Of a stretch of 64,000 bases of DNA, positions 1 to 64,000 are shown piece by piece. Each line of letters opens with the position of its first letter. The first letter of the stretch is position 1. Made by a program: the position numbers and the translations under genes. The notes below the pieces were generated by a model. The model worked only from the letters and a program-made list of their open reading frames with translations, ran no database searches and had not been told where the DNA came from. Source of the DNA: Nematopogon swammerdamellus. Lineage: Eukaryota > Arthropoda > Insecta > Lepidoptera > Adelidae. The stretch covers positions 20,297,891 through 20,361,890 of the forward strand of contig OX336349.1 in NCBI GenBank assembly GCA_946902875.1, given 5' to 3'.

Positions 1-430
1 ACTTACCTCCGTCCGTGCCCAGCAGGCAGTCACCGCCACACACCCACAACGATCTACCAGCGCAGCGTCCAGCCAGAGTTCTCCTTTCTGCACAGCACTG
101 AGCCACCGATCGCGTGCACACAACCACCGGGCGTATAAGGCGCAAACGCCGCGAGGACTGCCACCACGGCACACACACGACGAGCACAAGGAACGCGTGC
201 CTCGTCCGAAAGAGCGACAGAAAACGACTGTCGCCGCGGCTGTTGGTGCTCGGCTCGCCAAAGTCGCGGGTAGTTTTGGAAAACTAACCCATTGACACAC
301 GCACAGCGAGCCACGAGTATCGAGCACTGCGGCGGCAACGCGATAATAGACCTTATGGAGCGGGCATAAGGTCCAACACAAAAGATTCCTGGTACTTCCG
401 AACGGCTACACACAAAAACATGCAACTGTA
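1..430 (-). other. Candidate 5' exon (probably UTR) with splice donor
   Basis: On the minus strand, bases 6-1 read GTAAGT directly after GGAG, a near-consensus splice donor. The upstream 400 bases are GC-rich and rich in CpG, as in insect first exons. A 123-codon open frame exists on this strand at 54-425, but it stops before the donor and resembles no family I recognise, so I treat the segment as probable non-coding leader rather than protein. The 5' limit is not defined. The rest of such a gene would lie outside the window. RNA evidence is needed. Confidence 0.25.
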
Positions 431-767
431 CGGAACAATATCCTTTTTCAGACCACAGCGCTCTCGCACTACACTATTTCTCAATCTATCTTTAATTATT
501 TCGGCATTATATTCTCATAACTGTATTTTCAACGTTTCTGTATTTCGTTGTTAACCCGGTTTTCCGTAAAATCGTGGAGGGGGAGAGAGAGAGAGATGTG
601 TCCGAAAATTCATTCTCTTTGATCGTGCGAAAATTTGCATCCGCTAATTGGCTCGTACGAAATGCGCAAACGTGTAATAAGTATCAGCGAACGTGTATGA
701 TTCAACTCGCGTGTTGTGTACACAACATTCTGTTAGGTCCCCCTCTCAGGGTTACCTTATCAGGGTT
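431..767. other. No gene seen
   Basis: AT-rich sequence with short purine runs near 575-596. I see no coding signal, repeat family or RNA gene. Confidence 0.4.
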
Positions 768-832
768 GTACGGTTAAACCCGCCCGGATTGATACCACCA
801 CACCGGTTAAAGGTCGATCGAAGAGGCTATAA
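768..832 (+). repeat. SINE A fragment
   Basis: A short piece of the SINE A body: a cccgccc-ggattgataccacc segment followed by ggtcgat...ggctat. It matches the core of the full copy at 38161-38552 with mismatches. Confidence 0.5.
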
Positions 833-960
833 AAATGGTTGAAATGAAATGAAATATGTTTGTTTATATAATATTTTTTTTTGGATGAGGTTTTTTATTT
901 ATCAACTTGATTTACAGGTCTCATTCATATAATTGGTCCGGGGTTATTCTTTTTTCTTTA

Positions 961-1313
961 TACATACATTACATACATACATATACATATCACACACGCT
1001 GAATCCCGACAATCGGGGTAAGCAGAGTAATCGGTGTTGTGCTGCAAGAACTCTGGTAAATTGCAGCACAACACCGACCACCACGTTTCGCAAAGTATTA
1101 GAACAAGATTAAATCGATCAAGCAGCAAGTAAGGCACGAAGACCCACCTGCTGCATGACTCGGTGGAAGTACCGTGCCAAGGTGAGAGGTGGCGAGCCTG
1201 TCGCCCTTTAGCACGGCATCTTGTCCTTATCCCTCAGTCGCCTTTTACGACATGCAGGGGGAGAGATGCAGTGGGGCTATTCTTTTTAAGTACCGAAGCC
1301 ACACGGTTTTCTT
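961..1313 (-). repeat. Repeat C, long copy
   Basis: A dispersed repeat also seen at 44657-44975 and 53412-53633 (opposite strand) and in pieces elsewhere. Landmarks are the cagcacaacaccga, gtgccaaggtgagaggtggc and cgccttttacgaca segments. One end carries a degenerate (TACA)n/(ATAC)n tail at 961-990. A short repeat with a microsatellite tail suggests a LINE-mobilised SINE, but no clear A/B box was recognised, so the class is left open. Confidence 0.7.
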
Positions 1314-1583
1314 TATAATGTTTCAGTTTGTATAAATTGGTGTTCATTCAATAAATACTTTAAAAAGTTTATCTTATTTACATGATTAGTTAGACAATTG
1401 AATGAATAACTTAACTTAACTTAAGAAAACAATAAGATAAATGGTTGTCTTGTCTCAGCTTATTGCTGCGACAGCGGGCGAGCCTTTTGGCGCAGCACTG
1501 GTTTTCAAACAGACCCCTCAATTATATTATTAAAAAGAACATAACAAACACAATTTTTAGGTAAGTGGGGTCATTTGCAAGGT

Positions 1584-2105
1584 TTTGACCCATGATACCT
1601 TTTGTCGTGTGTCACGTGGTATCGAGATACGATTTTTTTTTTTTTTTTTTTTAATTACAAAAATCCGAGCTGTAATTTTGACCACATAGTGAATTATTTG
1701 TATGACATGTGGTATACCGTTAGAAAGGACGTAAACTAGCCAATGATACGTGATTGAAACTAGCGAACTTTTTAAAAGAAAACGAAGCGATCAATTGCTG
1801 TCAGGTCAGTTATTTTTTTTTATGAATTAAGAAATTAAGATTCTGTCATATTTTTACTCGTTCTCGGGACTTTGGGAGGTCATAAGTCCTTTTCACGGTA
1901 TTAACTTCATTAAATGATATTTTTTTCTGGAACAAGGATAAATGGTAAAATAAAAAAAAAATAAAAAAATTTCGTGCTGATACAATCATAAACAAAAAAA
2001 AGTTACAATGGTTTAAAGCTGGGACATTGGTAATTTTCAAAAATTAAGAAAAAAAATCGTATCTCGATACCACGTGACATCTGATAAAAGGTATCATGGG
2101 TCAAA
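1584..2105. mobile_element. MITE-like element with long terminal inverted repeats
   Basis: Left arm 1584-1635 and right arm 2055-2105 are inverted copies. Both contain the reverse-complementary parts gacccatgatacc and cacgtggtatcgagatacg, next to T or A runs. The interior is AT-rich with no coding potential. The target duplication is not clear, so the superfamily is unassigned. Confidence 0.65.
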
Positions 2106-2145
2106 CAATTTTGTCGGTCGATGTGCCGAACAGCCTGTATATCCT

Positions 2146-2352
2146 TACCTATAATAAAATCCAACGTCTGCTTTCTGTCTGAGTGTCTGTCTGTCCGCTT
2201 ATAACTCGAGAACCACTGAACCGATTTTAATAAAACAAAATTCTACGGATAGCTTGATTCTTCCCATCTATAGGCTACTTACTATCACGCTAAATAGCTT
2301 ATGAGGTTAGCAGTGAAGTGAAATATGAGAGCGGGCGGAGCCGCGGGCACAG
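2146..2352 (+). repeat. Repeat D copy
   Basis: Nearly the same sequence recurs at 35187-35413. It starts at ccttacctataataaaatcc and ends at gccgcgggcacagct. There is no poly-A and no target duplication. The ending resembles the 'gcgaagtcgcgggca' tail common in lepidopteran dispersed repeats. It may be a Helitron-type or other non-autonomous element (inference). Confidence 0.6.
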
Positions 2353-2462
2353 CTATATGTACATAAATAGGAATAATAAAAAAAATGTGTTAGTTTTTTT
2401 TTATTATTCATAAAAAAAATGTGTTTTTTAAAAAGTATTATTTATTTATTTTATTTAGTTCG

Positions 2463-2580
2463 TGTTTACATTCCAACACGACCAAAGGGAAGCACTGGCA
2501 CTTGGTTTACCAATTTGTTATGGGCTGACATTTCGGGTGTATTAGGCGAGGTGATGTAGCCAACCGACCTTAAACTTTCC
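2463..2580 (+). repeat. SINE A 3' fragment
   Basis: The tail part of SINE A: gaagcactggca, ttatgggctgaca and gatgtagccaacc are recognisable but diverged from the copy at 38161-38552. Confidence 0.5.
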
Positions 2581-3080
2581 TCCATCGCGTCGTATAAATT
2601 ACATTCATTTACGATTTCAGCCTTTCGAAGACGGGGCGGGTCGCGAGCATATTTTCATGAAAGGTTAGTCAGCTTTTGAAAGGATGCCGCCGCCCGATCT
2701 GCGATTTTTTCGCATTTGCTCTAAGTGACTTCTTTCAGGCGAAAGTAACTGAATTACATAAGGCAGGAAGCACTGAAATAGCTTCTGAAAGGATGTAATA
2801 TCCGCGAGGCCTTTCAGTCGCATGTTACATTCAGACTTCGTTTTGGTGTTATTTTTGGAACAATATTTTCTTGTAGACTTCGAGTTGAGTTTGAGCGGCT
2901 GTGGGGTGGCACACGGGCGAATACGAGAAATGGAAATGACACGATATAAAGTATGGTTAAATTATGGCATAATAGATGGCCCTGATGGTCGCAGAGACGG
3001 GATGAAATTTTCGTTTGTTTCGACGGTTTGACGTATTCTACGTTTTTGCGGTCTTGTTATTGACACACCCCCGTCTTTTT
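2581..3080. other. No gene seen
   Basis: Unassigned sequence of mixed composition. The 69-codon open frame at 2822-3031 has no family resemblance and no supporting signals. Confidence 0.4.
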
Positions 3081-3081
3081 A

Positions 3082-3395
3082 GAGTTCCGTATCCGGTACG
3101 GGACCCTATTACTAAGGATACACTTATGTTTGTCCGTCCGTCCGAGGGCTGTATCTCTTGAACCGTAATAGGTAGCCCGTTGAAATTTTCACAGAACATG
3201 TGTTATTTATTATGGCCGATATAACAACAAATAATAAAAATAAGAAAAATAAAAAATCACGGGTCCCCATGGAAGAAACTAAAAAGTGTATGCGCGCCAT
3301 CTACCGAAAAGAGTATGAACCATTTTAACTAATACATAGATGGCGTGAGTGGCGCTGACCATGACATGGCGATACGAAACCCTCGCACAGTGTCA
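3082..3395 (-). repeat. Repeat E copy
   Basis: It begins at gagttccgtatccggtacgg and runs through a tgtccgtccgtccg microsatellite to the catgacatggcgatacg end. Other copies are at 12512-12889 (plus), 47025-47728 (plus, interrupted) and 58525-58915 (minus). Fuller copies have an end matching the 'ccggccaagtgcgagt' motif common in Lepidoptera (from memory). Confidence 0.7.
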
Positions 3396-3474
3396 AATAT
3401 GACCATAAAATCGGACACGTCCTTTTTATTCCAGAAATTTATAGATTTAGTTATTTAAAATGCTAGAGTAAAAC

Positions 3475-3830
3475 TCCCCCGCCTCTGCGACTTTTAGTTT
3501 AGGAGAAATAAATTTTTGAAAATTACACTTTTTCAGTTTCGAAAAAACGAAAAAAAATTCTACAATTAAAACTAAGCTACTTATTTAAATTTCACTCAGC
3601 CTTATCAAAGACCCTTTCGAATATCCATATTTTAAAAGTTATTCGAGGCTGTGAAAGTTTACAGAAATCGAATTATATATTTTTTTAATTTTTTTTATTT
3701 TATTTTTATTCTCCTAGATCCCGTAGTAGTAGGCGGAGATATTTATACCGAAAATAGTTCACTATTTCCTCTGTCCGTTAAAAAAAAACCGACGCCTAAT
3801 TCCATGGGTTTAAGAAGTTATGCTCATTTT
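3475..3830 (+). repeat. Left arm of 5-kb-spaced inverted repeat
   Basis: This segment, from cgcctctgcgacttttagttt through cagccttatcaaagaccc to gcctaattccatgggttta, is present in reverse complement at 9030-9345. The two arms bracket the Jockey LINE. They are probably two copies of one dispersed family in opposite orientation. Confidence 0.7.
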
Positions 3831-3996
3831 AGTGCAATTATCAAGTTTCGGGCAATAGGGTTAGCACTTTACAAAATTTTTAATTTTTCCGCAAAATGAT
3901 GATATGGTCCCAGCAGTGGATGTATATGGACTGGTCAGTTAGTCAGTCAGTGTGTATGTGTTCACTGCTGGACATACGCCTCCCCAATTTTAAACA

Positions 3997-4150
3997 TAGT
4001 AGCCGACATGAAATGAAGGGAAACACTGACATGGCATGCATACCTAGTTCTCCCGGTGTTATGGGCTGACATCACGGATGCTGTAGTGTAGGTGATTTAG
4101 CGAGCCGTGTCAGTTTCCATAAAAAAAAAACAAAAAAAAAAAACAAAAAC
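3997..4150 (+). repeat. SINE A 3' end with A-rich tail
   Basis: Contains agccgacatgaaatgaaggg, ttatgggctgacatcacgga and cagtttccat followed by an (A)nC run, the expected 3' end of SINE A. Just upstream, 3910-3950 holds cagcagtggatgtatatgga, which resembles a LINE 3' coding tail also seen near 62040. Confidence 0.65.
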
Positions 4151-4393
4151 AAAAACCAAAACAAGCTAATTATTATTAAAAGAAATCACGAAACAATACA
4201 ATAAAATTAATCAAATGTCAAAAATAAATAAATAAAAAATTTTTTTTTTTTTTTTGTTATTGTTCCATCTGCGATCAGTTTTTTTTTTTTATTTTTTTTT
4301 TTTTTTACTTTTAGCAGATTTTCTGATTACTGTTGTGGCTTTCAGAGAATTGACCCCAGTGGGCCAAACTCTACATTGTGATAGCGGACCTTC

Positions 4394-6631
4394 CTACTTG
4401 GATAGGTCCACTATGCATCGTCTTTTGAGTCTCCTTAATATAGGTTCTTCGGTGAGTTGTTCAGCCAGTCTGTTGGGGTGGTGCTGGAGTCGATTCATGT
4501 AGCTTTTGCTGATAGATTGGACTTCCTCGCTAACTGTAGGGACGTCGAGAAGCTGGTGGATTTCGTTGTTTCGCATGAACCAGGGGGCTGCACTTATGTT
4601 TCTCAATATGACGTTTTGTAGTCGTTGGATTATGTTCATATTGGACATACTAGCACTACCCCAAAGCTGGATCCCGTAGGTCCACACGGGTCTGATGACT
4701 GTTTTGAATACCAGTATTTTGTTGTCCAGAGAGAGTTTCGAGTGTCGTCCTATGAGCCACAATAGGTTGCGATATCTGATGTTGGCTTCATCTCTTTTGC
4801 ACTTTATGTGGTGTTTCCATGTCAGCCTTCTGTCTAGGTGAATCCCCAGGTATCTTACGCTGTTAGCGTGGGGCAAATCGTGTCCACCGAGCTTAACGGG
4901 GGGGCAGTTACCATTTCTGAGTGTGTATGTTACTTGCACAGACTTAGAGACACTCGCTGCGATTTTCCACTTCTCCAGCCAGTTGGATATTGCGTTGAGT
5001 CTGCACTGCAGTTTTTCAGAGGCTACGGCGGGATCTGCACTGCTAGCAAGCACTGCAGTGTCATCTGCAAATGTTGCGGTCGTGGCTTTCGAGTCGTCCT
5101 CTGGGAGGTCAGCTGTGAACAGCGTGTAGAGGACCGGACCGAGGACGGAGCCCTGTGGGACGCCTGCCTTGATGTGATGAAATTCAGACCTTGATTCGCT
5201 TTCTTTCACTTGGAATATTCTGTTCGACAGGTATGACTCCATTATGGCGTAGTAAGTGTGAGGGAGATTTATTTTTATCTTGTATAAGAGAGCTTTATGC
5301 CAGACCCTGTCGAACGCTTGTTGTATATCCAGGAAAGCCGCAGCACAGTACTGCTTCTCCTCTAGCGATTGTCTAATCCTATTACAGACTCTATGAACCT
5401 GTTCAATAGTAGAATGTTTGTGTCTGAACCCGAACTGGTGGTCTGGGATTGTTTTTCTTTCCTGGAGGACGTCGTTCACTCTGTTGAGAATCACTTTCTC
5501 GAATATTTTAGAGAGGACAGGCAAGAGGCTTATTGGTCTGTACGAAGATAAGGCGTTTATAGGTTTACCCGCTTTGTGGATCATGATCACTTGCGATACC
5601 TTCCACAGGTCCGGAAAGTATGACCGTCTCAGCATAGCGTTAAATAGAGATGTGATGAAGACCAATACCTTCTTTGGGATATTTTTCAATATTTTAGGCG
5701 TAATAAGGTCGAAACCAGGTGCTTTTTTGTCATCTAGATGTAACAGGTATCTTTGCACTTCTCTTGGGCTCACTGGCTTGAGGGGGAAATCCATTTGGAG
5801 TGGTTGGTTTAGGACTAGGTCAACGTTCTCGTAGTCTATATCCGTCCCACCTTCATTGGGTTGGAAAACTTTAGCTAGGTGCGCGCCAAATGCTTCAGCC
5901 TTCTCTTGCGAAGTTCGTGCCCATTTGTCGTTTTCTAGTTTTAGTGGGGGTTTCATCCTTTGTGGTTGATTATATGATTTTGTGAATTTCCATAGTGAGT
6001 AGTCTGTAGCTGCGGTTGCGGTTAGAGATTCGAGCTGGGCTTCAAGGGTCTTGTTCTTGGCATCTTTAATCATTAGTCTCAGTTCCGAACTGGACCTATT
6101 TAGTGCTGCCTTGTCTAGAGGGTGCCTGCTGTTATGCCACACTCTTCTAAGTCTCCGTTTCTCACTGATTTTGTCTTTAATTTCTAGAGGGATATTGTGT
6201 TGTTGGCGGAGTTTTTTTCCATGAGTTGTAGGTGTGCTCAGCCAGCATGCTTCTTGGATCAAGTTTGTAATATATTTAGTGGCACTTTCAATGTCCTCAT
6301 CAGTTTTGAGCGGAGTCCTGAGATTAACAGTTTCTTTAAGGAAGGCACTAAAAGAGCCCCAGTCTGTGAGATTGTTAGTTAGTGATTCTTTCAGTTCTCC
6401 AGCTATAACAACAGTGCTTGCTGTCAACAGGACAGGAGTGTGATCAGAGCTGCTGTCTAGGCTCGATTCGCATTTGAAGTATATACTTGACAGTCCCTTT
6501 ACGATAAAGAAATCCAGCAGGTCGGGCACCTTCTTTGGGTCAGTTGGCCAGTAGGTCGGCTCGCCGGAAGAGAGTGTGAACATATTGTGTTTGTCCAAGC
6601 ATTTTTTAAGCTCGAGAGTCTTGATCCCCAT
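4394..6631 (-). CDS. Jockey ORF2, reverse transcriptase part (frameshifted from endonuclease)
   Basis: An open frame of 745 codons carrying the end of the endonuclease domain and the whole reverse transcriptase. Residues 62-68 (SDHTPVL) are the C-terminal endonuclease motif. RPISLLP is at 365-371, FLDIQQAF at 433-440 (catalytic Asp 435), PQGSVLGP at 492-499 and the active-site FADD at 521-524, followed by the thumb. The protein would make cDNA of the element RNA primed at nicked chromosomal DNA. The first Met is not a real start. The true ORF2 begins at 7059 and enters this frame through a frameshift near 6600-6640. The catalytic residues are present, so only the frameshift visibly inactivates this copy. 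Confidence 0.88.
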   Translation of the reverse strand: MGIKTLELKKCLDKHNMFTLSSGEPTYWPTDPKKVPDLLDFFIVKGLSSIYFKCESSLDSSSDHTPVLLTASTVVIAGELKESLTNNLTDWGSFSAFLKETVNLRTPLKTDEDIESATKYITNLIQEACWLSTPTTHGKKLRQQHNIPLEIKDKISEKRRLRRVWHNSRHPLDKAALNRSSSELRLMIKDAKNKTLEAQLESLTATAATDYSLWKFTKSYNQPQRMKPPLKLENDKWARTSQEKAEAFGAHLAKVFQPNEGGTDIDYENVDLVLNQPLQMDFPLKPVSPREVQRYLLHLDDKKAPGFDLITPKILKNIPKKVLVFITSLFNAMLRRSYFPDLWKVSQVIMIHKAGKPINALSSYRPISLLPVLSKIFEKVILNRVNDVLQERKTIPDHQFGFRHKHSTIEQVHRVCNRIRQSLEEKQYCAAAFLDIQQAFDRVWHKALLYKIKINLPHTYYAIMESYLSNRIFQVKESESRSEFHHIKAGVPQGSVLGPVLYTLFTADLPEDDSKATTATFADDTAVLASSADPAVASEKLQCRLNAISNWLEKWKIAASVSKSVQVTYTLRNGNCPPVKLGGHDLPHANSVRYLGIHLDRRLTWKHHIKCKRDEANIRYRNLLWLIGRHSKLSLDNKILVFKTVIRPVWTYGIQLWGSASMSNMNIIQRLQNVILRNISAAPWFMRNNEIHQLLDVPTVSEEVQSISKSYMNRLQHHPNRLAEQLTEEPILRRLKRRCIVDLSK

Positions 6632-7059
6632 TGGGAATGTTTAGCATTCCAGTCGCCACCAGATATAAGCCTTCCTCCCAAGCTTAGTAGATACTCCGAG
6701 AACATTTTTTCGTCTATTTTGTATTTAGGGGGGCAGTATGTGGCTGACACATTAAAGTGCCCACTCTTATCTTCAACCGCAACACTTGTTGCCTGGATGT
6801 GATTTGTCCGAAATTCTGGAAGAGGATGATGTTTGATAGTCTCTTTGATTATGACTGCTGTGCCACCGTGTGCAGTACCGTCTGGGTGGTGCGTCATGTA
6901 GATATCAAAGCCCTTTATTTTGATGCATGTTTTCGATGTTGAGTGAGATTCAGAAATCAGCACTATATCTAATTTTTGTTCAGTGATTAGCGTTTCGATT
7001 TCGAGTATATTAGGGGCTATACCATTTATGTTCCAAGTGGCTAAACGTAGCGCCGTCAT
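6499..7059 (-). CDS. Jockey ORF2, N-terminal AP-like endonuclease
   Basis: The true start of ORF2. It encodes the exonuclease/endonuclease/phosphatase-fold nuclease that nicks target DNA. Visible motifs are LATWNINGI (N-terminal Asn motif), ISESH (catalytic Glu), HGGTAVIIK and GGDWNAKH (Asp/Asn motif). Homology to the family stops near the tract around 6630, where this frame runs into unrelated residues and ends at 6499, while the family sequence continues in the frame of the 4394-6631 ORF. The ATG overlaps the TGA of ORF1 (ATGA at 7059-7056), an arrangement suited to termination-reinitiation. Confidence 0.85.
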   Translation of the reverse strand: MTALRLATWNINGIAPNILEIETLITEQKLDIVLISESHSTSKTCIKIKGFDIYMTHHPDGTAHGGTAVIIKETIKHHPLPEFRTNHIQATSVAVEDKSGHFNVSATYCPPKYKIDEKMFSEYLLSLGGRLISGGDWNAKHSQWGSRLSSLKNAWTNTICSHSLPASRPTGQLTQRRCPTCWISLS

Positions 7060-8720
7060 TTTGATTGTCTATTCATCATTGTTACTATAAGCCCCATCAG
7101 GGAACTTATCTGTTGTAGTAAGTTATCCATCTTTTCAGATTGTTTTTGAAATAGGTCTAGCAAGATTTGTGTGGGGTCCACATTACTGTGTTGCTTCTGT
7201 TGCAGTATTCCTGCATAGCTACGCGAGTTGGGGTTGTATTTTTCCTTTCCAGGGTGGGTTTGTGATGTCTCAGGAGGAGCTCCTGGCTTATACGGCTGGT
7301 TTTCCTGGCTTGCTTGTTGGTTACTATGATTTTGGACAGATTTTCGGGCGGTGGCTCCATTGGTCAAGGGTGCTTTATTGTAGGGTTGGTTGAATCTCGT
7401 ATTTCTCTTTCTAAGATATATTTCTTTATATACTTCACATCCTTTGTAGTTTGCGGGGTGACTGCCTAGGCATAGTGCGCATTTGGCTGGAGTGTTTCTG
7501 TCCTTCTTAGGACAGTCCGTTGTTCTATGCGACTGGGCACATTTAACGCAGCGGAATGGCCGTAGACAATTATTCTTGGTATGCCCGTATTGTTGGCACC
7601 TAGTGCATTGAACTATTGTCTTGCTTCTTCTAGGGTCTTCTATTTTTATCGCTGTGTTGTAGATGTATCTTATGGTTTTCACTTTTTTATTGTGAGTGCT
7701 AGGATCCAAGTTTACGAAGAACGTCATCGTGGGGGTTTTTTCTGGACCCATCCGAGCGTTAATTATGCTTTGGACGGTGTTTCCAGTCTTTTCTATCTCC
7801 TCCTTTATTGCCTCGTGTGGGGTGGTGTGGTGTAAGTTTTTAATGACTATCCGGAAGCACCTGTCCTCCTTGCGAGTGAATGTATGCCCTATGAGTCCCT
7901 TTTCTCGAACTATTTCCATCATCCTTTTGAATGACTCAGTGGTTTTACAGTTCACTCGAAGTTGGTTCTTTGTGATTATTTTTATTGTGAAGTCGTTCTT
8001 ATTAAGTACTGTTTGCAGTGTTTCTGTAAGTTTGTTTATGTCTTGAATGCCATACAGCACTAGTGGTGGTGGGTTGCTCTCTTTCTTTGGGGTGTCCTCG
8101 TCTCCAGTTGCGTTGATTAATAGTCCTGAGAATCGGTTATCAGTGGTCGTTCTATCATGTGGTAGTGAGTTGGAGGCCTTCTTTCTTTTAGCTGCACGTG
8201 ACATGGGAACTTTCTGCCACTCCGGCTGACTTGTCGTCTTTTTCGTTGATGGTTTTTCTCTAGCTAGGTTCCAGATTGCAGGTTTTAAAATATTGTTCAC
8301 GTCACCAGTTGAGGCAGATCTCTCTCTCGTGAAGAATAGGCTTCGGTGGAATGTTTGTTGGACCATTCGTTTTTGTGGCTCCTTGTCGATGTCCATCGCT
8401 GTTTGGTTGTTTTCTACTGTCACAGGAGGGATGCCATGAACTCCTGCCCAGTCTTCGGTAGTGTATTTTTCACTCTCCAGCCCGGGAACTGGAGAGCGCC
8501 GGGTCTCAGCCGGATCGCATTGTATTCCAGAAGCATCTACTGCCGGGGGAGTCTGGTCTCTCACTCCCGCGGAGTCTTCGGTGGTCCATTTCACACCCAC
8601 AGGCCCGGAAACCTGTGAGCGCCGGGTGCTAGCCGGGTTGCAGCGCAAAGTATCTCTCTCGGGTGTACTTGGCATTGTTTTACGTGGGAGATAGCTACAG
8701 CGGGCCCCAAGTCGCTGCAC
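7056..8720 (-). CDS. Jockey ORF1, gag-like RNA-binding protein
   Basis: A 554-codon intact frame. Three CCHC zinc knuckles in a row, at about residues 372-385, 391-403 and 414-428, identify a Jockey/R1-type ORF1 protein that binds element RNA. The central part, about 220-370, matches the position of the RRM-like domain of these proteins. The C-terminal 120 residues are Gln/Asn-rich and low in complexity. The N-terminus holds an imperfect internal duplication: TRRSQVSG...WTTEDSAGV and TRRSPVPG...YTTEDWAGV lie about 41 residues apart. Which Met is used is uncertain. I took the first in frame. It overlaps ORF2 by four bases. Confidence 0.85.
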   Translation of the reverse strand: MQRLGARCSYLPRKTMPSTPERDTLRCNPASTRRSQVSGPVGVKWTTEDSAGVRDQTPPAVDASGIQCDPAETRRSPVPGLESEKYTTEDWAGVHGIPPVTVENNQTAMDIDKEPQKRMVQQTFHRSLFFTRERSASTGDVNNILKPAIWNLAREKPSTKKTTSQPEWQKVPMSRAAKRKKASNSLPHDRTTTDNRFSGLLINATGDEDTPKKESNPPPLVLYGIQDINKLTETLQTVLNKNDFTIKIITKNQLRVNCKTTESFKRMMEIVREKGLIGHTFTRKEDRCFRIVIKNLHHTTPHEAIKEEIEKTGNTVQSIINARMGPEKTPTMTFFVNLDPSTHNKKVKTIRYIYNTAIKIEDPRRSKTIVQCTRCQQYGHTKNNCLRPFRCVKCAQSHRTTDCPKKDRNTPAKCALCLGSHPANYKGCEVYKEIYLRKRNTRFNQPYNKAPLTNGATARKSVQNHSNQQASQENQPYKPGAPPETSQTHPGKEKYNPNSRSYAGILQQKQHSNVDPTQILLDLFQKQSEKMDNLLQQISSLMGLIVTMMNRQSK

Positions 8721-9029
8721 GGTTTGATTTCGGAGTTACCTTCTCCTATCCGAATGTTCCCTCCATGGTGGTGACGAGTCTCGGCTCCCGGGGTGTTTTG
8801 GTGGTGATTTAGTACCACCCGGATCCCACACCAGCCTTGCTAGTAAACTAGCAAGGGTGCCAAGTTATTTCCCGCCGCTTGGTGCTCGGCGTTGTCACTC
8901 GTTTGGCACCACCCAGGGGACACGTGTAGGGTGGTAAAAGGTATTTCCTACGGACGCGAGTGGCTTCCATCCCCTGATAAAAAATGGGAAAATTTTTATT
9001 CATTCTAGTAACAACCCTAGCCAATAGCG

Positions 9030-9345
9030 AATAACTCCTGTAACTTCTTAATCCCATGGAATTAGGCGTCGATTTTTTTTTAACGGACAGAGGAAACAGT
9101 GAACTATTTTCGGTATAAAAAAAAATAAAAAATAAATATAATTCGATTTCTGTAAACTTTCACAGCCTCGAATAACTTTTCAAATGTGGATATTCGAAAG
9201 GGTCTTTGATAAGGCTGAGTGAAATTTAAATAAGTAGCTTAGTTTTAATTGTAGAATTATTTTTCGTTTTTCCGAAACTAAAAAAGTGTAATTTTCAAAA
9301 AATTCTTTCTCCTAAACTAAAAGTCGCAGACTTGACTCGCACTTG
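9030..9345 (-). repeat. Right arm of the inverted repeat
   Basis: Reverse complement of 3475-3830 with small indels. Next to it, 9338-9356 reads gactcgcacttggccgg, the terminal motif of repeat E, so this arm looks like part of an E-related element. It lies just outside the 5' end of the Jockey element. Confidence 0.65.
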
Positions 9346-9356
9346 GCCGGCTTTTT

Positions 9357-9720
9357 TTTGTGATATTTGTGATATATTTATGTTTTACTTTGAAATGTAA
9401 TATTCGCTGTTCGTGATAAATGCATATGTAGGTACCTAAAACATATTTATGTATAGGTTTAATTGAACTAAATTAAAATAATAAATCAAATTTTAGTCTA
9501 AAGAGTTCATTCTATTAACTTAAAAATCAATTATTGCATTTTTAGGGCAATTTATTTGATTACTTTCTTTTAAAATTTAAATGGCAACATGTAATTAATA
9601 CATTTTTAATTTTTAGTATTATAATGGCCACATAGAAATAATAATAATATGTTAATTTATGTACATATTTAAATCGCAACATGAAAATAATATTTTTTTA
9701 ATTTTAATTATTTCAATAAT
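9357..9720. other. AT-rich, no gene seen
   Basis: Long A/T-rich stretch with imperfect repeats such as tttaaatggcaacatg and aaatcgcaacatg. I see no coding signal. Confidence 0.5.
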
Positions 9721-9737
9721 AATAATAAGGTCTTAGC

Positions 9738-10982
9738 ACTCTGCTTGAGGACTCAGAGCTGGGCTACTGTCTTCGAAGAGGAGGCTCTCGAATATCACAC
9801 TTATTTTATATGGATGACCTCAAACTGTTTGCCAAGTCGGACACCGAACTAATGCCGATGATGAAGATAACTGAAGGCTTCAGCAACGACATTGGAATGG
9901 AGTTCGGCTTGGAAAAATGTGGGACCATCCATGTGGAACGTGGTGTGATCGTGAACTCCGGCGGCATACAGTTGTCGGAGTCCATGAATGTTAGAGCTCT
10001 CTCCGAAGACGAAACTTATAAATATCTGGGAATATCGGAGGCTCTCAGCATACGGGATACGGACATGAAACAATCAGTTAAGGAAAAGTTTTTTCGTCGT
10101 CTTACAAAAGTACTAAATAGCCTTTTGTCAGGCGGCAATAAAATTCGTGCCTATAACGGTTGGGTCATGCCTGTGCTCGTATATACTTTCGGTATTCTCA
10201 GATGGACTCAGACCGAATTGGACTCGGTGGACAGAAAGGTCAGGACGCTGATGACGAAATCCCGTATGCATCACCCACGATCATCGGTCATGAGGTTGTA
10301 TATCCCGCGGAAGTGTGGGGGTCGAGGTATGTGAAATGCCAAGAACCTGCACAACCGCGAGGTATGCAATCTCCGTCAGTACTTTTTGGAAAAGACTGAT
10401 GTTTGTGAGATGCATCGCGATGTCGTCACCAGAGATAAAGGTCTTACCCCGCTGAGCATGGGAAAAGAGAACTGGCGGAAGCCGGTTGTACTGAGCACCG
10501 AGGACCGCATGGAAGTATGGAAAGGCAAGGAGCTGCACGGTAGGTACTTCCGGTCTCTCACGGGACCGGATGTAGACCAACTTGCTTCCGTGCACTGGCT
10601 ACGGTTCGGGGACCTCTTCGGGGAAACCGAAGGGTTTGTCTTTGCAATACAAGATGAGGTTGTCAAGACGAACAACTATAGGAAACACATAATGAAGGAC
10701 GGGACCATTGACATCTGCCGCGCCTGCCACCAACCTGGCGAGTCCCTCAGACATGTGATTTCCTGTTGTTCGCAGCTTGCCAACACCGAGTATTTGCATA
10801 GACACAACCTAGTAGCCAGGATTATCCACCAGCAACTTGCCTTAAAGTTCAACCTTGTAGGTACCGAAGTGCCTTACTATAAGTACAATCCGCCGCCAGT
10901 TCTCGAGAACGGTCATGTCACACTCTACTGGGACCGGTCCATTATCAATCACAGACAGGACTATTCTCGCGAACAGACCTGA
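9738..10982 (+). pseudogene. Reverse transcriptase C-terminal half (in-frame stop)
   Basis: The frame holds YMDDLKLFAKS (RT catalytic box, about 9807-9840) and FGLEKCG, then reaches a TGA at 10332-10334. The family sequence continues in the same frame after the stop, so this is a nonsense mutation rather than a frameshift. Further on, CRACHQPGESLRHVISCC (about 10714-10767) is the CCHC finger that precedes the nuclease. The frame ends at 10982, by which point the homologous sequence has moved to another frame. Confidence 0.8.
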
Positions 10983-11310
10983 TATTGTGATAGTGGACCG
11001 GGAGGCAAGGCGCGCAACGCTCGTCGATATCGCCGTGCCGCATGATGGTAACCTCGTCAGTAAGGAAGCAGAGAAGATGTTAAAGTATCTGGATCTACAG
11101 CACGAGGTTACCAAAATGTGGCCCGTCGACTCGACGATCGTTGTGCCCATAATCGTTTCGGCGCATGGGCTGATAGCGAAGAGCCTCGACGACCACCTTG
11201 AGAGGCTCTCGCTGAGTGGTTGGGTCAAGGGCCAGATCCAGAAGGCAGCCCTGCTCGACACTGCACGCATTGTCCGGAGGTTCCTCTCTTTGGGACCCGA
11301 CCATCGGTAG
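10950..11310 (+). pseudogene. Restriction-like endonuclease domain of the LINE
   Basis: Continues the previous feature after a frameshift between about 10925 and 10975. The segment RPDIVIVD followed by TLVDIAVPHD matches the PD-(D/E)XK nuclease core of R2/R4-class LINEs, which cleaves the target. The rest, to the stop at 11308-11310, is the usual C-terminal extension. Together with the in-frame stop upstream and the 5' truncation, it shows that this copy is dead. Confidence 0.8.
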
Positions 11311-11573
11311 CTTGGGCTCGTCCCGCCGCCGGTGGTGGAAACTCCATTTGTTTTTGTATTAATTTTAGATTTTAAGTTTGTAAATATTATGTAAAATTAA
11401 TATAAAAAAAAATGTGTAAATAAATGGATGAAAATAATAAGGTAAGACAATTAATTAAATGAACGGAATGGCGATCAAAGAGTGGTGTGTTCAATTTTAC
11501 ATGATTTTACTGAAGGTTTGTTATGCAATCCGGTGTCAGAGTCAGAGGGGCCAAAGCGCATGCTAATATCACT

Positions 11574-11785
11574 ATATATATATATATGCTCCGACCAGCT
11601 AATATCATCTCCGAGAAGGTAGGTGCCATACCGGAGACTTCCCTTTCGATTGCTGAGTATACCAGACTAGAGGAGAACACATCCGAGGCAGCTGTGCGAC
11701 CATAATTCCTCCAGTACGATGGTGCCAACCCAATTGGCTACAGTTTTAGCATGCCACCTAGTAAGTGGCAGGGCAAGGTGCTAAA
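11574..11785 (-). repeat. SINE B 3' body fragment
   Basis: Reverse complement of the SINE B body: gctccgaccagctaatatca, gaaggtaggtgccataccgg, ctagaggagaaca and a diverged caccattgtgtt-like core. Compare the plus-strand copy at 42055-42465. Confidence 0.65.
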
Positions 11786-11908
11786 AGAAGTTGAACCATT
11801 ACTTTCTAAACCCAAACTAACCTTGATAATACGCGCCCATATCATCGGCATATTGATGATGTATTATTGGATAATCTATTGATTATATCGATAAGTATTG
11901 TACTTATA

Positions 11909-12379
11909 CAGGGTGTATCAGGATAGGTTTGAGAAACTTCGGGAATAGAAAGTACTCATTAATAGAAGAAAAAAGTCCTTATCACTCAAATCGAAATTCC
12001 GTTTTTTTTTTGTTGGTCATACAAAAGTTGGAAATTGTAATAAAAACTTGATGGACAATGAGACTGGAGAGTGCAGTGAACTAATTCAGTCCTATTTTTC
12101 TTTTGAGGTCATTGAACTTTCAGTGTTTGGAGTTTACCTACACGCAGTTCAATTGTACTAGTTATGTATGCAACCTAACCATTTTTATTCATGAGTTAGA
12201 ATTTATTTTTTATTTAATAAAGGCGGACGTTAACCATCCACCAAATCTTGAAGTATAGATTTTCACCAAAAAGTATTGTAAAATAATCGAATCTGGGAAA
12301 AAGTTTCAGAGCTTTTCGTCTTCAAATATGGGCCCCTTTCGAACCCTGAAGTTTCGAAAACCTATCCTGATACACCCTG
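11909..12379. mobile_element. MITE with TA target duplication
   Basis: Terminal inverted repeats start CAGGGTGTATCAGGATAGG and end with the exact complement. TA occurs on both sides (11907-11908 and 12380-12381). It is 471 bp and AT-rich with no ORF. The TA duplication fits a mariner/Tc1-related non-autonomous element. Confidence 0.8.
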
Positions 12380-12511
12380 TATAAAAGTTTATCTATCACC
12401 CAGTCACCTCAACCGGTTGGATTGGTTTGTATTGTTGATGTTTACACATTGTTGTACAGGCAGGCGGGTCAACAATGTAGTGTCGTTGTCTTGTGATTAG
12501 GAGATAAAAAC

Positions 12512-12889
12512 CAGTCAAGTGCGAGTCGAACTCGCGCACCGAGGCGAGGGTCCCGTATCGCCATGTCACGGCTAGCGCTACTCACGCCATCTAGATGGCG
12601 TGTTATGAAATGCTTCATATTAGTTAATGTCATGCTTCATAATCTATTCGGTAGATGGCGCGCGCGCATACACTTTTTGGTTTCTTCTATGGGAATCCCT
12701 GTGAATTTTTTACTTTTTCTTATTTTTATTATTTGTTATATCGGCCATAATAACAATTTTTTGTGAAAATTTCAACGGGCTACCTATTACGGTTCAAGAG
12801 ATACAGCACTCGGACAGACGGACGGACGGACAGACAGACAGACAGCGTAGGCTTAGTAATAGGGTCCCGTACCAGATACGGAACCCTAA
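12512..12889 (+). repeat. Repeat E, near-complete copy
   Basis: Begins ccagtcaagtgcgagtcgaa and ends ggtcccgtaccagatacgga. It contains the tagatggcgcgcgcgcat box, the ttcaacgggctacctattac segment and a (GGAC)n/(AGAC)n microsatellite. A second, partial start (ccagccaagtgcgagg) follows at 12893-12945. Confidence 0.75.
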
Positions 12890-12958
12890 AAACCAGCCAA
12901 GTGCGAGGGTCTCGGACTCGCGCACCGAGGGTTCCGTTACCACCACACAATATATTTT

Positions 12959-13062
12959 GTCAGCCTCGTGAGCTCAGTGGTGCGGTTGGTCGACTTGTTA
13001 TTAAGCAACCCTGGGCGCGGTCAGTACTTGGATGGGTGACCGCTCGACCGTTGAAGGCTGAT
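12959..13062 (+). repeat. SINE A head, 5S-rRNA-like
   Basis: The sequence gtcagcctcgtgagctcagt, ttaagcaac...gggcgcgg and tcagtacttggatgggtgac lies in the order of the 5S rRNA internal promoter (A box, intermediate element, C box). Only the head is present here, without the SINE body. Confidence 0.75.
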
Positions 13063-13110
13063 TGACAACCGGATGGTCTCTTGATCTAGACTTCTAGACA
13101 CGCATTATTT

Positions 13111-13515
13111 GGGTGAATCAACTTTTTCTTGTTTTTTGTATCTGTCTGAAAACTGGGTATTTTCTTGACAAATTCACCTTATTTTAATAGTTACAGCAAC
13201 TCCCAGATAAGTAGTTGATTAATAAGAAAGAAGCTGCACAAAGAACTTTGAGTAATTAAAAAAAATATTGGTTACCCTGAGGACAACCCCTTTTTTGCAT
13301 ACAAAATTGGGGACAACATTTTCCCCTGGGTCACCCCTAAAAATTTGGCTAATGTTTTATTTTAAATAGTTCTCTACTTTTATTTCAATTGCCTATCAAC
13401 CTAAGTATTTTATGCTTATTGATTTTCAACTATTAAGTAATAAATTGTAATAAACTGTTTTTTTTATTTGACTTTGCAGCTGGTTTTTACGTTACAAGAA
13501 AAAGTTGATCCACCC
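13111..13515. mobile_element. MITE with ATTT duplication and matching empty site in this window
   Basis: Terminal inverted repeats GGGTGAATCAACTTTTTCTT and its complement (one mismatch, GGGTGGATC at the right end) bound 405 bp. ATTT is duplicated (13107-13110 and 13516-13519). A related, uninterrupted version of the flanks, cattatttgctgtcggg, stands at 54766-54781, which supports the boundaries. No ORF. Confidence 0.8.
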
Positions 13516-13519
13516 ATTT

Positions 13520-13789
13520 GCTGTCGGGAACTGTACCTATGGCTGCTATAAACCGGTACATACCGGTTATGTACCGGTTACTTCAGTGAGCTCAGGCATA
13601 TGGTACAGCTCCATACAGGGCGAATGGACAATGCCCACGCTGCGTTATGCATAGAAGGACCAGCACAGAGGACCACCCAGACTGTTTTAAGACTATCCTC
13701 GCCATACACTTTGTGTTTAAGCACCTCATTTGCATGCTCGGGCACTCTAAATCACATTACGAAGGCATCCATGCAGAGGCGATTTGAAT
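13520..13789. other. No gene seen
   Basis: Left flank of the giant element. A small palindromic tandem (accggtacataccggttatg and neighbours) lies at 13550-13582. The 77-codon frame at 13600-13833 runs into the element and has no support. Confidence 0.4.
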
Positions 13790-13793
13790 GTAT
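13790..13793. repeat. Target site duplication GTAT, left
   Basis: GTAT immediately precedes the first TG of the left terminal repeat. The same four bases follow the last CA of the right repeat at 34227-34230. Confidence 0.75.
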
Positions 13794-14029
13794 TGTGATG
13801 GAATCACACAAGGTAAAAAAGATAAATATATAGCCAATAGTAATTCAAAGCTAAATTATAGAACATTAAAAACGTTTCATTAACAAAATAATTTATATTA
13901 CAATTTAACTAATCACCTAATAAATTCAATCGTGACTGCACACTCCACTAAGAAATAAAATGGCGCGAACGGCCATTACAATACGACGCGCAATTAGACA
14001 AACAAGAAATATAATAACATCAGTTGGTT

Positions 14030-14260
14030 CGCATATAAAACACTATAGAGCGCCGAGGCGGGGAAGGTAGCATGAGGTAATCCTGACACGCGGTGAGAGG
14101 GGAACAAGACATGGGCGCGTACGAAACGGCGGAGAGGTGAGGTAAGAAGGCGCGCGTCTTGCGGGCGCGGGGTCAGAGATCGCGGTATCATCACGCCGTT
14201 TGAGCGCGGCTTGAGGTAGCGAGTCAAGGAGCGCGAGTAGTGATTATTTCGCTGCGAGTT
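14030..14260 (+). repeat. GC-rich module of the LTR, first copy
   Basis: A GC-rich block with repeated gaggtaa and cggcggag motifs, ending gttagtatgaaagaatga. Related blocks are at 15095-15290 (ending gttagtatgaaggaatgg) and, diverged, 15560-15720 and 21050-21225. The block precedes each palindromic array. Confidence 0.6.
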
Positions 14261-14279
14261 GTTAGTATGAAAGAATGAA

Positions 14280-14890
14280 TTATTGTCAAGACACGATCGT
14301 GACACGCTCATACTGCGGGGCCACCGTACGTTTTGTTCCTATGTGTCAGAAACGTGACAAGCTCATACTAATAAGTTATTTTTATTTCCATACTAAATTT
14401 GTGTCAGGACACGAATGTGACACGGCCATACTACGAGGCCGCCGTTCGATTTGTTCCTGCATGACACAACCGTGTCCAGCACATACTAATTAATCTAATT
14501 TTATCTCCATACAAAAATAGTATCAGGACACGAATGTGACACGGCCATACTACGAGGCCACCGTTCGATTTGTTCGAGCGTGTCACAACCGTGTCCAGCC
14601 CATACTAAAAATTAAATTCTATCTCCATACGAAATTTCGCTCTGTGACACGAACGTGTCACGGCCATACTACGAGGCAACCGAGCGTTTTGTTCCTGCGT
14701 GTCAAGAACGTGTCACGGCCATACTAAGAGGGCGCCGTTCGATTTGTTCCTGCGTGTCCGATTCGTGTCGAGTCCATACTAATGATTCAATTTAATCTCC
14801 ATACTAAATTCGTGTCAGGACACGAATGTGACACGGCCATACTATGAGGTCGCTGGTCTATTTGTTCCTGCGTGTCTGGAATCTGGACAT
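14280..14890 (+). repeat. Palindromic tandem array 1 of the LTR (about 119-bp units)
   Basis: Repeated units contain gtgtcaggacacgaatgtga, cacggccatactacgaggc, the cgttcgatttgttcctgcgt box and a ccatac(t/a)aa box. The cacggccat landmark recurs at about 14419, 14538, 14659, 14712 and 14830, so spacing is about 119 bp with one short unit of 53 bp. The GTGTCA/TGACAC half-sites could bind a dimeric factor. Confidence 0.75.
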
Positions 14891-15094
14891 GACGGAGTTT
14901 ATGGGAATTTGAAGTTTCGTGATCTCTGTGAAGATATCGCACAGGGTCTAAAATTATTTTAATAATTATTTATTAATGATTCAAACTAATACACTAAACA
15001 TTTTATAAAGGGAAGAGTATATAAACAAAGTACCAGTTATTAAACAAAAACATAAAATAAAACAAAACAACGTTTCATTGAGTATGACGCCAAC

Positions 15095-15290
15095 ATTCAA
15101 ATAAATATCCGTTGGAGCGTGCGCGCGGGGCGGAGAGAGGTATGAGGTAAACAAGACAAGGGGTGAGGTATTACCGAGCTGCGGGCGCGCGTGGGCCGCG
15201 GGGCGAGGCGGAGCGACCTGAGGTAATTTGTCAAGCGGTGCGGGAGGGGTTTTCGTTAAGCGGTGTTAGTATGAAGGAATGGTTTCGTGT
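15095..15290 (+). repeat. GC-rich module of the LTR, second copy
   Basis: Shares the gaggtaa motifs, gcgggcgcg runs and the terminal gttagtatgaaggaatg with 14030-14260, at moderate divergence. Confidence 0.55.
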
Positions 15291-15754
15291 CCTAACATGA
15301 ATAAAACACGACGATGGTAAGGAGATTTCGATTGGTTTCTGCGTGTCCAGGTTCCGTACATGAATAGTATTATCAAACACGGAAGATGGTATCACGCATG
15401 TACAGGAATTAATATATAGACAATAAGAAAACTAACAACTTGGAACGTTAACATTTTAAATGAAAATACTCGAAGAATATAGACGATATTAAACAAAAAT
15501 ATATAAATAAAACACTCCGTTATGGCGCTAAAAGTCGATTTATTAATAGAGCATATGTAATAACATCAATTAATTTATATAACAAAAGCAACAGTTCTCT
15601 GCATGCGGAGATGCACAATGGGTGCGGGGAAGTGGTGTTAAAACCCCCGAAGTAGAGGTAAATCGCATCGCTGACGAGCGAAACAGCTTTAGGTACCATG
15701 TGGAAGGTACGAAGAGGGTTTGTTTTCCCTCCAAAATCGAATTTATATCGTGTC

Positions 15755-16015
15755 ACAAACGTGTCCAGTTCATACTAAAAACATAAAATTATCCTCCATA
15801 CAAAATTACGAGTCCGGACAGAAACGTGACACGGCCATACTACGAGGCAGCCGATCGATTTGTTCCTGCGTGACACAAACGTGTCCAGCCCATACTAAAA
15901 ATCGAAATTCAATCTCCATACAAAATCGCGCTCCGTGACACGAACGTGTCATGGCCATACTAGGAGGCCACCGTTCGATTTGTTCCTGCGTGTCAGGATT
16001 GTGACACGAGGAAAG
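15755..16015 (+). repeat. Palindromic tandem array 2, adjacent to the promoter
   Basis: About two further units of the array at 14280-14890, with gtgacacggccatactacga, cgatttgttcctgcgtga and cgtgtccagcccatactaaa. The last half-site, gtgtcaggattgtgacac, ends a few bases upstream of the TATA box, so the array occupies the proximal enhancer position. Confidence 0.75.
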
Positions 16016-16017
16016 AT

Positions 16018-16084
16018 TATAAAAGGAGAGGGAGGGGAGCGTGGAGAGTTCAGTCTGTTTTGGGAGTCGAAGGAGACGGTCGTG
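16018..16084 (+). promoter_or_regulatory. LTR core promoter: TATA box, initiator, DPE-like motif
   Basis: TATAAAA at 16018-16024 is followed by TTCAGTCT at 16049-16056, an arthropod-type initiator (TCAGT) with the A at 16052, 34 bases from the start of the TATA box. GGTCGTG at 16078-16084 matches the DPE consensus RGWCGTG but sits one base early (+27). The start at 16052 would divide the LTR into U3 13794-16051 and R beyond. Confidence 0.7.
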
Positions 16085-16104
16085 CGTATTTAGCGAGAGC
16101 CCAG

Positions 16105-16110
16105 GTACGA
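16105..16110 (+). promoter_or_regulatory. Possible 5' splice donor in LTR leader
   Basis: CCAG followed by GTACGA, a plausible donor 53 bases after the predicted start. If used, the long LTR-internal array would be intronic. Confidence 0.35.
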
Positions 16111-16117
16111 AAGTTAG

Positions 16118-16262
16118 TACGGCTTCGCTCGCGTGAGTTTTCGAATAAGTTCGGGAAAGAAGTATCGCTCGGCTTCGCTCGCGTGTATTTTCGATTGGGT
16201 TTTCCTAGTGAATAATTTCACTCGGCTTCGCTCGCGTGTATTTTTGATTGGGTTTTCTTAGT
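16118..16262 (+). repeat. Three short tandem units in the LTR
   Basis: The motif cggcttcgctcgcgtg occurs three times about 50 bp apart, each followed by agttttcgaa or tatttttgattgggtttt sequence. Confidence 0.7.
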
Positions 16263-16296
16263 AAATGAATTTGGTAAAAAACCCCGGTGATTGAAA

Positions 16297-17576
16297 TTAG
16301 TTTAATTTCGTGAATATTAGTGTGGAAATTTCTGTAAAGCTTTCGGAGTTGCAAATGAAGGTTGAGCTGGATTTTGTAATTTTGGGGGTGATATAGGGGT
16401 TTTCAACTAGTTTTACGGAAAATATTTTGGATGTTCTTTTTGAGCCTTTTGAGTTCTGGATGAAGGTCGAGCTGGATTCTGGAATCTTGACTGGTGATGG
16501 AAGGACTTCCAAAGAACTTTTACAATGACACTATGTCCGAACTGGCCTACCATGAGGACTGGTACATTGGGAAGGTTTTCTTAGTTCATAAATGATTTTG
16601 TAAAAACCGGTGAATAAAGTTTGTTTGTTTCGTAAATTTTAGTGTGGGAATTTCTGTAAAGCTTTCGGAGTTGCAAATGAAGGTTGAGCTGGATTTTGTA
16701 ATTTTGGGGGTGATATAGGGGTTTTCAACTAGTTTTACGGAAAATATTTTGGATGTTCTTTTTGAGCCTTTTGAGTTCTGGATGAAGGTCGAGCTGGATT
16801 CTGGAATCTTGACTGGTGATGGAAGGACTTCCAAAGAACTTTTACAATGACACTATGTCCGAACTGGCCTACCATGAGGACTGGTACATTGGGAAGGTTT
16901 TCTTAGTTCATAAATGATTTTGTAAAAACCGGTGAATAAAGTTTGTTTGTTTCGTAAATTTTAGTGTGGGAATTTCTGTAAAGCTTTCGGAGTTGCAAAT
17001 GAAGGTTGAGCTGGATTTTGTAATTTTGGGGGTGATATAGGAGTTTTCAACTAGTTTTACGGAAAATATTTTGGATGTTCTTTTTGAGCCTTTTGAGTTC
17101 TGGATGAAGGTCGAGCTGGATTCTGGAATCTTGACTGGTGATGGAAGGACTTCCAAAGAACTTTTACAATGACACTATGTCCGAACTGGCCTACCATGAG
17201 GACTGGTACATTGGGAAGGTTTTATTTTATATTAAAATATAATGGACTGTGACCTGATCATAAATTTCACGCACATAAAGGAAGTCAGTGAATAGAGTTT
17301 GTTTGATTCGTGAATTTTAGTGTGGGAATTTCTGTAAAGCTTTCGGAGTTGCAAATGAAGGTTGAGCTGGATTTTGTAATTTTGGGGGTGATATAGGAAT
17401 TTTCAACTAGGTTGCGAATTATATTTTGGATGTTCTTTTTGAGCCTTTTGAGTTCTGGATGAAGGTTGAGCTGGATTCTGGAATCTTGACTGGTGATGGA
17501 AGGACTTCCAAAGAACTTTTACAATGACACTATGTCCGAACTGGCCTACCATGAGGACTAGTACATTGGGAAGGTA
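16297..17576 (+). repeat. 322-bp tandem array of the LTR (four units)
   Basis: Using aatttctgtaaagctttcgg as landmark, units start near 16325, 16647, 16969 and 17327, a period of 322 bp except for the last, which is 36 bp longer. Each unit ends ggtacattgggaaggt. Each also holds an internal half-repeat (gcaaatgaaggttgagctgg versus tggatgaaggtcgagctgga). Three units are open on the minus strand, the fourth is not. Confidence 0.85.
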
Positions 17577-17579
17577 TTT

Positions 17580-18300
17580 TAAAATATAGAGAAGATTAAA
17601 AGAAACAAAACCCGATCTTTAAATTCGTAAATCCTACGTATATAAGAGTGTTTGAACCACGCGTAATTATTAAAAAATATGTCGAATTTAAATATGTAAA
17701 ATCAGTGGTTTTACCGTATTTTGATATAAAAGTATATTTTTATTAAGTGTTAACTTCGCGATTAGATTCAGTGGCGGGTGTTGTGGTTTCGCTTGAATTT
17801 AATATTTTACGCTATTCTATTTGTAATAGTGTTTTATTTAAGGTGATTGTAGTGAATCGTGTCAGACCGGTTAGGATAGTGGAATTCAAAGGTAAATTTT
17901 GTAATATATATGCACATGCAACATTCTGGCTAGTTACGTTTTAGGACGTAGGGATATTGCGTAAATCAGGTTTAAATATACCTGTATAGGTTATATAGAT
18001 TATGACCAGCACACAATTTTAATAAACCCTTAAGAAAATATTCCTAATTGATTTCGGTGAAAGGTGGACCCCTGACCGCATCATTTGGAATAAAACAATT
18101 TCTGTAGGGATATCAAAGATAGCCACAGAAATGTAAACCATAACATATACACTATACACTCACAATTAAAAGCATACACTTATGCCTTTAGGGAGGACAA
18201 AAGAATATCTTTTGAACTCCAACATAACACTACGAGATTAAATTGGTAAATCTGTCTGAAGATGTATATTTTGTACAGATTAGAAAACGGGGACTCCTAG
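17580..18300 (+). other. LTR segment without recognised content
   Basis: AT-rich LTR sequence. Short open frames here have no family resemblance and are identical in both LTRs only because the LTRs are. Confidence 0.5.
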
Positions 18301-18310
18301 GGACAAATAA

Positions 18311-18448
18311 TAAATTTGTAACTTAAGTACAAATTTATCTGCGTTGGGAGTCACGGGGACTGGCGATGGATAAATATCGTATGGACAGAGGGTCCATACG
18401 AATTTAGTGGGGCCAGTTCCACAACCCCCTTCAAAGGGGGTCAATAAA
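18311..18448 (+). terminator. Three consecutive hairpins and polyadenylation signal
   Basis: Hairpin 1: TAAATTTGTA (18311-18320) with its complement at 18328-18337. Hairpin 2: CGTATGGAC...GTCCATACG near 18378-18400. Hairpin 3: ACCCCCTT-CA-AAGGGGGT at 18424-18441. AATAAA follows at 18443-18448. This could be the 3' processing region of the element RNA (R/U5 boundary shortly after). Other AATAAA motifs exist in the LTR, so use of this one is inferred. Confidence 0.55.
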
Positions 18449-18761
18449 AGTTTGTATTGTTGAAGTTCTAAAATATAGAAGAAAATATAAAACAATAGAT
18501 TTCATCTATTGAACAGCACAACAAAATTAAGCTATCAAGTAATACATTGATCATAATTTAATAATAACAATAACACAAACATCAGAACACTTTCATTTTG
18601 AATTTTGGCGGGTCTCGCAAGCGAGGCGTGAGCGCGCTGTCGAAGCGTGCACATAGAACACAGAGGGAAACCAGAAGGGTTTAATGACTATAGATGAATG
18701 AGCAATTAGTTTAGTAAGTGTTTTAATGTTGATATTAGAATTACTAGAATAGATTTAGGAA

Positions 18762-18986
18762 ATGAGGGTTAGTACTCTGAGTTATTACGGTACACAACGG
18801 CTTTCTGAAAAGGAAGTAATAATTGGGTCCATTTTACAAGAATTATGTGTACGAATTAGCGACACTGTTTCTGACAAACCTAGAGATCACTTGAAAGCTA
18901 TACGCTGGCCATATTTCGATTCTTTATATTCTAGTTGTTCTAGAGCTATAGAGTTGATTTTTGATAATCCTGCCTTTAATATCTAA
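18762..18986 (+). CDS. 74-codon ORF near the LTR 3' end, unknown
   Basis: Encodes MRVSTLSYYGTQRLSEKEVI and onward to a stop at 18984-18986. Mixed polar and hydrophobic composition resembles a folded protein more than random translation, but I recognise no family. It is preceded by atttag/gaaATG, usable as a splice acceptor, and followed by AAG/GTAAAA, usable as a donor. It lies downstream of the predicted polyadenylation site, so in the left LTR it would be expressed only in a read-through, full-length RNA. The right LTR holds an identical copy at 33967-34191. It may be the relic of a larger protein. Confidence 0.3.
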   Translation: MRVSTLSYYGTQRLSEKEVIIGSILQELCVRISDTVSDKPRDHLKAIRWPYFDSLYSSCSRAIELIFDNPAFNI

Positions 18987-19492
18987 GGTAAAACAATAGG
19001 TATAGGGTGGAGGTTATTACAGTGCTGCGCGTGACCAGGATATATAAAAAAAAAATTTATGTAAAAATAAGTTCTTTTTTAGTTATAGTAGTGTTATCAT
19101 AAATCCAAGGAATTCAAAGATATATATATATAAACGTTTTGTAATGGTCTGACACGAGAAATCTTATTATTTTGTGCCAAAACGTAATTTGCGTAAGTGT
19201 AAGAGCGAATTGTATGGTTACGATTCGTAATGTAAGTCTAGGCGTGCCCAGTCTACTGCCAGTAAACATCGGAGCAGTTTCCAGCAGATGACATCTAACT
19301 ATGGTTTGGTCCATAGCAACAATGTGAGTTATTCCATTATCCGGCGAGATTACAAAATAAGTGTTTCTTTTCAGAGGTAAAATGTTGTACGTAATTGTGA
19401 AATGATTTACATGACCTACGCAATTACATCGTCATAAGTATGTTATTAGCCATTTATTATAAAAAGAAATTTTAATGTCACTTGCATAATGA

Positions 19493-19651
19493 TTATTTGT
19501 TCTATGGAAAAGTGGAACTGGAGAATTATTGATTGATGAGCGCTTGGCCAAGGCCACAGAATACTTGCGGGCGCAGGGCTACCAAATTTTTGAAAGACTA
19601 GTGTGGACTGGTTTTAAAGATGAAGCATGTTTGGGTGCATTGTGTGTTTAG
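19493..19651 (+). pseudogene. Coding-like exon fragment, unknown
   Basis: Open for 53 codons between an in-frame TGA (19490-19492) and TAG (19649-19651). The peptide includes LLIDERLAKATEYLRAQGYQ followed by IFERLVWTGFKDEACLGAL. Codon usage and amphipathic pattern look protein-derived, unlike the surrounding sequence. There is no ATG; an acceptor-like AG occurs at 19511-19512. It may be a captured host exon or the relic of an element protein. Confidence 0.3.
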
Positions 19652-21049
19652 AGAAATTCGTGCTAAAGGGTTTGGGAAGTTTAATCTGACTTATTTAATT
19701 ATATTGTTCAAAAAAAAAAAAAAAAGGGGAAATAGGAAATAATAATAATATGTGGTGCACGGAGTCGTATTATACAGATGTTGTTTATGTATGTGTCACA
19801 TTATGCATTGAATTGTTTGGGAATAAAACAAACAGATACCAAAGTCCCTGTAGAGCAGCGCCGGTTGCTCTATTTGCCTGGTTTGTCGGAGGGGGAAGCG
19901 TGTGTTGTGTGTATGTATGTATGATTTCTATTACTTTGTTATTATGTGGAAATTGCAATCACGAAATTTGAAGTGAGAAGGTGGAATATTTTTGGCAACC
20001 CTACACAAGTTTGTAAATTTCGTGTTGATTAGGCCCATGAGGAGAGAACCATGGTCAAGAAAGATTGATTTATGGGTGCACGTGTTGTACTGTTTGTGTT
20101 TGATCATTAGTTTCGTTTGGCATAAGTGTACGAATGATTCTTATCTCTTTCCCACTAGTATAAAGTGTATGCAATGCAAGTAAGAGTTAGAACGAGACAG
20201 TAGACTAGAGCGCTATTTTAGACTTGCTCTTCTAGTGGGGTGTGAATGAGAGAGAGAGAGATACAATTGATATACGAGACTAACAAAAGTTGAAGAATTC
20301 AACCACGTGGCGATGCAGGTGTTCAATTTAGACAAAAAAAAATGGAGAAGCGCGTGGTTTAGCTCAGATTGCTAATACAAAGATGTTTGTCTGGTTTGTG
20401 TATTTTGGTAAAAGAGTGAATGAATATTGGTATATATATAATTGTCAGAGGCAATGAAATAGCAGTGCCGAGAAAGAAAAAATTTTTTTTTTCATGTTTA
20501 GGTAAACGAAATGAATAGTGAATGATGAGTAGGTAAATGCATGTTAGATTTTACTGTTAATTTTTTTTGGGTAATTTGTGTATTTTTAAATGTGTGCATA
20601 ATAAACTGTGCGAGTATCATACCACAGTGGATGTTTGTATATGAAATGGTTTTATTTGATTGAGAATAAATCAATACATATTGATTTATTACTTCGTGAC
20701 TTTATGTGTTGCTGTGCTATAAGACGACGGACTAGCCACCTCTCGTTTTGTCATGACTTACTCGAATGTTGTACAGACGGATGCGTTTTGTACTGTCGCG
20801 CGTAGTTACTGGAAAAAGTGTCGCAACTGTACTTGCGACGTGCTACACCTCAGGGGTGAGTAGCTGTGACAACGTGTCTTTCGTTTTGTTGAAGATAAAG
20901 ATTACATGTTTATCCAGTATGAATGTTTGTGTACGGTTTGACTGGATGGATTGTCAACGCACGTTGACTAGACCGTTTTGATCATTTTTGTGACGCAGGG
21001 ACATACGCTCATTGGACGGATTGTTGCTATTTTAACATGATTCAAGTAT

Positions 21050-21225
21050 ACTAAGCGGAGACTCTGTTGAGTTGATGACCGAGCAGGGCGTAGCTCGCGC
21101 GCGCGTCCTGCGGGCGCGGAGACAGAGTTCGCAACACCATCACGCCGTTGGAGGTGCGGCGTGGTTGGCGAAGTAATTGAGGAATGGGAAGGCCATTAGC
21201 GATGTTAACAGTAGCACGGTTCTTC
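21050..21225 (+). repeat. Diverged copy of an LTR GC-rich module inside the interior
   Basis: Shares gcgcgcgtcctgcgggcgcg, the caccatcacgccgtt segment and flanking motifs with 14130-14230 of the LTR. Its presence suggests that the interior contains remnants of an older LTR. Confidence 0.6.
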
Positions 21226-21809
21226 TGTTGTGTCAAGTATCTCGTCGGGAAAACAATGCGCAGAAAATACAATTTATTTTGTCATGCACTGAGTCTTGAG
21301 ATGTGTATGGGTTGAGTGATCGGCGTTGTGCCTCGGTTAATATAGTATTAAGCGGCATAGCATAGAATATTACAAGTTGTAGGATGCAGGTTGGTGCACA
21401 AAAAGCGAATGATGAAATCGTTTTGCGGAGCCTACGCTGTCTGCTTGTATGTCTGCCTGTTCTACTAAAGTTGAAATTTGTTTCAGGGTAAATGTAGAGT
21501 TCTGTAGAATGGTTGTGTCTGTCCGTTCTACTAGAATTGACAGTTAATTCGGAAGGAATGAGGAGTTCTGTAATAAGCGTATGTAGATTTTGTTTCTGTC
21601 AGTACTCCTGGAGTGCAATTGAGGGTTTTATTGTTGTGCTGTGTCATTGTAAAGCATTGGGATGCTATGAGTTCGTTTTACGTCCGGTTCTATAGTGCCA
21701 CTTAAACATTAATAATATGAACATGCCGGCTACAGCGTCAGAAACTTGCAGTTTCATAAGAACAAATGAGAGGCCGGACGGTTACAATTTGGAATTGTCG
21801 CCAGGCGAG

Positions 21810-22150
21810 GCGAATTTGTTGGGGCGCATCGGGAGATTTTTTTACTGATGAATTAAAAACTTTTATCAAGTAATATGTTAAGAAGAGAGTATAGTTCTAC
21901 GATAATATATAGGAGTGATTGTGAGTGAGGCGGAACTTTGCGGATGACGAATCGCGCTTTGTAGGGAAAGAAAAAAAAAACGAACTTGCGATGTTTTGCT
22001 TCTTGCGAATTTGTTGGGGCGCATCGGGAGATTTTTTTACTGAAGAATTAAAATTTTATCAAGTAATATGTTGTGAAGAGAGAGTAGTTTTATGCTAGTA
22101 GAAAGGGGTGACTGTGCGTGAGGCGAAACTCTGCGGATGGCGAGTGACGG
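21810..22150 (+). repeat. Tandem duplication, 205-bp period
   Basis: gcgaatttgttggggcgcat starts at 21810 and again at 22015. Each is followed by cgggagatttttttactga and ends near ctgcggatg-cga. Confidence 0.8.
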
Positions 22151-25100
22151 ACTGGCCACTTCTCACCTTGGCACGGTTATACTGTTAGGTAGTGCGGGAA
22201 AAGGACCCTGTATCTTGTTGCAATGTGAAGGTTGACTTGCCTGGATGCAGCATGTTGGTATGTGTGGGAGATAGGTTTTATGGATGCCATGTCGGAGTGT
22301 TGGTTATCTGTGGAATTGAATATACGTTAGTGTGGTCAGCAGTATAACGCTGTTTATTTCACTGCTTGAGATGTGGGTTGGAATAAAATATATATATCAG
22401 TTTGTGATTGTATGTATTTGTCAAGCAGTAATGTATATAATTGGCTGTAGAGCAGAAGTTTGATATTAGATGTAACGTTTCAGCTAATTAGAACATTATA
22501 ATTGTGCCAATTAATATAGATAATGGAAGGGACTACAGTTTTACAACGATTCAGAAAGATGAAGTTAAAAGTGTTTGTTGAAAATCAAGCAAGAAGGCTA
22601 TTAAGCGCCTAGTCCGAGGCGACACGCAATAGAATTACTAGTTGATGGTTTGTTGCGGTGTGTTGTCGAAGGCGTATTTCACTATCAAACAGTGTAGATC
22701 CATTTTATCAACTTAGTTATGAATTGGAAATGTTGGATGGTATGTATTTGAGGAAGTATGTTTGAGCTAATGTAGGTATATGGATTCCGTGTTAACTGAA
22801 GTCATATATTTTGTGTATGGGAACGAAGCATAAATATTTGTCTAGTTGTATGAGTTTGTTCATTTTATAAAAGCGAGTACATGGATATATTAGTATTTAT
22901 GTATTCTTACAACGTGATTGGGAGTTAGAAGATAAGATAGTCGTATCTTGTCTCACTAACATTATTGGGGAAATTGAATGGATGTGATGACGGTCTAATA
23001 GAAAACGTATGCATTAACTTTTCTATGTAGAAATTCAATTCTGAAGATGTGTATTATTGGATTCCATTAATTATCTTATGTCAACGTATTGACTGGAAGT
23101 GGAGGTTTTCCTATATTAAGTATCCTGTCTGCGGATGTCGGAGCAAGACACTGTTGTCCAGAAAAAATTTTTTGCCTGACGTACTCAGCCCATTGCCACT
23201 GGAGGTGGACAGTAGATGTTGCCTGTTTTATGGGTCGGTTGTATGTGAGCTGTTTGCTTGTGAAAATTACGTGAATGAAGGGGTGGGTCTAAGAGTTGCC
23301 GGAAATAATACATTGGTGCCACCATTTTGAATAGAGGATTGATGCGGCTGTATGGTTGATTCGAGTTTGGTTCAGTTCAGTGTGGCCAGCATTAACGGGG
23401 TAGGTAGGCATTCGTGTGAAACCTGTTCCGCCAAATTATTAGAGCAAATAGCTTAGATATTATAAGTAGATTATTAATTTAATTTAAATACGATTTAGAT
23501 TTTGAAAAGAATGAAGTGAGGTCGTATATTGGCCGGTCATTCATTATATTCACACAAGATGCAAAACCGTGGCGGCATTTCAGTTCTAGGCTTTCTGAGA
23601 ATCAATATGCGATTGGATAATCATTTAAATGTGGATGTTATAGAAAAGCTTTATAGAAAATCCATACTCCAAACTGATCTTCTTATGTGGAAATCTGTAA
23701 AATGATAAAACTAGTATGAAATGCCCGGATATTTAATTCCACATTTTATCTTGAAAATCATTTAAAAATGGATAATTCCATATAAATGGTAACGTTGCTG
23801 TGGTTGTGTATTAACTGACTCAGGGCGCCCGGTTCAAAAATATTTGAAGGAATATGGATCTTATCGCGAACAATAAGAACCATTGCTAGTGTTTGTTTTG
23901 CTTTCACAGCGTAAGGGGACCAGACTTGCGTACTAAAACAAATAAGTACCAACCTTACGGAGTGAATTTCGGAGTAAATCCGAAAAGGAGGAAAAAAAAG
24001 GGGAAAGAAAATAAGTCGAATGGAGAAAGATTTGGTAGGGTACTCAAATACTCAAGAACCCGGGAAAATGGGAAAAAGAAGGAAAAAGGAAAAAAATTTA
24101 AAATTAGGAAATAAACATACCCACAGTTCACAATGTTCACATCATAGTGACATCTGAAAGGAAGTGGTTAAGAGGCAGGGAGGGAGTGAGGGGTTATGAA
24201 AAATGCTTAATGATTTTGCAGAAGCAAATTATACTTATACAATACTAGTATTATGTTTGGAAGTGAGTTTTGCGAAACATGGAGTATTCTATTTACTTGC
24301 CATCTATTGGTGTATTAGTGAAGTTTTGACATTACAACGTAGAAAATTTTGTTGGGCATTGTTATACATAGAGAGATAGGTGTCGCTGGAACAAAATAAT
24401 TATATTTAAAATTCAAATTAAACTTTTCCTCCCTTTTACAAAAGTAAACATCAGGGCCCCTGCCGTGCTGGTTTCGCTCGCGCGACGGGTTCGGGTTGCG
24501 TTCGACTCGATTGGTCGCGCGAGGCAGATTATTTTGGTGCCGGCGTACGGGTGGGTGCGCATGCGAGTGTTGTACAGGTGACGAAATTGTCGAGCGAGTG
24601 TCGATCCGCCAATCTTGCCACTATTAAATTTTACTGAATGTATTGTGCTACCTAGAATGCAAGGCGCTCATTTTGTCGGGTATCGGGCGGTCAATGTGGT
24701 ATGTATACTATTTGTCGGAATCTTTATGTTAGTTAAAGGAGGAAAAAGGGTATTGACTGAATTGAAAACGCGTATAAATTGAGCACCTCGATGTTTAAGA
24801 GTAGCTATTTGGTGTTGGTGGGAATTGCATCGTGGTAGCACACGTGATGTTGGTTGTCGGTCGGTCGGCCAGTTGTGTGGGTGATGATGACAATCATTTT
24901 GAATCTCTTCCCCTCAACCCTCCGCCTTTCCTCCAGCCATATTGCCTGGCCACAAAAATACCCCGATAGCGGTGCTGGCGGGGTGGGGCCGCGGTGAGGT
25001 GCGGAGGAAGGCGCATTTATTCGAGGAGAGGAGGTGCCTGGCCTGTGATGCCTATATGGAGGTTCCGACGGGTGGTACATAGCTGTGGATACCTAGCTGT

Positions 25101-25299
25101 CTAAAAATGAATAGCTCCTGTATGTACCTATCTATTGTTATCATACTTGGTTATACACTGTAGCTCCACTACCGGTCACCTATAATTTGGTTACATAGGT
25201 GGGTACATACTTGGATAGGCGCTGTCAAATTGATGTGAGTCGTGTGCTTAGAACACAAGACTTTATTTAGCATTAACAACGGTACCGTGCGTGTGGGCC

Positions 25300-25615
25300 G
25301 GTCGGTGTTGATGATAGTGGCCCCGCTGCGTTTCTCCCCGTGCGTGTAGAGGAGGAGGCGGCTGGGGTGCGGGGAACATGGTGCCGTGCTGAGGGGCGGC
25401 GGGCTGGCCCCTGTCGCATTGTCGTGGTCCTTCCGCCGAGTCGTGCGGAGGGGTGGGTCTTCGTGCTTGCTTGCTGCTTGAAGTGGTTGGGTGTGTGTGG
25501 CGCGGCACCGGTTGCTCTGCTTGCCCCGGTTGTCGGGTTGATGGTCGGGGTGTGGCGTGTGGTATGTGTGGTATGTGTGGTGTGTTGTGTGTGTGTGTGT
25601 GCCTAGGTACAGGCT
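25300..25615 (+). repeat. Decayed repeat C inside the giant element
   Basis: Diverged but colinear with repeat C: ccccgctgcgtttctccccg, ccttccgccgagtcgtg, gggtcttcgtgcttgcttgc and ggttgctctgcttgccccgg, then a tgtg-rich tail. Shared substitutions make it more GC-rich than other copies. A similar short tail piece is at 19858-19925. Confidence 0.65.
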
Positions 25616-27284
25616 TTATTCTTATTTTGTTTTGGTGATAGGTACATAAGTACCTACTTGTATTTTATCTATAATATTTGAGTGAATACTTAATGAATGA
25701 AGGAATGAACAACTTGTAGATGGAATAATGCATGTTTAAATACCTCTACACTAGATTCAAAGAGGGGAATCATTAATTTGGCATGTGATCAACCTTGAGA
25801 TTTTCTGAACTGTCGCAGGGGATGATCGGGATCAATCGAGTGTTTGAGTGAGCGTATGCGTCGGGATGACTCGAGGTCCGAGTTCACATTTCGTGCAACT
25901 TTGCCAGTGGCTGTCAAGGTGTGGTGGAGCGGCGTGCGAGTTCGAGTGGACCACGGGACCGTTTCGTGCACTCGCTCGCTTGTGCATTTGACAGATACGA
26001 CGGTGCCATTTATGCCTACTCGTTCGCTTTGCTCGAGCTCGTCGATCGAGTGGAATTGCCACGGTCGGGCTGCTGAGTGTATAGCCTATTAAATGATAAT
26101 GTTAAAATTATGAGAGTTACATTAATCCGAATTAGTTTAAATTTATATTATTTATTTAAGGTTTACCATAACTAAAGATCTTGAACTTGCTCATTGATGA
26201 GTATTTTGAAAGGTAAAGTGACAGCGTAAAGTTTCGGCACGAATGTGTTTATATATTTTGTAGGGGGTCTTATATAAATACCTTGGTTCGTATTAGTCGG
26301 CAGCGGCCTGTGTCAGACTGCTGCTGGACGTGGGCATTTCCAGGGGTTTCCCACCTCGCTCGGTGTTTCACTTTAATTTTATTCTGCTCTTGCCTACCTA
26401 TGGGGTTATAGGTGCACTTAACTGAAGGAGGAGCGTTCCATTTTATGCTTAGGCGTGGTCGACGATCGGGCGTCTGTCTGCTACAGAGTATCGGATAAAC
26501 GACGAATGTGCTCGGACACTGCATATGATTGCGCAACATTTGTTGGAATGAAATTATGGATATTTATTTATATCTGTATGTGTAAGATTGTTTGGATAAT
26601 TTTTGTTGTAATTGGGCGTTGCCAATGGACGAGCATACTAGAGAAGTAATGGGTATGCATTCTGAGTGAACGGTTCCGGACGAATGAATGTGTGAGGGGA
26701 TGATCAGTGCCTGAAACTTTTGAAGTTCGTTACTTCCAGGAATTCATAACGGAAAGTGTGAATTGGTAAAAGTTTGAATCGAGGTTAAATGATAATTTCT
26801 CACAGAATAGTTTGTGAAGTGGAATTGTAAGGGGTATTACGGGGTTTGAGTGATTTAGGGGATTAGGCATTGGATGGGTACTTGCTGAAAAAAAAAAAAA
26901 ATGTAATTTTATTAAGCGCCTTGTCAAAATTGATTATGTGAAACAACCTACTGTTACGCATAATCGTTACACTATACAAAACCTTCTTCAATTTCTATTA
27001 TCACGTTATCTATCGGTGACTTTTATCATGTTAAGGATACTTTGTCGGTAGCGAGCGTATTGAATTGTTGATAGACGTAGTTGTGGGTTACATTCTCATA
27101 AATACTGTAAATAAACCACTAGAGTAGTGCTCATTAAATTATTGTTAAAATAAATAGATTCATACGGGTTAGAAAATTAAAATTAAATTTCACAGAGTAA
27201 GTAAAGTCATGCGGGCGAAGAAAAAAAATAATAAATAAATATATTAATTAATTCTAAAATAAAAAGAAAAAAAAAAATAATGAA

Positions 27285-28740
27285 CTACTTGCATAGCCTA
27301 AGCCGGTGATGGTAAGGTGTGTTATGTGTTCTTCACGGACCAGTTCTGTCCTGCCGAACTGCTTACATAGCCTAAGCCAGGAGTGGTAAGGCGTGTATTG
27401 CATTGTAAACAGTGATGTACTGTATCGGTCCTTACGATAAATAATAATAATAATAATAATTCTCGTCTCCCGTCGCCGGCGAGAATACCGTCTTTTGTTT
27501 ATGTCTGTTTGTATAAATTTTATATAGATAATTTATTTTATAAATATATAAAATTAATATAAATAAGTATAAAAAAAAAAAAAACGGGAAACAAATATGA
27601 CAAAATAAATAAATAAAATGCTGTACAGTGAGGAGAGTTAGACTAAATTACTTCTAAATAAGAAGTAACAAAAATTTAAAATAGACTTGTTGACTTGAGT
27701 GGATGGTTTTGGTTGTTTGTGTAAAATACGCGAGTAAACCTGCGGGTATTGTAGTGTCTGTACTCTGTAGTGAAATTTCCTTCTAATGAGAGCAGCGCTC
27801 TAACCTGAAGGGACCTTTACAAGGAATCAGGATACTTTGGCTTCGTTTGGTTTTCCCATACATTGCTTCGAAAATAATGTTAAATTAAATTCAGTGTGAA
27901 GAACACACAATTTGGGACTTAGAAAAGGTGAGGTGAAAATGCCTTAAGTGCAGAACTTTACATTTTACTGAGTCTGACTCACGCTGGGGAGGGATTATGA
28001 CATCGTCTACTAAAGGCGTTCCGAACACAAAAAAATGGAGCGTTGGAAGTTCAGGATGACATTTTCTGGTCTATTTACAGTGAATGAGTGTAGTATTTGG
28101 TTTGAAATCATTAACCGGAGAAATGTTGGAGGAGTTAAAGTAGAATCGTTTACAAGCATACCGAGTCCGTCTATTCGTCAATAGGTGAGTTAGGATCCAA
28201 AATGATGCATGAGTCGATTTCGAAGTCTTTTGAAAATATGTATCCCGACTACTCTGCCTTTAATGGAAGCTTGTTGTGCTAGGATACATGCATAGCCTAA
28301 GCCGGAGGTGGTAAGGTGTGTTATGTGTTCTTCACGGACCAGTTCTGTCCTGCCGAACTGCTTGCATAGCCTAAGCCGGAGGTGGTAAGGTGTGTATTGC
28401 ACTGTAAGCGGTGATGTTCTGTTTCGGCCCATACGGTAAAGGATGAGACTAGAGGTTCCTGCACTGTTGGGAAATCTGTTAGAGGCAGAATATAGGGATC
28501 TAAGGCTTTGAGGTGATAACTTTTGCCTAAATTCCTAGATTTATTAATAATAAACTAAATCAATTACACTAAAATATTTGTTTAATGTAGTATTGGCACG
28601 AGCTGCAAATGGAAGATAAGGGAAAGAGTGCAAACATGGTCTAAGCCGGAGGTGGTAAGGTTGTGGTATGCATTCTAAAAATCTTTTCTCTTTAAGCTAA
28701 GGGAGATAAATCCTAAGCTGGAGGGTAAGAAATTCCTAAA
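27285..28740 (+). repeat. Dispersed-tandem CTAAGCCGGAGGTGG repeats upstream of the right LTR
   Basis: The motif catagcctaagccggaggtg (with variants) followed by gtaaggtgtg occurs near 27293, 27366, 28290 and 28366, with weaker forms at 28637 and 28708. Two of the blocks (27285-27440 and 28285-28440) are about 150-bp duplicates including ttcttcacggaccagttctg. A (TAA)n run lies at 27441-27460. Confidence 0.75.
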
Positions 28741-31222
28741 GCACGTGGACAGATGGTGTTGAAAAAAAAAAAACACACAAATTAAAAATTATAGAAGAAG
28801 GGGGTCTCTGGAAGGGAACTTGAACCCTAACAGTGATAAATAATTATATATACAAACTTCTTGGAAGGGAACAATAAAACCCTAACAAAGAAGAAGTAAT
28901 TTTCAAGATCATAATGTATATAGCTTCTTAACGAGATCAAGCGTCACGGAATGAGGTTCCGTTGACTTTGCTTCGTTACGAACCTCTATGCGGGCGACTG
29001 TGATGGAATCACACAAGGTAAAAAAGATAAATATATAGCCAATAGTAATTCAAAGCTAAATTATAGAACATTAAAAACGTTTCATTAACAAAATAATTTA
29101 TATTACAATTTAACTAATCACCTAATAAATTCAATCGTGACTGCACACTCCACTAAGAAATAAAATGGCGCGAACGGCCATTACAATACGACGCGCAATT
29201 AGACAAACAAGAAATATAATAACATCAGTTGGTTCGCATATAAAACACTATAGAGCGCCGAGGCGGGGAAGGTAGCATGAGGTAATCCTGACACGCGGTG
29301 AGAGGGGAACAAGACATGGGCGCGTACGAAACGGCGGAGAGGTGAGGTAAGAAGGCGCGCGTCTTGCGGGCGCGGGGTCAGAGATCGCGGTATCATCACG
29401 CCGTTTGAGCGCGGCTTGAGGTAGCGAGTCAAGGAGCGCGAGTAGTGATTATTTCGCTGCGAGTTGTTAGTATGAAAGAATGAATTATTGTCAAGACACG
29501 ATCGTGACACGCTCATACTGCGGGGCCACCGTACGTTTTGTTCCTATGTGTCAGAAACGTGACAAGCTCATACTAATAAGTTATTTTTATTTCCATACTA
29601 AATTTGTGTCAGGACACGAATGTGACACGGCCATACTACGAGGCCGCCGTTCGATTTGTTCCTGCATGACACAACCGTGTCCAGCACATACTAATTAATC
29701 TAATTTTATCTCCATACAAAAATAGTATCAGGACACGAATGTGACACGGCCATACTACGAGGCCACCGTTCGATTTGTTCGAGCGTGTCACAACCGTGTC
29801 CAGCCCATACTAAAAATTAAATTCTATCTCCATACGAAATTTCGCTCTGTGACACGAACGTGTCACGGCCATACTACGAGGCAACCGAGCGTTTTGTTCC
29901 TGCGTGTCAAGAACGTGTCACGGCCATACTAAGAGGGCGCCGTTCGATTTGTTCCTGCGTGTCCGATTCGTGTCGAGTCCATACTAATGATTCAATTTAA
30001 TCTCCATACTAAATTCGTGTCAGGACACGAATGTGACACGGCCATACTATGAGGTCGCTGGTCTATTTGTTCCTGCGTGTCTGGAATCTGGACATGACGG
30101 AGTTTATGGGAATTTGAAGTTTCGTGATCTCTGTGAAGATATCGCACAGGGTCTAAAATTATTTTAATAATTATTTATTAATGATTCAAACTAATACACT
30201 AAACATTTTATAAAGGGAAGAGTATATAAACAAAGTACCAGTTATTAAACAAAAACATAAAATAAAACAAAACAACGTTTCATTGAGTATGACGCCAACA
30301 TTCAAATAAATATCCGTTGGAGCGTGCGCGCGGGGCGGAGAGAGGTATGAGGTAAACAAGACAAGGGGTGAGGTATTACCGAGCTGCGGGCGCGCGTGGG
30401 CCGCGGGGCGAGGCGGAGCGACCTGAGGTAATTTGTCAAGCGGTGCGGGAGGGGTTTTCGTTAAGCGGTGTTAGTATGAAGGAATGGTTTCGTGTCCTAA
30501 CATGAATAAAACACGACGATGGTAAGGAGATTTCGATTGGTTTCTGCGTGTCCAGGTTCCGTACATGAATAGTATTATCAAACACGGAAGATGGTATCAC
30601 GCATGTACAGGAATTAATATATAGACAATAAGAAAACTAACAACTTGGAACGTTAACATTTTAAATGAAAATACTCGAAGAATATAGACGATATTAAACA
30701 AAAATATATAAATAAAACACTCCGTTATGGCGCTAAAAGTCGATTTATTAATAGAGCACATGTAATAACATCAATTAATTTATATAACAAAAGCAACAGT
30801 TCTCTGCATGCGGAGATGCACAATGGGTGCGGGGAAGTGGTGTTAAAACCCCCGAAGTAGAGGTAAATCGCATCGCTGACGAGCGAAACAGCTTTAGGTA
30901 CCATGTGGAAGGTACGAAGAGGGTTTGTTTTCCCTCCAAAATCGAATTTATATCGTGTCACAAACGTGTCCAGTTCATACTAAAAACATAAAATTATCCT
31001 CCATACAAAATTACGAGTCCGGACAGAAACGTGACACGGCCATACTACGAGGCAGCCGATCGATTTGTTCCTGCGTGACACAAACGTGTCCAGCCCATAC
31101 TAAAAATCGAAATTCAATCTCCATACAAAATCGCGCTCCGTGACACGAACGTGTCATGGCCATACTAGGAGGCCACCGTTCGATTTGTTCCTGCGTGTCA
31201 GGATTGTGACACGAGGAAAGAT

Positions 31223-31289
31223 TATAAAAGGAGAGGGAGGGGAGCGTGGAGAGTTCAGTCTGTTTTGGGAGTCGAAGGAGACGGTCGTG
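31223..31289 (+). promoter_or_regulatory. Core promoter of the right LTR
   Basis: Same TATAAAA, TTCAGTCT and GGTCGTG arrangement as at 16018-16084, unchanged. If active here it would transcribe out of the element into 34.2 kb onward. Confidence 0.65.
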
Positions 31290-33515
31290 CGTATTTAGCG
31301 AGAGCCCAGGTACGAAAGTTAGTACGGCTTCGCTCGCGTGAGTTTTCGAATAAGTTCGGGAAAGAAGTATCGCTCGGCTTCGCTCGCGTGTATTTTCGAT
31401 TGGGTTTTCCTAGTGAATAATTTCACTCGGCTTCGCTCGCGTGTATTTTTGATTGGGTTTTCTTAGTAAATGAATTTGGTAAAAAACCCCGGTGATTGAA
31501 ATTAGTTTAATTTCGTGAATATTAGTGTGGAAATTTCTGTAAAGCTTTCGGAGTTGCAAATGAAGGTTGAGCTGGATTTTGTAATTTTGGGGGTGATATA
31601 GGGGTTTTCAACTAGTTTTACGGAAAATATTTTGGATGTTCTTTTTGAGCCTTTTGAGTTCTGGATGAAGGTCGAGCTGGATTCTGGAATCTTGACTGGT
31701 GATGGAAGGACTTCCAAAGAACTTTTACAATGACACTATGTCCGAACTGGCCTACCATGAGGACTGGTACATTGGGAAGGTTTTCTTAGTTCATAAATGA
31801 TTTTGTAAAAACCGGTGAATAAAGTTTGTTTGTTTCGTAAATTTTAGTGTGGGAATTTCTGTAAAGCTTTCGGAGTTGCAAATGAAGGTTGAGCTGGATT
31901 TTGTAATTTTGGGGGTGATATAGGGGTTTTCAACTAGTTTTACGGAAAATATTTTGGATGTTCTTTTTGAGCCTTTTGAGTTCTGGATGAAGGTCGAGCT
32001 GGATTCTGGAATCTTGACTGGTGATGGAAGGACTTCCAAAGAACTTTTACAATGACACTATGTCCGAACTGGCCTACCATGAGGACTGGTACATTGGGAA
32101 GGTTTTCTTAGTTCATAAATGATTTTGTAAAAACCGGTGAATAAAGTTTGTTTGTTTCGTAAATTTTAGTGTGGGAATTTCTGTAAAGCTTTCGGAGTTG
32201 CAAATGAAGGTTGAGCTGGATTTTGTAATTTTGGGGGTGATATAGGAGTTTTCAACTAGTTTTACGGAAAATATTTTGGATGTTCTTTTTGAGCCTTTTG
32301 AGTTCTGGATGAAGGTCGAGCTGGATTCTGGAATCTTGACTGGTGATGGAAGGACTTCCAAAGAACTTTTACAATGACACTATGTCCGAACTGGCCTACC
32401 ATGAGGACTGGTACATTGGGAAGGTTTTATTTTATATTAAAATATAATGGACTGTGACCTGATCATAAATTTCACGCACATAAAGGAAGTCAGTGAATAG
32501 AGTTTGTTTGATTCGTGAATTTTAGTGTGGGAATTTCTGTAAAGCTTTCGGAGTTGCAAATGAAGGTTGAGCTGGATTTTGTAATTTTGGGGGTGATATA
32601 GGAATTTTCAACTAGGTTGCGAATTATATTTTGGATGTTCTTTTTGAGCCTTTTGAGTTCTGGATGAAGGTTGAGCTGGATTCTGGAATCTTGACTGGTG
32701 ATGGAAGGACTTCCAAAGAACTTTTACAATGACACTATGTCCGAACTGGCCTACCATGAGGACTAGTACATTGGGAAGGTATTTTAAAATATAGAGAAGA
32801 TTAAAAGAAACAAAACCCGATCTTTAAATTCGTAAATCCTACGTATATAAGAGTGTTTGAACCACGCGTAATTATTAAAAAATATGTCGAATTTAAATAT
32901 GTAAAATCAGTGGTTTTACCGTATTTTGATATAAAAGTATATTTTTATTAAGTGTTAACTTCGCGATTAGATTCAGTGGCGGGTGTTGTGGTTTCGCTTG
33001 AATTTAATATTTTACGCTATTCTATTTGTAATAGTGTTTTATTTAAGGTGATTGTAGTGAATCGTGTCAGACCGGTTAGGATAGTGGAATTCAAAGGTAA
33101 ATTTTGTAATATATATGCACATGCAACATTCTGGCTAGTTACGTTTTAGGACGTAGGGATATTGCGTAAATCAGGTTTAAATATACCTGTATAGGTTATA
33201 TAGATTATGACCAGCACACAATTTTAATAAACCCTTAAGAAAATATTCCTAATTGATTTCGGTGAAAGGTGGACCCCTGACCGCATCATTTGGAATAAAA
33301 CAATTTCTGTAGGGATATCAAAGATAGCCACAGAAATGTAAACCATAACATATACACTATACACTCACAATTAAAAGCATACACTTATGCCTTTAGGGAG
33401 GACAAAAGAATATCTTTTGAACTCCAACATAACACTACGAGATTAAATTGGTAAATCTGTCTGAAGATGTATATTTTGTACAGATTAGAAAACGGGGACT
33501 CCTAGGGACAAATAA

Positions 33516-33653
33516 TAAATTTGTAACTTAAGTACAAATTTATCTGCGTTGGGAGTCACGGGGACTGGCGATGGATAAATATCGTATGGACAGAGGGTCC
33601 ATACGAATTTAGTGGGGCCAGTTCCACAACCCCCTTCAAAGGGGGTCAATAAA
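33516..33653 (+). terminator. Hairpin triplet and AATAAA, right LTR
   Basis: Identical to 18311-18448. In a full-length transcript begun at 16052, this copy would provide the 3' end. Confidence 0.55.
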
Positions 33654-33966
33654 AGTTTGTATTGTTGAAGTTCTAAAATATAGAAGAAAATATAAAACAA
33701 TAGATTTCATCTATTGAACAGCACAACAAAATTAAGCTATCAAGTAATACATTGATCATAATTTAATAATAACAATAACACAAACATCAGAACACTTTCA
33801 TTTTGAATTTTGGCGGGTCTCGCAAGCGAGGCGTGAGCGCGCTGTCGAAGCGTGCACATAGAACACAGAGGGAAACCAGAAGGGTTTAATGACTATAGAT
33901 GAATGAGCAATTAGTTTAGTAAGTGTTTTAATGTTGATATTAGAATTACTAGAATAGATTTAGGAA

Positions 33967-34191
33967 ATGAGGGTTAGTACTCTGAGTTATTACGGTACAC
34001 AACGGCTTTCTGAAAAGGAAGTAATAATTGGGTCCATTTTACAAGAATTATGTGTACGAATTAGCGACACTGTTTCTGACAAACCTAGAGATCACTTGAA
34101 AGCTATACGCTGGCCATATTTCGATTCTTTATATTCTAGTTGTTCTAGAGCTATAGAGTTGATTTTTGATAATCCTGCCTTTAATATCTAA
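33967..34191 (+). CDS. 74-codon ORF, right LTR copy, unknown
   Basis: Same 74-residue product as 18762-18986, with identical flanking splice-like signals. It lies after the predicted polyadenylation site of the full-length RNA, so only transcripts starting elsewhere or reading through could include it. No function recognised. Confidence 0.25.
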   Translation: MRVSTLSYYGTQRLSEKEVIIGSILQELCVRISDTVSDKPRDHLKAIRWPYFDSLYSSCSRAIELIFDNPAFNI

Positions 34192-34226
34192 GGTAAAACA
34201 ATAGGTATAGGGTGGAGGTTATTACA

Positions 34227-34230
34227 GTAT
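34227..34230. repeat. Target site duplication GTAT, right
   Basis: Follows the terminal ATTACA. Pairs with 13790-13793. Confidence 0.75.
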
Positions 34231-34306
34231 ATTGATATTATCAGGATTTCGCTTGATCTACATTTATTATATTAACTCGCTTTTGTCGGCGGCTTCGCTT
34301 ATTTTT

Positions 34307-34482
34307 ATGGAAACTGACACGGTTGGCTACATCACCTACAACATCCGTAATGTCAGCCCATAACACCTTGGTGAACTAGGTGTCATGCCAGTGCTTCACT
34401 TCGGTCGTGCCGGCTAGACTGAACTGGACGGAAAACACGAACTATTTATTTACATAGCCGCTTCGACCGACGTTCCATTTAG
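34307..34482 (-). repeat. SINE A 3' fragment
   Basis: Starts tatggaaactgacacggttg (complement of the SINE A 3' end) and runs to the gaccgacgttcc segment, where it abuts a SINE B copy. Confidence 0.75.
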
Positions 34483-34858
34483 TGGGCATCGGCTTCTTAT
34501 ACGAGATGTCCGAGGTTCGAATCCGGTCGGCGTGTACCAATGAGTTTTTTCTGACGAAAAAATTTACGTGCATACCTACACCTGCTGCTTCACCGTTCGG
34601 AACCGGTGTAAAACTGTAGGTCCCTTCGCTTGCCCCTTACTAGGTGGTAGGCTCAAATTGTAGCCGACTGTGTTGATACCACCGTACTGGATGTAAGATG
34701 GCCGCATAGCAGCCTCGGCTGTTTTCTCCTCTAGTCCAGTATAGCCAGCAATCCAGGGAAGTCTCCGGTACGGCACCTACCTTCTCGGATGTGATATTGG
34801 CTGTTCGGAGCATGCGCTTTGGCCGACTCAGCCACCACAAAAGGTGGTCTTCCCACAC
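34483..34858 (+). repeat. SINE B, head truncated
   Basis: tRNA-like head from gggcatcggcttcttatacg with the B box ggttcgaatcc, linker ttttttctgacgaaaaaatt, shared core at 34585-34690, then the 3' part gttttctcctctagtccagt to gactcagccacc. Confidence 0.8.
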
Positions 34859-35186
34859 TCCGTTTTCCTACGTCATAAAAGCATCTAAAAATTATTATTT
34901 TAATAAATTTTACTTTCAGGTGTAGAAATTACGGTGTGTATCTTTGCCAAACAAAATGTAATTTACGCGTGTGTATTCTCGCTTCCGGGAGTTTTATAGC
35001 ATTTACACGGTGCGCACCTTGACCGACTTTCTTTTATCTTTTTAGGATTCCGTGTAGGCGCTAGCACGCTAGGCGCGCTAACAAAGACCCTAATATAAAC
35101 AAAAAACAACTTTTGTTTCCATACCTGGATGGACAAGTATGTATGTATGTATATTTATTTGTAAATTATATTCTATATATTTAGTC

Positions 35187-35413
35187 CTTACCTATAATAA
35201 AATCCAACGTCTGCTTTCTGTCTGAGTGTCTGAGTGTATGTCTGTCTGTCCGCTTATAACTCGAGAACCACTGAACCGATTTTAATAAAACAAAATTCTA
35301 CGGATAGCTTGATTCTTCCCATCAACTATAGGCTATTTACTACCACGCTAAATGGTTTATGAGGTTAGCAGTGAAGTGAAATATGAGAGCGGGCGGAGCC
35401 GCGGGCACAGCTT
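35187..35413 (+). repeat. Repeat D copy
   Basis: Nearly identical to 2146-2352 apart from an added tgagtgtatgtctg in the microsatellite and a few substitutions. Ends gccgcgggcacagct. Confidence 0.7.
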
Positions 35414-35434
35414 GTAATTTATATAATACACATG

Positions 35435-35634
35435 TTTTTTTTTTATGTAAACTGACACGGTTGGCTACATCACCTACAACGTCCGTGATGTCAGCCCATA
35501 ACACCGGGTGAACTAGGTGCCATGTCAGTGCGTCCCCCTTTGATCGTGCCGGCTACACTGAACTGGTCGGAAAACACAAACTATTTACATAGCCGTTTAG
35601 ACCGACGTTTCATTCAGTGCGGTGGTACCAACCC
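35435..35634 (-). repeat. SINE A 3' half
   Basis: T-run, then atgtaaactgacacggttgg through to ggtggtaccaaccc. The head is missing. Confidence 0.75.
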
Positions 35635-35931
35635 ATGAATTTGAATGACATAAATATGTATGACTTGTATTTAACTAGGATGTACTTGTATGTATTGTTA
35701 ATAAGTATTCTTATTATTACGTGGGCTGTTCCGAAAATTGTTAGCCACAGAATAAATAATTTTTTTTTTCCTGAAACTATTTTGATTTGACGGCTAATTT
35801 AAATACAAATCTCCTTGATGAAAATTATTGGCCACCTATGTATTACCTTTATATTCTTTTTATTCCACCTTTTTATTCTTTTTTTTAAATATTTTTAACG
35901 GTTATCCGTCACTCATATTTTATTCGCAACA

Positions 35932-36270
35932 ATGGACGTCTGGCGAGAAGCTTTTCGTGTTATGATTTTCTATGCTTATAAACTAGGGTTAACCTTCAAG
36001 GAATCACACGAAAATTTTCAAGCTGCTTTTGGGGAGTCTGCTCCTGCGTTAGCAACAGTTACTTATTGGTTTCGTGAATTTAAACGTGGTCGAGAGAACC
36101 TAAACGATGACCCCAGACCCGGCCGACCATCAACTGCAGTCACTCATGAAAACGTCATCAGGGTAGAGTGGCTATTGCGGGAGAATAGACACATTACACA
36201 TCGGGAGATTCAGGCTGAACTGAAGATTGGTATTGCGAAGTTTGTCTGCTTCAAGCTTTCGGGTAGTTGA
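35932..36270 (+). pseudogene. Mariner transposase N-terminus
   Basis: About 100 residues from MDVWREAFRV to QAELKIG form the paired helix-turn-helix DNA-binding region of mariner transposases. FREFKRGRENLNDDPRPGRP is the typical linker between the two helix-turn-helix units. After about 36235 the frame enters sequence derived from the C-terminal half, so the first catalytic region has been deleted. Confidence 0.85.
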
Positions 36271-36284
36271 ATAGCGAGCGCCCA

Positions 36285-36615
36285 AGGAGCGGCGTCCGTA
36301 GCATTCTTTTTCACCAAGATAACGCGCCCGCTCACACACCGGTAGAAACATGGACTATTTGACAAATTCGGGGTACAAAGGTTATCCCATCCTCCGTAAA
36401 GCCCAGATTTAGCTCCATGCGATTTTTTTTTATTTCCCACGGTAAAAAAAATGCTTCGCGGGCAAAAAATCAACACTGCAGACGAGGCCGTCGAAGAATT
36501 TCGGCGGTTATTTTTCGACCTCCCGCAAGATACGTTTTTTAAATGTTTTGAAACCTGGTTCACCCGAATGCATAAGTGCATAAGGATTGGAGGTAAATAT
36601 TTTGAAAAGCTGTAG
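36285..36615 (+). pseudogene. Mariner transposase C-terminus, frameshifted
   Basis: The motif SILFHQDNAPAHT (second catalytic Asp) lies at about 36300-36340, and SPDLAPCDFFLFP (third catalytic region) at about 36399-36440 in another frame, after an in-frame TAA at 36396. The latter frame is then open to KYFEKL and a stop at about 36615. Together with the N-terminal piece this is one transposase gene broken by deletion, stops and a frameshift. Confidence 0.8.
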
Positions 36616-36679
36616 ATAAATTGTTTTCATATTCTAACTATTTTTCATTTCACTAACAATTTTCGGAACAGCCTATGTA

Positions 36680-36940
36680 TTTTATCTTCAATTCCCACGC
36701 TCAACTCTTTTGCTACTACCTACTTACATTCCACTATATTATCGAATCTCAAACATCCAAATGTTGACTGTAAGAAATCTCTGTAAGGGATAAGTCCGCC
36801 TTTGCACCTTATGTAAATGTTCTAATATATTTGTTACTTTTTAATATTTACTGGAGCTATAAGTAATTTATATCCTTCTGTCTGTCATACGCGCTGTTCA
36901 AGGCAATAGGTTCAAAAGGCTAACGGTATGAAGACTTAAA
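36680..36940. other. Mostly unassigned; possible LINE 3' scrap
   Basis: The segment ctgtaagggataagtccgcc at 36781-36800 recurs, diverged, at 39341-39375 (inverted) and near 62885. It is probably a LINE 3' UTR relic. Confidence 0.4.
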
Positions 36941-37266
36941 TTTTTTTTCTGGAAACTGACACGGTTGTCCACATCACCTACAACATCCGTGATGCCAGCC
37001 CATAACACCGGGTGAACTAGGTGCCGTGCTTCCCTTCATTTCATGTCAGCTACACTGAACTAGACGGAAAACACGCGCTTTTTACATAGCGCTTTCAACC
37101 GACGCGACGCGTTCAGTGCGGTGGTACCAACCCGGGCGGGATGAACCCTACCACCTAGTAAGGTAAGAAGGGAAGGGACCTACAGTTTTACGTGGAATCC
37201 GAACCACGGCCAGTCTCCAATGGTCCAGCGGTCACCCATCCAAGTACTGACCTCGCTCAGGGTTCG
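36941..37266 (-). repeat. SINE A, nearly complete
   Basis: From ggaaactgacacggttgtcc to the 5S-like head (ggtcacccatccaagtactg at 37222-37250). Truncated inside the head. Confidence 0.8.
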
Positions 37267-37533
37267 CGTGAAATTCGTTTTTAATAAAAAGAAGAAAGTA
37301 ATTCAACTCGCTACCGTACCTTTATTTCGGCGCGCGTGGAATAATTAGGTTTGTATGAGAGCCACATCTTAGCGTTACTGGAACTGAATTTTATTTAGCC
37401 TATCCTGTGTCTCGTATAGCTAAATGAGCGTTTCATCGAATTAATGTGATTCGTTTAAGAGTTATGTAGGAATATACATACATACAGAAAATATTTCTAA
37501 AAATTATCCATTTAGTTTTAGTATCATACATAG

Positions 37534-37919
37534 AAAATTTAAATCCACAAATTTAAAGTCGCTCAGCGAGCTATGGAAAGAGCAATGCTCGGCATTTCTT
37601 TGACCGATAAAATCCGTAACGATGTGATACGTCAAAGAACTAAGGTAGTCGACATTGCTAAGAAAATAAGCAAGCTGAAGTGGCAGTGGGCTGGGCACAT
37701 CTGTCGTAGACCCGACAACCGATGGGGTAGACGGGTGCTCGAATGGAGGCCACGTACAAGCAAACGTAGCGTGGGACGCCCCCCGGCTAGGTGGACAGAT
37801 GACCTAAAAAAGGTAGCCGGGAGTGGATGGATGAGAAGAGCGGAAGACCGCGTGTGGTGGCGTGCCTTGGGAGAGGCCTATGTCCAGCAGTGGACCGATA
37901 CAGGCTGATGATGATGATG
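37534..37919 (+). mobile_element. 5'-truncated RTE-type LINE with perfect 11-bp target duplication
   Basis: ATCATACATAG occurs at 37523-37533 and 37920-37930, immediately flanking the insert. The insert ends in (TGA)n, the usual 3' end of RTE elements. It comprises 386 bp of the 3' end. Confidence 0.85.
37558..37908 (+). pseudogene. RTE ORF2 C-terminus
   Basis: An open frame of about 111 codons gives the conserved C-terminal tail of RTE-type LINE reverse transcriptase proteins: ERAMLGISLTDKIRND, KLKWQWAGHICRR, VGRPPARWTDDL and GEAYVQQWTDTG then stop. It has no start of its own; the rest was lost by 5' truncation on insertion. The frame is undamaged, which suggests a fairly young insertion. 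Confidence 0.85.
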
Positions 37920-38091
37920 ATCATACATAGTCTACAAAACTTACTCCACGACCATCCCTTACAGATGTATTTGTTAGTAAATATAAATATTGATATTGCA
38001 TAAGGGAATGTCTATGATCGCTTTATTTATTTTAATTTAGGTTTTTTTTATAGTGAAAGGGATCAATATCTGGAATGTTGGCGATAAACTG

Positions 38092-38153
38092 CTGTACCGT
38101 GTGGGGTCGGTACTTAAAAAGAATAGCCCCACTGCATCTCTCCAAGGGATAAG
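38092..38153 (+). repeat. Repeat C fragment
   Basis: gtaccgtgtggggtcggtac and ccccactgcatctctcc match the start of repeat C. Confidence 0.6.
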
Positions 38154-38160
38154 AAAATTC

Positions 38161-38552
38161 GTCAGCCTCGGTAGCTCAGTGGCGCGGTTGGTTAGTCAAC
38201 TGTTATTAAGTAACGCTGAGCGCCGTCAGTGATTGGATGGGTGACCGCTCGACCGTTGGAGGCTGACCGTGGTTCGGATTCCACGTTAAACTGTAGGTCC
38301 CTTCCCTTCTTACCTTACTAGGTGGTAGGGTTTATCCCGGCCGGGTTGGTACCACCGCACTGAACGAAACGTCGGTCGAAACGGCTATGTAAATTGTTCG
38401 TGTTTTCCGTCCAGTTTAGTGTAGCCGACATGAAATGAAGGGAAGCACTGACATGGCACCTAGTTCACCCTGTGTTATGGGCTGACATCACGGATGTTGT
38501 AGGTGATGTAGCCAACCGTGTCAGGTGCCATAAAAAAAAAAAAACTGTGTTT
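38161..38552 (+). repeat. SINE A, full-length copy
   Basis: The reference copy of the family. Head 38161-38265: a tRNA-A-box-like cggtagctcagtggcgcggt, then 5S-like elements ttaagtaac and ggatgggtgaccgct. Shared core 38272-38362. Specific 3' part from aacgaaacgtcggtcgaaac to tgatgtagccaaccgtgtca. A-tail at 38540-38552. A polymerase III promoter is expected in the head. Confidence 0.85.
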
Positions 38553-39090
38553 TTCTTCCGTCAAAACGTTCACTGGCGTTGAGAAATGTCAGTAATTAGC
38601 GCTGGAGCGTCTGCCGCTAACGAAGCCCTTTGTCTTACAGCTTATTAACGAACTTAGCGTCCGGCCAGCCCGGCGACTAGTACTCAATTCGCTGACAGCT
38701 TGAAGAACTGGTCTCCCGGCCAGGGTTGCTAGATGGTTCAGATAAAAAAACCGAACTTTTTACATCAACATTTTTCAAGAACGCATTTTTCATTTAAATA
38801 TGCGATCGCGATCGAATGTCCTCCGGCGTCGTTAGACACTTTATGGATGGCTGGAGGCCTGGAGGCAACATGACGTGCTTTTTATATAAAAAAGGCAAAT
38901 TAGTTACGGCGAAAATCTGTAACGGTCTTCCCAAGATTGGGTTCCCTAGCCCCTATTAACCTGGCGTCTTCAAAAGACGAAGTGTCAATGTACAGCATGC
39001 GCCGGCTTGCAAATGCGCAGCGCGCCAAATCTGTATGGATTTGATATTCCGAAACAGGAAATAAATGTGTGATACAGTTGGGTAAAAAAC
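38553..39090. other. No gene seen
   Basis: Mixed sequence. A perfect palindrome gcgatcgcgatcg lies at 38801-38815. No repeat family recognised. Confidence 0.4.
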
Positions 39091-39097
39091 CGTACAC

Positions 39098-39310
39098 CTG
39101 GCACGCCTGCTCCTGGCAGATCTGTACTTATTTCTGAAGAGTGCACTCGGACGGCCATGTTCTACCGAGTTGAGGCCATCCAGCCGCAACTGAGTTAGTC
39201 GATCGCGATCCGCCGACATTGCTACACGCGCCAGGTCGCGCGCACCACCCGCCTCGAACTCCGCTCCCCCTCTCCCGCTCGTCTCTCCGCACCGCACCAC
39301 CCCGCCACAT
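39098..39310 (-). CDS. Candidate first coding exon, unknown gene
   Basis: On the minus strand a GC-rich leader is followed by gcaATG (start codon 39219-39217) and an open frame MSADRDRLTQLRLDGLNSVE that continues to a splice donor, CCAG/GTGTAC, with exon end at 39098. The coding part would be 122 nt (40 codons plus 2 nt). The ATG context and transition from GC-rich leader to balanced coding sequence suit an insect first exon. The frame also stays open past the donor to 38956, which is probably coincidence. I do not recognise the peptide, and no partner exon was found in the window. Confidence 0.3.
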
Positions 39311-40530
39311 TTTACAGAAATTACAAATGATATGTAATTTACATGAGGGGAAAGGCGAACTTATCCCTTACAGGGATTTACCTCAGTCAACCTTTTGATG
39401 TTTGAGAGTCGTATGTTGTGAGATATAAGTAGGTAGTAGTAGCAAAAGACTCGAGTGTGGGAATGTAAAATATAATGTTAATAATAAACTATAAATACTA
39501 CATATAAGTACGTACTACTTCATAAAAAGTATACATGAATACATATGAATTACAGTTTATATAATATATAATACCTACATATATACAAACATAAATACTT
39601 CTCCATTCAGGCTTAAGGCGCAAATAAGACTCAAAAGGTCAACTTTAAACGAAATTGTTGAGCTAAGTATTGGTAAAGATAAAAAATCTGTAAAAAATAT
39701 ATTTTATGTATTGGTCTATATTTAACAAACATAGCTAAAAAAATATATTTTACTACTTTGGAAAGGTGTTAAATAAATCTTCAAAAAATTAAGAAAAGTA
39801 CTAACAATTTTACGTTCAAGTTAAATTCTCTTGAGAAGCTTAAATTGTTTCAATACAAGATCCTCATAGAAATATAGATAATATATTTTCCTCCAATCGT
39901 AGCTAAAAAAAATACTTTTTCCCATTTTTTCAACACGTGAAATTTAATATATAGTGTGATTTTCGCGCAAACGTTCATCGTCGGCGCGACGTATCAGCCA
40001 CCGCACGAGTAGAATGAATCTCGCACCTATTTACATCTGCATACTCTTCAGTCAGTCTTGTTTCCGCCTTAAAATAATTTTTAGCTATTGACTTCACATT
40101 GATAATAATCAATTCTAAGAAAATAAGCGTCGTACGTCGTACGTATATAGAAAGATGTAAAAATTTACCCGTTATTGTCCATTTCCGAACAACCTTGAAA
40201 AAATGTTATTAAAATTTTAATAACATTTCCGAAAATTGTTTTTGTTCTAAGTTGGTACGCATATTATTTTATTCTATTTACTCATATTATTTAATTTGAT
40301 TTAATTTGAGAACTAGTTTTTAAAATCCTAGTATCCATAAAATTTCGTACAACGCACGCAGATTTCTTAAGAAAACATATATGTATAAGCAAGTTTCTGC
40401 GCATTAACGAAATTCCAAGTAACATTTTTTTTTTCTCTCCATGTCACGGTTTTCTCGCAGATTCATCTGAAATGCGCAGTTCACATATTGTCCACGCGGT
40501 GCTGTATTTGCTGATTGTACATTTATCTCC
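39311..40530. other. AT-rich intergenic or intronic sequence
   Basis: About 1.2 kb of mainly AT-rich sequence without coding signal. A small tandem, cgtcgtacgtcgtacgta, lies at about 40127-40145, and a palindromic atgttattaaaattttaataacat at 40203-40226. Confidence 0.5.
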
Positions 40531-40532
40531 GT

Positions 40533-40763
40533 GTAGAGTGTTTTCATTTTACGAAGGCACGAGGGCTATGAGGTAGGAAGTGGTGTGAGACCGCGCGGAG
40601 CTCAGTAGGGAACGACTCGGTTCGACGGAGCGACGCGGAGACGTGTAGAACGTGTGTACCGACCGGGCACCGAGTTCGTTCTCTACTGAGCTCCGCGCGG
40701 TCGCATCTCGCACCACTTCCTACCCCGTACCCCTCGTGCCTTCGTAAAATGAAAACACTCTAC
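40533..40763. mobile_element. Foldback MITE with about 90-bp inverted arms
   Basis: Left arm gtagagtgttttcattttac...gcgcggagctcagtagggaa pairs with its complement at 40670-40763 with few mismatches. The loop is about 70 bp. The target duplication is unclear. No ORF. Confidence 0.8.
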
Positions 40764-40997
40764 TCCAGAATGTCGACTCGAGATCCCTCGGCGTCGTCGT
40801 CGTCGTATCATCCGACATTTTTTTTTTTCGTATTTTTCTCGATACACTAAAAAAATATTTCAGATATTCCTCGCTCCGATCGCGCTTACTGTAAAATAAT
40901 TTAAATGTTAAATATTTTATTAGATGGACAACGCCCAAAAAAATTCCGATAAAAATATTTCACCGACCGGAACTCGAACTTGGGGCTATGGCATCAG

Positions 40998-41280
40998 CAC
41001 ATTATTGTCAGGTCGGTGGGCGCGGTCAGAGCTTGGAGGCTGACCGTTGTTGTTCGGATTCCACATACAACTGTAGGTCTCTTCACTTACCTAAGGCGGT
41101 AGGGTTAAAGCCGCCCGGGTTGATTGATACCACACCGCCCTGAATGATGAGTAGGTCGAAGTGACTGGCTATGTAAATAGTTCGTGTTTTCCGTCCAGTT
41201 CAGTGTAGCCGGCACGACCATAGGGAAGCATTGACATGGCACCTCGTTCACGGAGTTGTTATGGGCTGACGCCACGGGTC
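40998..41280 (+). repeat. SINE A, diverged copy
   Basis: Head remnant ggtgggcgcggtcagagctt, core actgtaggtctcttcactta, and 3' part to ttatgggctgacgccacgg. Confidence 0.7.
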
Positions 41281-41337
41281 AAATAAAAATAATCATACAA
41301 TCAACATATTTTCAAGATTATGTTTATTGTTGTTGTT

Positions 41338-41565
41338 ACACTAGGTGGTAGGGTATATCCCGGCCGGGTTGGTACCACCGCACTGGGCGAAACGTCGGTC
41401 AAAGCGGCTTTGTAAATAGTTCGTGTTTTCCGCCCACTTCAGTGTAGTCGGCATGAAATGAAGGGAAGCATTGACATGGCACCTAGTTCACCCGGTGTTA
41501 TGGGTTGACATCACGGATGTTGTAGGTGATGTAGACAACCGTGTCACTTTCCACAAAAAAAAAAG
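41338..41565 (+). repeat. SINE A 3' half with A-tail
   Basis: From ctaggtggtagggtatatcc to gtgtcactttccacaaaaaa. The head is missing. Confidence 0.75.
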
Positions 41566-41605
41566 ATCTTCGAGTACTATGTTTTTTAAACAATTTACGT
41601 TCACT

Positions 41606-41878
41606 CACACCTACCCCTGCTGCTTCACCGTTCGGAACCGGTGTAAAACTGTAGGTTCCTTCCCTTGCCCCTTACTAGGTAGTAGGCTCAAATTGTAGCC
41701 GAATGCGTTGATACCACCGTACTGAACGAAAGATGGCCGCCGCCGGTTCTCCTCTAGTCCAGGAGTAACCATTCAAGCGGAGGTCTCTGGTGTGGCACTT
41801 CCTCGGAAATGGTATTGGCAGGTCGAAGCGTGTGCTCTGTCTGGCCCATCTGTCTCGGCCACCCATCCCGGATTACAC
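41606..41878 (+). repeat. SINE B, head missing
   Basis: Starts at cacctacccctgctgcttca, runs through the core (cggaaccggtgtaaaactgt to ccaccgtactg) and ends in cacccatcccggattacac. Confidence 0.75.
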
Positions 41879-42054
41879 AAGAGCTCAGTTTGTTCCGTGG
41901 GTTCAGCTGCGCTTACTAACGTAAAAAAAAAAAGAACTGGAGGAATAAAGTGATTCATGACGTGCAGTTAGTGCCTCGCATGAAGAGATTTGGGGATTCA
42001 TACGAAATCCTGCCGCCATGATGTTGGCCGGCTGGCTGGCGACAAGCATGCAAG

Positions 42055-42465
42055 CGGCGGGTGCCCGAGTGGTTTGGGCATCGGCTTCTCATTCGAGAGG
42101 TCCGAGGATCAAATCCGGTCGGCGTGTGCCAATGAGTTTTTTTCTGACGAAAAAATTTACGTGCATACATACACCTGCTGCTTCACCGTTCGGAACCGGT
42201 GTAAAACTGTAGGTAGGTAAACCCTTCCATTGCCCCTTACTAGGTGGTAGGCTCAAGTTGTAGCCGACTGGATTGGTACCACCGTACTGGATGTAAGGTG
42301 GCTGCATAGCAGCCTCGGTTGTGTTCTCCTCTAGTCCAGTATAGCCAGCAATCTCCGGTCTCCGGAGTCTCCGGTATGGCACCTACCTTCTCGGAGGTGA
42401 TATTGGCTGGTCGGAGCATGTGCTTTGGCCCCTCCGACTCAGCCACCCATACCGGATTACATCAA
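42055..42465 (+). repeat. SINE B, long copy with tRNA-like head
   Basis: Head ggcgggtgcccgagtggttt holds an A-box-like sequence; the B box is diverged (aggatcaaatc). Linker ttttttctgacgaaaaaatt, core 42188-42289, 3' part ctctagtccagtatagccag to catcaaac. It appears to continue into 42470-42740. Confidence 0.8.
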
Positions 42466-42469
42466 ACAA

Positions 42470-42740
42470 AATGGAAGCTTTTTCTGCTGCTGGCGCGTTT
42501 CCGTGTCTCTCGACCGCTGCAGCTGCCTGTGTGGTTTTTTCTATGTAAACCAAGATCGAAGGCTGTACCGAGAGACCAATGGTGAAGTCCACAGAGCCAA
42601 ATTCACCTCTCCTCGCGAAACTACGCTCAGGCGCCATGCCAGCTGATTTGCGGACTGTTGCTAGGCTCTTTAGCCTGTTCATAAGACGTTTGAAGACAGG
42701 TTAAAGCATTCAGGGAACACACTCGCCGGAAGACAGTTTA
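42470..42740 (+). repeat. Relative of the 55-kb tandem unit
   Basis: cgcgaaactacgctcaggcg, ccatgcc, agacgtttgaagac and gaacacactcgccggaagac match successive parts of the unit at 55201-55553 (cacgaaaccacgctcagaga, gaacacactcaccggaagac). This indicates one dispersed family. Confidence 0.6.
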
Positions 42741-43025
42741 CATCTTAACGGTGCGACAGTGAAACGATTTTGTGGACCAATGGGTCCTCATAGACCCAAT
42801 GTCAACAACAAAAGGGCGCTTGTGACGTAGACGTGAAAAGGGTACTTAAGTGGTGTAGAAAACAGCGAATGATTCTCTGATGTCGGAGATCGAAGCGCCT
42901 CCAACATCACCCCTGGCGACTGCCTATCTGCCTGAATCTAACGCTAAATCTCTGTTATTGGCAGATCGGAGCATGTACTCTGGACTCATGCAGGAAAAAT
43001 ATGGATTTATTCCTTATTTACAAGG
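42741..43025. other. No gene seen
   Basis: Unassigned. Contains a diverged SINE-B-like scrap (gcagatcggagcatgtactctgg) near 42961-42983. Confidence 0.4.
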
Positions 43026-43262
43026 TTTTTTTTTATGGACACTAACACGGTTGGCTACATCACCTACAACATCCGTGATGTCAGCCCATAACACCGGATG
43101 AACTTGGTGCCACGTCAGTGCTTCCCTTCGGTCGTGCCGGCTACACTGAACTGAACGGAAAACACAAACTATTTACATAGCCGTTTCGACCGACCTTTCA
43201 TTCAGTGCGGTGGTACCAACCAACCCGGGCGGGTTAAACCCTTACCACCTAGTAATATAAGA
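43026..43262 (-). repeat. SINE A 3' half
   Basis: T-run then actaacacggttggctacat to ccttaccacctagtaatat. Followed directly by a repeat C fragment, the same junction as at 45256. Confidence 0.75.
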
Positions 43263-43263
43263 A

Positions 43264-43357
43264 GGGAGTCATAGGTATCCCTTAGTCGCCTTTTACGACA
43301 TACACGGGGAGAGATGCAGTGGGGCTAATCTTTTAAAGTACCGGCCCCCCACACTGT
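43264..43357 (-). repeat. Repeat C fragment
   Basis: cgccttttacgacatacacg and gagatgcagtggggctaatc match the repeat C end. Confidence 0.7.
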
Positions 43358-43696
43358 ACAAAATATTAATCCAATATACCACTTTAAGATCTAAAAGAAC
43401 CTTCCGTTAGCACCAATTTGTTTGTTGGGACATAATCTGGATGACACAGGGATGCTCTGTAGCTTGGCTGGCGGCCACAATCGGCTTTAGCGCATTCCCC
43501 GAACGACTCCTCCGAGGATTGGGCAGCGTCTGATCCGGCCGGTAATGAACCTTGGACCGAACCTTCTAAGCTAATTCATAGCGCTGCTCCGCTGGAGACA
43601 TTATCTGGAGCTAGTGCTGCCAACTTGTTTTAGAAGAAATACAGTAAGTATTTCTCATTTCAGAGTGTTAAATTATAAAAAGTACATGCTCATATA

Positions 43697-43882
43697 CCGG
43701 GTGTTTGATGACTATAGGTCGTCATAATGAAGCAAACCAGGTTAGACCAGTTCTAAATTTATTTAGTTTAGTATGGAAATAAAAAAGTTCACCGTAGAAC
43801 AAAAAGTCATCTAACTTTTTTGCTCCAAATAGGCTCAGGAGTACCTGGTTTGCTTTATGACCTATAGTCATCAAACACCCTG
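43697..43882. mobile_element. Short MITE with TA target duplication
   Basis: 186 bp with inverted ends CCGGGTGTTTGATGACTATA and its near-complement, extending about 45 bp inward. TA on both sides. AT-rich loop. Confidence 0.8.
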
Positions 43883-43965
43883 TATAATCCTTTCCTTACT
43901 ATTACGAGTCAATATTGCATTGTCATCCATTTCTACGCTATGTTTAAAGTTTAAAGTCTCTATCT

Positions 43966-44616
43966 CAGCTGTTCCCAATTATTTTTCGTCTACGGAACCC
44001 TAAATGATTGTCCTTCTGTTGGCGGAACAACCACGTCAATTAAAAAGTTAATTAGCTATTGTGAACCTAAAAACTAAATTTATCTGACCTATATACAGGA
44101 TGTCCTTACTGGATTCACGGAAACTGAAAGGATCCATTGTATGAGACGTAAAAAACATATAACAGAAATAATAAAGTTTCAATATTAATCCGTTTTCACG
44201 ATATGAATTTTCAAAGTTTTAATCTTAAACGAATGTGTGACGACACATCAGGCCGCTCTTACACTATCCACGCTATTTATTTTCTTAGAAACTCTAAAAA
44301 ACGTTATTATTGCAAACTTGAAAAAAATAACTACGCCACTGCATTTCCTAGATTAAATACAGGATGTGATTTCAGTTTCCGTGAATCCAGTAAGGACATC
44401 CTGTATACCAAATTTTTGATAGGTGTACTAAATTGTTGGCAGATTATCATCATGTTTGATTTGAATAGCCTAAGGCTGTAGTTTGAAATTAAAAACATAT
44501 TACACGTTTTTGATTAGGGAGAGCGCTTTGTGCTTTATCCGGCTGTGATCCACGGAACCCCTGTGACCCTTCCGCGGTACCCCAGGGTTCCGCGGAACAC
44601 CTTTTGGGAACCGCTG
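43966..44616. mobile_element. hAT-type non-autonomous element carrying a nested MITE
   Basis: Ends CAGCTGTTCCCAA and TTGGGAACCGCTG are inverted with one mismatch. The 8 bases outside (CTCTATCT at 43958-43965, CTCTGGCT at 44617-44624) agree at 6 of 8. CAG ends and 8-bp duplication fit hAT. The 308-bp MITE at 44096-44403 lies inside it. Confidence 0.65.
44096..44403. mobile_element. MITE with TA target duplication, nested
   Basis: Ends CAGGATGTCCTTACTGGATT with exact complement at the other end; TA on both sides. Inverted match about 32 bp. The open frame 44203-44481 crosses its edge and is not a gene. Confidence 0.8.
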
Positions 44617-44656
44617 CTCTGGCTCATCGGGAAGTAGTTTACATCGATTGCAAAAT

Positions 44657-44975
44657 TGACCGTGTGAGACCGGTACTTAAAAATAATAGCCCCACTGCAT
44701 CTCTCCCCGTGCATGTCGTAAAAGGCGACTGAGTGATAAGGACAAGATGCGGTGCATAAGGGCGACAGGATAGCCACCTCTCACATTGGCACGGCCCTTC
44801 CACCGAGTCATGTAGCAGGTGGGTCTTCGTGTCTTACTTGCTGCTTGATAGATATCTTGTCCGAAAACGTAGTGGTCAGTGTTGTGCTGTAATTTGCAAC
44901 AGTATTTGCAGTACGACACCGATTACTCTGCTTACGCAGATTATAGTGATAGAGCGTGTGGTAAGGTGCATGCAA
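44657..44975 (+). repeat. Repeat C, long copy
   Basis: gaccggtacttaaaaataat, ccccactgcatctctccccg, ccttccaccgagtcatgtag, gtgggtcttcgtgtcttact and gattactctgcttacgcaga in order. Opposite in strand to the copy at 961-1313. Confidence 0.75.
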
Positions 44976-45031
44976 AATTTGTACCGTAAAGATAAACAGA
45001 CACCAAAAAAGCGAGTTTTTTTTTTATTATT

Positions 45032-45255
45032 GTTTTTTATGGAAACTGACACGGTTGGCTACATCACCTTCAACATCCGTGATGTCAGCCCATAACACCG
45101 GGTGAACTTGGTGCCACGTCAGTGCTTCCCTTCGGTCGTGCCGGCTATACTGAACTAGACGGAAAACACAAACTATTTGCATAGCCGTTTCGACCGACCT
45201 TTCATTCAGTGCGGTGGTATCAACCCGGGCGGGTTAAGCCCTACCACCTAGTGAT
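45032..45255 (-). repeat. SINE A 3' half
   Basis: atggaaactgacacggttgg to ccctaccacctagtgatata; closely resembles 43026-43262. Confidence 0.75.
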
Positions 45256-45356
45256 ATAAGAAGGGAGTCAGTAGCCCTTAGTCGCCTTTTACGACATACA
45301 CGGGGAGAGATGCAGTGGGGCTATTCTTTTAAAGTACCGGCACCACACGGTACAAA
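45256..45356 (-). repeat. Repeat C fragment
   Basis: cgccttttacgacatacacg to ggcaccacacggtac. The SINE A/repeat C junction here repeats that at 43262-43264, so the pair was copied together. Confidence 0.7.
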
Positions 45357-45840
45357 AAAATAAAAACGTGTTAAAATACCAACTAAAGAAACATTAATAA
45401 ATCAGTTCAACCTTGGTTGGCCTTAGCGCTTGACAGATCCCTAAGTTTTTGTTCCCTGTACACTTCAATGAGCTTTATTTGATACCTTTAAGGCTTTAAT
45501 CTTGTAACCAATGAGCAGGAAATTGGTCGCTTCGCCATTATATGGTATGTGCGGTACGTTTCTGCCCCGTACAACTAACTATGCAATACCAAACAATAAC
45601 GGAATATCTTGGTCTCATCACATCAGATAATTTCACATTAGAATTTCACGAACAAATCCTGTAGAGTTATATTCATATCTTTTCCTATACTTAAATATGC
45701 ATTTCTCTTGCCAAATGCCACCAAACAGGTCATCGTTTCAAACTTTCTTGTCAGCCAAAAACTAGTTTCTTATATTACTAGTAAATGTTTTGATAACTCA
45801 GAACATGTTAATTTTTTCATAGATAAACTCTATAGTGAAA
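45357..45840. other. No gene seen
   Basis: AT-rich, unassigned sequence. Confidence 0.45.
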
Positions 45841-45844
45841 ACTA

Positions 45845-46078
45845 ACGAAAGAAATTTATGAAGCAAATGTGAGTGGAAGAGTCGGGAAGGTTCGCCCTAG
45901 ACGCACTTACCTGGACCAGATCGGGCATGTGCTCAAAAAGGGGCAAGTGCGTAGTACCCGTAACCGACGAGCATGCATGAAGAACATTATGGGAGTGGAA
46001 GAGGCGGCAGAGGTGTGTCAGGATCGTGGCACGTGGAGATCCGTTGTCTCTGCCTACCCCACCGGGAAACAGGCGTGA
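45845..46078 (+). pseudogene. LINE ORF2 C-terminal fragment
   Basis: The frame reads EIYEANVSGRVGKVRPRRTY, then LDQIGHVLKKGQVRSTRNRR and ACMKN...VCQDRGTWRSVVSAYP before the stop. This is the conserved C-terminal tail of a LINE reverse transcriptase protein widespread in insects; the exact clade cannot be named from the tail alone. A short (TATG)n follows at 46079-46096. 5'-truncated and dead. Confidence 0.7.
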
Positions 46079-46097
46079 CTGTATGTATGTATGTAGT

Positions 46098-46660
46098 GAA
46101 AACACGCTGGACTTACCGCGGATGCGCACCAATCGGTTCTGCAGATCGTTCCTCTACAGAACCGTTAAACTCTGGAACGCTCTCCCTGCGCTACCCCGAC
46201 CGACCGAATGCCCATGGGCGTCGTTGACACCTTATGGGTAGTGTCCGACCGAAAGTGTACTTTCACTTTCGGCCGAAAGCCGTAGCCGAATTTCGGCAAA
46301 ATTCTACTTTCGGCAGAAAGCCGAAAGCCGAAGCCGAAAGCCGAAACCCGAAAGCCGTAGCCGAAAGTATGTATGGTATTTAAGTATTAAGGCAGTGTGT
46401 GCCTGCGCGCCGGCCGCCAAATCCGCCAATCGCGTAATCGCGTCGCGGCGTTCGCGTCGCGTCGCGTGCGCGCGGTCGGTCGGTTTTTCTGTCTTAACAA
46501 CTTTCGGTTGGGCCGAAAGTGACCACTACTTTCGGCCGAAACCGTAAGTTTGCCTAATGTTGCAAATATTGGCCGAAAGGCCGAAAGCCGAAAGCCGAAA
46601 CCGAATATTCGGTCGGACACTACTTATGGGTGGTTCGGTGCCGTAAGTCGCGCATTCAAT
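46098..46660 (+). pseudogene. Second LINE tail, split by a hAT MITE
   Basis: MRTNRFCRSFLYRTVKLWNA followed by LPALPRPTECPW resembles the RT C-terminus plus 3' region of another LINE. Its 3' part (gcgtcgttgacaccttatggg) is interrupted at 46239 and resumes at 46631 with tggttcggtgccgtaagtcg and an A-run. A related 3' segment is at 53640-53755. Confidence 0.6.
46239..46622. mobile_element. hAT-type MITE rich in CCGAAAG motifs
   Basis: Ends TAGTGTCCGACCGAA and TTCGGTCGGACACTA are inverted. The 8-bp CTTATGGG is duplicated at 46231-46238 and 46623-46630. The interior is full of ccgaaag and ctttcgg in both orientations around a GC-rich centre (46390-46480). No ORF. Confidence 0.9.
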
Positions 46661-46855
46661 AAAAAAAAAATCGACCCACACACGCTATGAAATAAAGCAG
46701 TCTGTAAGTAGTAAGTAGTAGTAGTAGTTAGTAGTAGCAAGTAAGTAGTCTGTGAGAATGTCATGGCAATTTGGACTTTATTCCGAGGCCATAAGATTGA
46801 ATTGAACTCACACTTTCTTCATGTACTATCTCTTCATTGTAGGATACGGTTTATC
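46661..46855. other. No gene seen
   Basis: A (GTA)n-like stretch at 46705-46748, otherwise unassigned. Confidence 0.4.
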
Positions 46856-46856
46856 T

Positions 46857-47019
46857 AGTACCGCACTGAATGAAACGTCGTCGGTCGAAACGGCTATATA
46901 AAAAGTGCGTGTTTTCCGTCCAGTTCATGTAGCCGACATAAAATGAAGGGAAGCACTACTGACATGGCACCTAGTTCACCCGGTGTTATGGACTGACATC
47001 ACGGATGTTGTAGGTGATG
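46857..47019 (+). repeat. SINE A 3' part
   Basis: ccgcactgaatgaaacgtcg to gatgttgtaggtgatgta, joined to repeat E without its A-tail. Confidence 0.7.
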
Positions 47020-47728
47020 TATGGCGTGTTATGAAATGCTTCATATTAGTTAAAGTTATGATTAGTTAAAATGCTTCACACTCTATTCGGTAGATGGCGC
47101 GCGCGTATACACTTTTTTGGTTTCTTCTATGGGAACCCCTGTGAACTTTTTACGTTTTCTTATTTTAAACCGACTTCAAAAAAAGGAGGATTTCGGATCA
47201 ATTCGACTGTATTATGTTTTTTTTTTATGTTTGTCCCCTCAGAACTTTCGACTGGGTGAACCGATTTTGATGATGCTTCCCGTGTGGTCCCATTTCAATT
47301 TGGTCAAGATCGGATTGGAAAGCGAGGCGGATTCGCGATTCCGCCGAGTATATACATTAATAGCAAAAAATTACTAAAAAAAAACTATTTAAAAAAATAT
47401 AAAAACCGCCTTCAAAAATGTAGGAAATAAAAAAAATCGAACCCTAGAGTTGAAGGCGGTGCAGGTGTTAAAGCAAGCAAAAATAACCGACCGCCTTCAA
47501 CTCTAGGGTTCGATTTTTTTTATTTCACACATTTTTGTTATAATTTGTTGTTATATCGGCCCTAATAACACATATTCTGTGAAAATTTCAACGGGCTACC
47601 TATTACGGTTCAAGAGATACAGCCCTCGGACAGGCAGACGGACGGACGGACGGACAGACAGACAGACAGACAGACGGCGTAGGCTTAGTAATAGGGCCCC
47701 GTACCGGATACGGAACCCTAAAAATGGG
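47020..47728 (+). repeat. Repeat E, interrupted by element G
   Basis: Left part (atggcgtgttatgaaatgct to acgttttcttatttt, 47020-47167) and right part (ttgttatatcggccctaata to ggatacggaaccct) are continuous in the copy at 12512-12889. The sequence between is element G. Confidence 0.75.
47168..47545. mobile_element. Element G, foldback copy 1
   Basis: Inserted in repeat E. Contains aaccgacttcaaaaaaagga, the gcgaggcggattcgcgattc segment and the inverted pair aaccctagagttgaaggcgg / ccgccttcaactctagggtt. Confidence 0.75.
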
Positions 47729-47811
47729 GAATTAACTGTTTTATTTATTAGGTACTTACTTACTTGCTTACTTACTTAACCCCTTCGAATCGGGCATCTC
47801 GAATATTTCAG

Positions 47812-47914
47812 TCCAATTTACAGAAGCTAGCGCCACGCCCCGCGCGCCGCCGCCGCCCCGCGCGCCACCGCCGCCGCGCCGCCCCGCTCCCCGGGAGGGC
47901 GGGCGCGACGGACA
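47812..47914 (+). CDS. Candidate exon 1 of an unrecognised host gene
   Basis: A GC-rich (CGCCGCCGC) segment lies between acceptor-like AGs (tttcag ending 47811, or ttacag ending 47823) and the donor GACA/GTAAGT at 47915. One frame is open throughout and leaves one base, as the next candidate exon requires. It would encode a Pro/Arg/Ala-rich stretch. A second frame is also open, so frame choice depends on the neighbouring exon. The evidence is weak and RNA data could settle it. Confidence 0.3.
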
Positions 47915-48420
47915 GTAAGTAAGTTTTCCTCCATAGGGACCTTTACTAATGGTCTAAATTGACGCAGCGATCATGTCGAATGAGATAAAACCCTCGTCCG
48001 GATAATGCTCGGGAAGTGCTCACCTTTCCGATCTTTTTAAGGTTCCGTAGCTAGCCGTGCGGGCAGCGATGACTCTCATAAAAAGATGTTGAGGAAAAAA
48101 TATATCCTCAAATAACTAAACTGAGTTCGTATTTAATATACATTCGTACTGAATGTACAGATTCCCATATAAGTTTGTCAAGTATGGTGTGCCAGTGCCA
48201 CAAGGGATAATAATAGCATCAAAAGAAAACGTGAAAGGATTTGAATTTGATATTAATATGGCAATAGAAAAAATTGTTTCATGTAATGTAATATAATAGA
48301 TGTTTTATTAGGTTATATTGTCTGTAATGTTAGGTTACGAAAATGTGAACAAGAATACTTAAAATGTACTTAAAACCTGACGGTGTTAAAAGAGTGAATA
48401 AATAATATTGTTTGTTTCAG

Positions 48421-48483
48421 GTAATACAAGTTTTCCGTACATCTTGACGGTGACAAACCACGAAGACGGAGCGACAACCACCG
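48421..48483 (+). CDS. Candidate 63-nt exon 2
   Basis: Preceded by a good acceptor (tgtttgtttcag, ending 48420) and followed by CCG/GTAAGTTT. Only one frame is open, with two bases completing a codon, then NTSFPYILTVTNHEDGATTT. This joins in phase with the open frame at 47812-47914. The peptide has the look of an extracellular or disordered linker, and I do not recognise it. Both splice sites are close to consensus, which is more than expected by chance for so short a segment. Confidence 0.4.
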
Positions 48484-48639
48484 GTAAGTTTTAATTTTCG
48501 TAATTTTTGCTTTGGTACGCACCGCGGCAAGGCGTATGCAGAATGTAGCAATTTCCTATATTTATCTATCATACGTTTGTATGTATATCTATAACGGATT
48601 TTGAAGTAGGTACTCAATTACTTGTACAACATGTACATA

Positions 48640-48785
48640 GAAATATTGTAGCGAACTGGGTTGGTACCACTGTACTGAACGAAATATGGTCGTATAACAA
48701 CCTCGGTTGCGTTCCACCTTCTCGTAGGTGATATTGGGTGGTGGGATATGGCCCTCCGACTCGACCACCCATACTGAATTACATA
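48640..48785 (+). repeat. SINE B 3' fragment
   Basis: gggttggtaccactgtactg, ctcgtaggtgatattgg and actcgaccacccatactgaa match the SINE B body with deletions. Confidence 0.6.
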
Positions 48786-49480
48786 TAATAAAACTCTCTC
48801 CAGTTTTTTGACATTGGAAATGTCTTTTCGATCGCTTCAGTATAGTCCCCGATTTTCAGCGAGAGTGCGAATTCGCCCTGGTGTCGTGAGTTTCTACGTC
48901 AATATTTAGGGTGTCAAATGACGCGTATCGACAAAGGCTACAAGATTTAAAACAATATATTAAAACAGTTTGAGAGTTTTTGAGAAAATCGCAAAAAACC
49001 GCTTAAAATAGCCGTGTTTAGGGGGTTTAAAAATGGCACTTTTAAACACATTTTAAACTTTTATATTTTTATATTTCAGATTGACTCACTATCTGGGGAT
49101 GTTTTTTTGATTGTTTGAAAAAAGTGAAAAATGTTGGAGTTATGATTTTTTTAAATTTTCCGTTACGCTAGTTACGAGTCGTCTTTATCTTTCAGTGTGA
49201 GTAGTTAAAATGGTTTTTATCGTGATGCATGCATATAGTTAGAAAATCTAATAATTAATCTTCTACTTGAAAATTAAGAATTTAATTTTTTTTTATATTT
49301 GAATTCGTCCTACAAGTCATATTCAATGTACCCGAAGATCATGTAATGCAAGAGGTATGTGAATTTTTTAGAAAATCTATAATTATTATCACTTTTGCTA
49401 TTACATTTATTTATATACCTAGTAATAATATATCTACTTATGTAAGAACAAATTTAAATAACCAATTTAAGCAATCAAAA
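48786..49480. other. No gene seen
   Basis: AT-rich, with short phrases such as aaccgcttaaaatagccgtg. Probably an intron or old repeats. Confidence 0.4.
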
Positions 49481-49482
49481 GA

Positions 49483-50300
49483 TACGGCCATCCATGTCAG
49501 ATTTCATACTCGCAAACTCACTCAAAACAAATCAAAACCTATGGGGTATTTCCCGTCAACATAGAATCATAAAATTTAGTAAGAAGCAAGGTCTTACAGC
49601 ACAAGTAAAGGAAAAAATCCGAAAATTGTAAACTTGTAGTTACATGACATTAAAAAAATATTTTTTTGTTTTGTATGTCAATGACACTTTTTCTCAGGAA
49701 CGGATTAAGATAACAAATTGAAATTAATATGAAATACTACAATCTACGATCTATTTAAGGTGAAGAAAATGCAAGCTTCTAAATCAACGCAATATAAAAA
49801 ATACGGCCATCCATGTCATATTTCATACTCGCAAACTCACTCAAAACAAATCAAAACCTATAGGGTATTTCCCGTCAACCTAGAATCATAAAATTTGGTA
49901 AGAAGCAAGGTATCATAGCACAAGCAAAGGAAAAAATCCTAATATTAGAAACTTGTAGTTATATGATATTAAAAAAAAAAAATTGCTTCTTTTGTGTGTC
50001 AAGACCTTTTTCTCAGTAACACGAGTCAAGATATCAAATTGAAATTAATATGAAATACTAACGTCTGCGATTCCTTCGAGATAATGAAAATGAAAGCTTC
50101 TAAATCAACATAATCAAAAGATACGGCTTTTTATGGCAAATTTTAACACTTGCAAACTCACTCAAATGAAATCAAAACCTATAGGGTACTTACCGTAGGG
50201 TACTTGACCTAGAGGAATTAAATTTGGTAAGAAGCAAGGTCTCACATCACAAGTAAAGGAAAAATTGTAAATATGTCGTTATGTCAAGAAATATATTTTT
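49483..50300 (+). repeat. 320-bp tandem array (three units)
   Basis: The tacggc landmark recurs at 49483, 49802 and 50122. Units share catactcgcaaactcactca, atcaaaacctatagggta, gtaagaagcaaggt and cacaagtaaaggaaaaa. The third is the most diverged. Confidence 0.85.
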
Positions 50301-50422
50301 GTATATTTCAAATACACGAATGCCTCACAGTCAAACCATTGCTGTAGTGTTTATTTAGGCGATTCGTGATTTTCCAAAACAATTGTTTTTGTACATACAT
50401 AATACAAATATATTGAGTGATG

Positions 50423-50470
50423 ATACGGAACCCTCGGTGCGCGAGTCCAACTCGCACTTGGCGACTTTTT
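50423..50470 (-). repeat. Repeat E terminal fragment
   Basis: acggaaccctcggtgcgcga and ctcgcacttgg match the E terminus (compare 58875-58913). Confidence 0.6.
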
Positions 50471-50787
50471 TTTTCATGAATATTCTAAATTTGAAATTTT
50501 TTACGACCGGCCATATACGCTTAATTTATTATGGTACGAGTACCATCGAGCTGGTCTGATGATGCAGACAGAAGGTGGCCATAGGAACTCCTAAACTACA
50601 CATGATACACCCATCGTGTTTGGGCTCGTTGCATTTGTCTTCACGAGCAATTTACTTTAGACCTAAGAAATTCTCAATTCGACGGTATGTTTTCTTGTTT
50701 TGGGTGTTTGTTACGCGATTACTACGTCAATTGTGGGCCAATTTTGAAAATTCTTTTTTTTTTGTTTGAAAGGGGATAACCCTAAGG
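50471..50787. other. No gene seen
   Basis: Unassigned. No repeat family recognised. Confidence 0.4.
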
Positions 50788-51156
50788 TTTTTTTTTATGG
50801 AAACTGACACGGTTGGCTACATCACCTACAACGTCCGTGATGTCAGCCCATAACACCGGCTGAACTAAGTGCCATGTCAGTGCTTCCCCCTTTGATCGTG
50901 CTGACTACACTGAACTGGTCGGAAAATATAAACTATTTACATAGCCGTTTCGTGCGGTGGTACCAACCCGGGCGGGTTAGACCCTACCACCAAGTAAGAT
51001 TAGGAGGGAAGGGACCTACAGTTTTACGAGGAATCCGAACCTCGGTCAGCCTCCAACGGTCAGCGGTCACCCATCCAAGTACTGACCGCACCCAGCGTTG
51101 CTTAACATTCAATAGCGACAGTTGACTGTCTGCACCACTGAGCTATCGAGGCTGAC
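50788..51156 (-). repeat. SINE A, full-length copy
   Basis: T-run, atggaaactgacacggttgg, core, then the 5S-like head ggtcacccatccaagtactg and end ctgagctatcgaggctgac. Comparable with 38161-38552. Confidence 0.85.
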
Positions 51157-51715
51157 GTGGTCCTATTTTAATTGGGTCAAGATCGGATTGGAAAGCGAGG
51201 CGGAATCGCGAGGCCGAAGGCCGAGCGATTCCGCCGAGTACATTAATAGCAAAAATTACTAAAAAAAACTGTGAAATAAAAAAACAGTTTTAAAAAACAT
51301 AAAACCGACTTCCTAAAAAAAGTAGAACTAAAAAACTACCTATTTAAAATAAAAATATAAAAACCGCCTTCAAAAATATATGAAATAAAAATCTAAAAAA
51401 AACAAACCCTAGAGTTGAAGGCGGTGCTAAAGCAAGCAAAAATGATGCATGAAAGAAAACATGAGTGGATGATATCCTTTGTTATTTGTGTAGCCTTTTT
51501 AGCACCGCCTTCAACTCTTGTTCCTCTCAACCTCTCAACCTCTTCAACTCTTGGGTTTGTTTTTTTTTTAAGGTTTTTATTTCATATATTTTTGAAGGCG
51601 GTTTTTATATTTTTATTTTAAATAGTTTTTTAGTTCTAATTTTTTTAGGAAGTCGGTTTTATGTTTTTTTAAACTTTTTTTTTATTTCACAGTTTTTTTT
51701 ATTTTGAATCTCGTT
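51157..51715. mobile_element. Element G, large foldback copy 2
   Basis: From about 51285, aactgtgaaataaaaaaaca, cataaaaccgacttcctaaa, aaaccgccttcaaaaatata and aaccctagagttgaaggcgg are mirrored by their complements up to about 51700. Arms are about 200 bp with indels. Precedes an ggcggaatcgcg...cgattccgcc palindrome at 51199-51236. Confidence 0.8.
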
Positions 51716-52190
51716 TTGAATACACGTTATAGATCAAGATTTAAAGCGAAGATTAAATCAAATGCCAAATTCTTTAGCATTAATTTAGGCATATTATTAT
51801 ATCATTGCATTTTTTATCACCTTGGTAATTTAATATTATGAACGACGAATGATGCAATAAAAAAAAATTCCGTGTCGATTTCCTCAATAACATATTCGAT
51901 ATCAACTAATTTACGATGCACAGAACTGAATACGTATGTACATATATACGGTGCTCTGTTATAGGCATTGTCAAGTTATTTAATTTTAAGGAAAACCCTA
52001 TGGTTTTCCTTAAAATTGCCGATTTTATGCTATATTTTTTTTCAGCGTGTAATATTGTTATTTTCCTTTTATAATATGATAGTATCTGTTAGGCCTCAGA
52101 CTAATAAAAAAAAATATTATGTAAATTAACGACTCTAGAATTTATTACCCTTTTTTTGTATCCATCTCGTCTCTGAGATTTATTACCCGC
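51716..52190. other. Unassigned, with a perfect hairpin
   Basis: AT-rich. Contains AATTTTAAGGAAAACC-CTAT and the exact complement at 51982-52017 (16-bp stem, 4-base loop), long enough for a stable RNA hairpin. Confidence 0.5.
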
Positions 52191-52204
52191 ATATTAATCG
52201 TATC

Positions 52205-52272
52205 GGCGACGGCGCCGGCTGCGGGGCGGGGCATCGTCTCGTCGGTGGTGGCATCGTCTCGTCGGTGGTGGC
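52205..52272 (+). repeat. Short GC-rich tandem
   Basis: ggcatcgtctcgtcggtggt occurs twice in a row after a ggcgacggcgccggctgcgg segment. A related ggcgacggcggggcggtgca is at 62455-62474. Confidence 0.7.
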
Positions 52273-52337
52273 CTTTTCTTAAAACATTACCATCCATGTC
52301 TTTACATCCAAAATTGTATTGACCGACATTTCATTGG

Positions 52338-52412
52338 AGCGTCGGTGGCCGAGTGGTTTGGGCATCGGCTTCTCATGCGAGAGGTCCGAGGTTCGAATCC
52401 GGTCGTCGCCGA
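52338..52412 (+). repeat. SINE B head, tRNA-like
   Basis: A box tggccgagtgg and B box ggttcgaatcc at tRNA spacing, with no SINE body after it. Resembles a Ser/Leu-type tRNA, but the acceptor stem does not close cleanly and the same sequence heads SINE B, so I do not call a tRNA gene. Confidence 0.65.
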
Positions 52413-52465
52413 CCGGATTCGGCGTCATTTGGCGGCAACTTTGGCGACATCTTTGGTTTTGGGAT

Positions 52466-52520
52466 GCAACATTCTGCTATGTTTGCAATGCAACATTCTG
52501 CTATGTTTGCAATGCAACTT
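52466..52520 (+). repeat. 27-bp tandem duplication
   Basis: gcaacattctgctatgtttg with its next bases occurs twice in succession. Confidence 0.8.
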
Positions 52521-52639
52521 GAATGAATGAAATGAAAATATATTTATTGAACACGATTATATAAAAGTGCCGCAAAAGGCGAGTTTAATGCCTTGCGGTA
52601 TTCTTTACGAACTAACTTTACGAACTAAGCTTATGAGGA

Positions 52640-52792
52640 AGGGAACGGTGAAGCAGCAGGTGTAGAATGTATGCACGTAATTTTTTTCGTCAGAAAAAAC
52701 TCATTGGTACACGCCGACCGGAGTCGAACCTCGGACCTCTCGCATGAGAAGCCATGCCCAAACCACTCGGCCACCCGGCACTTGACTCTGAA
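52640..52792 (-). repeat. SINE B head and linker
   Basis: ggtgaagcagcaggtgtaga, ttttttcgtcagaaaaaact, then the complement of the B and A boxes (gtcgaacctcgg, ccactcggccacccg). Confidence 0.8.
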
Positions 52793-53106
52793 CACTATCA
52801 CAATTAATTTAGTTTGACATGTTTATGTTTTCTATCTGTTACGTACAACTCTACAGTCCGGTTTACCTTCGGCTCTTGAATGCTCTTGTCTCATTAAAAT
52901 TCGGCCAGTCATTGACTTTAAAATGCGTTTTTTTTCATTTAACTTACCGGTTTTCCAAGCAGGTTGATCATTCGAGAGTTATTAGTTTTGTTGTCCTTAG
53001 CAACGTTTGTATACGGATGACGACGTTTCATCCTGATGGTTCACGGAATTGACATATGATTCAAATTGTCACTGGCACATCAAAATTGCTGATTTGCGAA
53101 TGGAAA

Positions 53107-53150
53107 TTGTCAGAGCCAACTGTCATTGTCCAATGTCAGTTGGCTCTGGA
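53107..53150. repeat. Short hairpin
   Basis: CAGAGCCAACTG and its exact complement CAGTTGGCTCTG flank 14 bases. A third partial copy follows at 53160-53170. Confidence 0.65.
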
Positions 53151-53214
53151 ATTGTGGATTGCCAGAGCCAAGTGTCATTGGTCTGCCTCATTGGTCTCCC
53201 TCTACGGAGACCAA

Positions 53215-53409
53215 GCCATGCTGCATCGTCATAGCCCCAGTGCGACGTTGCTATCGCTTACTCGCTCTCGCTTGCCTCCCTGTGACAGGAGTGAGAGAGA
53301 AACACGAAGATTGCGACGGTCGCCCGATGAAGGGTGAGCGATTGGTAGGCAAGCGAGAGCGAGTAAGCGATAGCGACGTCGCACTGGGGCTATGACGATG
53401 CAGCATGGC
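53215..53409. mobile_element. Foldback element with about 62-bp arms
   Basis: gccatgctgcatcgtcatag, ccccagtgcgacg and cgcttactcgctctcgcttg in the left arm are matched by exact complements in the right arm. The loop of about 68 bp contains gagagagaaacacgaag. It adjoins repeat C, whose start it may have displaced. Confidence 0.8.
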
Positions 53410-53411
53410 AA

Positions 53412-53633
53412 GGCGACCAAGGGATAAGGACAAGATGCTGTGCTAAAGGGCGACAGGTTCGCCACCTCTCACCTTGGCACGGTACTTCCACCGAGTCATG
53501 CAGCAGGTGAGTCTTCGTGCCTTACTTGCTGCTTGATCGATTGAATCTTGTTCGAATACTTTGCGAATCGTGGTGGTCGGTGTTGTGATGTAATTTACCA
53601 GAGTTCTTGCAGCACAACACCGATTACTCTGGC
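53412..53633 (+). repeat. Repeat C copy
   Basis: cgaccaagggataaggacaa, cgccacctctcaccttggca, cttactt-gctgcttgatcg and cagcacaacaccgattactc in order. Confidence 0.75.
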
Positions 53634-53639
53634 GTGAAT

Positions 53640-53755
53640 AGGCATCTGTCAGGGCGGCATGGCATTCGCCATCCCCGCATGCAACCGAATGTGCATGGGC
53701 GTCGTTAGACTTAAGGGTGGCTCGGCTCCAAATGTCGCGCTTTCTAAAAAAAAAA
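53640..53755 (+). repeat. LINE 3' fragment
   Basis: catgggcgtcgttagactta and aatgtcgcgctttct plus an A-run correspond to the LINE 3' region at 46210-46235 and 46631-46672. Confidence 0.55.
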
Positions 53756-54645
53756 TCGCAATCCATCCTTTTATTTGGCCAGATCGACTTTTGCAAAGAA
53801 AAGGGCGTTTAGAAGTTCCATTTCAATCTAAGCTTTATTAAGGGAGCTCGTATTCCATTTCTGCGCCTCTCTCGTCTCGTAAATCAGTCTGCGGCGCGTC
53901 AAGATTTATCACCAACGTCTTCTGCAAAGCAATCTGAAGCTTCGAGGAATCCGAGCTACATCACGATCGCGTTTCAGATCGTCTCGAGAATCGGAGCTGC
54001 TTTACAGCCTGTTTCGTAGACAATGATGTTCGAAACCGAGCGATGAATGATTACGGCTCGTCACTAAACACGAGTAAGTACTTCTATTTCACTCGTTATT
54101 CAGATAGTGAATTGATTCGGTGGACACAACTCTCTGTCGATACCTTCATCAAATATTTCCAATAGTCCTTTATGTCAAACTCTTGCTATCGCGAAAACAC
54201 TTACCTGTGTACTCATGAAAAGTGTTTACAGGGTAAATACGAGCAGTTCTCGCAAATATAAGGTGAAATGTACACATTTACATAATATCTGATTCTCAAT
54301 CAACAAACACCATTATCTTGGACCAGTCGAAACATTTGTTCGCCTTTCAATCTAGTTTTCTAGCTCACTGCGCGCGATTCTCTGCTGTAGAATTTGGCTC
54401 GAAATGTCGATCCACATTTCAAATCTACTTTTCAAGCGCGATTTAGTCGACGATACCGACACTAGTTTATCATCGGTACTTTTAGGGCTCGAGAAAATTA
54501 TCAAATAATATTAAATTTGAAAGCAAGCACTCAGCGTAAGATCTTTCGTCTAGACCTGGAGTTTAGACTTTAATGCGGAGAAATTAATTAAATTGCTAAG
54601 ACCTACGTAATGCCTACGTACAGTTCGCGGAAACAAATCATGCGT
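53756..54645. other. No gene seen
   Basis: About 0.9 kb of sequence without a recognised repeat. It could be single-copy intergenic or intronic DNA. Confidence 0.4.
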
Positions 54646-54647
54646 AT

Positions 54648-54790
54648 CGAGCTTTAGAGAGAGACCATCCGGTTGTAGAGCGTCGTCCCTGTCGCACGAA
54701 CTCGCACGTCTCCGTGCGACAAGAGCGACACTCTACAACCGGATTTTCTCTAAAGCTCGACACTCATTATTTGCTGTCGGGAACTGTACC
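54648..54790. mobile_element. Short inverted-repeat element
   Basis: gagctttagagagagaccat / ctctaaagctcgacac and ccggttgtagagcgtc / gacactctacaaccgg form inverted arms around gcacgaactcgcacg...cgtgcga. Its right flank is the empty-site counterpart of the MITE insertion at 13111-13515. Confidence 0.7.
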
Positions 54791-54994
54791 TAATGTTCGA
54801 AGCTCAGTTTAGAGCTTTGAATATTCTCTCCACTCCCAATTACAAGGAGTAAACATAATATCTGTAGTAATGGTTGGCAAACAGTCACGTCTTCATCGTT
54901 CAGAACATGCCCCGAGGACTTGACATAAATTTCTCTGCAATTATTCTGACAAAGATACGGCGAGTTAGACGTTAAATCTTAGCAGTTACCAGTC

Positions 54995-56850
54995 TCCTGC
55001 TGAATATATTCATCGCTGTGTGTGCGCTAATCAAACAGTCTGCTCACACTCTCACCGGAACGTCGAAACAATGCCTCGTTTCTCCTTTGATTAAAATCTG
55101 TTCGTTCCTGTGATGTTATTCTCTCGTCTCAATCAATTTAGATATTGTTAAGACTGGTTGCTACCATCGTTTCTTTATCTATTATTACTTTTTTTTTACA
55201 GACAGCCGGCGCGGGTGTCTTTGCCCAATACTTCAACGGAAGATCAGATACAGCCAGGAAAACCACTCCCCACGAAACCACGCTCAGAGAGGCGCCATGC
55301 CAATTTATTAACACGCCTTTTGAAGATCCCCACGTTAGGTAAGGAACACACTCACCGGAAGACCTTGTCACTGTGTTTGCTAATAAAACAGTCTGATCAG
55401 ACTCTCCCCGAAACGTTGAAACAATGCCTCGTTTCTCCTTTGATTACCGATCTGTTCGTTCCTGTGATGTTATTCTCTCGTCTCAATCAATGTAGATATT
55501 GTTAAGACTGTTTGCTACCATCGTTTATTTATCCATTATCGTTTTTTTTATAGACAGCTGGCGCGGGTTTCTTTGCCCAATACTTCAACGGAAGATCAGA
55601 CTCAGATACAGCCAGTAACACCACTCCCCACGAAACCACGCTCAGAGAGGCGCCATGCCGGCTATGAGGCGGACAAAAAGATCGTCGTCTAATTTATTAA
55701 CACTTTTTGAAGATCCCCACGTTATAGGTGGTAAGGAACACACTCACCGGAAGACCTTGTCACTGTGTTTGCTAATAAAACAGTCTGATGATCACACTCT
55801 CCCCGAAACGTTGAAACAATGCCTCGTTTCTCCTTTGATTACCGATCTGTTCGTTCCTGTGATGTTATTCTCTCGTCTCAATCAATTTAGATATTGTTAA
55901 GACTGTTTGCTACCATCGTTTATTTATCCATTATTAGTTTTTTTATAGACAGCCGGCGCGGGTTTCTTTGCCCAATACTTCAACGGAAGATCAGACTCAG
56001 ACACAGCCACTAACACCACTCCCCACGAAACCACGCTCAGAGAGGCGCCATGCGGGTATGAGGCGGACAAAAGATCGTCGTCTAATTTATTAACACGCCT
56101 TTTGAAGATCCCCACATTATAGGTAGGTGGTAAAGAACACACTCACCGGAAGACCTTGTCACTGTGTTTGCTAATAAAACAGTCTGATCACACTCTCCCC
56201 GGGACGTTGAAACAATGCCTCGTTTCTTCTTTGATTACAATCTGTTCGCTCCTGTGATGTTATTCTCTCGTCTCAATCAATGTAGATATTGTTAAGACTG
56301 GTTGCTACTATCATTTCTATGTCCATTAGTTTGTCCTTATTGTTTAACTTTAGTTGGAAATCAGTATCAACAAGCTCTACCAGGTTTTCCTTCTTCACGG
56401 AGATTAATTCGACTACAGATCCGACGACAGTGGTAGGCTAGGTACATTATAGTTGTGGCTAGGCGCTAGGCTTATCACCTCCCGGCAGTTACTGCGAAGT
56501 TCGACTGCTGAATATATTTATCACTGTGTGTGCTAATCGGACAGTCTGCTCTCACTCTGCCCGAAACGTTGAAACGATGCCTCGTTTCTTCTTTGATTAC
56601 AATCTGTTCGTTCTTGTGATTATAATCTCTCGTCTCGATCAATGTCAAGATGAGTTCAATCAATGTTGAGGCTGGCTGCTAACATTGTTTCTTTATCCAT
56701 TAGTTTGTCCTTATTATTTAACTTAAGTTGGAAAAGCGCACTAGGTTTTCCTTTTTCACGGAGATTAATTCGATAAAAATCCGACGACAGTGGTAGACCG
56801 GTTACTGTAGGTACATTATAGTTGTGGCTAGTCTCGAGGCTTATCACCTC
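54995..56850 (+). repeat. Tandem array with splice-like unit borders (352-395 bp)
   Basis: gacagc(c/t)ggcgcggg starts units at 55201, 55553 and 55948, with partial units before and after. In each full unit a T-rich tract ending in ACAG or ATAG precedes it, and a GGTAAGG- or GGTAAAG-type donor follows about 130-190 bp later. The rest of each unit has gaacacactcaccggaagac, cgttgaaacaatgcctcgtt and ctcgtctcaatcaatttaga. Short frames in units 1-3 differ by indels, so coding is not conserved. Confidence 0.8.
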
Positions 56851-56949
56851 TCGGCAGTTACCGCGAAGTTCGACCGAATGCGGCCAGCGGACGGATTCTC
56901 TATTTGATCCAATTGCGAGAATTTATAGTCGAGGTGGAATTCATTCATG

Positions 56950-57763
56950 AATGTTTCGGTGGGCGCAGTGTTTTCTCTCTGCATTATTTTCTATTCAAAT
57001 ATTTACGCTGCGTGCAAGGCGGCGCGGCGCTGACGTATCGCCGATGCATTGCAGCCGTGTGCGTTTACTGCTCAATATCCTATTTAGAGATGCGTTTCAT
57101 CGGGAATGCGATGCGGTGGCTGGTGGCCGAATGCATGAAGTGAAGTACGCAGCGCGTCACGTTTATGTATGACGACCGGACGACGGGTGTGTGCGTCGGC
57201 GAGCGGGGAAGTGTGAGTGCGATCGCTTCGTTGATTGTGTGGGTGTTCACTCTGAAGTTTGTCGCAGGCGTTCGCTGCTCGTCTCTCCGTCCTCCTCCTT
57301 CCTCCGGCGCGCCGCCGCCACCAGCCGACGACGCGGAGTTCGTCGCTCGGTCGGTCGGCCGCCCGCGCCTGCCATCCATCCAGTTGCGTTCGGTCTGGCG
57401 CGAGGTTGGCGCGTGTTTGTAAACGCGCAAACAGTCCGCGAACTACGCATCCAGTCAACTTTGTTGCGAGGCTGGAAACTTTTGAACGCGATTTGCGTGC
57501 AATAGTAACGTTTCATCACAACGTGGCGCCGCTAGACGTGCGAGATCCGCCCGAGGAAGTTACGGCGCGCTGCGTGTGTCGATTCGAGAGTTCTATTTTC
57601 AGTTTTGTTATATAGTTTTGAAAACGGGCGCGCCGAGTTGGGTGAACGTCCAAGTGCGGTGCGGTGTGGCCGGACGTGGCCCTTTATCGCGGCGACACTG
57701 GATACGATGTGAATTTGTCAAACGGAGACGGAGCGACCGTTTCGAAACGGACAGGAATTATCT
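56950..57763 (+). promoter_or_regulatory. CpG-rich region with candidate first exon and donor
   Basis: About 800 bp is markedly richer in G+C and CpG than its surroundings (for example gcgccgccgccaccagccga near 57310). It ends at a strong donor, TCT/GTAAGT, with GT at 57764. This pattern suits a promoter and 5' untranslated first exon of a plus-strand gene whose later exons lie outside the window. Several overlapping long open frames on both strands are typical of GC-rich DNA and were not taken as coding. Confidence 0.4.
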
Positions 57764-58234
57764 GTAAGTATGACCTCGCCCGTTTGTTTACGAGCGCAAG
57801 TAGGCATTTTAGATAAGTACATACTGACGTCCAGACGCCACACTCGTATACCTGTTAAACATCCATTTGTACTCGTTAAAGGTTTAAATTATCTACACAT
57901 CGCGACGATTAACTTCGAGATGACAGAGAGAGATTGAATAACCACGCATCTGTAGGCGAGTTAATGTGCTGGCGGTAGCGGTAGCGGGTAGCGTAGCGGC
58001 GCGGCCAGATACTGGTTGCGTTCTGTCGGTGTCGATAGGATAGGTAGGTATGTATTTATACCGATAGGCTGTTCTACTCATCAGTGGATTTACGGATGAA
58101 TGCTCTTGTTATTTTGAAAGGGTTAAAATACGGCTCCTCGAACGTGCGTGTGTAGGTACACTGTTTGGAATCTAAATAACCTAAGTTAACGTGCATACGT
58201 TAACTATACATATACTAGCTACTAGAATAGTATG
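57764..58234. other. No gene seen; possible first intron
   Basis: Composition falls to that of intronic DNA after the donor. A ggcggtagcggtagcgggta repeat lies at 57972-57991. Confidence 0.4.
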
Positions 58235-58239
58235 CGTGT

Positions 58240-58510
58240 TTAGGCCTCGGCTACACGGCCGATTTGTGTCACCAACTAAACAATTTTGTTGAGTTGAGCA
58301 TGGCATGACGGGCTATTTATCTCCAACCTAACTGTTTAGTCGTCGAGGGATGATCGTTCAGTCGTTCGCTCTGCATAGTATAGCATAGGTTGGAGCCCCA
58401 ACTGTTTAGTCGGCGGCCGACTAAACAGTTGGCCGCTGCTGTAGGCGTTGTACAACTTTTTTAGTTGTACCAACTTTTTAGTTGAGTCGTGTGCGCGCCC
58501 TCGTCGTTTT
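58240..58510. mobile_element. Probable MITE with internal palindrome
   Basis: Between ggcctcggctacacggccga and gttgagtcgtgtgcgcgccc, aactgtttagtcg recurs in both orientations. A 35-base palindrome with 17-bp arms around one G is at 58398-58432. The ends are roughly inverted, but no clean target duplication was found. Confidence 0.45.
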
Positions 58511-58524
58511 GCATATAGATGTTT

Positions 58525-58915
58525 TTTAGGGTTCCGTATCCGGTACGGGACCCTATTACTAAGCCTACGCCGCCGTCTGTCTGTCCGTCCGTCCGTCTGT
58601 CCGAGGACTGTATCTTTTGAACCGTAATAGGTAGTCCGTTGAAATTTTCACAGAATATGTGTTATTATGGCCAATATAACAACGATAAAAATAAGAAAAG
58701 TAAAACATTCACGAGGTTCCCATAGAAGAAACCAAAAAGTGTATGCGCGCGCGCCATCTACCGAATAGAGCATGAAGCATTTTAACTAATCATGAATTTT
58801 AACTAATATGAAGCATTTCATAACACACCATAGATGGCGTGAGTGGCGCTGGCGCTAACCATGACATGGCGATACGGAACCCTCGGTGCGCGAGTTCGAC
58901 TCGCACTTGGCCGGT
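58525..58915 (-). repeat. Repeat E copy, complete
   Basis: From agggttccgtatccggtacg to cgagttcgactcgcacttgg. It contains two copies of the aagcatttt-aactaat segment. Confidence 0.8.
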
Positions 58916-58979
58916 TTTTATTATGACGACTCAACAGTTTAGTTCGATAAGAATCTGTCGTCTGCCCGAGCTCTAACTA

Positions 58980-59185
58980 ACGCTCCCTACATGCAGGCTC
59001 ACTGACAAACAAAACACAAGCTCGCACGAGGCTCCTGTTTGCATAAACTCGTCCGTTGTGTTCGTTCGGCTCGCGCGCGCGCATGTGTGCGTGTGTGCGC
59101 GCATGTAGTAGATGACTGCACGCACGCACACACCTAATGTTTTATTATTATGGAATAATACGTACGCACACACACACAGCTGTGC
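58980..59185. repeat. Simple CA/GT-rich stretch
   Basis: gcgcgcgcgcatgtgtgcgt and cgcacgcacacacc with a run of (AC)n at 59167-59178. Confidence 0.6.
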
Positions 59186-59374
59186 GGGGACGAAGATCTG
59201 GCATAAAAAGTATCAATGGAAAGGTTCGTTTCCGTTATTTGAACAACTTGCGTTTTATCTCGAACGACGTATTTTCCGCGAGAGTGCTTAGTCATTCATA
59301 ACGATTTTTTTTATATTTAGGTTAGATTTCAGAAAAACATAATACCTATTTATTATATATAATATTATATCATC

Positions 59375-59600
59375 CTCTTGGAAATCGTGAGATTGCGCAT
59401 AATAATCTTCACATCTCTACTTCTTATAAAAGGGAACGTGTCTGTGTGTATGTTGGATGTAAACTCCGGAACAACTGAACAGATTTTGATGCGGATTTGC
59501 ACCAATGGAAAGAGTGTTCTTGAGGCTCACTATAGGCTATATTATATACCATACATAACGCTTAATAGCCTTAGGGCTGAGCCGAGAGCTGAGCAGTATC
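59375..59600 (+). repeat. Lepidopteran-type dispersed repeat, D-like
   Basis: aaactccggaacaactgaac and agattttgatgcggatttgc follow the phrase pattern of repeat D ('accactgaaccgattttaat') but are diverged. Confidence 0.45.
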
Positions 59601-59699
59601 AAATATAGTATAGTATGGACGGGAAAGAGATAGAGAATATAAGAGAAGCGATCGTTTAAGTATTATCAAATTTTGTCGATCCGCCAGTCTCCGTGGCGG

Positions 59700-59775
59700 C
59701 AACTTTTGGAGCACAACACTGATTGCTCTGCTTACCCCGATTGTCAGGATAAGCGTGTGCGGTATGTATGTATAC
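59700..59775 (+). repeat. Repeat C 3' tail
   Basis: gcacaacactgattgctctg, cttaccccgattgtcag and (GTAT)n match the repeat C tail. Confidence 0.6.
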
Positions 59776-59899
59776 CAGTGGCAGGAAGTGCAAAGTGCAC
59801 GAGCACTTCCTGCTAGCTTGTCAAGCGGACAGACAGTATGTCCATAGTCCATCCATGGTTATCTATGGTTTATGGGTCCGTTCAAACGTTGACTAAGCT

Positions 59900-60495
59900 A
59901 TACATAATCAATACTAATAATAAATCTGTAAGGGATGGTCATAGAGTAAGTTACTTTGTTTTATGAGATACTGCGTTTGTAGACTCTATGTATGATACTA
60001 AAACTAAATTGATGATTTTTAGAAATCTTTTCTGTATGTATGTATGTATGTTCCTCCATAACTCTTAAACCGAAATACTAATAATAAATATGTAAGGGAT
60101 GATCATGGAGGAAATTACTTTTGTTTTATAAGATACTGCGTTTGTATACTCTATGTATGATATTATAACTAAATTGATTATTTTTAGAAATATTTTCTGT
60201 GTTTATGTTCCTCCATAACTCTTAAATCGATCATGCGAATTTGATGAAACTTAGTACAAGCACATTTACCTATACGAGACGCACGAAACACAGGATAGGT
60301 TAAATAAAATTCACTTAAGATGTGACTCCCATACAAACCGAATGGTTTCGCGCGCTGAAATAAAGTTACGGTAGTGGGCCTCGACCTTAGTTACTTATTT
60401 CCATCGAGAAGGTTTATTATTTACCTTACTTACCTACTTTCTTCATTTTAAATACCTACGAATTTCACGCGAGCGAAGTCGCGGGCAAAAACACA
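59900..60495 (+). repeat. Repeat F with 164-bp internal tandem
   Basis: actaataataaat...tgtaagggat starts at 59913 and again at 60077. The element ends in cacgcgagcgaagtcgcggg, a tail common to lepidopteran repeats. The same unit is the target of the RTE insertion at 37534. Confidence 0.7.
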
Positions 60496-60630
60496 CAAGG
60501 CGAGTTTAATGCAATGCAGCATTCTTTACTTACAATCCGTATCTGGTAATCGTCTTTACGACGTGCACGAGGAGAGATGCCGTGGGATTATTATTTTAAA
60601 GTACCTGCCTGGACTCAACACAGTACTAAC

Positions 60631-61502
60631 TTTTTTTTTAATGGAAACTGACACGGTTGGCTACATCACCTACAACATCTATGGTGTCAGGCAATAACAC
60701 CTTGGTGAACTAGGTGCCATGTCAGTGCTTCCCTTTGGTCGTGCCGGCTACGCTGAACTTTTCAGTGCGGTGCAGCCAACCGGTGCGGGTTAAACCCTTC
60801 CACATAGTAAGGTAAAAACTATTTAAAATAAAACTATTTAAAATATAAAAACCGCCTTCAAAAATGTATGAAATTAAAAAAGAAATCGAACCCTAGAGTT
60901 GAAGGCGGTGCTAAAGAAGACTTATACTAATCACAAAGGATATCTATCATCCACTCATGTTTTCTTTCATGCATAATTTTTACTTGCTCACCGCCTTCAA
61001 CTCTAGGGTTCGATTTTTTTTTATTTCATACATTTTTTAAGGCGGTTTTTATATTTTGTTAAATAGTTTTTATTTCACAGTTTTTTTTTTTGTAATTTTT
61101 TGCTATTAATGTTCTCGGCGGAATCGCTCGGCCTTTTATTTGGCCTCGCGATTCCGCCTCGCTTTCCAATCGGACCGTGACCAAATTAAAATGGGACCAC
61201 ACGGGAAGCACAAGCTTTCAAATAAAAAAAGAATTTTCAAAATCGGTTCACCCAGTCGAAAGTTTTGAGGGGAAAAACATAATAAAAAAAAATACAGTCG
61301 AATTGAGAACCTCCTCCTTTTTTTGGAGTCGGTTAAAAAGGGAAGGGACCTAATAGTAGTGTAGTTTACGTGGAATCAGAACCACGATTCAGCCGCCGAC
61401 GACGGTCGAACGGTCACCCATCCAAGTTCTGACCGCGCACAGGTGTGCTTACGATCACGAGCGACAGTCTAACCATCGCACCACTTTGCTACCGAGGCTG
61501 AC
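60631..61502 (-). repeat. SINE A split by element G
   Basis: The 3' part (60631-60816, tggaaactgacacggttggc to cacatagtaaggtaa) and the 5' part with the 5S-like head (61335-61502, ggtcacccatccaagttctg to ctaccgaggctgac) are contiguous in other copies. Confidence 0.8.
60817..61334. mobile_element. Element G, foldback copy 3
   Basis: Same components as 47168-47545 and 51157-51715: aaccgccttcaaaaatgta, aaccctagagttgaaggcgg and its complement, then gcggaatcgctcggcctttt and ccaatcggaccgtgacc. Inserted in SINE A. Confidence 0.8.
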
Positions 61503-61717
61503 AGACCCGCGCGTCTATTAATTAAATTGATCATTCAGCTGTCATCCATCATACTCATGTTAACAAGTTGTGTGAGCCTTGAACAACTGACATTTGTCTA
61601 GTTAGGTGACAACTGTAATTAGAAAACTGTCTTCCGTACTGTCTTCCCGTTTACCAGCAACGTGACAAACAGACAACTAACTGTCAAAATCGAGTTTCTT
61701 CGTGCCCCAACATTTTA

Positions 61718-63226
61718 AGACGAGACGGAAGTTAACTTTCTCCATACATAAATTTACCCCCCTAAACCTTATCCGATTTTTACAATTATTTATTTGTTGT
61801 AATAAGGACAGTCGAATCTACGTTCTTGTCTTTTTATTTTTTTTAATATCTTAAGTGATGAACTGATGTGATGACTCAATAAAGCTTACTGAACTTCATG
61901 ACATCAAAACATAACAACAAACTCTCGCAATACCCTTCTGTAGACAACCCGCTGGGACGACGAAATTAAGTCAAAGGCTATCAGGGTTCCTACCTCTGAA
62001 AGCCGAGAAGGCTGGAGAAAACATTGAGAGGCTTATGTCCAGCAGTGGATGCATAAAACTGACCGGCTGACATAGTGACGGCTGACTGATTGACTAACTG
62101 ACAGAACCCAAATGTTTCTGTGGAACAGTATTTTTTCAACAAATCGTCCTTGTGTCGTACTGCGTATATATACATATACATATATGGACTGCCGGGGAAA
62201 ATTCCCTACTTCCAATAAATTCACGCATCTTCGAATCGCGGACAAATGGCCTTTCCTCGGAGACATTAGTCCTACAAGTCGGATTGGCACCTTCTCGTGT
62301 GTGAAAATGGCTGCGCTTGAATCTCCCGACCACTAACTTGTCATTGTCACCTCTTGTGACGGGAATACAATCAAAATAACCGTCGTCAGATGTACCAGAA
62401 AACGCCTTTTGATTGAGTAGTTCTCGACTTATACCTAAGTGAAGATAGAATCGGCGACGGCGGGGCGGTGCATCATCGGTTGCAATAGCGCATAAAGCTA
62501 GGCTCTTTCTTCCATAAATGCACTTAGTGCAAATTCACTTAAGTACTTCTCGAACAAAGCTCAGAAAGGGCAAAGGGCGTAGGAGTGGAAGTGAAGGGTA
62601 ACGCTGGGGATGTGGTCCTCGTAACAGATTAATCAAAAAGTTCTCCCCTGAAGGGTTGGCTATTGGCACGAGGCTATTGGTGACATTCTCTCACAGCGAC
62701 CCCACACGTCGGAAAACGACCTCGGTCGCCCTCGATTAGGGTTACCAGGTGCAGAATTTGTGAATGGAGGACATACGATTGTGGAATAAGTTGAAGTAGA
62801 GCAATGTAAAAAATCTAACAAATATTATTTTAATTATACGTTTTATTTTTGACAATAAAGGTTGAGTGGAAGAAACATCTATTAGGGATAATTCCGCCTT
62901 TGCCCCTCATGTAAATTATTATATCGTGCTTGTTTCTCTAAAATACTTTTGCAGCAATAACGTCTTTTTGTCAATCGGTGACGCTTGGTCCGGGTCGCTT
63001 CTAAATATGGTTGAGGAAGGCGATGGCTGGTCCTGGCGCGATGCTCGTGAACGGGTGCTGTTTGTGGAGACTATTAAAAAGAGATATTAAAAAAACTTAG
63101 ATTCAACTGTCCTCATTACAACAAAAAAAGAATTGAAAAAATCGGATAAGGTTTAGGGGGCTAGACAACATAAATGCCGAAAGACGATTTTGTATGGAGA
63201 AAGTTAACTTTCGTCTCGTCTTAATA
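61718..63226. mobile_element. 1.5-kb unit with long terminal inverted repeats
   Basis: gacgagacggaagttaactt, cctaaaccttatccgatttt and ttgtaataaggacagt at 61718-61815 reappear inverted at 63105-63226. Arms are about 110-140 bp with indels. The interior of about 1.3 kb has no transposase that I recognise. A LINE-tail-like gaggcttatgtccagcagtg is at 62028-62047. Probably a non-autonomous DNA transposon. Confidence 0.6.
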
Positions 63227-63965
63227 TATGTGCTCAGAAACATTGCATACGTAGTTCTTGAATTTAATCGAAAAATAAAAAAAATTAATAAATGCTCTAA
63301 TAAAAATAACCAAGTCTAAATTCACACTGCCGGATTTTTTTTTTTTTTTTTTAATTTATTTTCAGGGCTTTTAACAATAATTTGTTAATAAGTATCTTTG
63401 AAAACGTAGAATTGAATCGGTAAATATGTTGACGAGGTCATGTCCTCCTTTATTACGGCGCATGGCAACACTACCCCCGAGTGGTGTCGGCTCGCGCCTA
63501 CGTGAAACAGGACACGCCGTATCACTGCCTGCCATGATCGGAGGCGCGAGCGTGAGAGCCTTATTTGAATATAAATCACGCGGGCAGTTGAATAACTTCG
63601 GTGCCCGAAGGGCGGATGACGCGGCTCATAATGGTTGCTATTTGTCATTCGATGTTAATTTTATCAGTCTTCGTATTATTTATTACCATTCTACTTATGT
63701 ATGTAGTGGTATATAGGTACAGTATTTAAACTATTCATATTAAATTTTTTTATCTTTTGTATTCCCGTACATCTGTCATACATAAGTCATACATAACTCA
63801 TAGTCATAAGTCATCATAATACTTATAATGCCTCTTTCCGCCACTCACCCAGCAGTTATCATACCCCAAAGGTATTCTGTTAGAAAATGCCTAGAGGCAT
63901 TAAGTGTTACCTTTTGCCCATTTTCTATTTGAGTGCAATAAATATGTACAATACAATACTTCTTA
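63227..63965. other. No gene seen
   Basis: AT-rich, with a T-run at 63334-63352 and GC-richer sequence at 63440-63620. The open frames on both strands here have no family resemblance. A (CATA/AGTCATA)n stretch lies at 63775-63815. Confidence 0.4.
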
Positions 63966-64000
63966 CCGGCGGTGTTTAAAAATAATAGCCCCGCTGCATC
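63966..64000 (+). repeat. Repeat C, start, cut by window end
   Basis: ggcggtgtttaaaaataata and gccccgctgcatc match the start of repeat C. Confidence 0.6.

Follow-up and report, generated by a model that had tools for sequence, protein, structure and literature searches.

The window that we analyzed is a 64-kb stretch of a moth genome, and all coordinates given here are positions within it.

An element bounded by near-identical 5.2-kb direct repeats

Self-BLAST of the window revealed an element of ~20 kb, in which two direct repeats of 5,228 bp surround an interior of 9,977 bp. The alignment paired positions 13794–19023 with 28999–34228 at 99.98% identity, and because its last two bases were a GT common to the interior and the target duplication, we trimmed the repeats to 13794–19021 (5′ LTR, plus strand) and 28999–34226 (3′ LTR, plus strand), which differ only at repeat position 1761. 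Each repeat starts with TGTGATGG and ends with TTATTACA, giving TGT...ACA termini, and immediately beyond each outer end is the tetranucleotide GTAT (13790–13793 and 34227–34230), which is at neither inner junction. The sequence-only reading had proposed repeats of 5228 bp with these termini and this duplication, and self-BLAST and the junction check bore it out to the base. When we drew 400,000 random pairs of positions from the window as a control for chance, 5,763 pairs shared 4 bp of flanking sequence in one or another of three registers, and TG..CA ends were present in addition in 22 of the 400,000. The terminal repeats are thus direct, nearly identical and bounded by TG..CA, with a duplication in the 4–6 bp range outside both, as in LTR retrotransposons. 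We also considered two independent 5.2-kb insertions flanking host DNA, which are ruled out, as each would carry its own duplication on both sides.

The single difference per 5,228 bp points to a young insertion. Using a butterfly mutation rate that is reportedly 2.9e-9, we obtained an age of ~33,000 generations from LTR divergence, with a Poisson upper bound of ~184,000, values that hold to an order of magnitude only. BLASTN (E 1e-3) found no match to the LTR elsewhere in the 64-kb window. Sequence and patterns from the element were likewise unmatched in all five pattern searches of viral contigs, one pattern search of genome contigs and one plasmid search (with 16001–19021), collections in which insect DNA is not expected, so that these negatives carry little weight. 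That just one copy has been seen counts against reading the element as a non-autonomous LTR retrotransposon.

An interior without coding capacity in the ORFs tested

The interior (19022–28998, plus strand) had been described from the sequence as ~10 kb without gag-pol, and this description held: its 9,977 bp contain no ORF beyond chance expectation, and the 20 ORFs of the element that we searched yielded no Pfam domain. The longest ORF between stop codons measures 148 aa, a length equalled or exceeded in 53 of 200 Markov shuffles. The Pfam search, in which no family reached the cut-off, covered 16 interior ORFs out of the 20 that reach 80 aa, as well as four of the eight in the 5′ LTR. Six Pfam matches in these 20 ORFs were considered as gag-pol relics and rejected, all having E >0.03 and falling under the cut-off. 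Two of the element's ORFs, used as protein queries, gave no match among 10 and 11 candidates, respectively, and neither the Rfam scan nor the tRNA scan of the window gave any match. Within the ORFs tested, the element therefore has the interior of several kilobases lacking coding capacity that characterizes LARDs.

Compared with the rest of the window, the interior gave five short BLASTN matches of 32–170 bp (E 1e-3), and an interior fragment at 25314–25481 resembles repeats in other parts of the window at 73–74%. Toward its 3′ end (27286–28440, plus strand) lies a pair of 156-bp repeats (27286–27441 and 28285–28440), with the motif CCTAAGCCGG..GGTAAGG at 27296, 28295 and 28369.

The same window also contains a LINE. 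Among the 120 listed of its 2,467 protein matches, the organisms named, which were given for a minority of these matches, were moths and butterflies, in keeping with a lepidopteran host.

Promoter-like and poly(A)-like features of the LTR

We provisionally place the U3 of the 5′ LTR at 13794–16051 (plus strand), with its boundary suggested by a promoter-like site and by a change point in GC skew at 15990. On its plus strand U3 contains seven copies of GGCCATACTA and eight of GTGACACG, neither of which occurs in R/U5, the interior or the flanks, and the complement CGTGTCAC occurs four times in U3 and once in the flanks. Direct repeats of ~120 bp form two blocks on the plus strand of U3, one at 14278–14876 and one at 15749–16008, the latter stopping shortly before the TATA box. 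The promoter-like site (16018–16055, plus strand) combines TATAAAAG with the initiator TCAGTC and has a predicted +1 at 16052; 97 of 1000 Markov sequences as long as the LTR contained a TATA-plus-initiator pair, so that one is expected by chance about once in ten. A strict promoter comprising TATA box, initiator and DPE was rejected, the DPE-like GGTCG being one base off register. Downstream, R/U5 contains tandem units of 322 bp (16251–17578, plus strand), two of which carry AATAAAGTTTGTTTG (16613 and 16935), likely poly(A) signals.

The plus strand shows a strong bias of G over C across R/U5 and the interior, where GC skew is 0.265 and +0.265, respectively, as compared with 0.092 for U3, 0.057 for the flank on the left and −0.003 for that on the right, and the change point within the LTR falls near the promoter-like site. 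This evidence is not clean, because the minimum of cumulative skew over the whole window lies at 15111, off the promoter, some 200-bp bins of R/U5 have negative skew, and in the U3 of the 3′ LTR, a stretch that the RNA would include, the skew is just 0.091. Independent support for an LTR-type reading comes from the primer-binding site described below and, more tentatively, from the promoter-like and poly(A)-like layout of the LTR.

A putative tRNA-His primer-binding site and purine runs upstream of the 3′ LTR

Beginning one nucleotide past the 5′ LTR, positions 19023–19041 (plus strand) are complementary to tRNA-His at 17 of 18 bases, with one inserted G. The assignment, made against a set of 26 tRNA sequences, is provisional. 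The site scored 14, with the next-best tRNA at 8; none of 3,000 shuffles reached this score, and the one of 3,000 random 26-mers of the window that did so was the site itself. It was also the sole match scoring at least 13 on either strand of the 64-kb window for the 26 tRNAs. An LTR retrotransposon has a tRNA primer-binding site adjoining its 5′ LTR, and the one here, although in that place, is imperfect, with a mismatch within the complement of the CCA end as well as the inserted base. Because the near-identical LTRs leave little time for decay after insertion, these flaws count against the LTR reading. For comparison, PMC4724089 places a site beginning tggtgccgtgac two mismatches from His (GTG).

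Next to the 3′ LTR there is no polypurine tract: in its expected place (28979–28998, plus strand), directly upstream of 28999, 10 of 20 bases are purines. The nearest purine runs of at least eight bases end 102, 127, 180 and 194 nt upstream of the LTR, in a polypurine-tract-like cluster (28793–28896, plus strand) composed of AGAAGAAGGGGG (28793–28804), GGAAGGGAA (28810–28818 and 28863–28871) and AAAGAAGAAG (28887–28896). One defining feature of LTR retrotransposons is thus missing, which also counts against the LTR reading. Self-priming was considered and rejected: a search of the LTR for complements (8–13 bases) of the first 30 interior bases found two 8-base matches, both in the A/T-rich part.

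The position of these purine runs, 102–194 nt from the LTR as though an earlier interior had been modified in its 3′ portion, is what might be seen in a recently gutted copy of a coding LTR family, in which the LTRs come from an autonomous element, the interior consists of DNA captured or rearranged in this single copy, and no coherent non-coding family exists. The interior fragment that is 73–74% alike to repeats of the window fits such a history as well; on the other hand, the equal strand bias of R/U5 and the whole interior (0.265 in each) suggests that the two evolved jointly, and we regard a gutted copy as unlikely. It overlaps with the explanation that we favor, both being non-autonomous LTR elements, so that the odds of the two are not exclusive.

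A proposed model for how the element would move

The terminal redundancy, 4-bp duplication, short inverted ends and lack of a polypurine tract at the border could also be accommodated by a class II or other DNA-level element, in which a 15.2-kb unit is present 1.34 times by way of tandem or circular copies and a transposase makes 4-bp duplications. A DNA transposon has no use for a tRNA primer site bordering the 5′ LTR, however, and the TG..CA ends and U3/R/U5-like layout favor an LTR element, leaving the DNA-level explanation very improbable. These same borders make it scarcely credible that the locus is an assembly or segmental duplication artefact in which a 5.2-kb block was copied twice: although assemblies fail at near-identical long repeats and a single copy is available, a mis-join would not produce borders at which TG..CA ends coincide with a tRNA primer site and with a duplication confined to the outer sides.

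We consider it likely that the locus holds a giant non-autonomous LTR retrotransposon that inserted recently and operates in the manner of a LARD. To judge from its sequence, the element was probably moved by the enzymes of another element. In the model that we propose, transcription by RNA polymerase II would run from near 16052 to the R of the 3′ LTR and yield an RNA of ~16 kb; another LTR element would supply the Gag, reverse transcriptase and integrase that package this RNA; minus-strand DNA would be primed by tRNA-His; and integrase would insert the copy through a 4-bp staggered cut. The model assigns no primer to plus-strand synthesis, given the lack of a polypurine tract next to the 3′ LTR. 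The sequence-only reading of an LTR-type element without recognizable gag-pol, best likened to LARDs, is backed also by the tRNA-His site and, more tentatively, by the promoter-like LTR. The lack of a polypurine tract at the border and the imperfection of the primer site, neither of which that reading had noted, lead us to call the element LARD-like in its working rather than a LARD outright.

Annotation that requires gag-pol domains overlooks such elements. In the structure-based step described for a silkworm transposable-element database, for example, the full-length LTR elements counted were those with Pfam similarity (PMC3722987). If the element represents a family, Lepidoptera would carry mobile promoter cassettes of 20 kb, possibly missed by standard libraries, with the potential to affect genes in their vicinity. 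A young element that has a tRNA primer site and lacks an LTR-adjoining polypurine tract would also offer a test case for how plus strands start in parasites of other retrotransposons.

Comparison with known systems

The LTRs of LARDs are several kilobases long. In plants, LARDs are described as having LTRs on either side of a core domain without protein-coding content and are assumed to depend on autonomous elements (PMC7215508). The element resembles them in having LTRs that flank a non-coding core, and differs in its lepidopteran host, its 10-kb interior and the lack of a polypurine tract at the 3′ LTR. LARD-like elements have been described as retaining both a primer-binding site and a polypurine tract (PMC3286476), whereas here the former is imperfect and the latter is not at the border.

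In insects, the account of Culex in PMC3286476 describes 38 coding-less LTR families with LTRs of 125–931 bp and refers to a single LARD-like element that others had reported from Culex. The cqUNK families of Culex quinquefasciatus have tandem repeats, no known master copy, lengths up to 14,602 bp, and a sharp primer-binding site and polypurine tract, and the primer tRNAs tabulated for them exclude His (PMC3286476). Like these families, the element is an insect LTR element without coding sequence and with tandem repeats; unlike them, it has LTRs of 5,228 bp (versus 125–931 bp), and its longest tandem repeats lie inside the LTR. Coding-less LTR families are already published for insects, a point to be weighed against the view in the sequence-only reading that the locus is the window's strongest candidate for an undescribed system; those compared here, as far as these sources describe them, have LTRs shorter than 1 kb.

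With respect to size, the giant Gypsy elements Ogre (of plants) and Burro (of planarians) are similarly great, and the range of LTR lengths given for Ogre (1.9–6.5 kb; PMC6431247) brackets 5,228 bp, but both are coding elements. Silkworm endogenous retroviruses reach a total length of 20,275 bp with LTRs of 101–687 bp, and their common structures, as described, are gag-pro-pol or pol between LTRs (PMC6085415). They too are lepidopteran LTR elements of up to ~20 kb, with LTRs that are far shorter and with coding sequence. The carb-TE of the peppered moth is said to be a class II element of ~22 kb, with a ~9-kb unit present ~2 1/3 times, a 4-bp duplication and short inverted ends. It and our element, likened by description only, are both lepidopteran and ~20 kb long, with a 4-bp duplication and a partial terminal repeat, but carb-TE is described as class II and tandem, unlike the element here. 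It would be a long shot, but Lepidoptera might hold a lineage of giant LTR elements that are non-coding throughout, with promoters in LTRs of 5 kb, tRNA-His priming and plus strands started without an LTR-adjoining polypurine tract, of which tandem forms (LTR-interior-LTR-interior-LTR) would include large regulatory insertions filed as class II, such as carb-TE. On its sequence features, the element looks like an unusually large member of the known non-coding class of LTR elements.

Borders and priming sites of the element

The coordinates given in the sequence-only reading proved exact: direct repeats of 5,228 bp each (13794–19021 and 28999–34226), which differ by one mismatch and end in TGT...ACA, enclose an interior of 9,977 bp (19022–28998). 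The 4-bp target-site duplication, GTAT, adjoins only the outer ends of these repeats (13790–13793 and 34227–34230). Among 400,000 random pairs of window positions, 5,763 had matching 4-bp flanks in at least one of three registers, and 22 of them also had TG..CA ends.

We compared the 26 bases 3′ of the 5′ LTR with the 3′-end complements of 26 insect-type tRNAs and found that tRNA-His scored highest (14), followed by tRNA-Arg (8). The tRNA-His alignment begins 1 nt past the 5′ LTR and spans 18 tRNA bases with one inserted G and one mismatch, at the third base; the weak point of the site is that this mismatch falls within the complement of the CCA end. A score of 14 was reached in none of 3,000 shuffles and in one of 3,000 random window 26-mers, which was the primer site itself (at 19020), and a scan of both window strands with all 26 tRNAs returned a score of at least 13 at this site only. 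This putative primer-binding site is the strongest new evidence for the identity of the element as an LTR retrotransposon.

No polypurine tract was found at the 3′ LTR, where 10 of the 20 bases before the border are purines. Within the 400 bp upstream of the 3′ LTR we found seven purine runs of at least 8 bases, the closest of which ends 102 nt away, and the most tract-like, AGAAGAAGGGGG (28793–28804), ends 194 nt before the LTR. A tract at 28793–28804 would give a different LTR border and so cannot explain the one observed, and decay of the tract after insertion is unlikely because the LTRs differ only once over their whole length. Either plus-strand priming at an unusual site or a template switch in the last jump would account for the border. 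Four purine runs of 9–12 bases, 102–194 nt from the 3′ LTR (28793–28896), resemble a displaced polypurine tract. A short inverted repeat, GAGGTTC...GAACCTC (28953–28986), lies just before the 3′ LTR at the expected place of the tract, and the start of the LTR is itself a second inverted repeat by eye, TGTGAT-GGA-ATCACA; the two may bear on plus-strand priming.

A putative LTR promoter and a strand bias

Repeats of ~120 bp occupy 14278–14876 and 15749–16008, in the inferred U3 part of the LTR (13794–16051). On the plus strand, GGCCATACTA occurs seven times and GTGACACG eight times in U3, and both are absent from R/U5, the interior and the flanks. U3 also holds four copies of the complement CGTGTCAC, and the flanks hold one. 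Directly downstream of the U3 repeats lie TATAAAAG (at 16018) and the initiator-like TCAGTC (predicted +1 at 16052). Within the window, TATA-initiator pairs on the plus strand were confined to the two LTR copies, and the minus strand had three; such a pair arose in 97 of 1,000 LTR-length Markov sequences and is weak evidence alone. A TATA-initiator pair with a strictly placed DPE arose in 3 of 1,000 such sequences, and a strict DPE was ruled out for the putative LTR promoter, in which the DPE-like GGTCG lies one base off. Tandem units of 322 bp (16251–17578 and 31456–32783) lie inside the LTRs, and two of those in the 5′ LTR carry a poly(A)-like signal, AATAAAGTTTGTTTG (at 16613 and 16935).

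GC skew was 0.265 in both R/U5 (16052–19021) and the interior, compared with 0.092 in U3. The left flank had a skew of 0.057, with 10-kb stretches ranging from 0.064 to 0.083, and the right flank one of −0.003, with stretches from −0.02 to 0.01. The change point within the LTR fell at 15990, ~60 bases upstream of the predicted start, and the cumulative skew of the whole window had its minimum at 15111 and its maximum at 34246, 20 bases beyond the element. In our reading, the skew marks a long plus-strand transcription unit whose start would be the putative LTR promoter; it could reflect selection acting on the RNA or mutations introduced as the element was transcribed or reverse-transcribed. 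The skew in R/U5 is uneven, being negative in some 200-bp bins, and the 3′ LTR has a skew of just 0.091 in its U3, though this part would be expected to lie within the RNA.

Coding capacity and neighboring elements

The longest stop-to-stop ORF was 148 amino acids in the interior and 132 in the LTR, lengths reached in 53 and 48, respectively, of 200 Markov shuffles. ORFs of at least 80 amino acids numbered 20 in the interior and eight within the 5′ LTR, of which 16 and four, respectively, were compared with Pfam; the six matches all fell under the curated cut-offs. The remaining interior ORFs (25273–25602 and 25832–26101, minus strand; 25277–25606 and 25393–25638, plus strand) overlap Pfam-tested ORFs in other frames or strands. 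Because the comparison used intact ORFs, short, frame-shifted coding relics could still be present. A less likely rival, a recently emptied copy of a coding LTR family with a captured or rearranged interior, is a variant of the non-autonomous LTR retrotransposon reading. That broader reading we consider very probable; the element is real and giant, and it appears to be young, non-coding and LARD-like in its working. Part of the interior (25314–25481) is 73–74% similar to repeats located outside the element (1118–1277 and 44683–44848) and is possibly captured genomic DNA.

Elsewhere in the window, 4394–8735 (minus strand) holds a nearly complete LINE with a PRE_C2HC gag-like protein, an endonuclease and a reverse transcriptase in overlapping frames. 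Its reverse transcriptase ORF had 2,467 database relatives; most of the best 120 carried no organism, and those named among them were Tuta, Plutella, Diatraea, Mythimna, Euphydryas, Parnassius, Pieris and Leptosia, all Lepidoptera. A likely second non-LTR retrotransposon remnant occupies 9729–10982 (plus strand), with a weak RVT_1 match at 9729–10331 (26.9 bits; cut-off 29.6), and a long, diverged tandem repeat array with a period of ~350 bp spans 55019–56874.

Comparison with known LTR elements

Five sequence patterns run against viral contigs, one run against genome contigs and a plasmid search gave no match, as expected of collections without insect genomes, and we found no insect element with LTRs this large in the open-licence literature searched. 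The carb-TE of the peppered moth is a possible relative; the available text of PMC6832188 does not describe its structure. The known class that the element would join is that of non-autonomous LTR retrotransposons, with the element itself a candidate LARD. We leave membership in the LARDs proper unassigned because no polypurine tract abuts the 3′ LTR and the analysis covers a single copy.

LARDs are described, in the part of PMC7215508 available, as LTR elements with a core domain that encode no protein and are thought to be mobilized in trans. Plant Ogre elements have LTRs of up to 6.5 kb but enclose genes (PMC6431247, in part), and silkworm ERVs reach 20,275 bp with LTRs of only 101–687 bp (PMC6085415, in part). 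PMC3286476 mentions a single LARD-like element in Culex, reported by other authors, and gives a primer-binding site and a polypurine tract as the minimum retained. According to the accessible sections of that paper, 38 Culex LTR families lack coding sequence, have tandem repeats and are reported to have a primer-binding site and a polypurine tract; these families have LTRs of 125–931 bp and lengths of at most 14,602 bp, whereas the LTRs here are each 5,228 bp.
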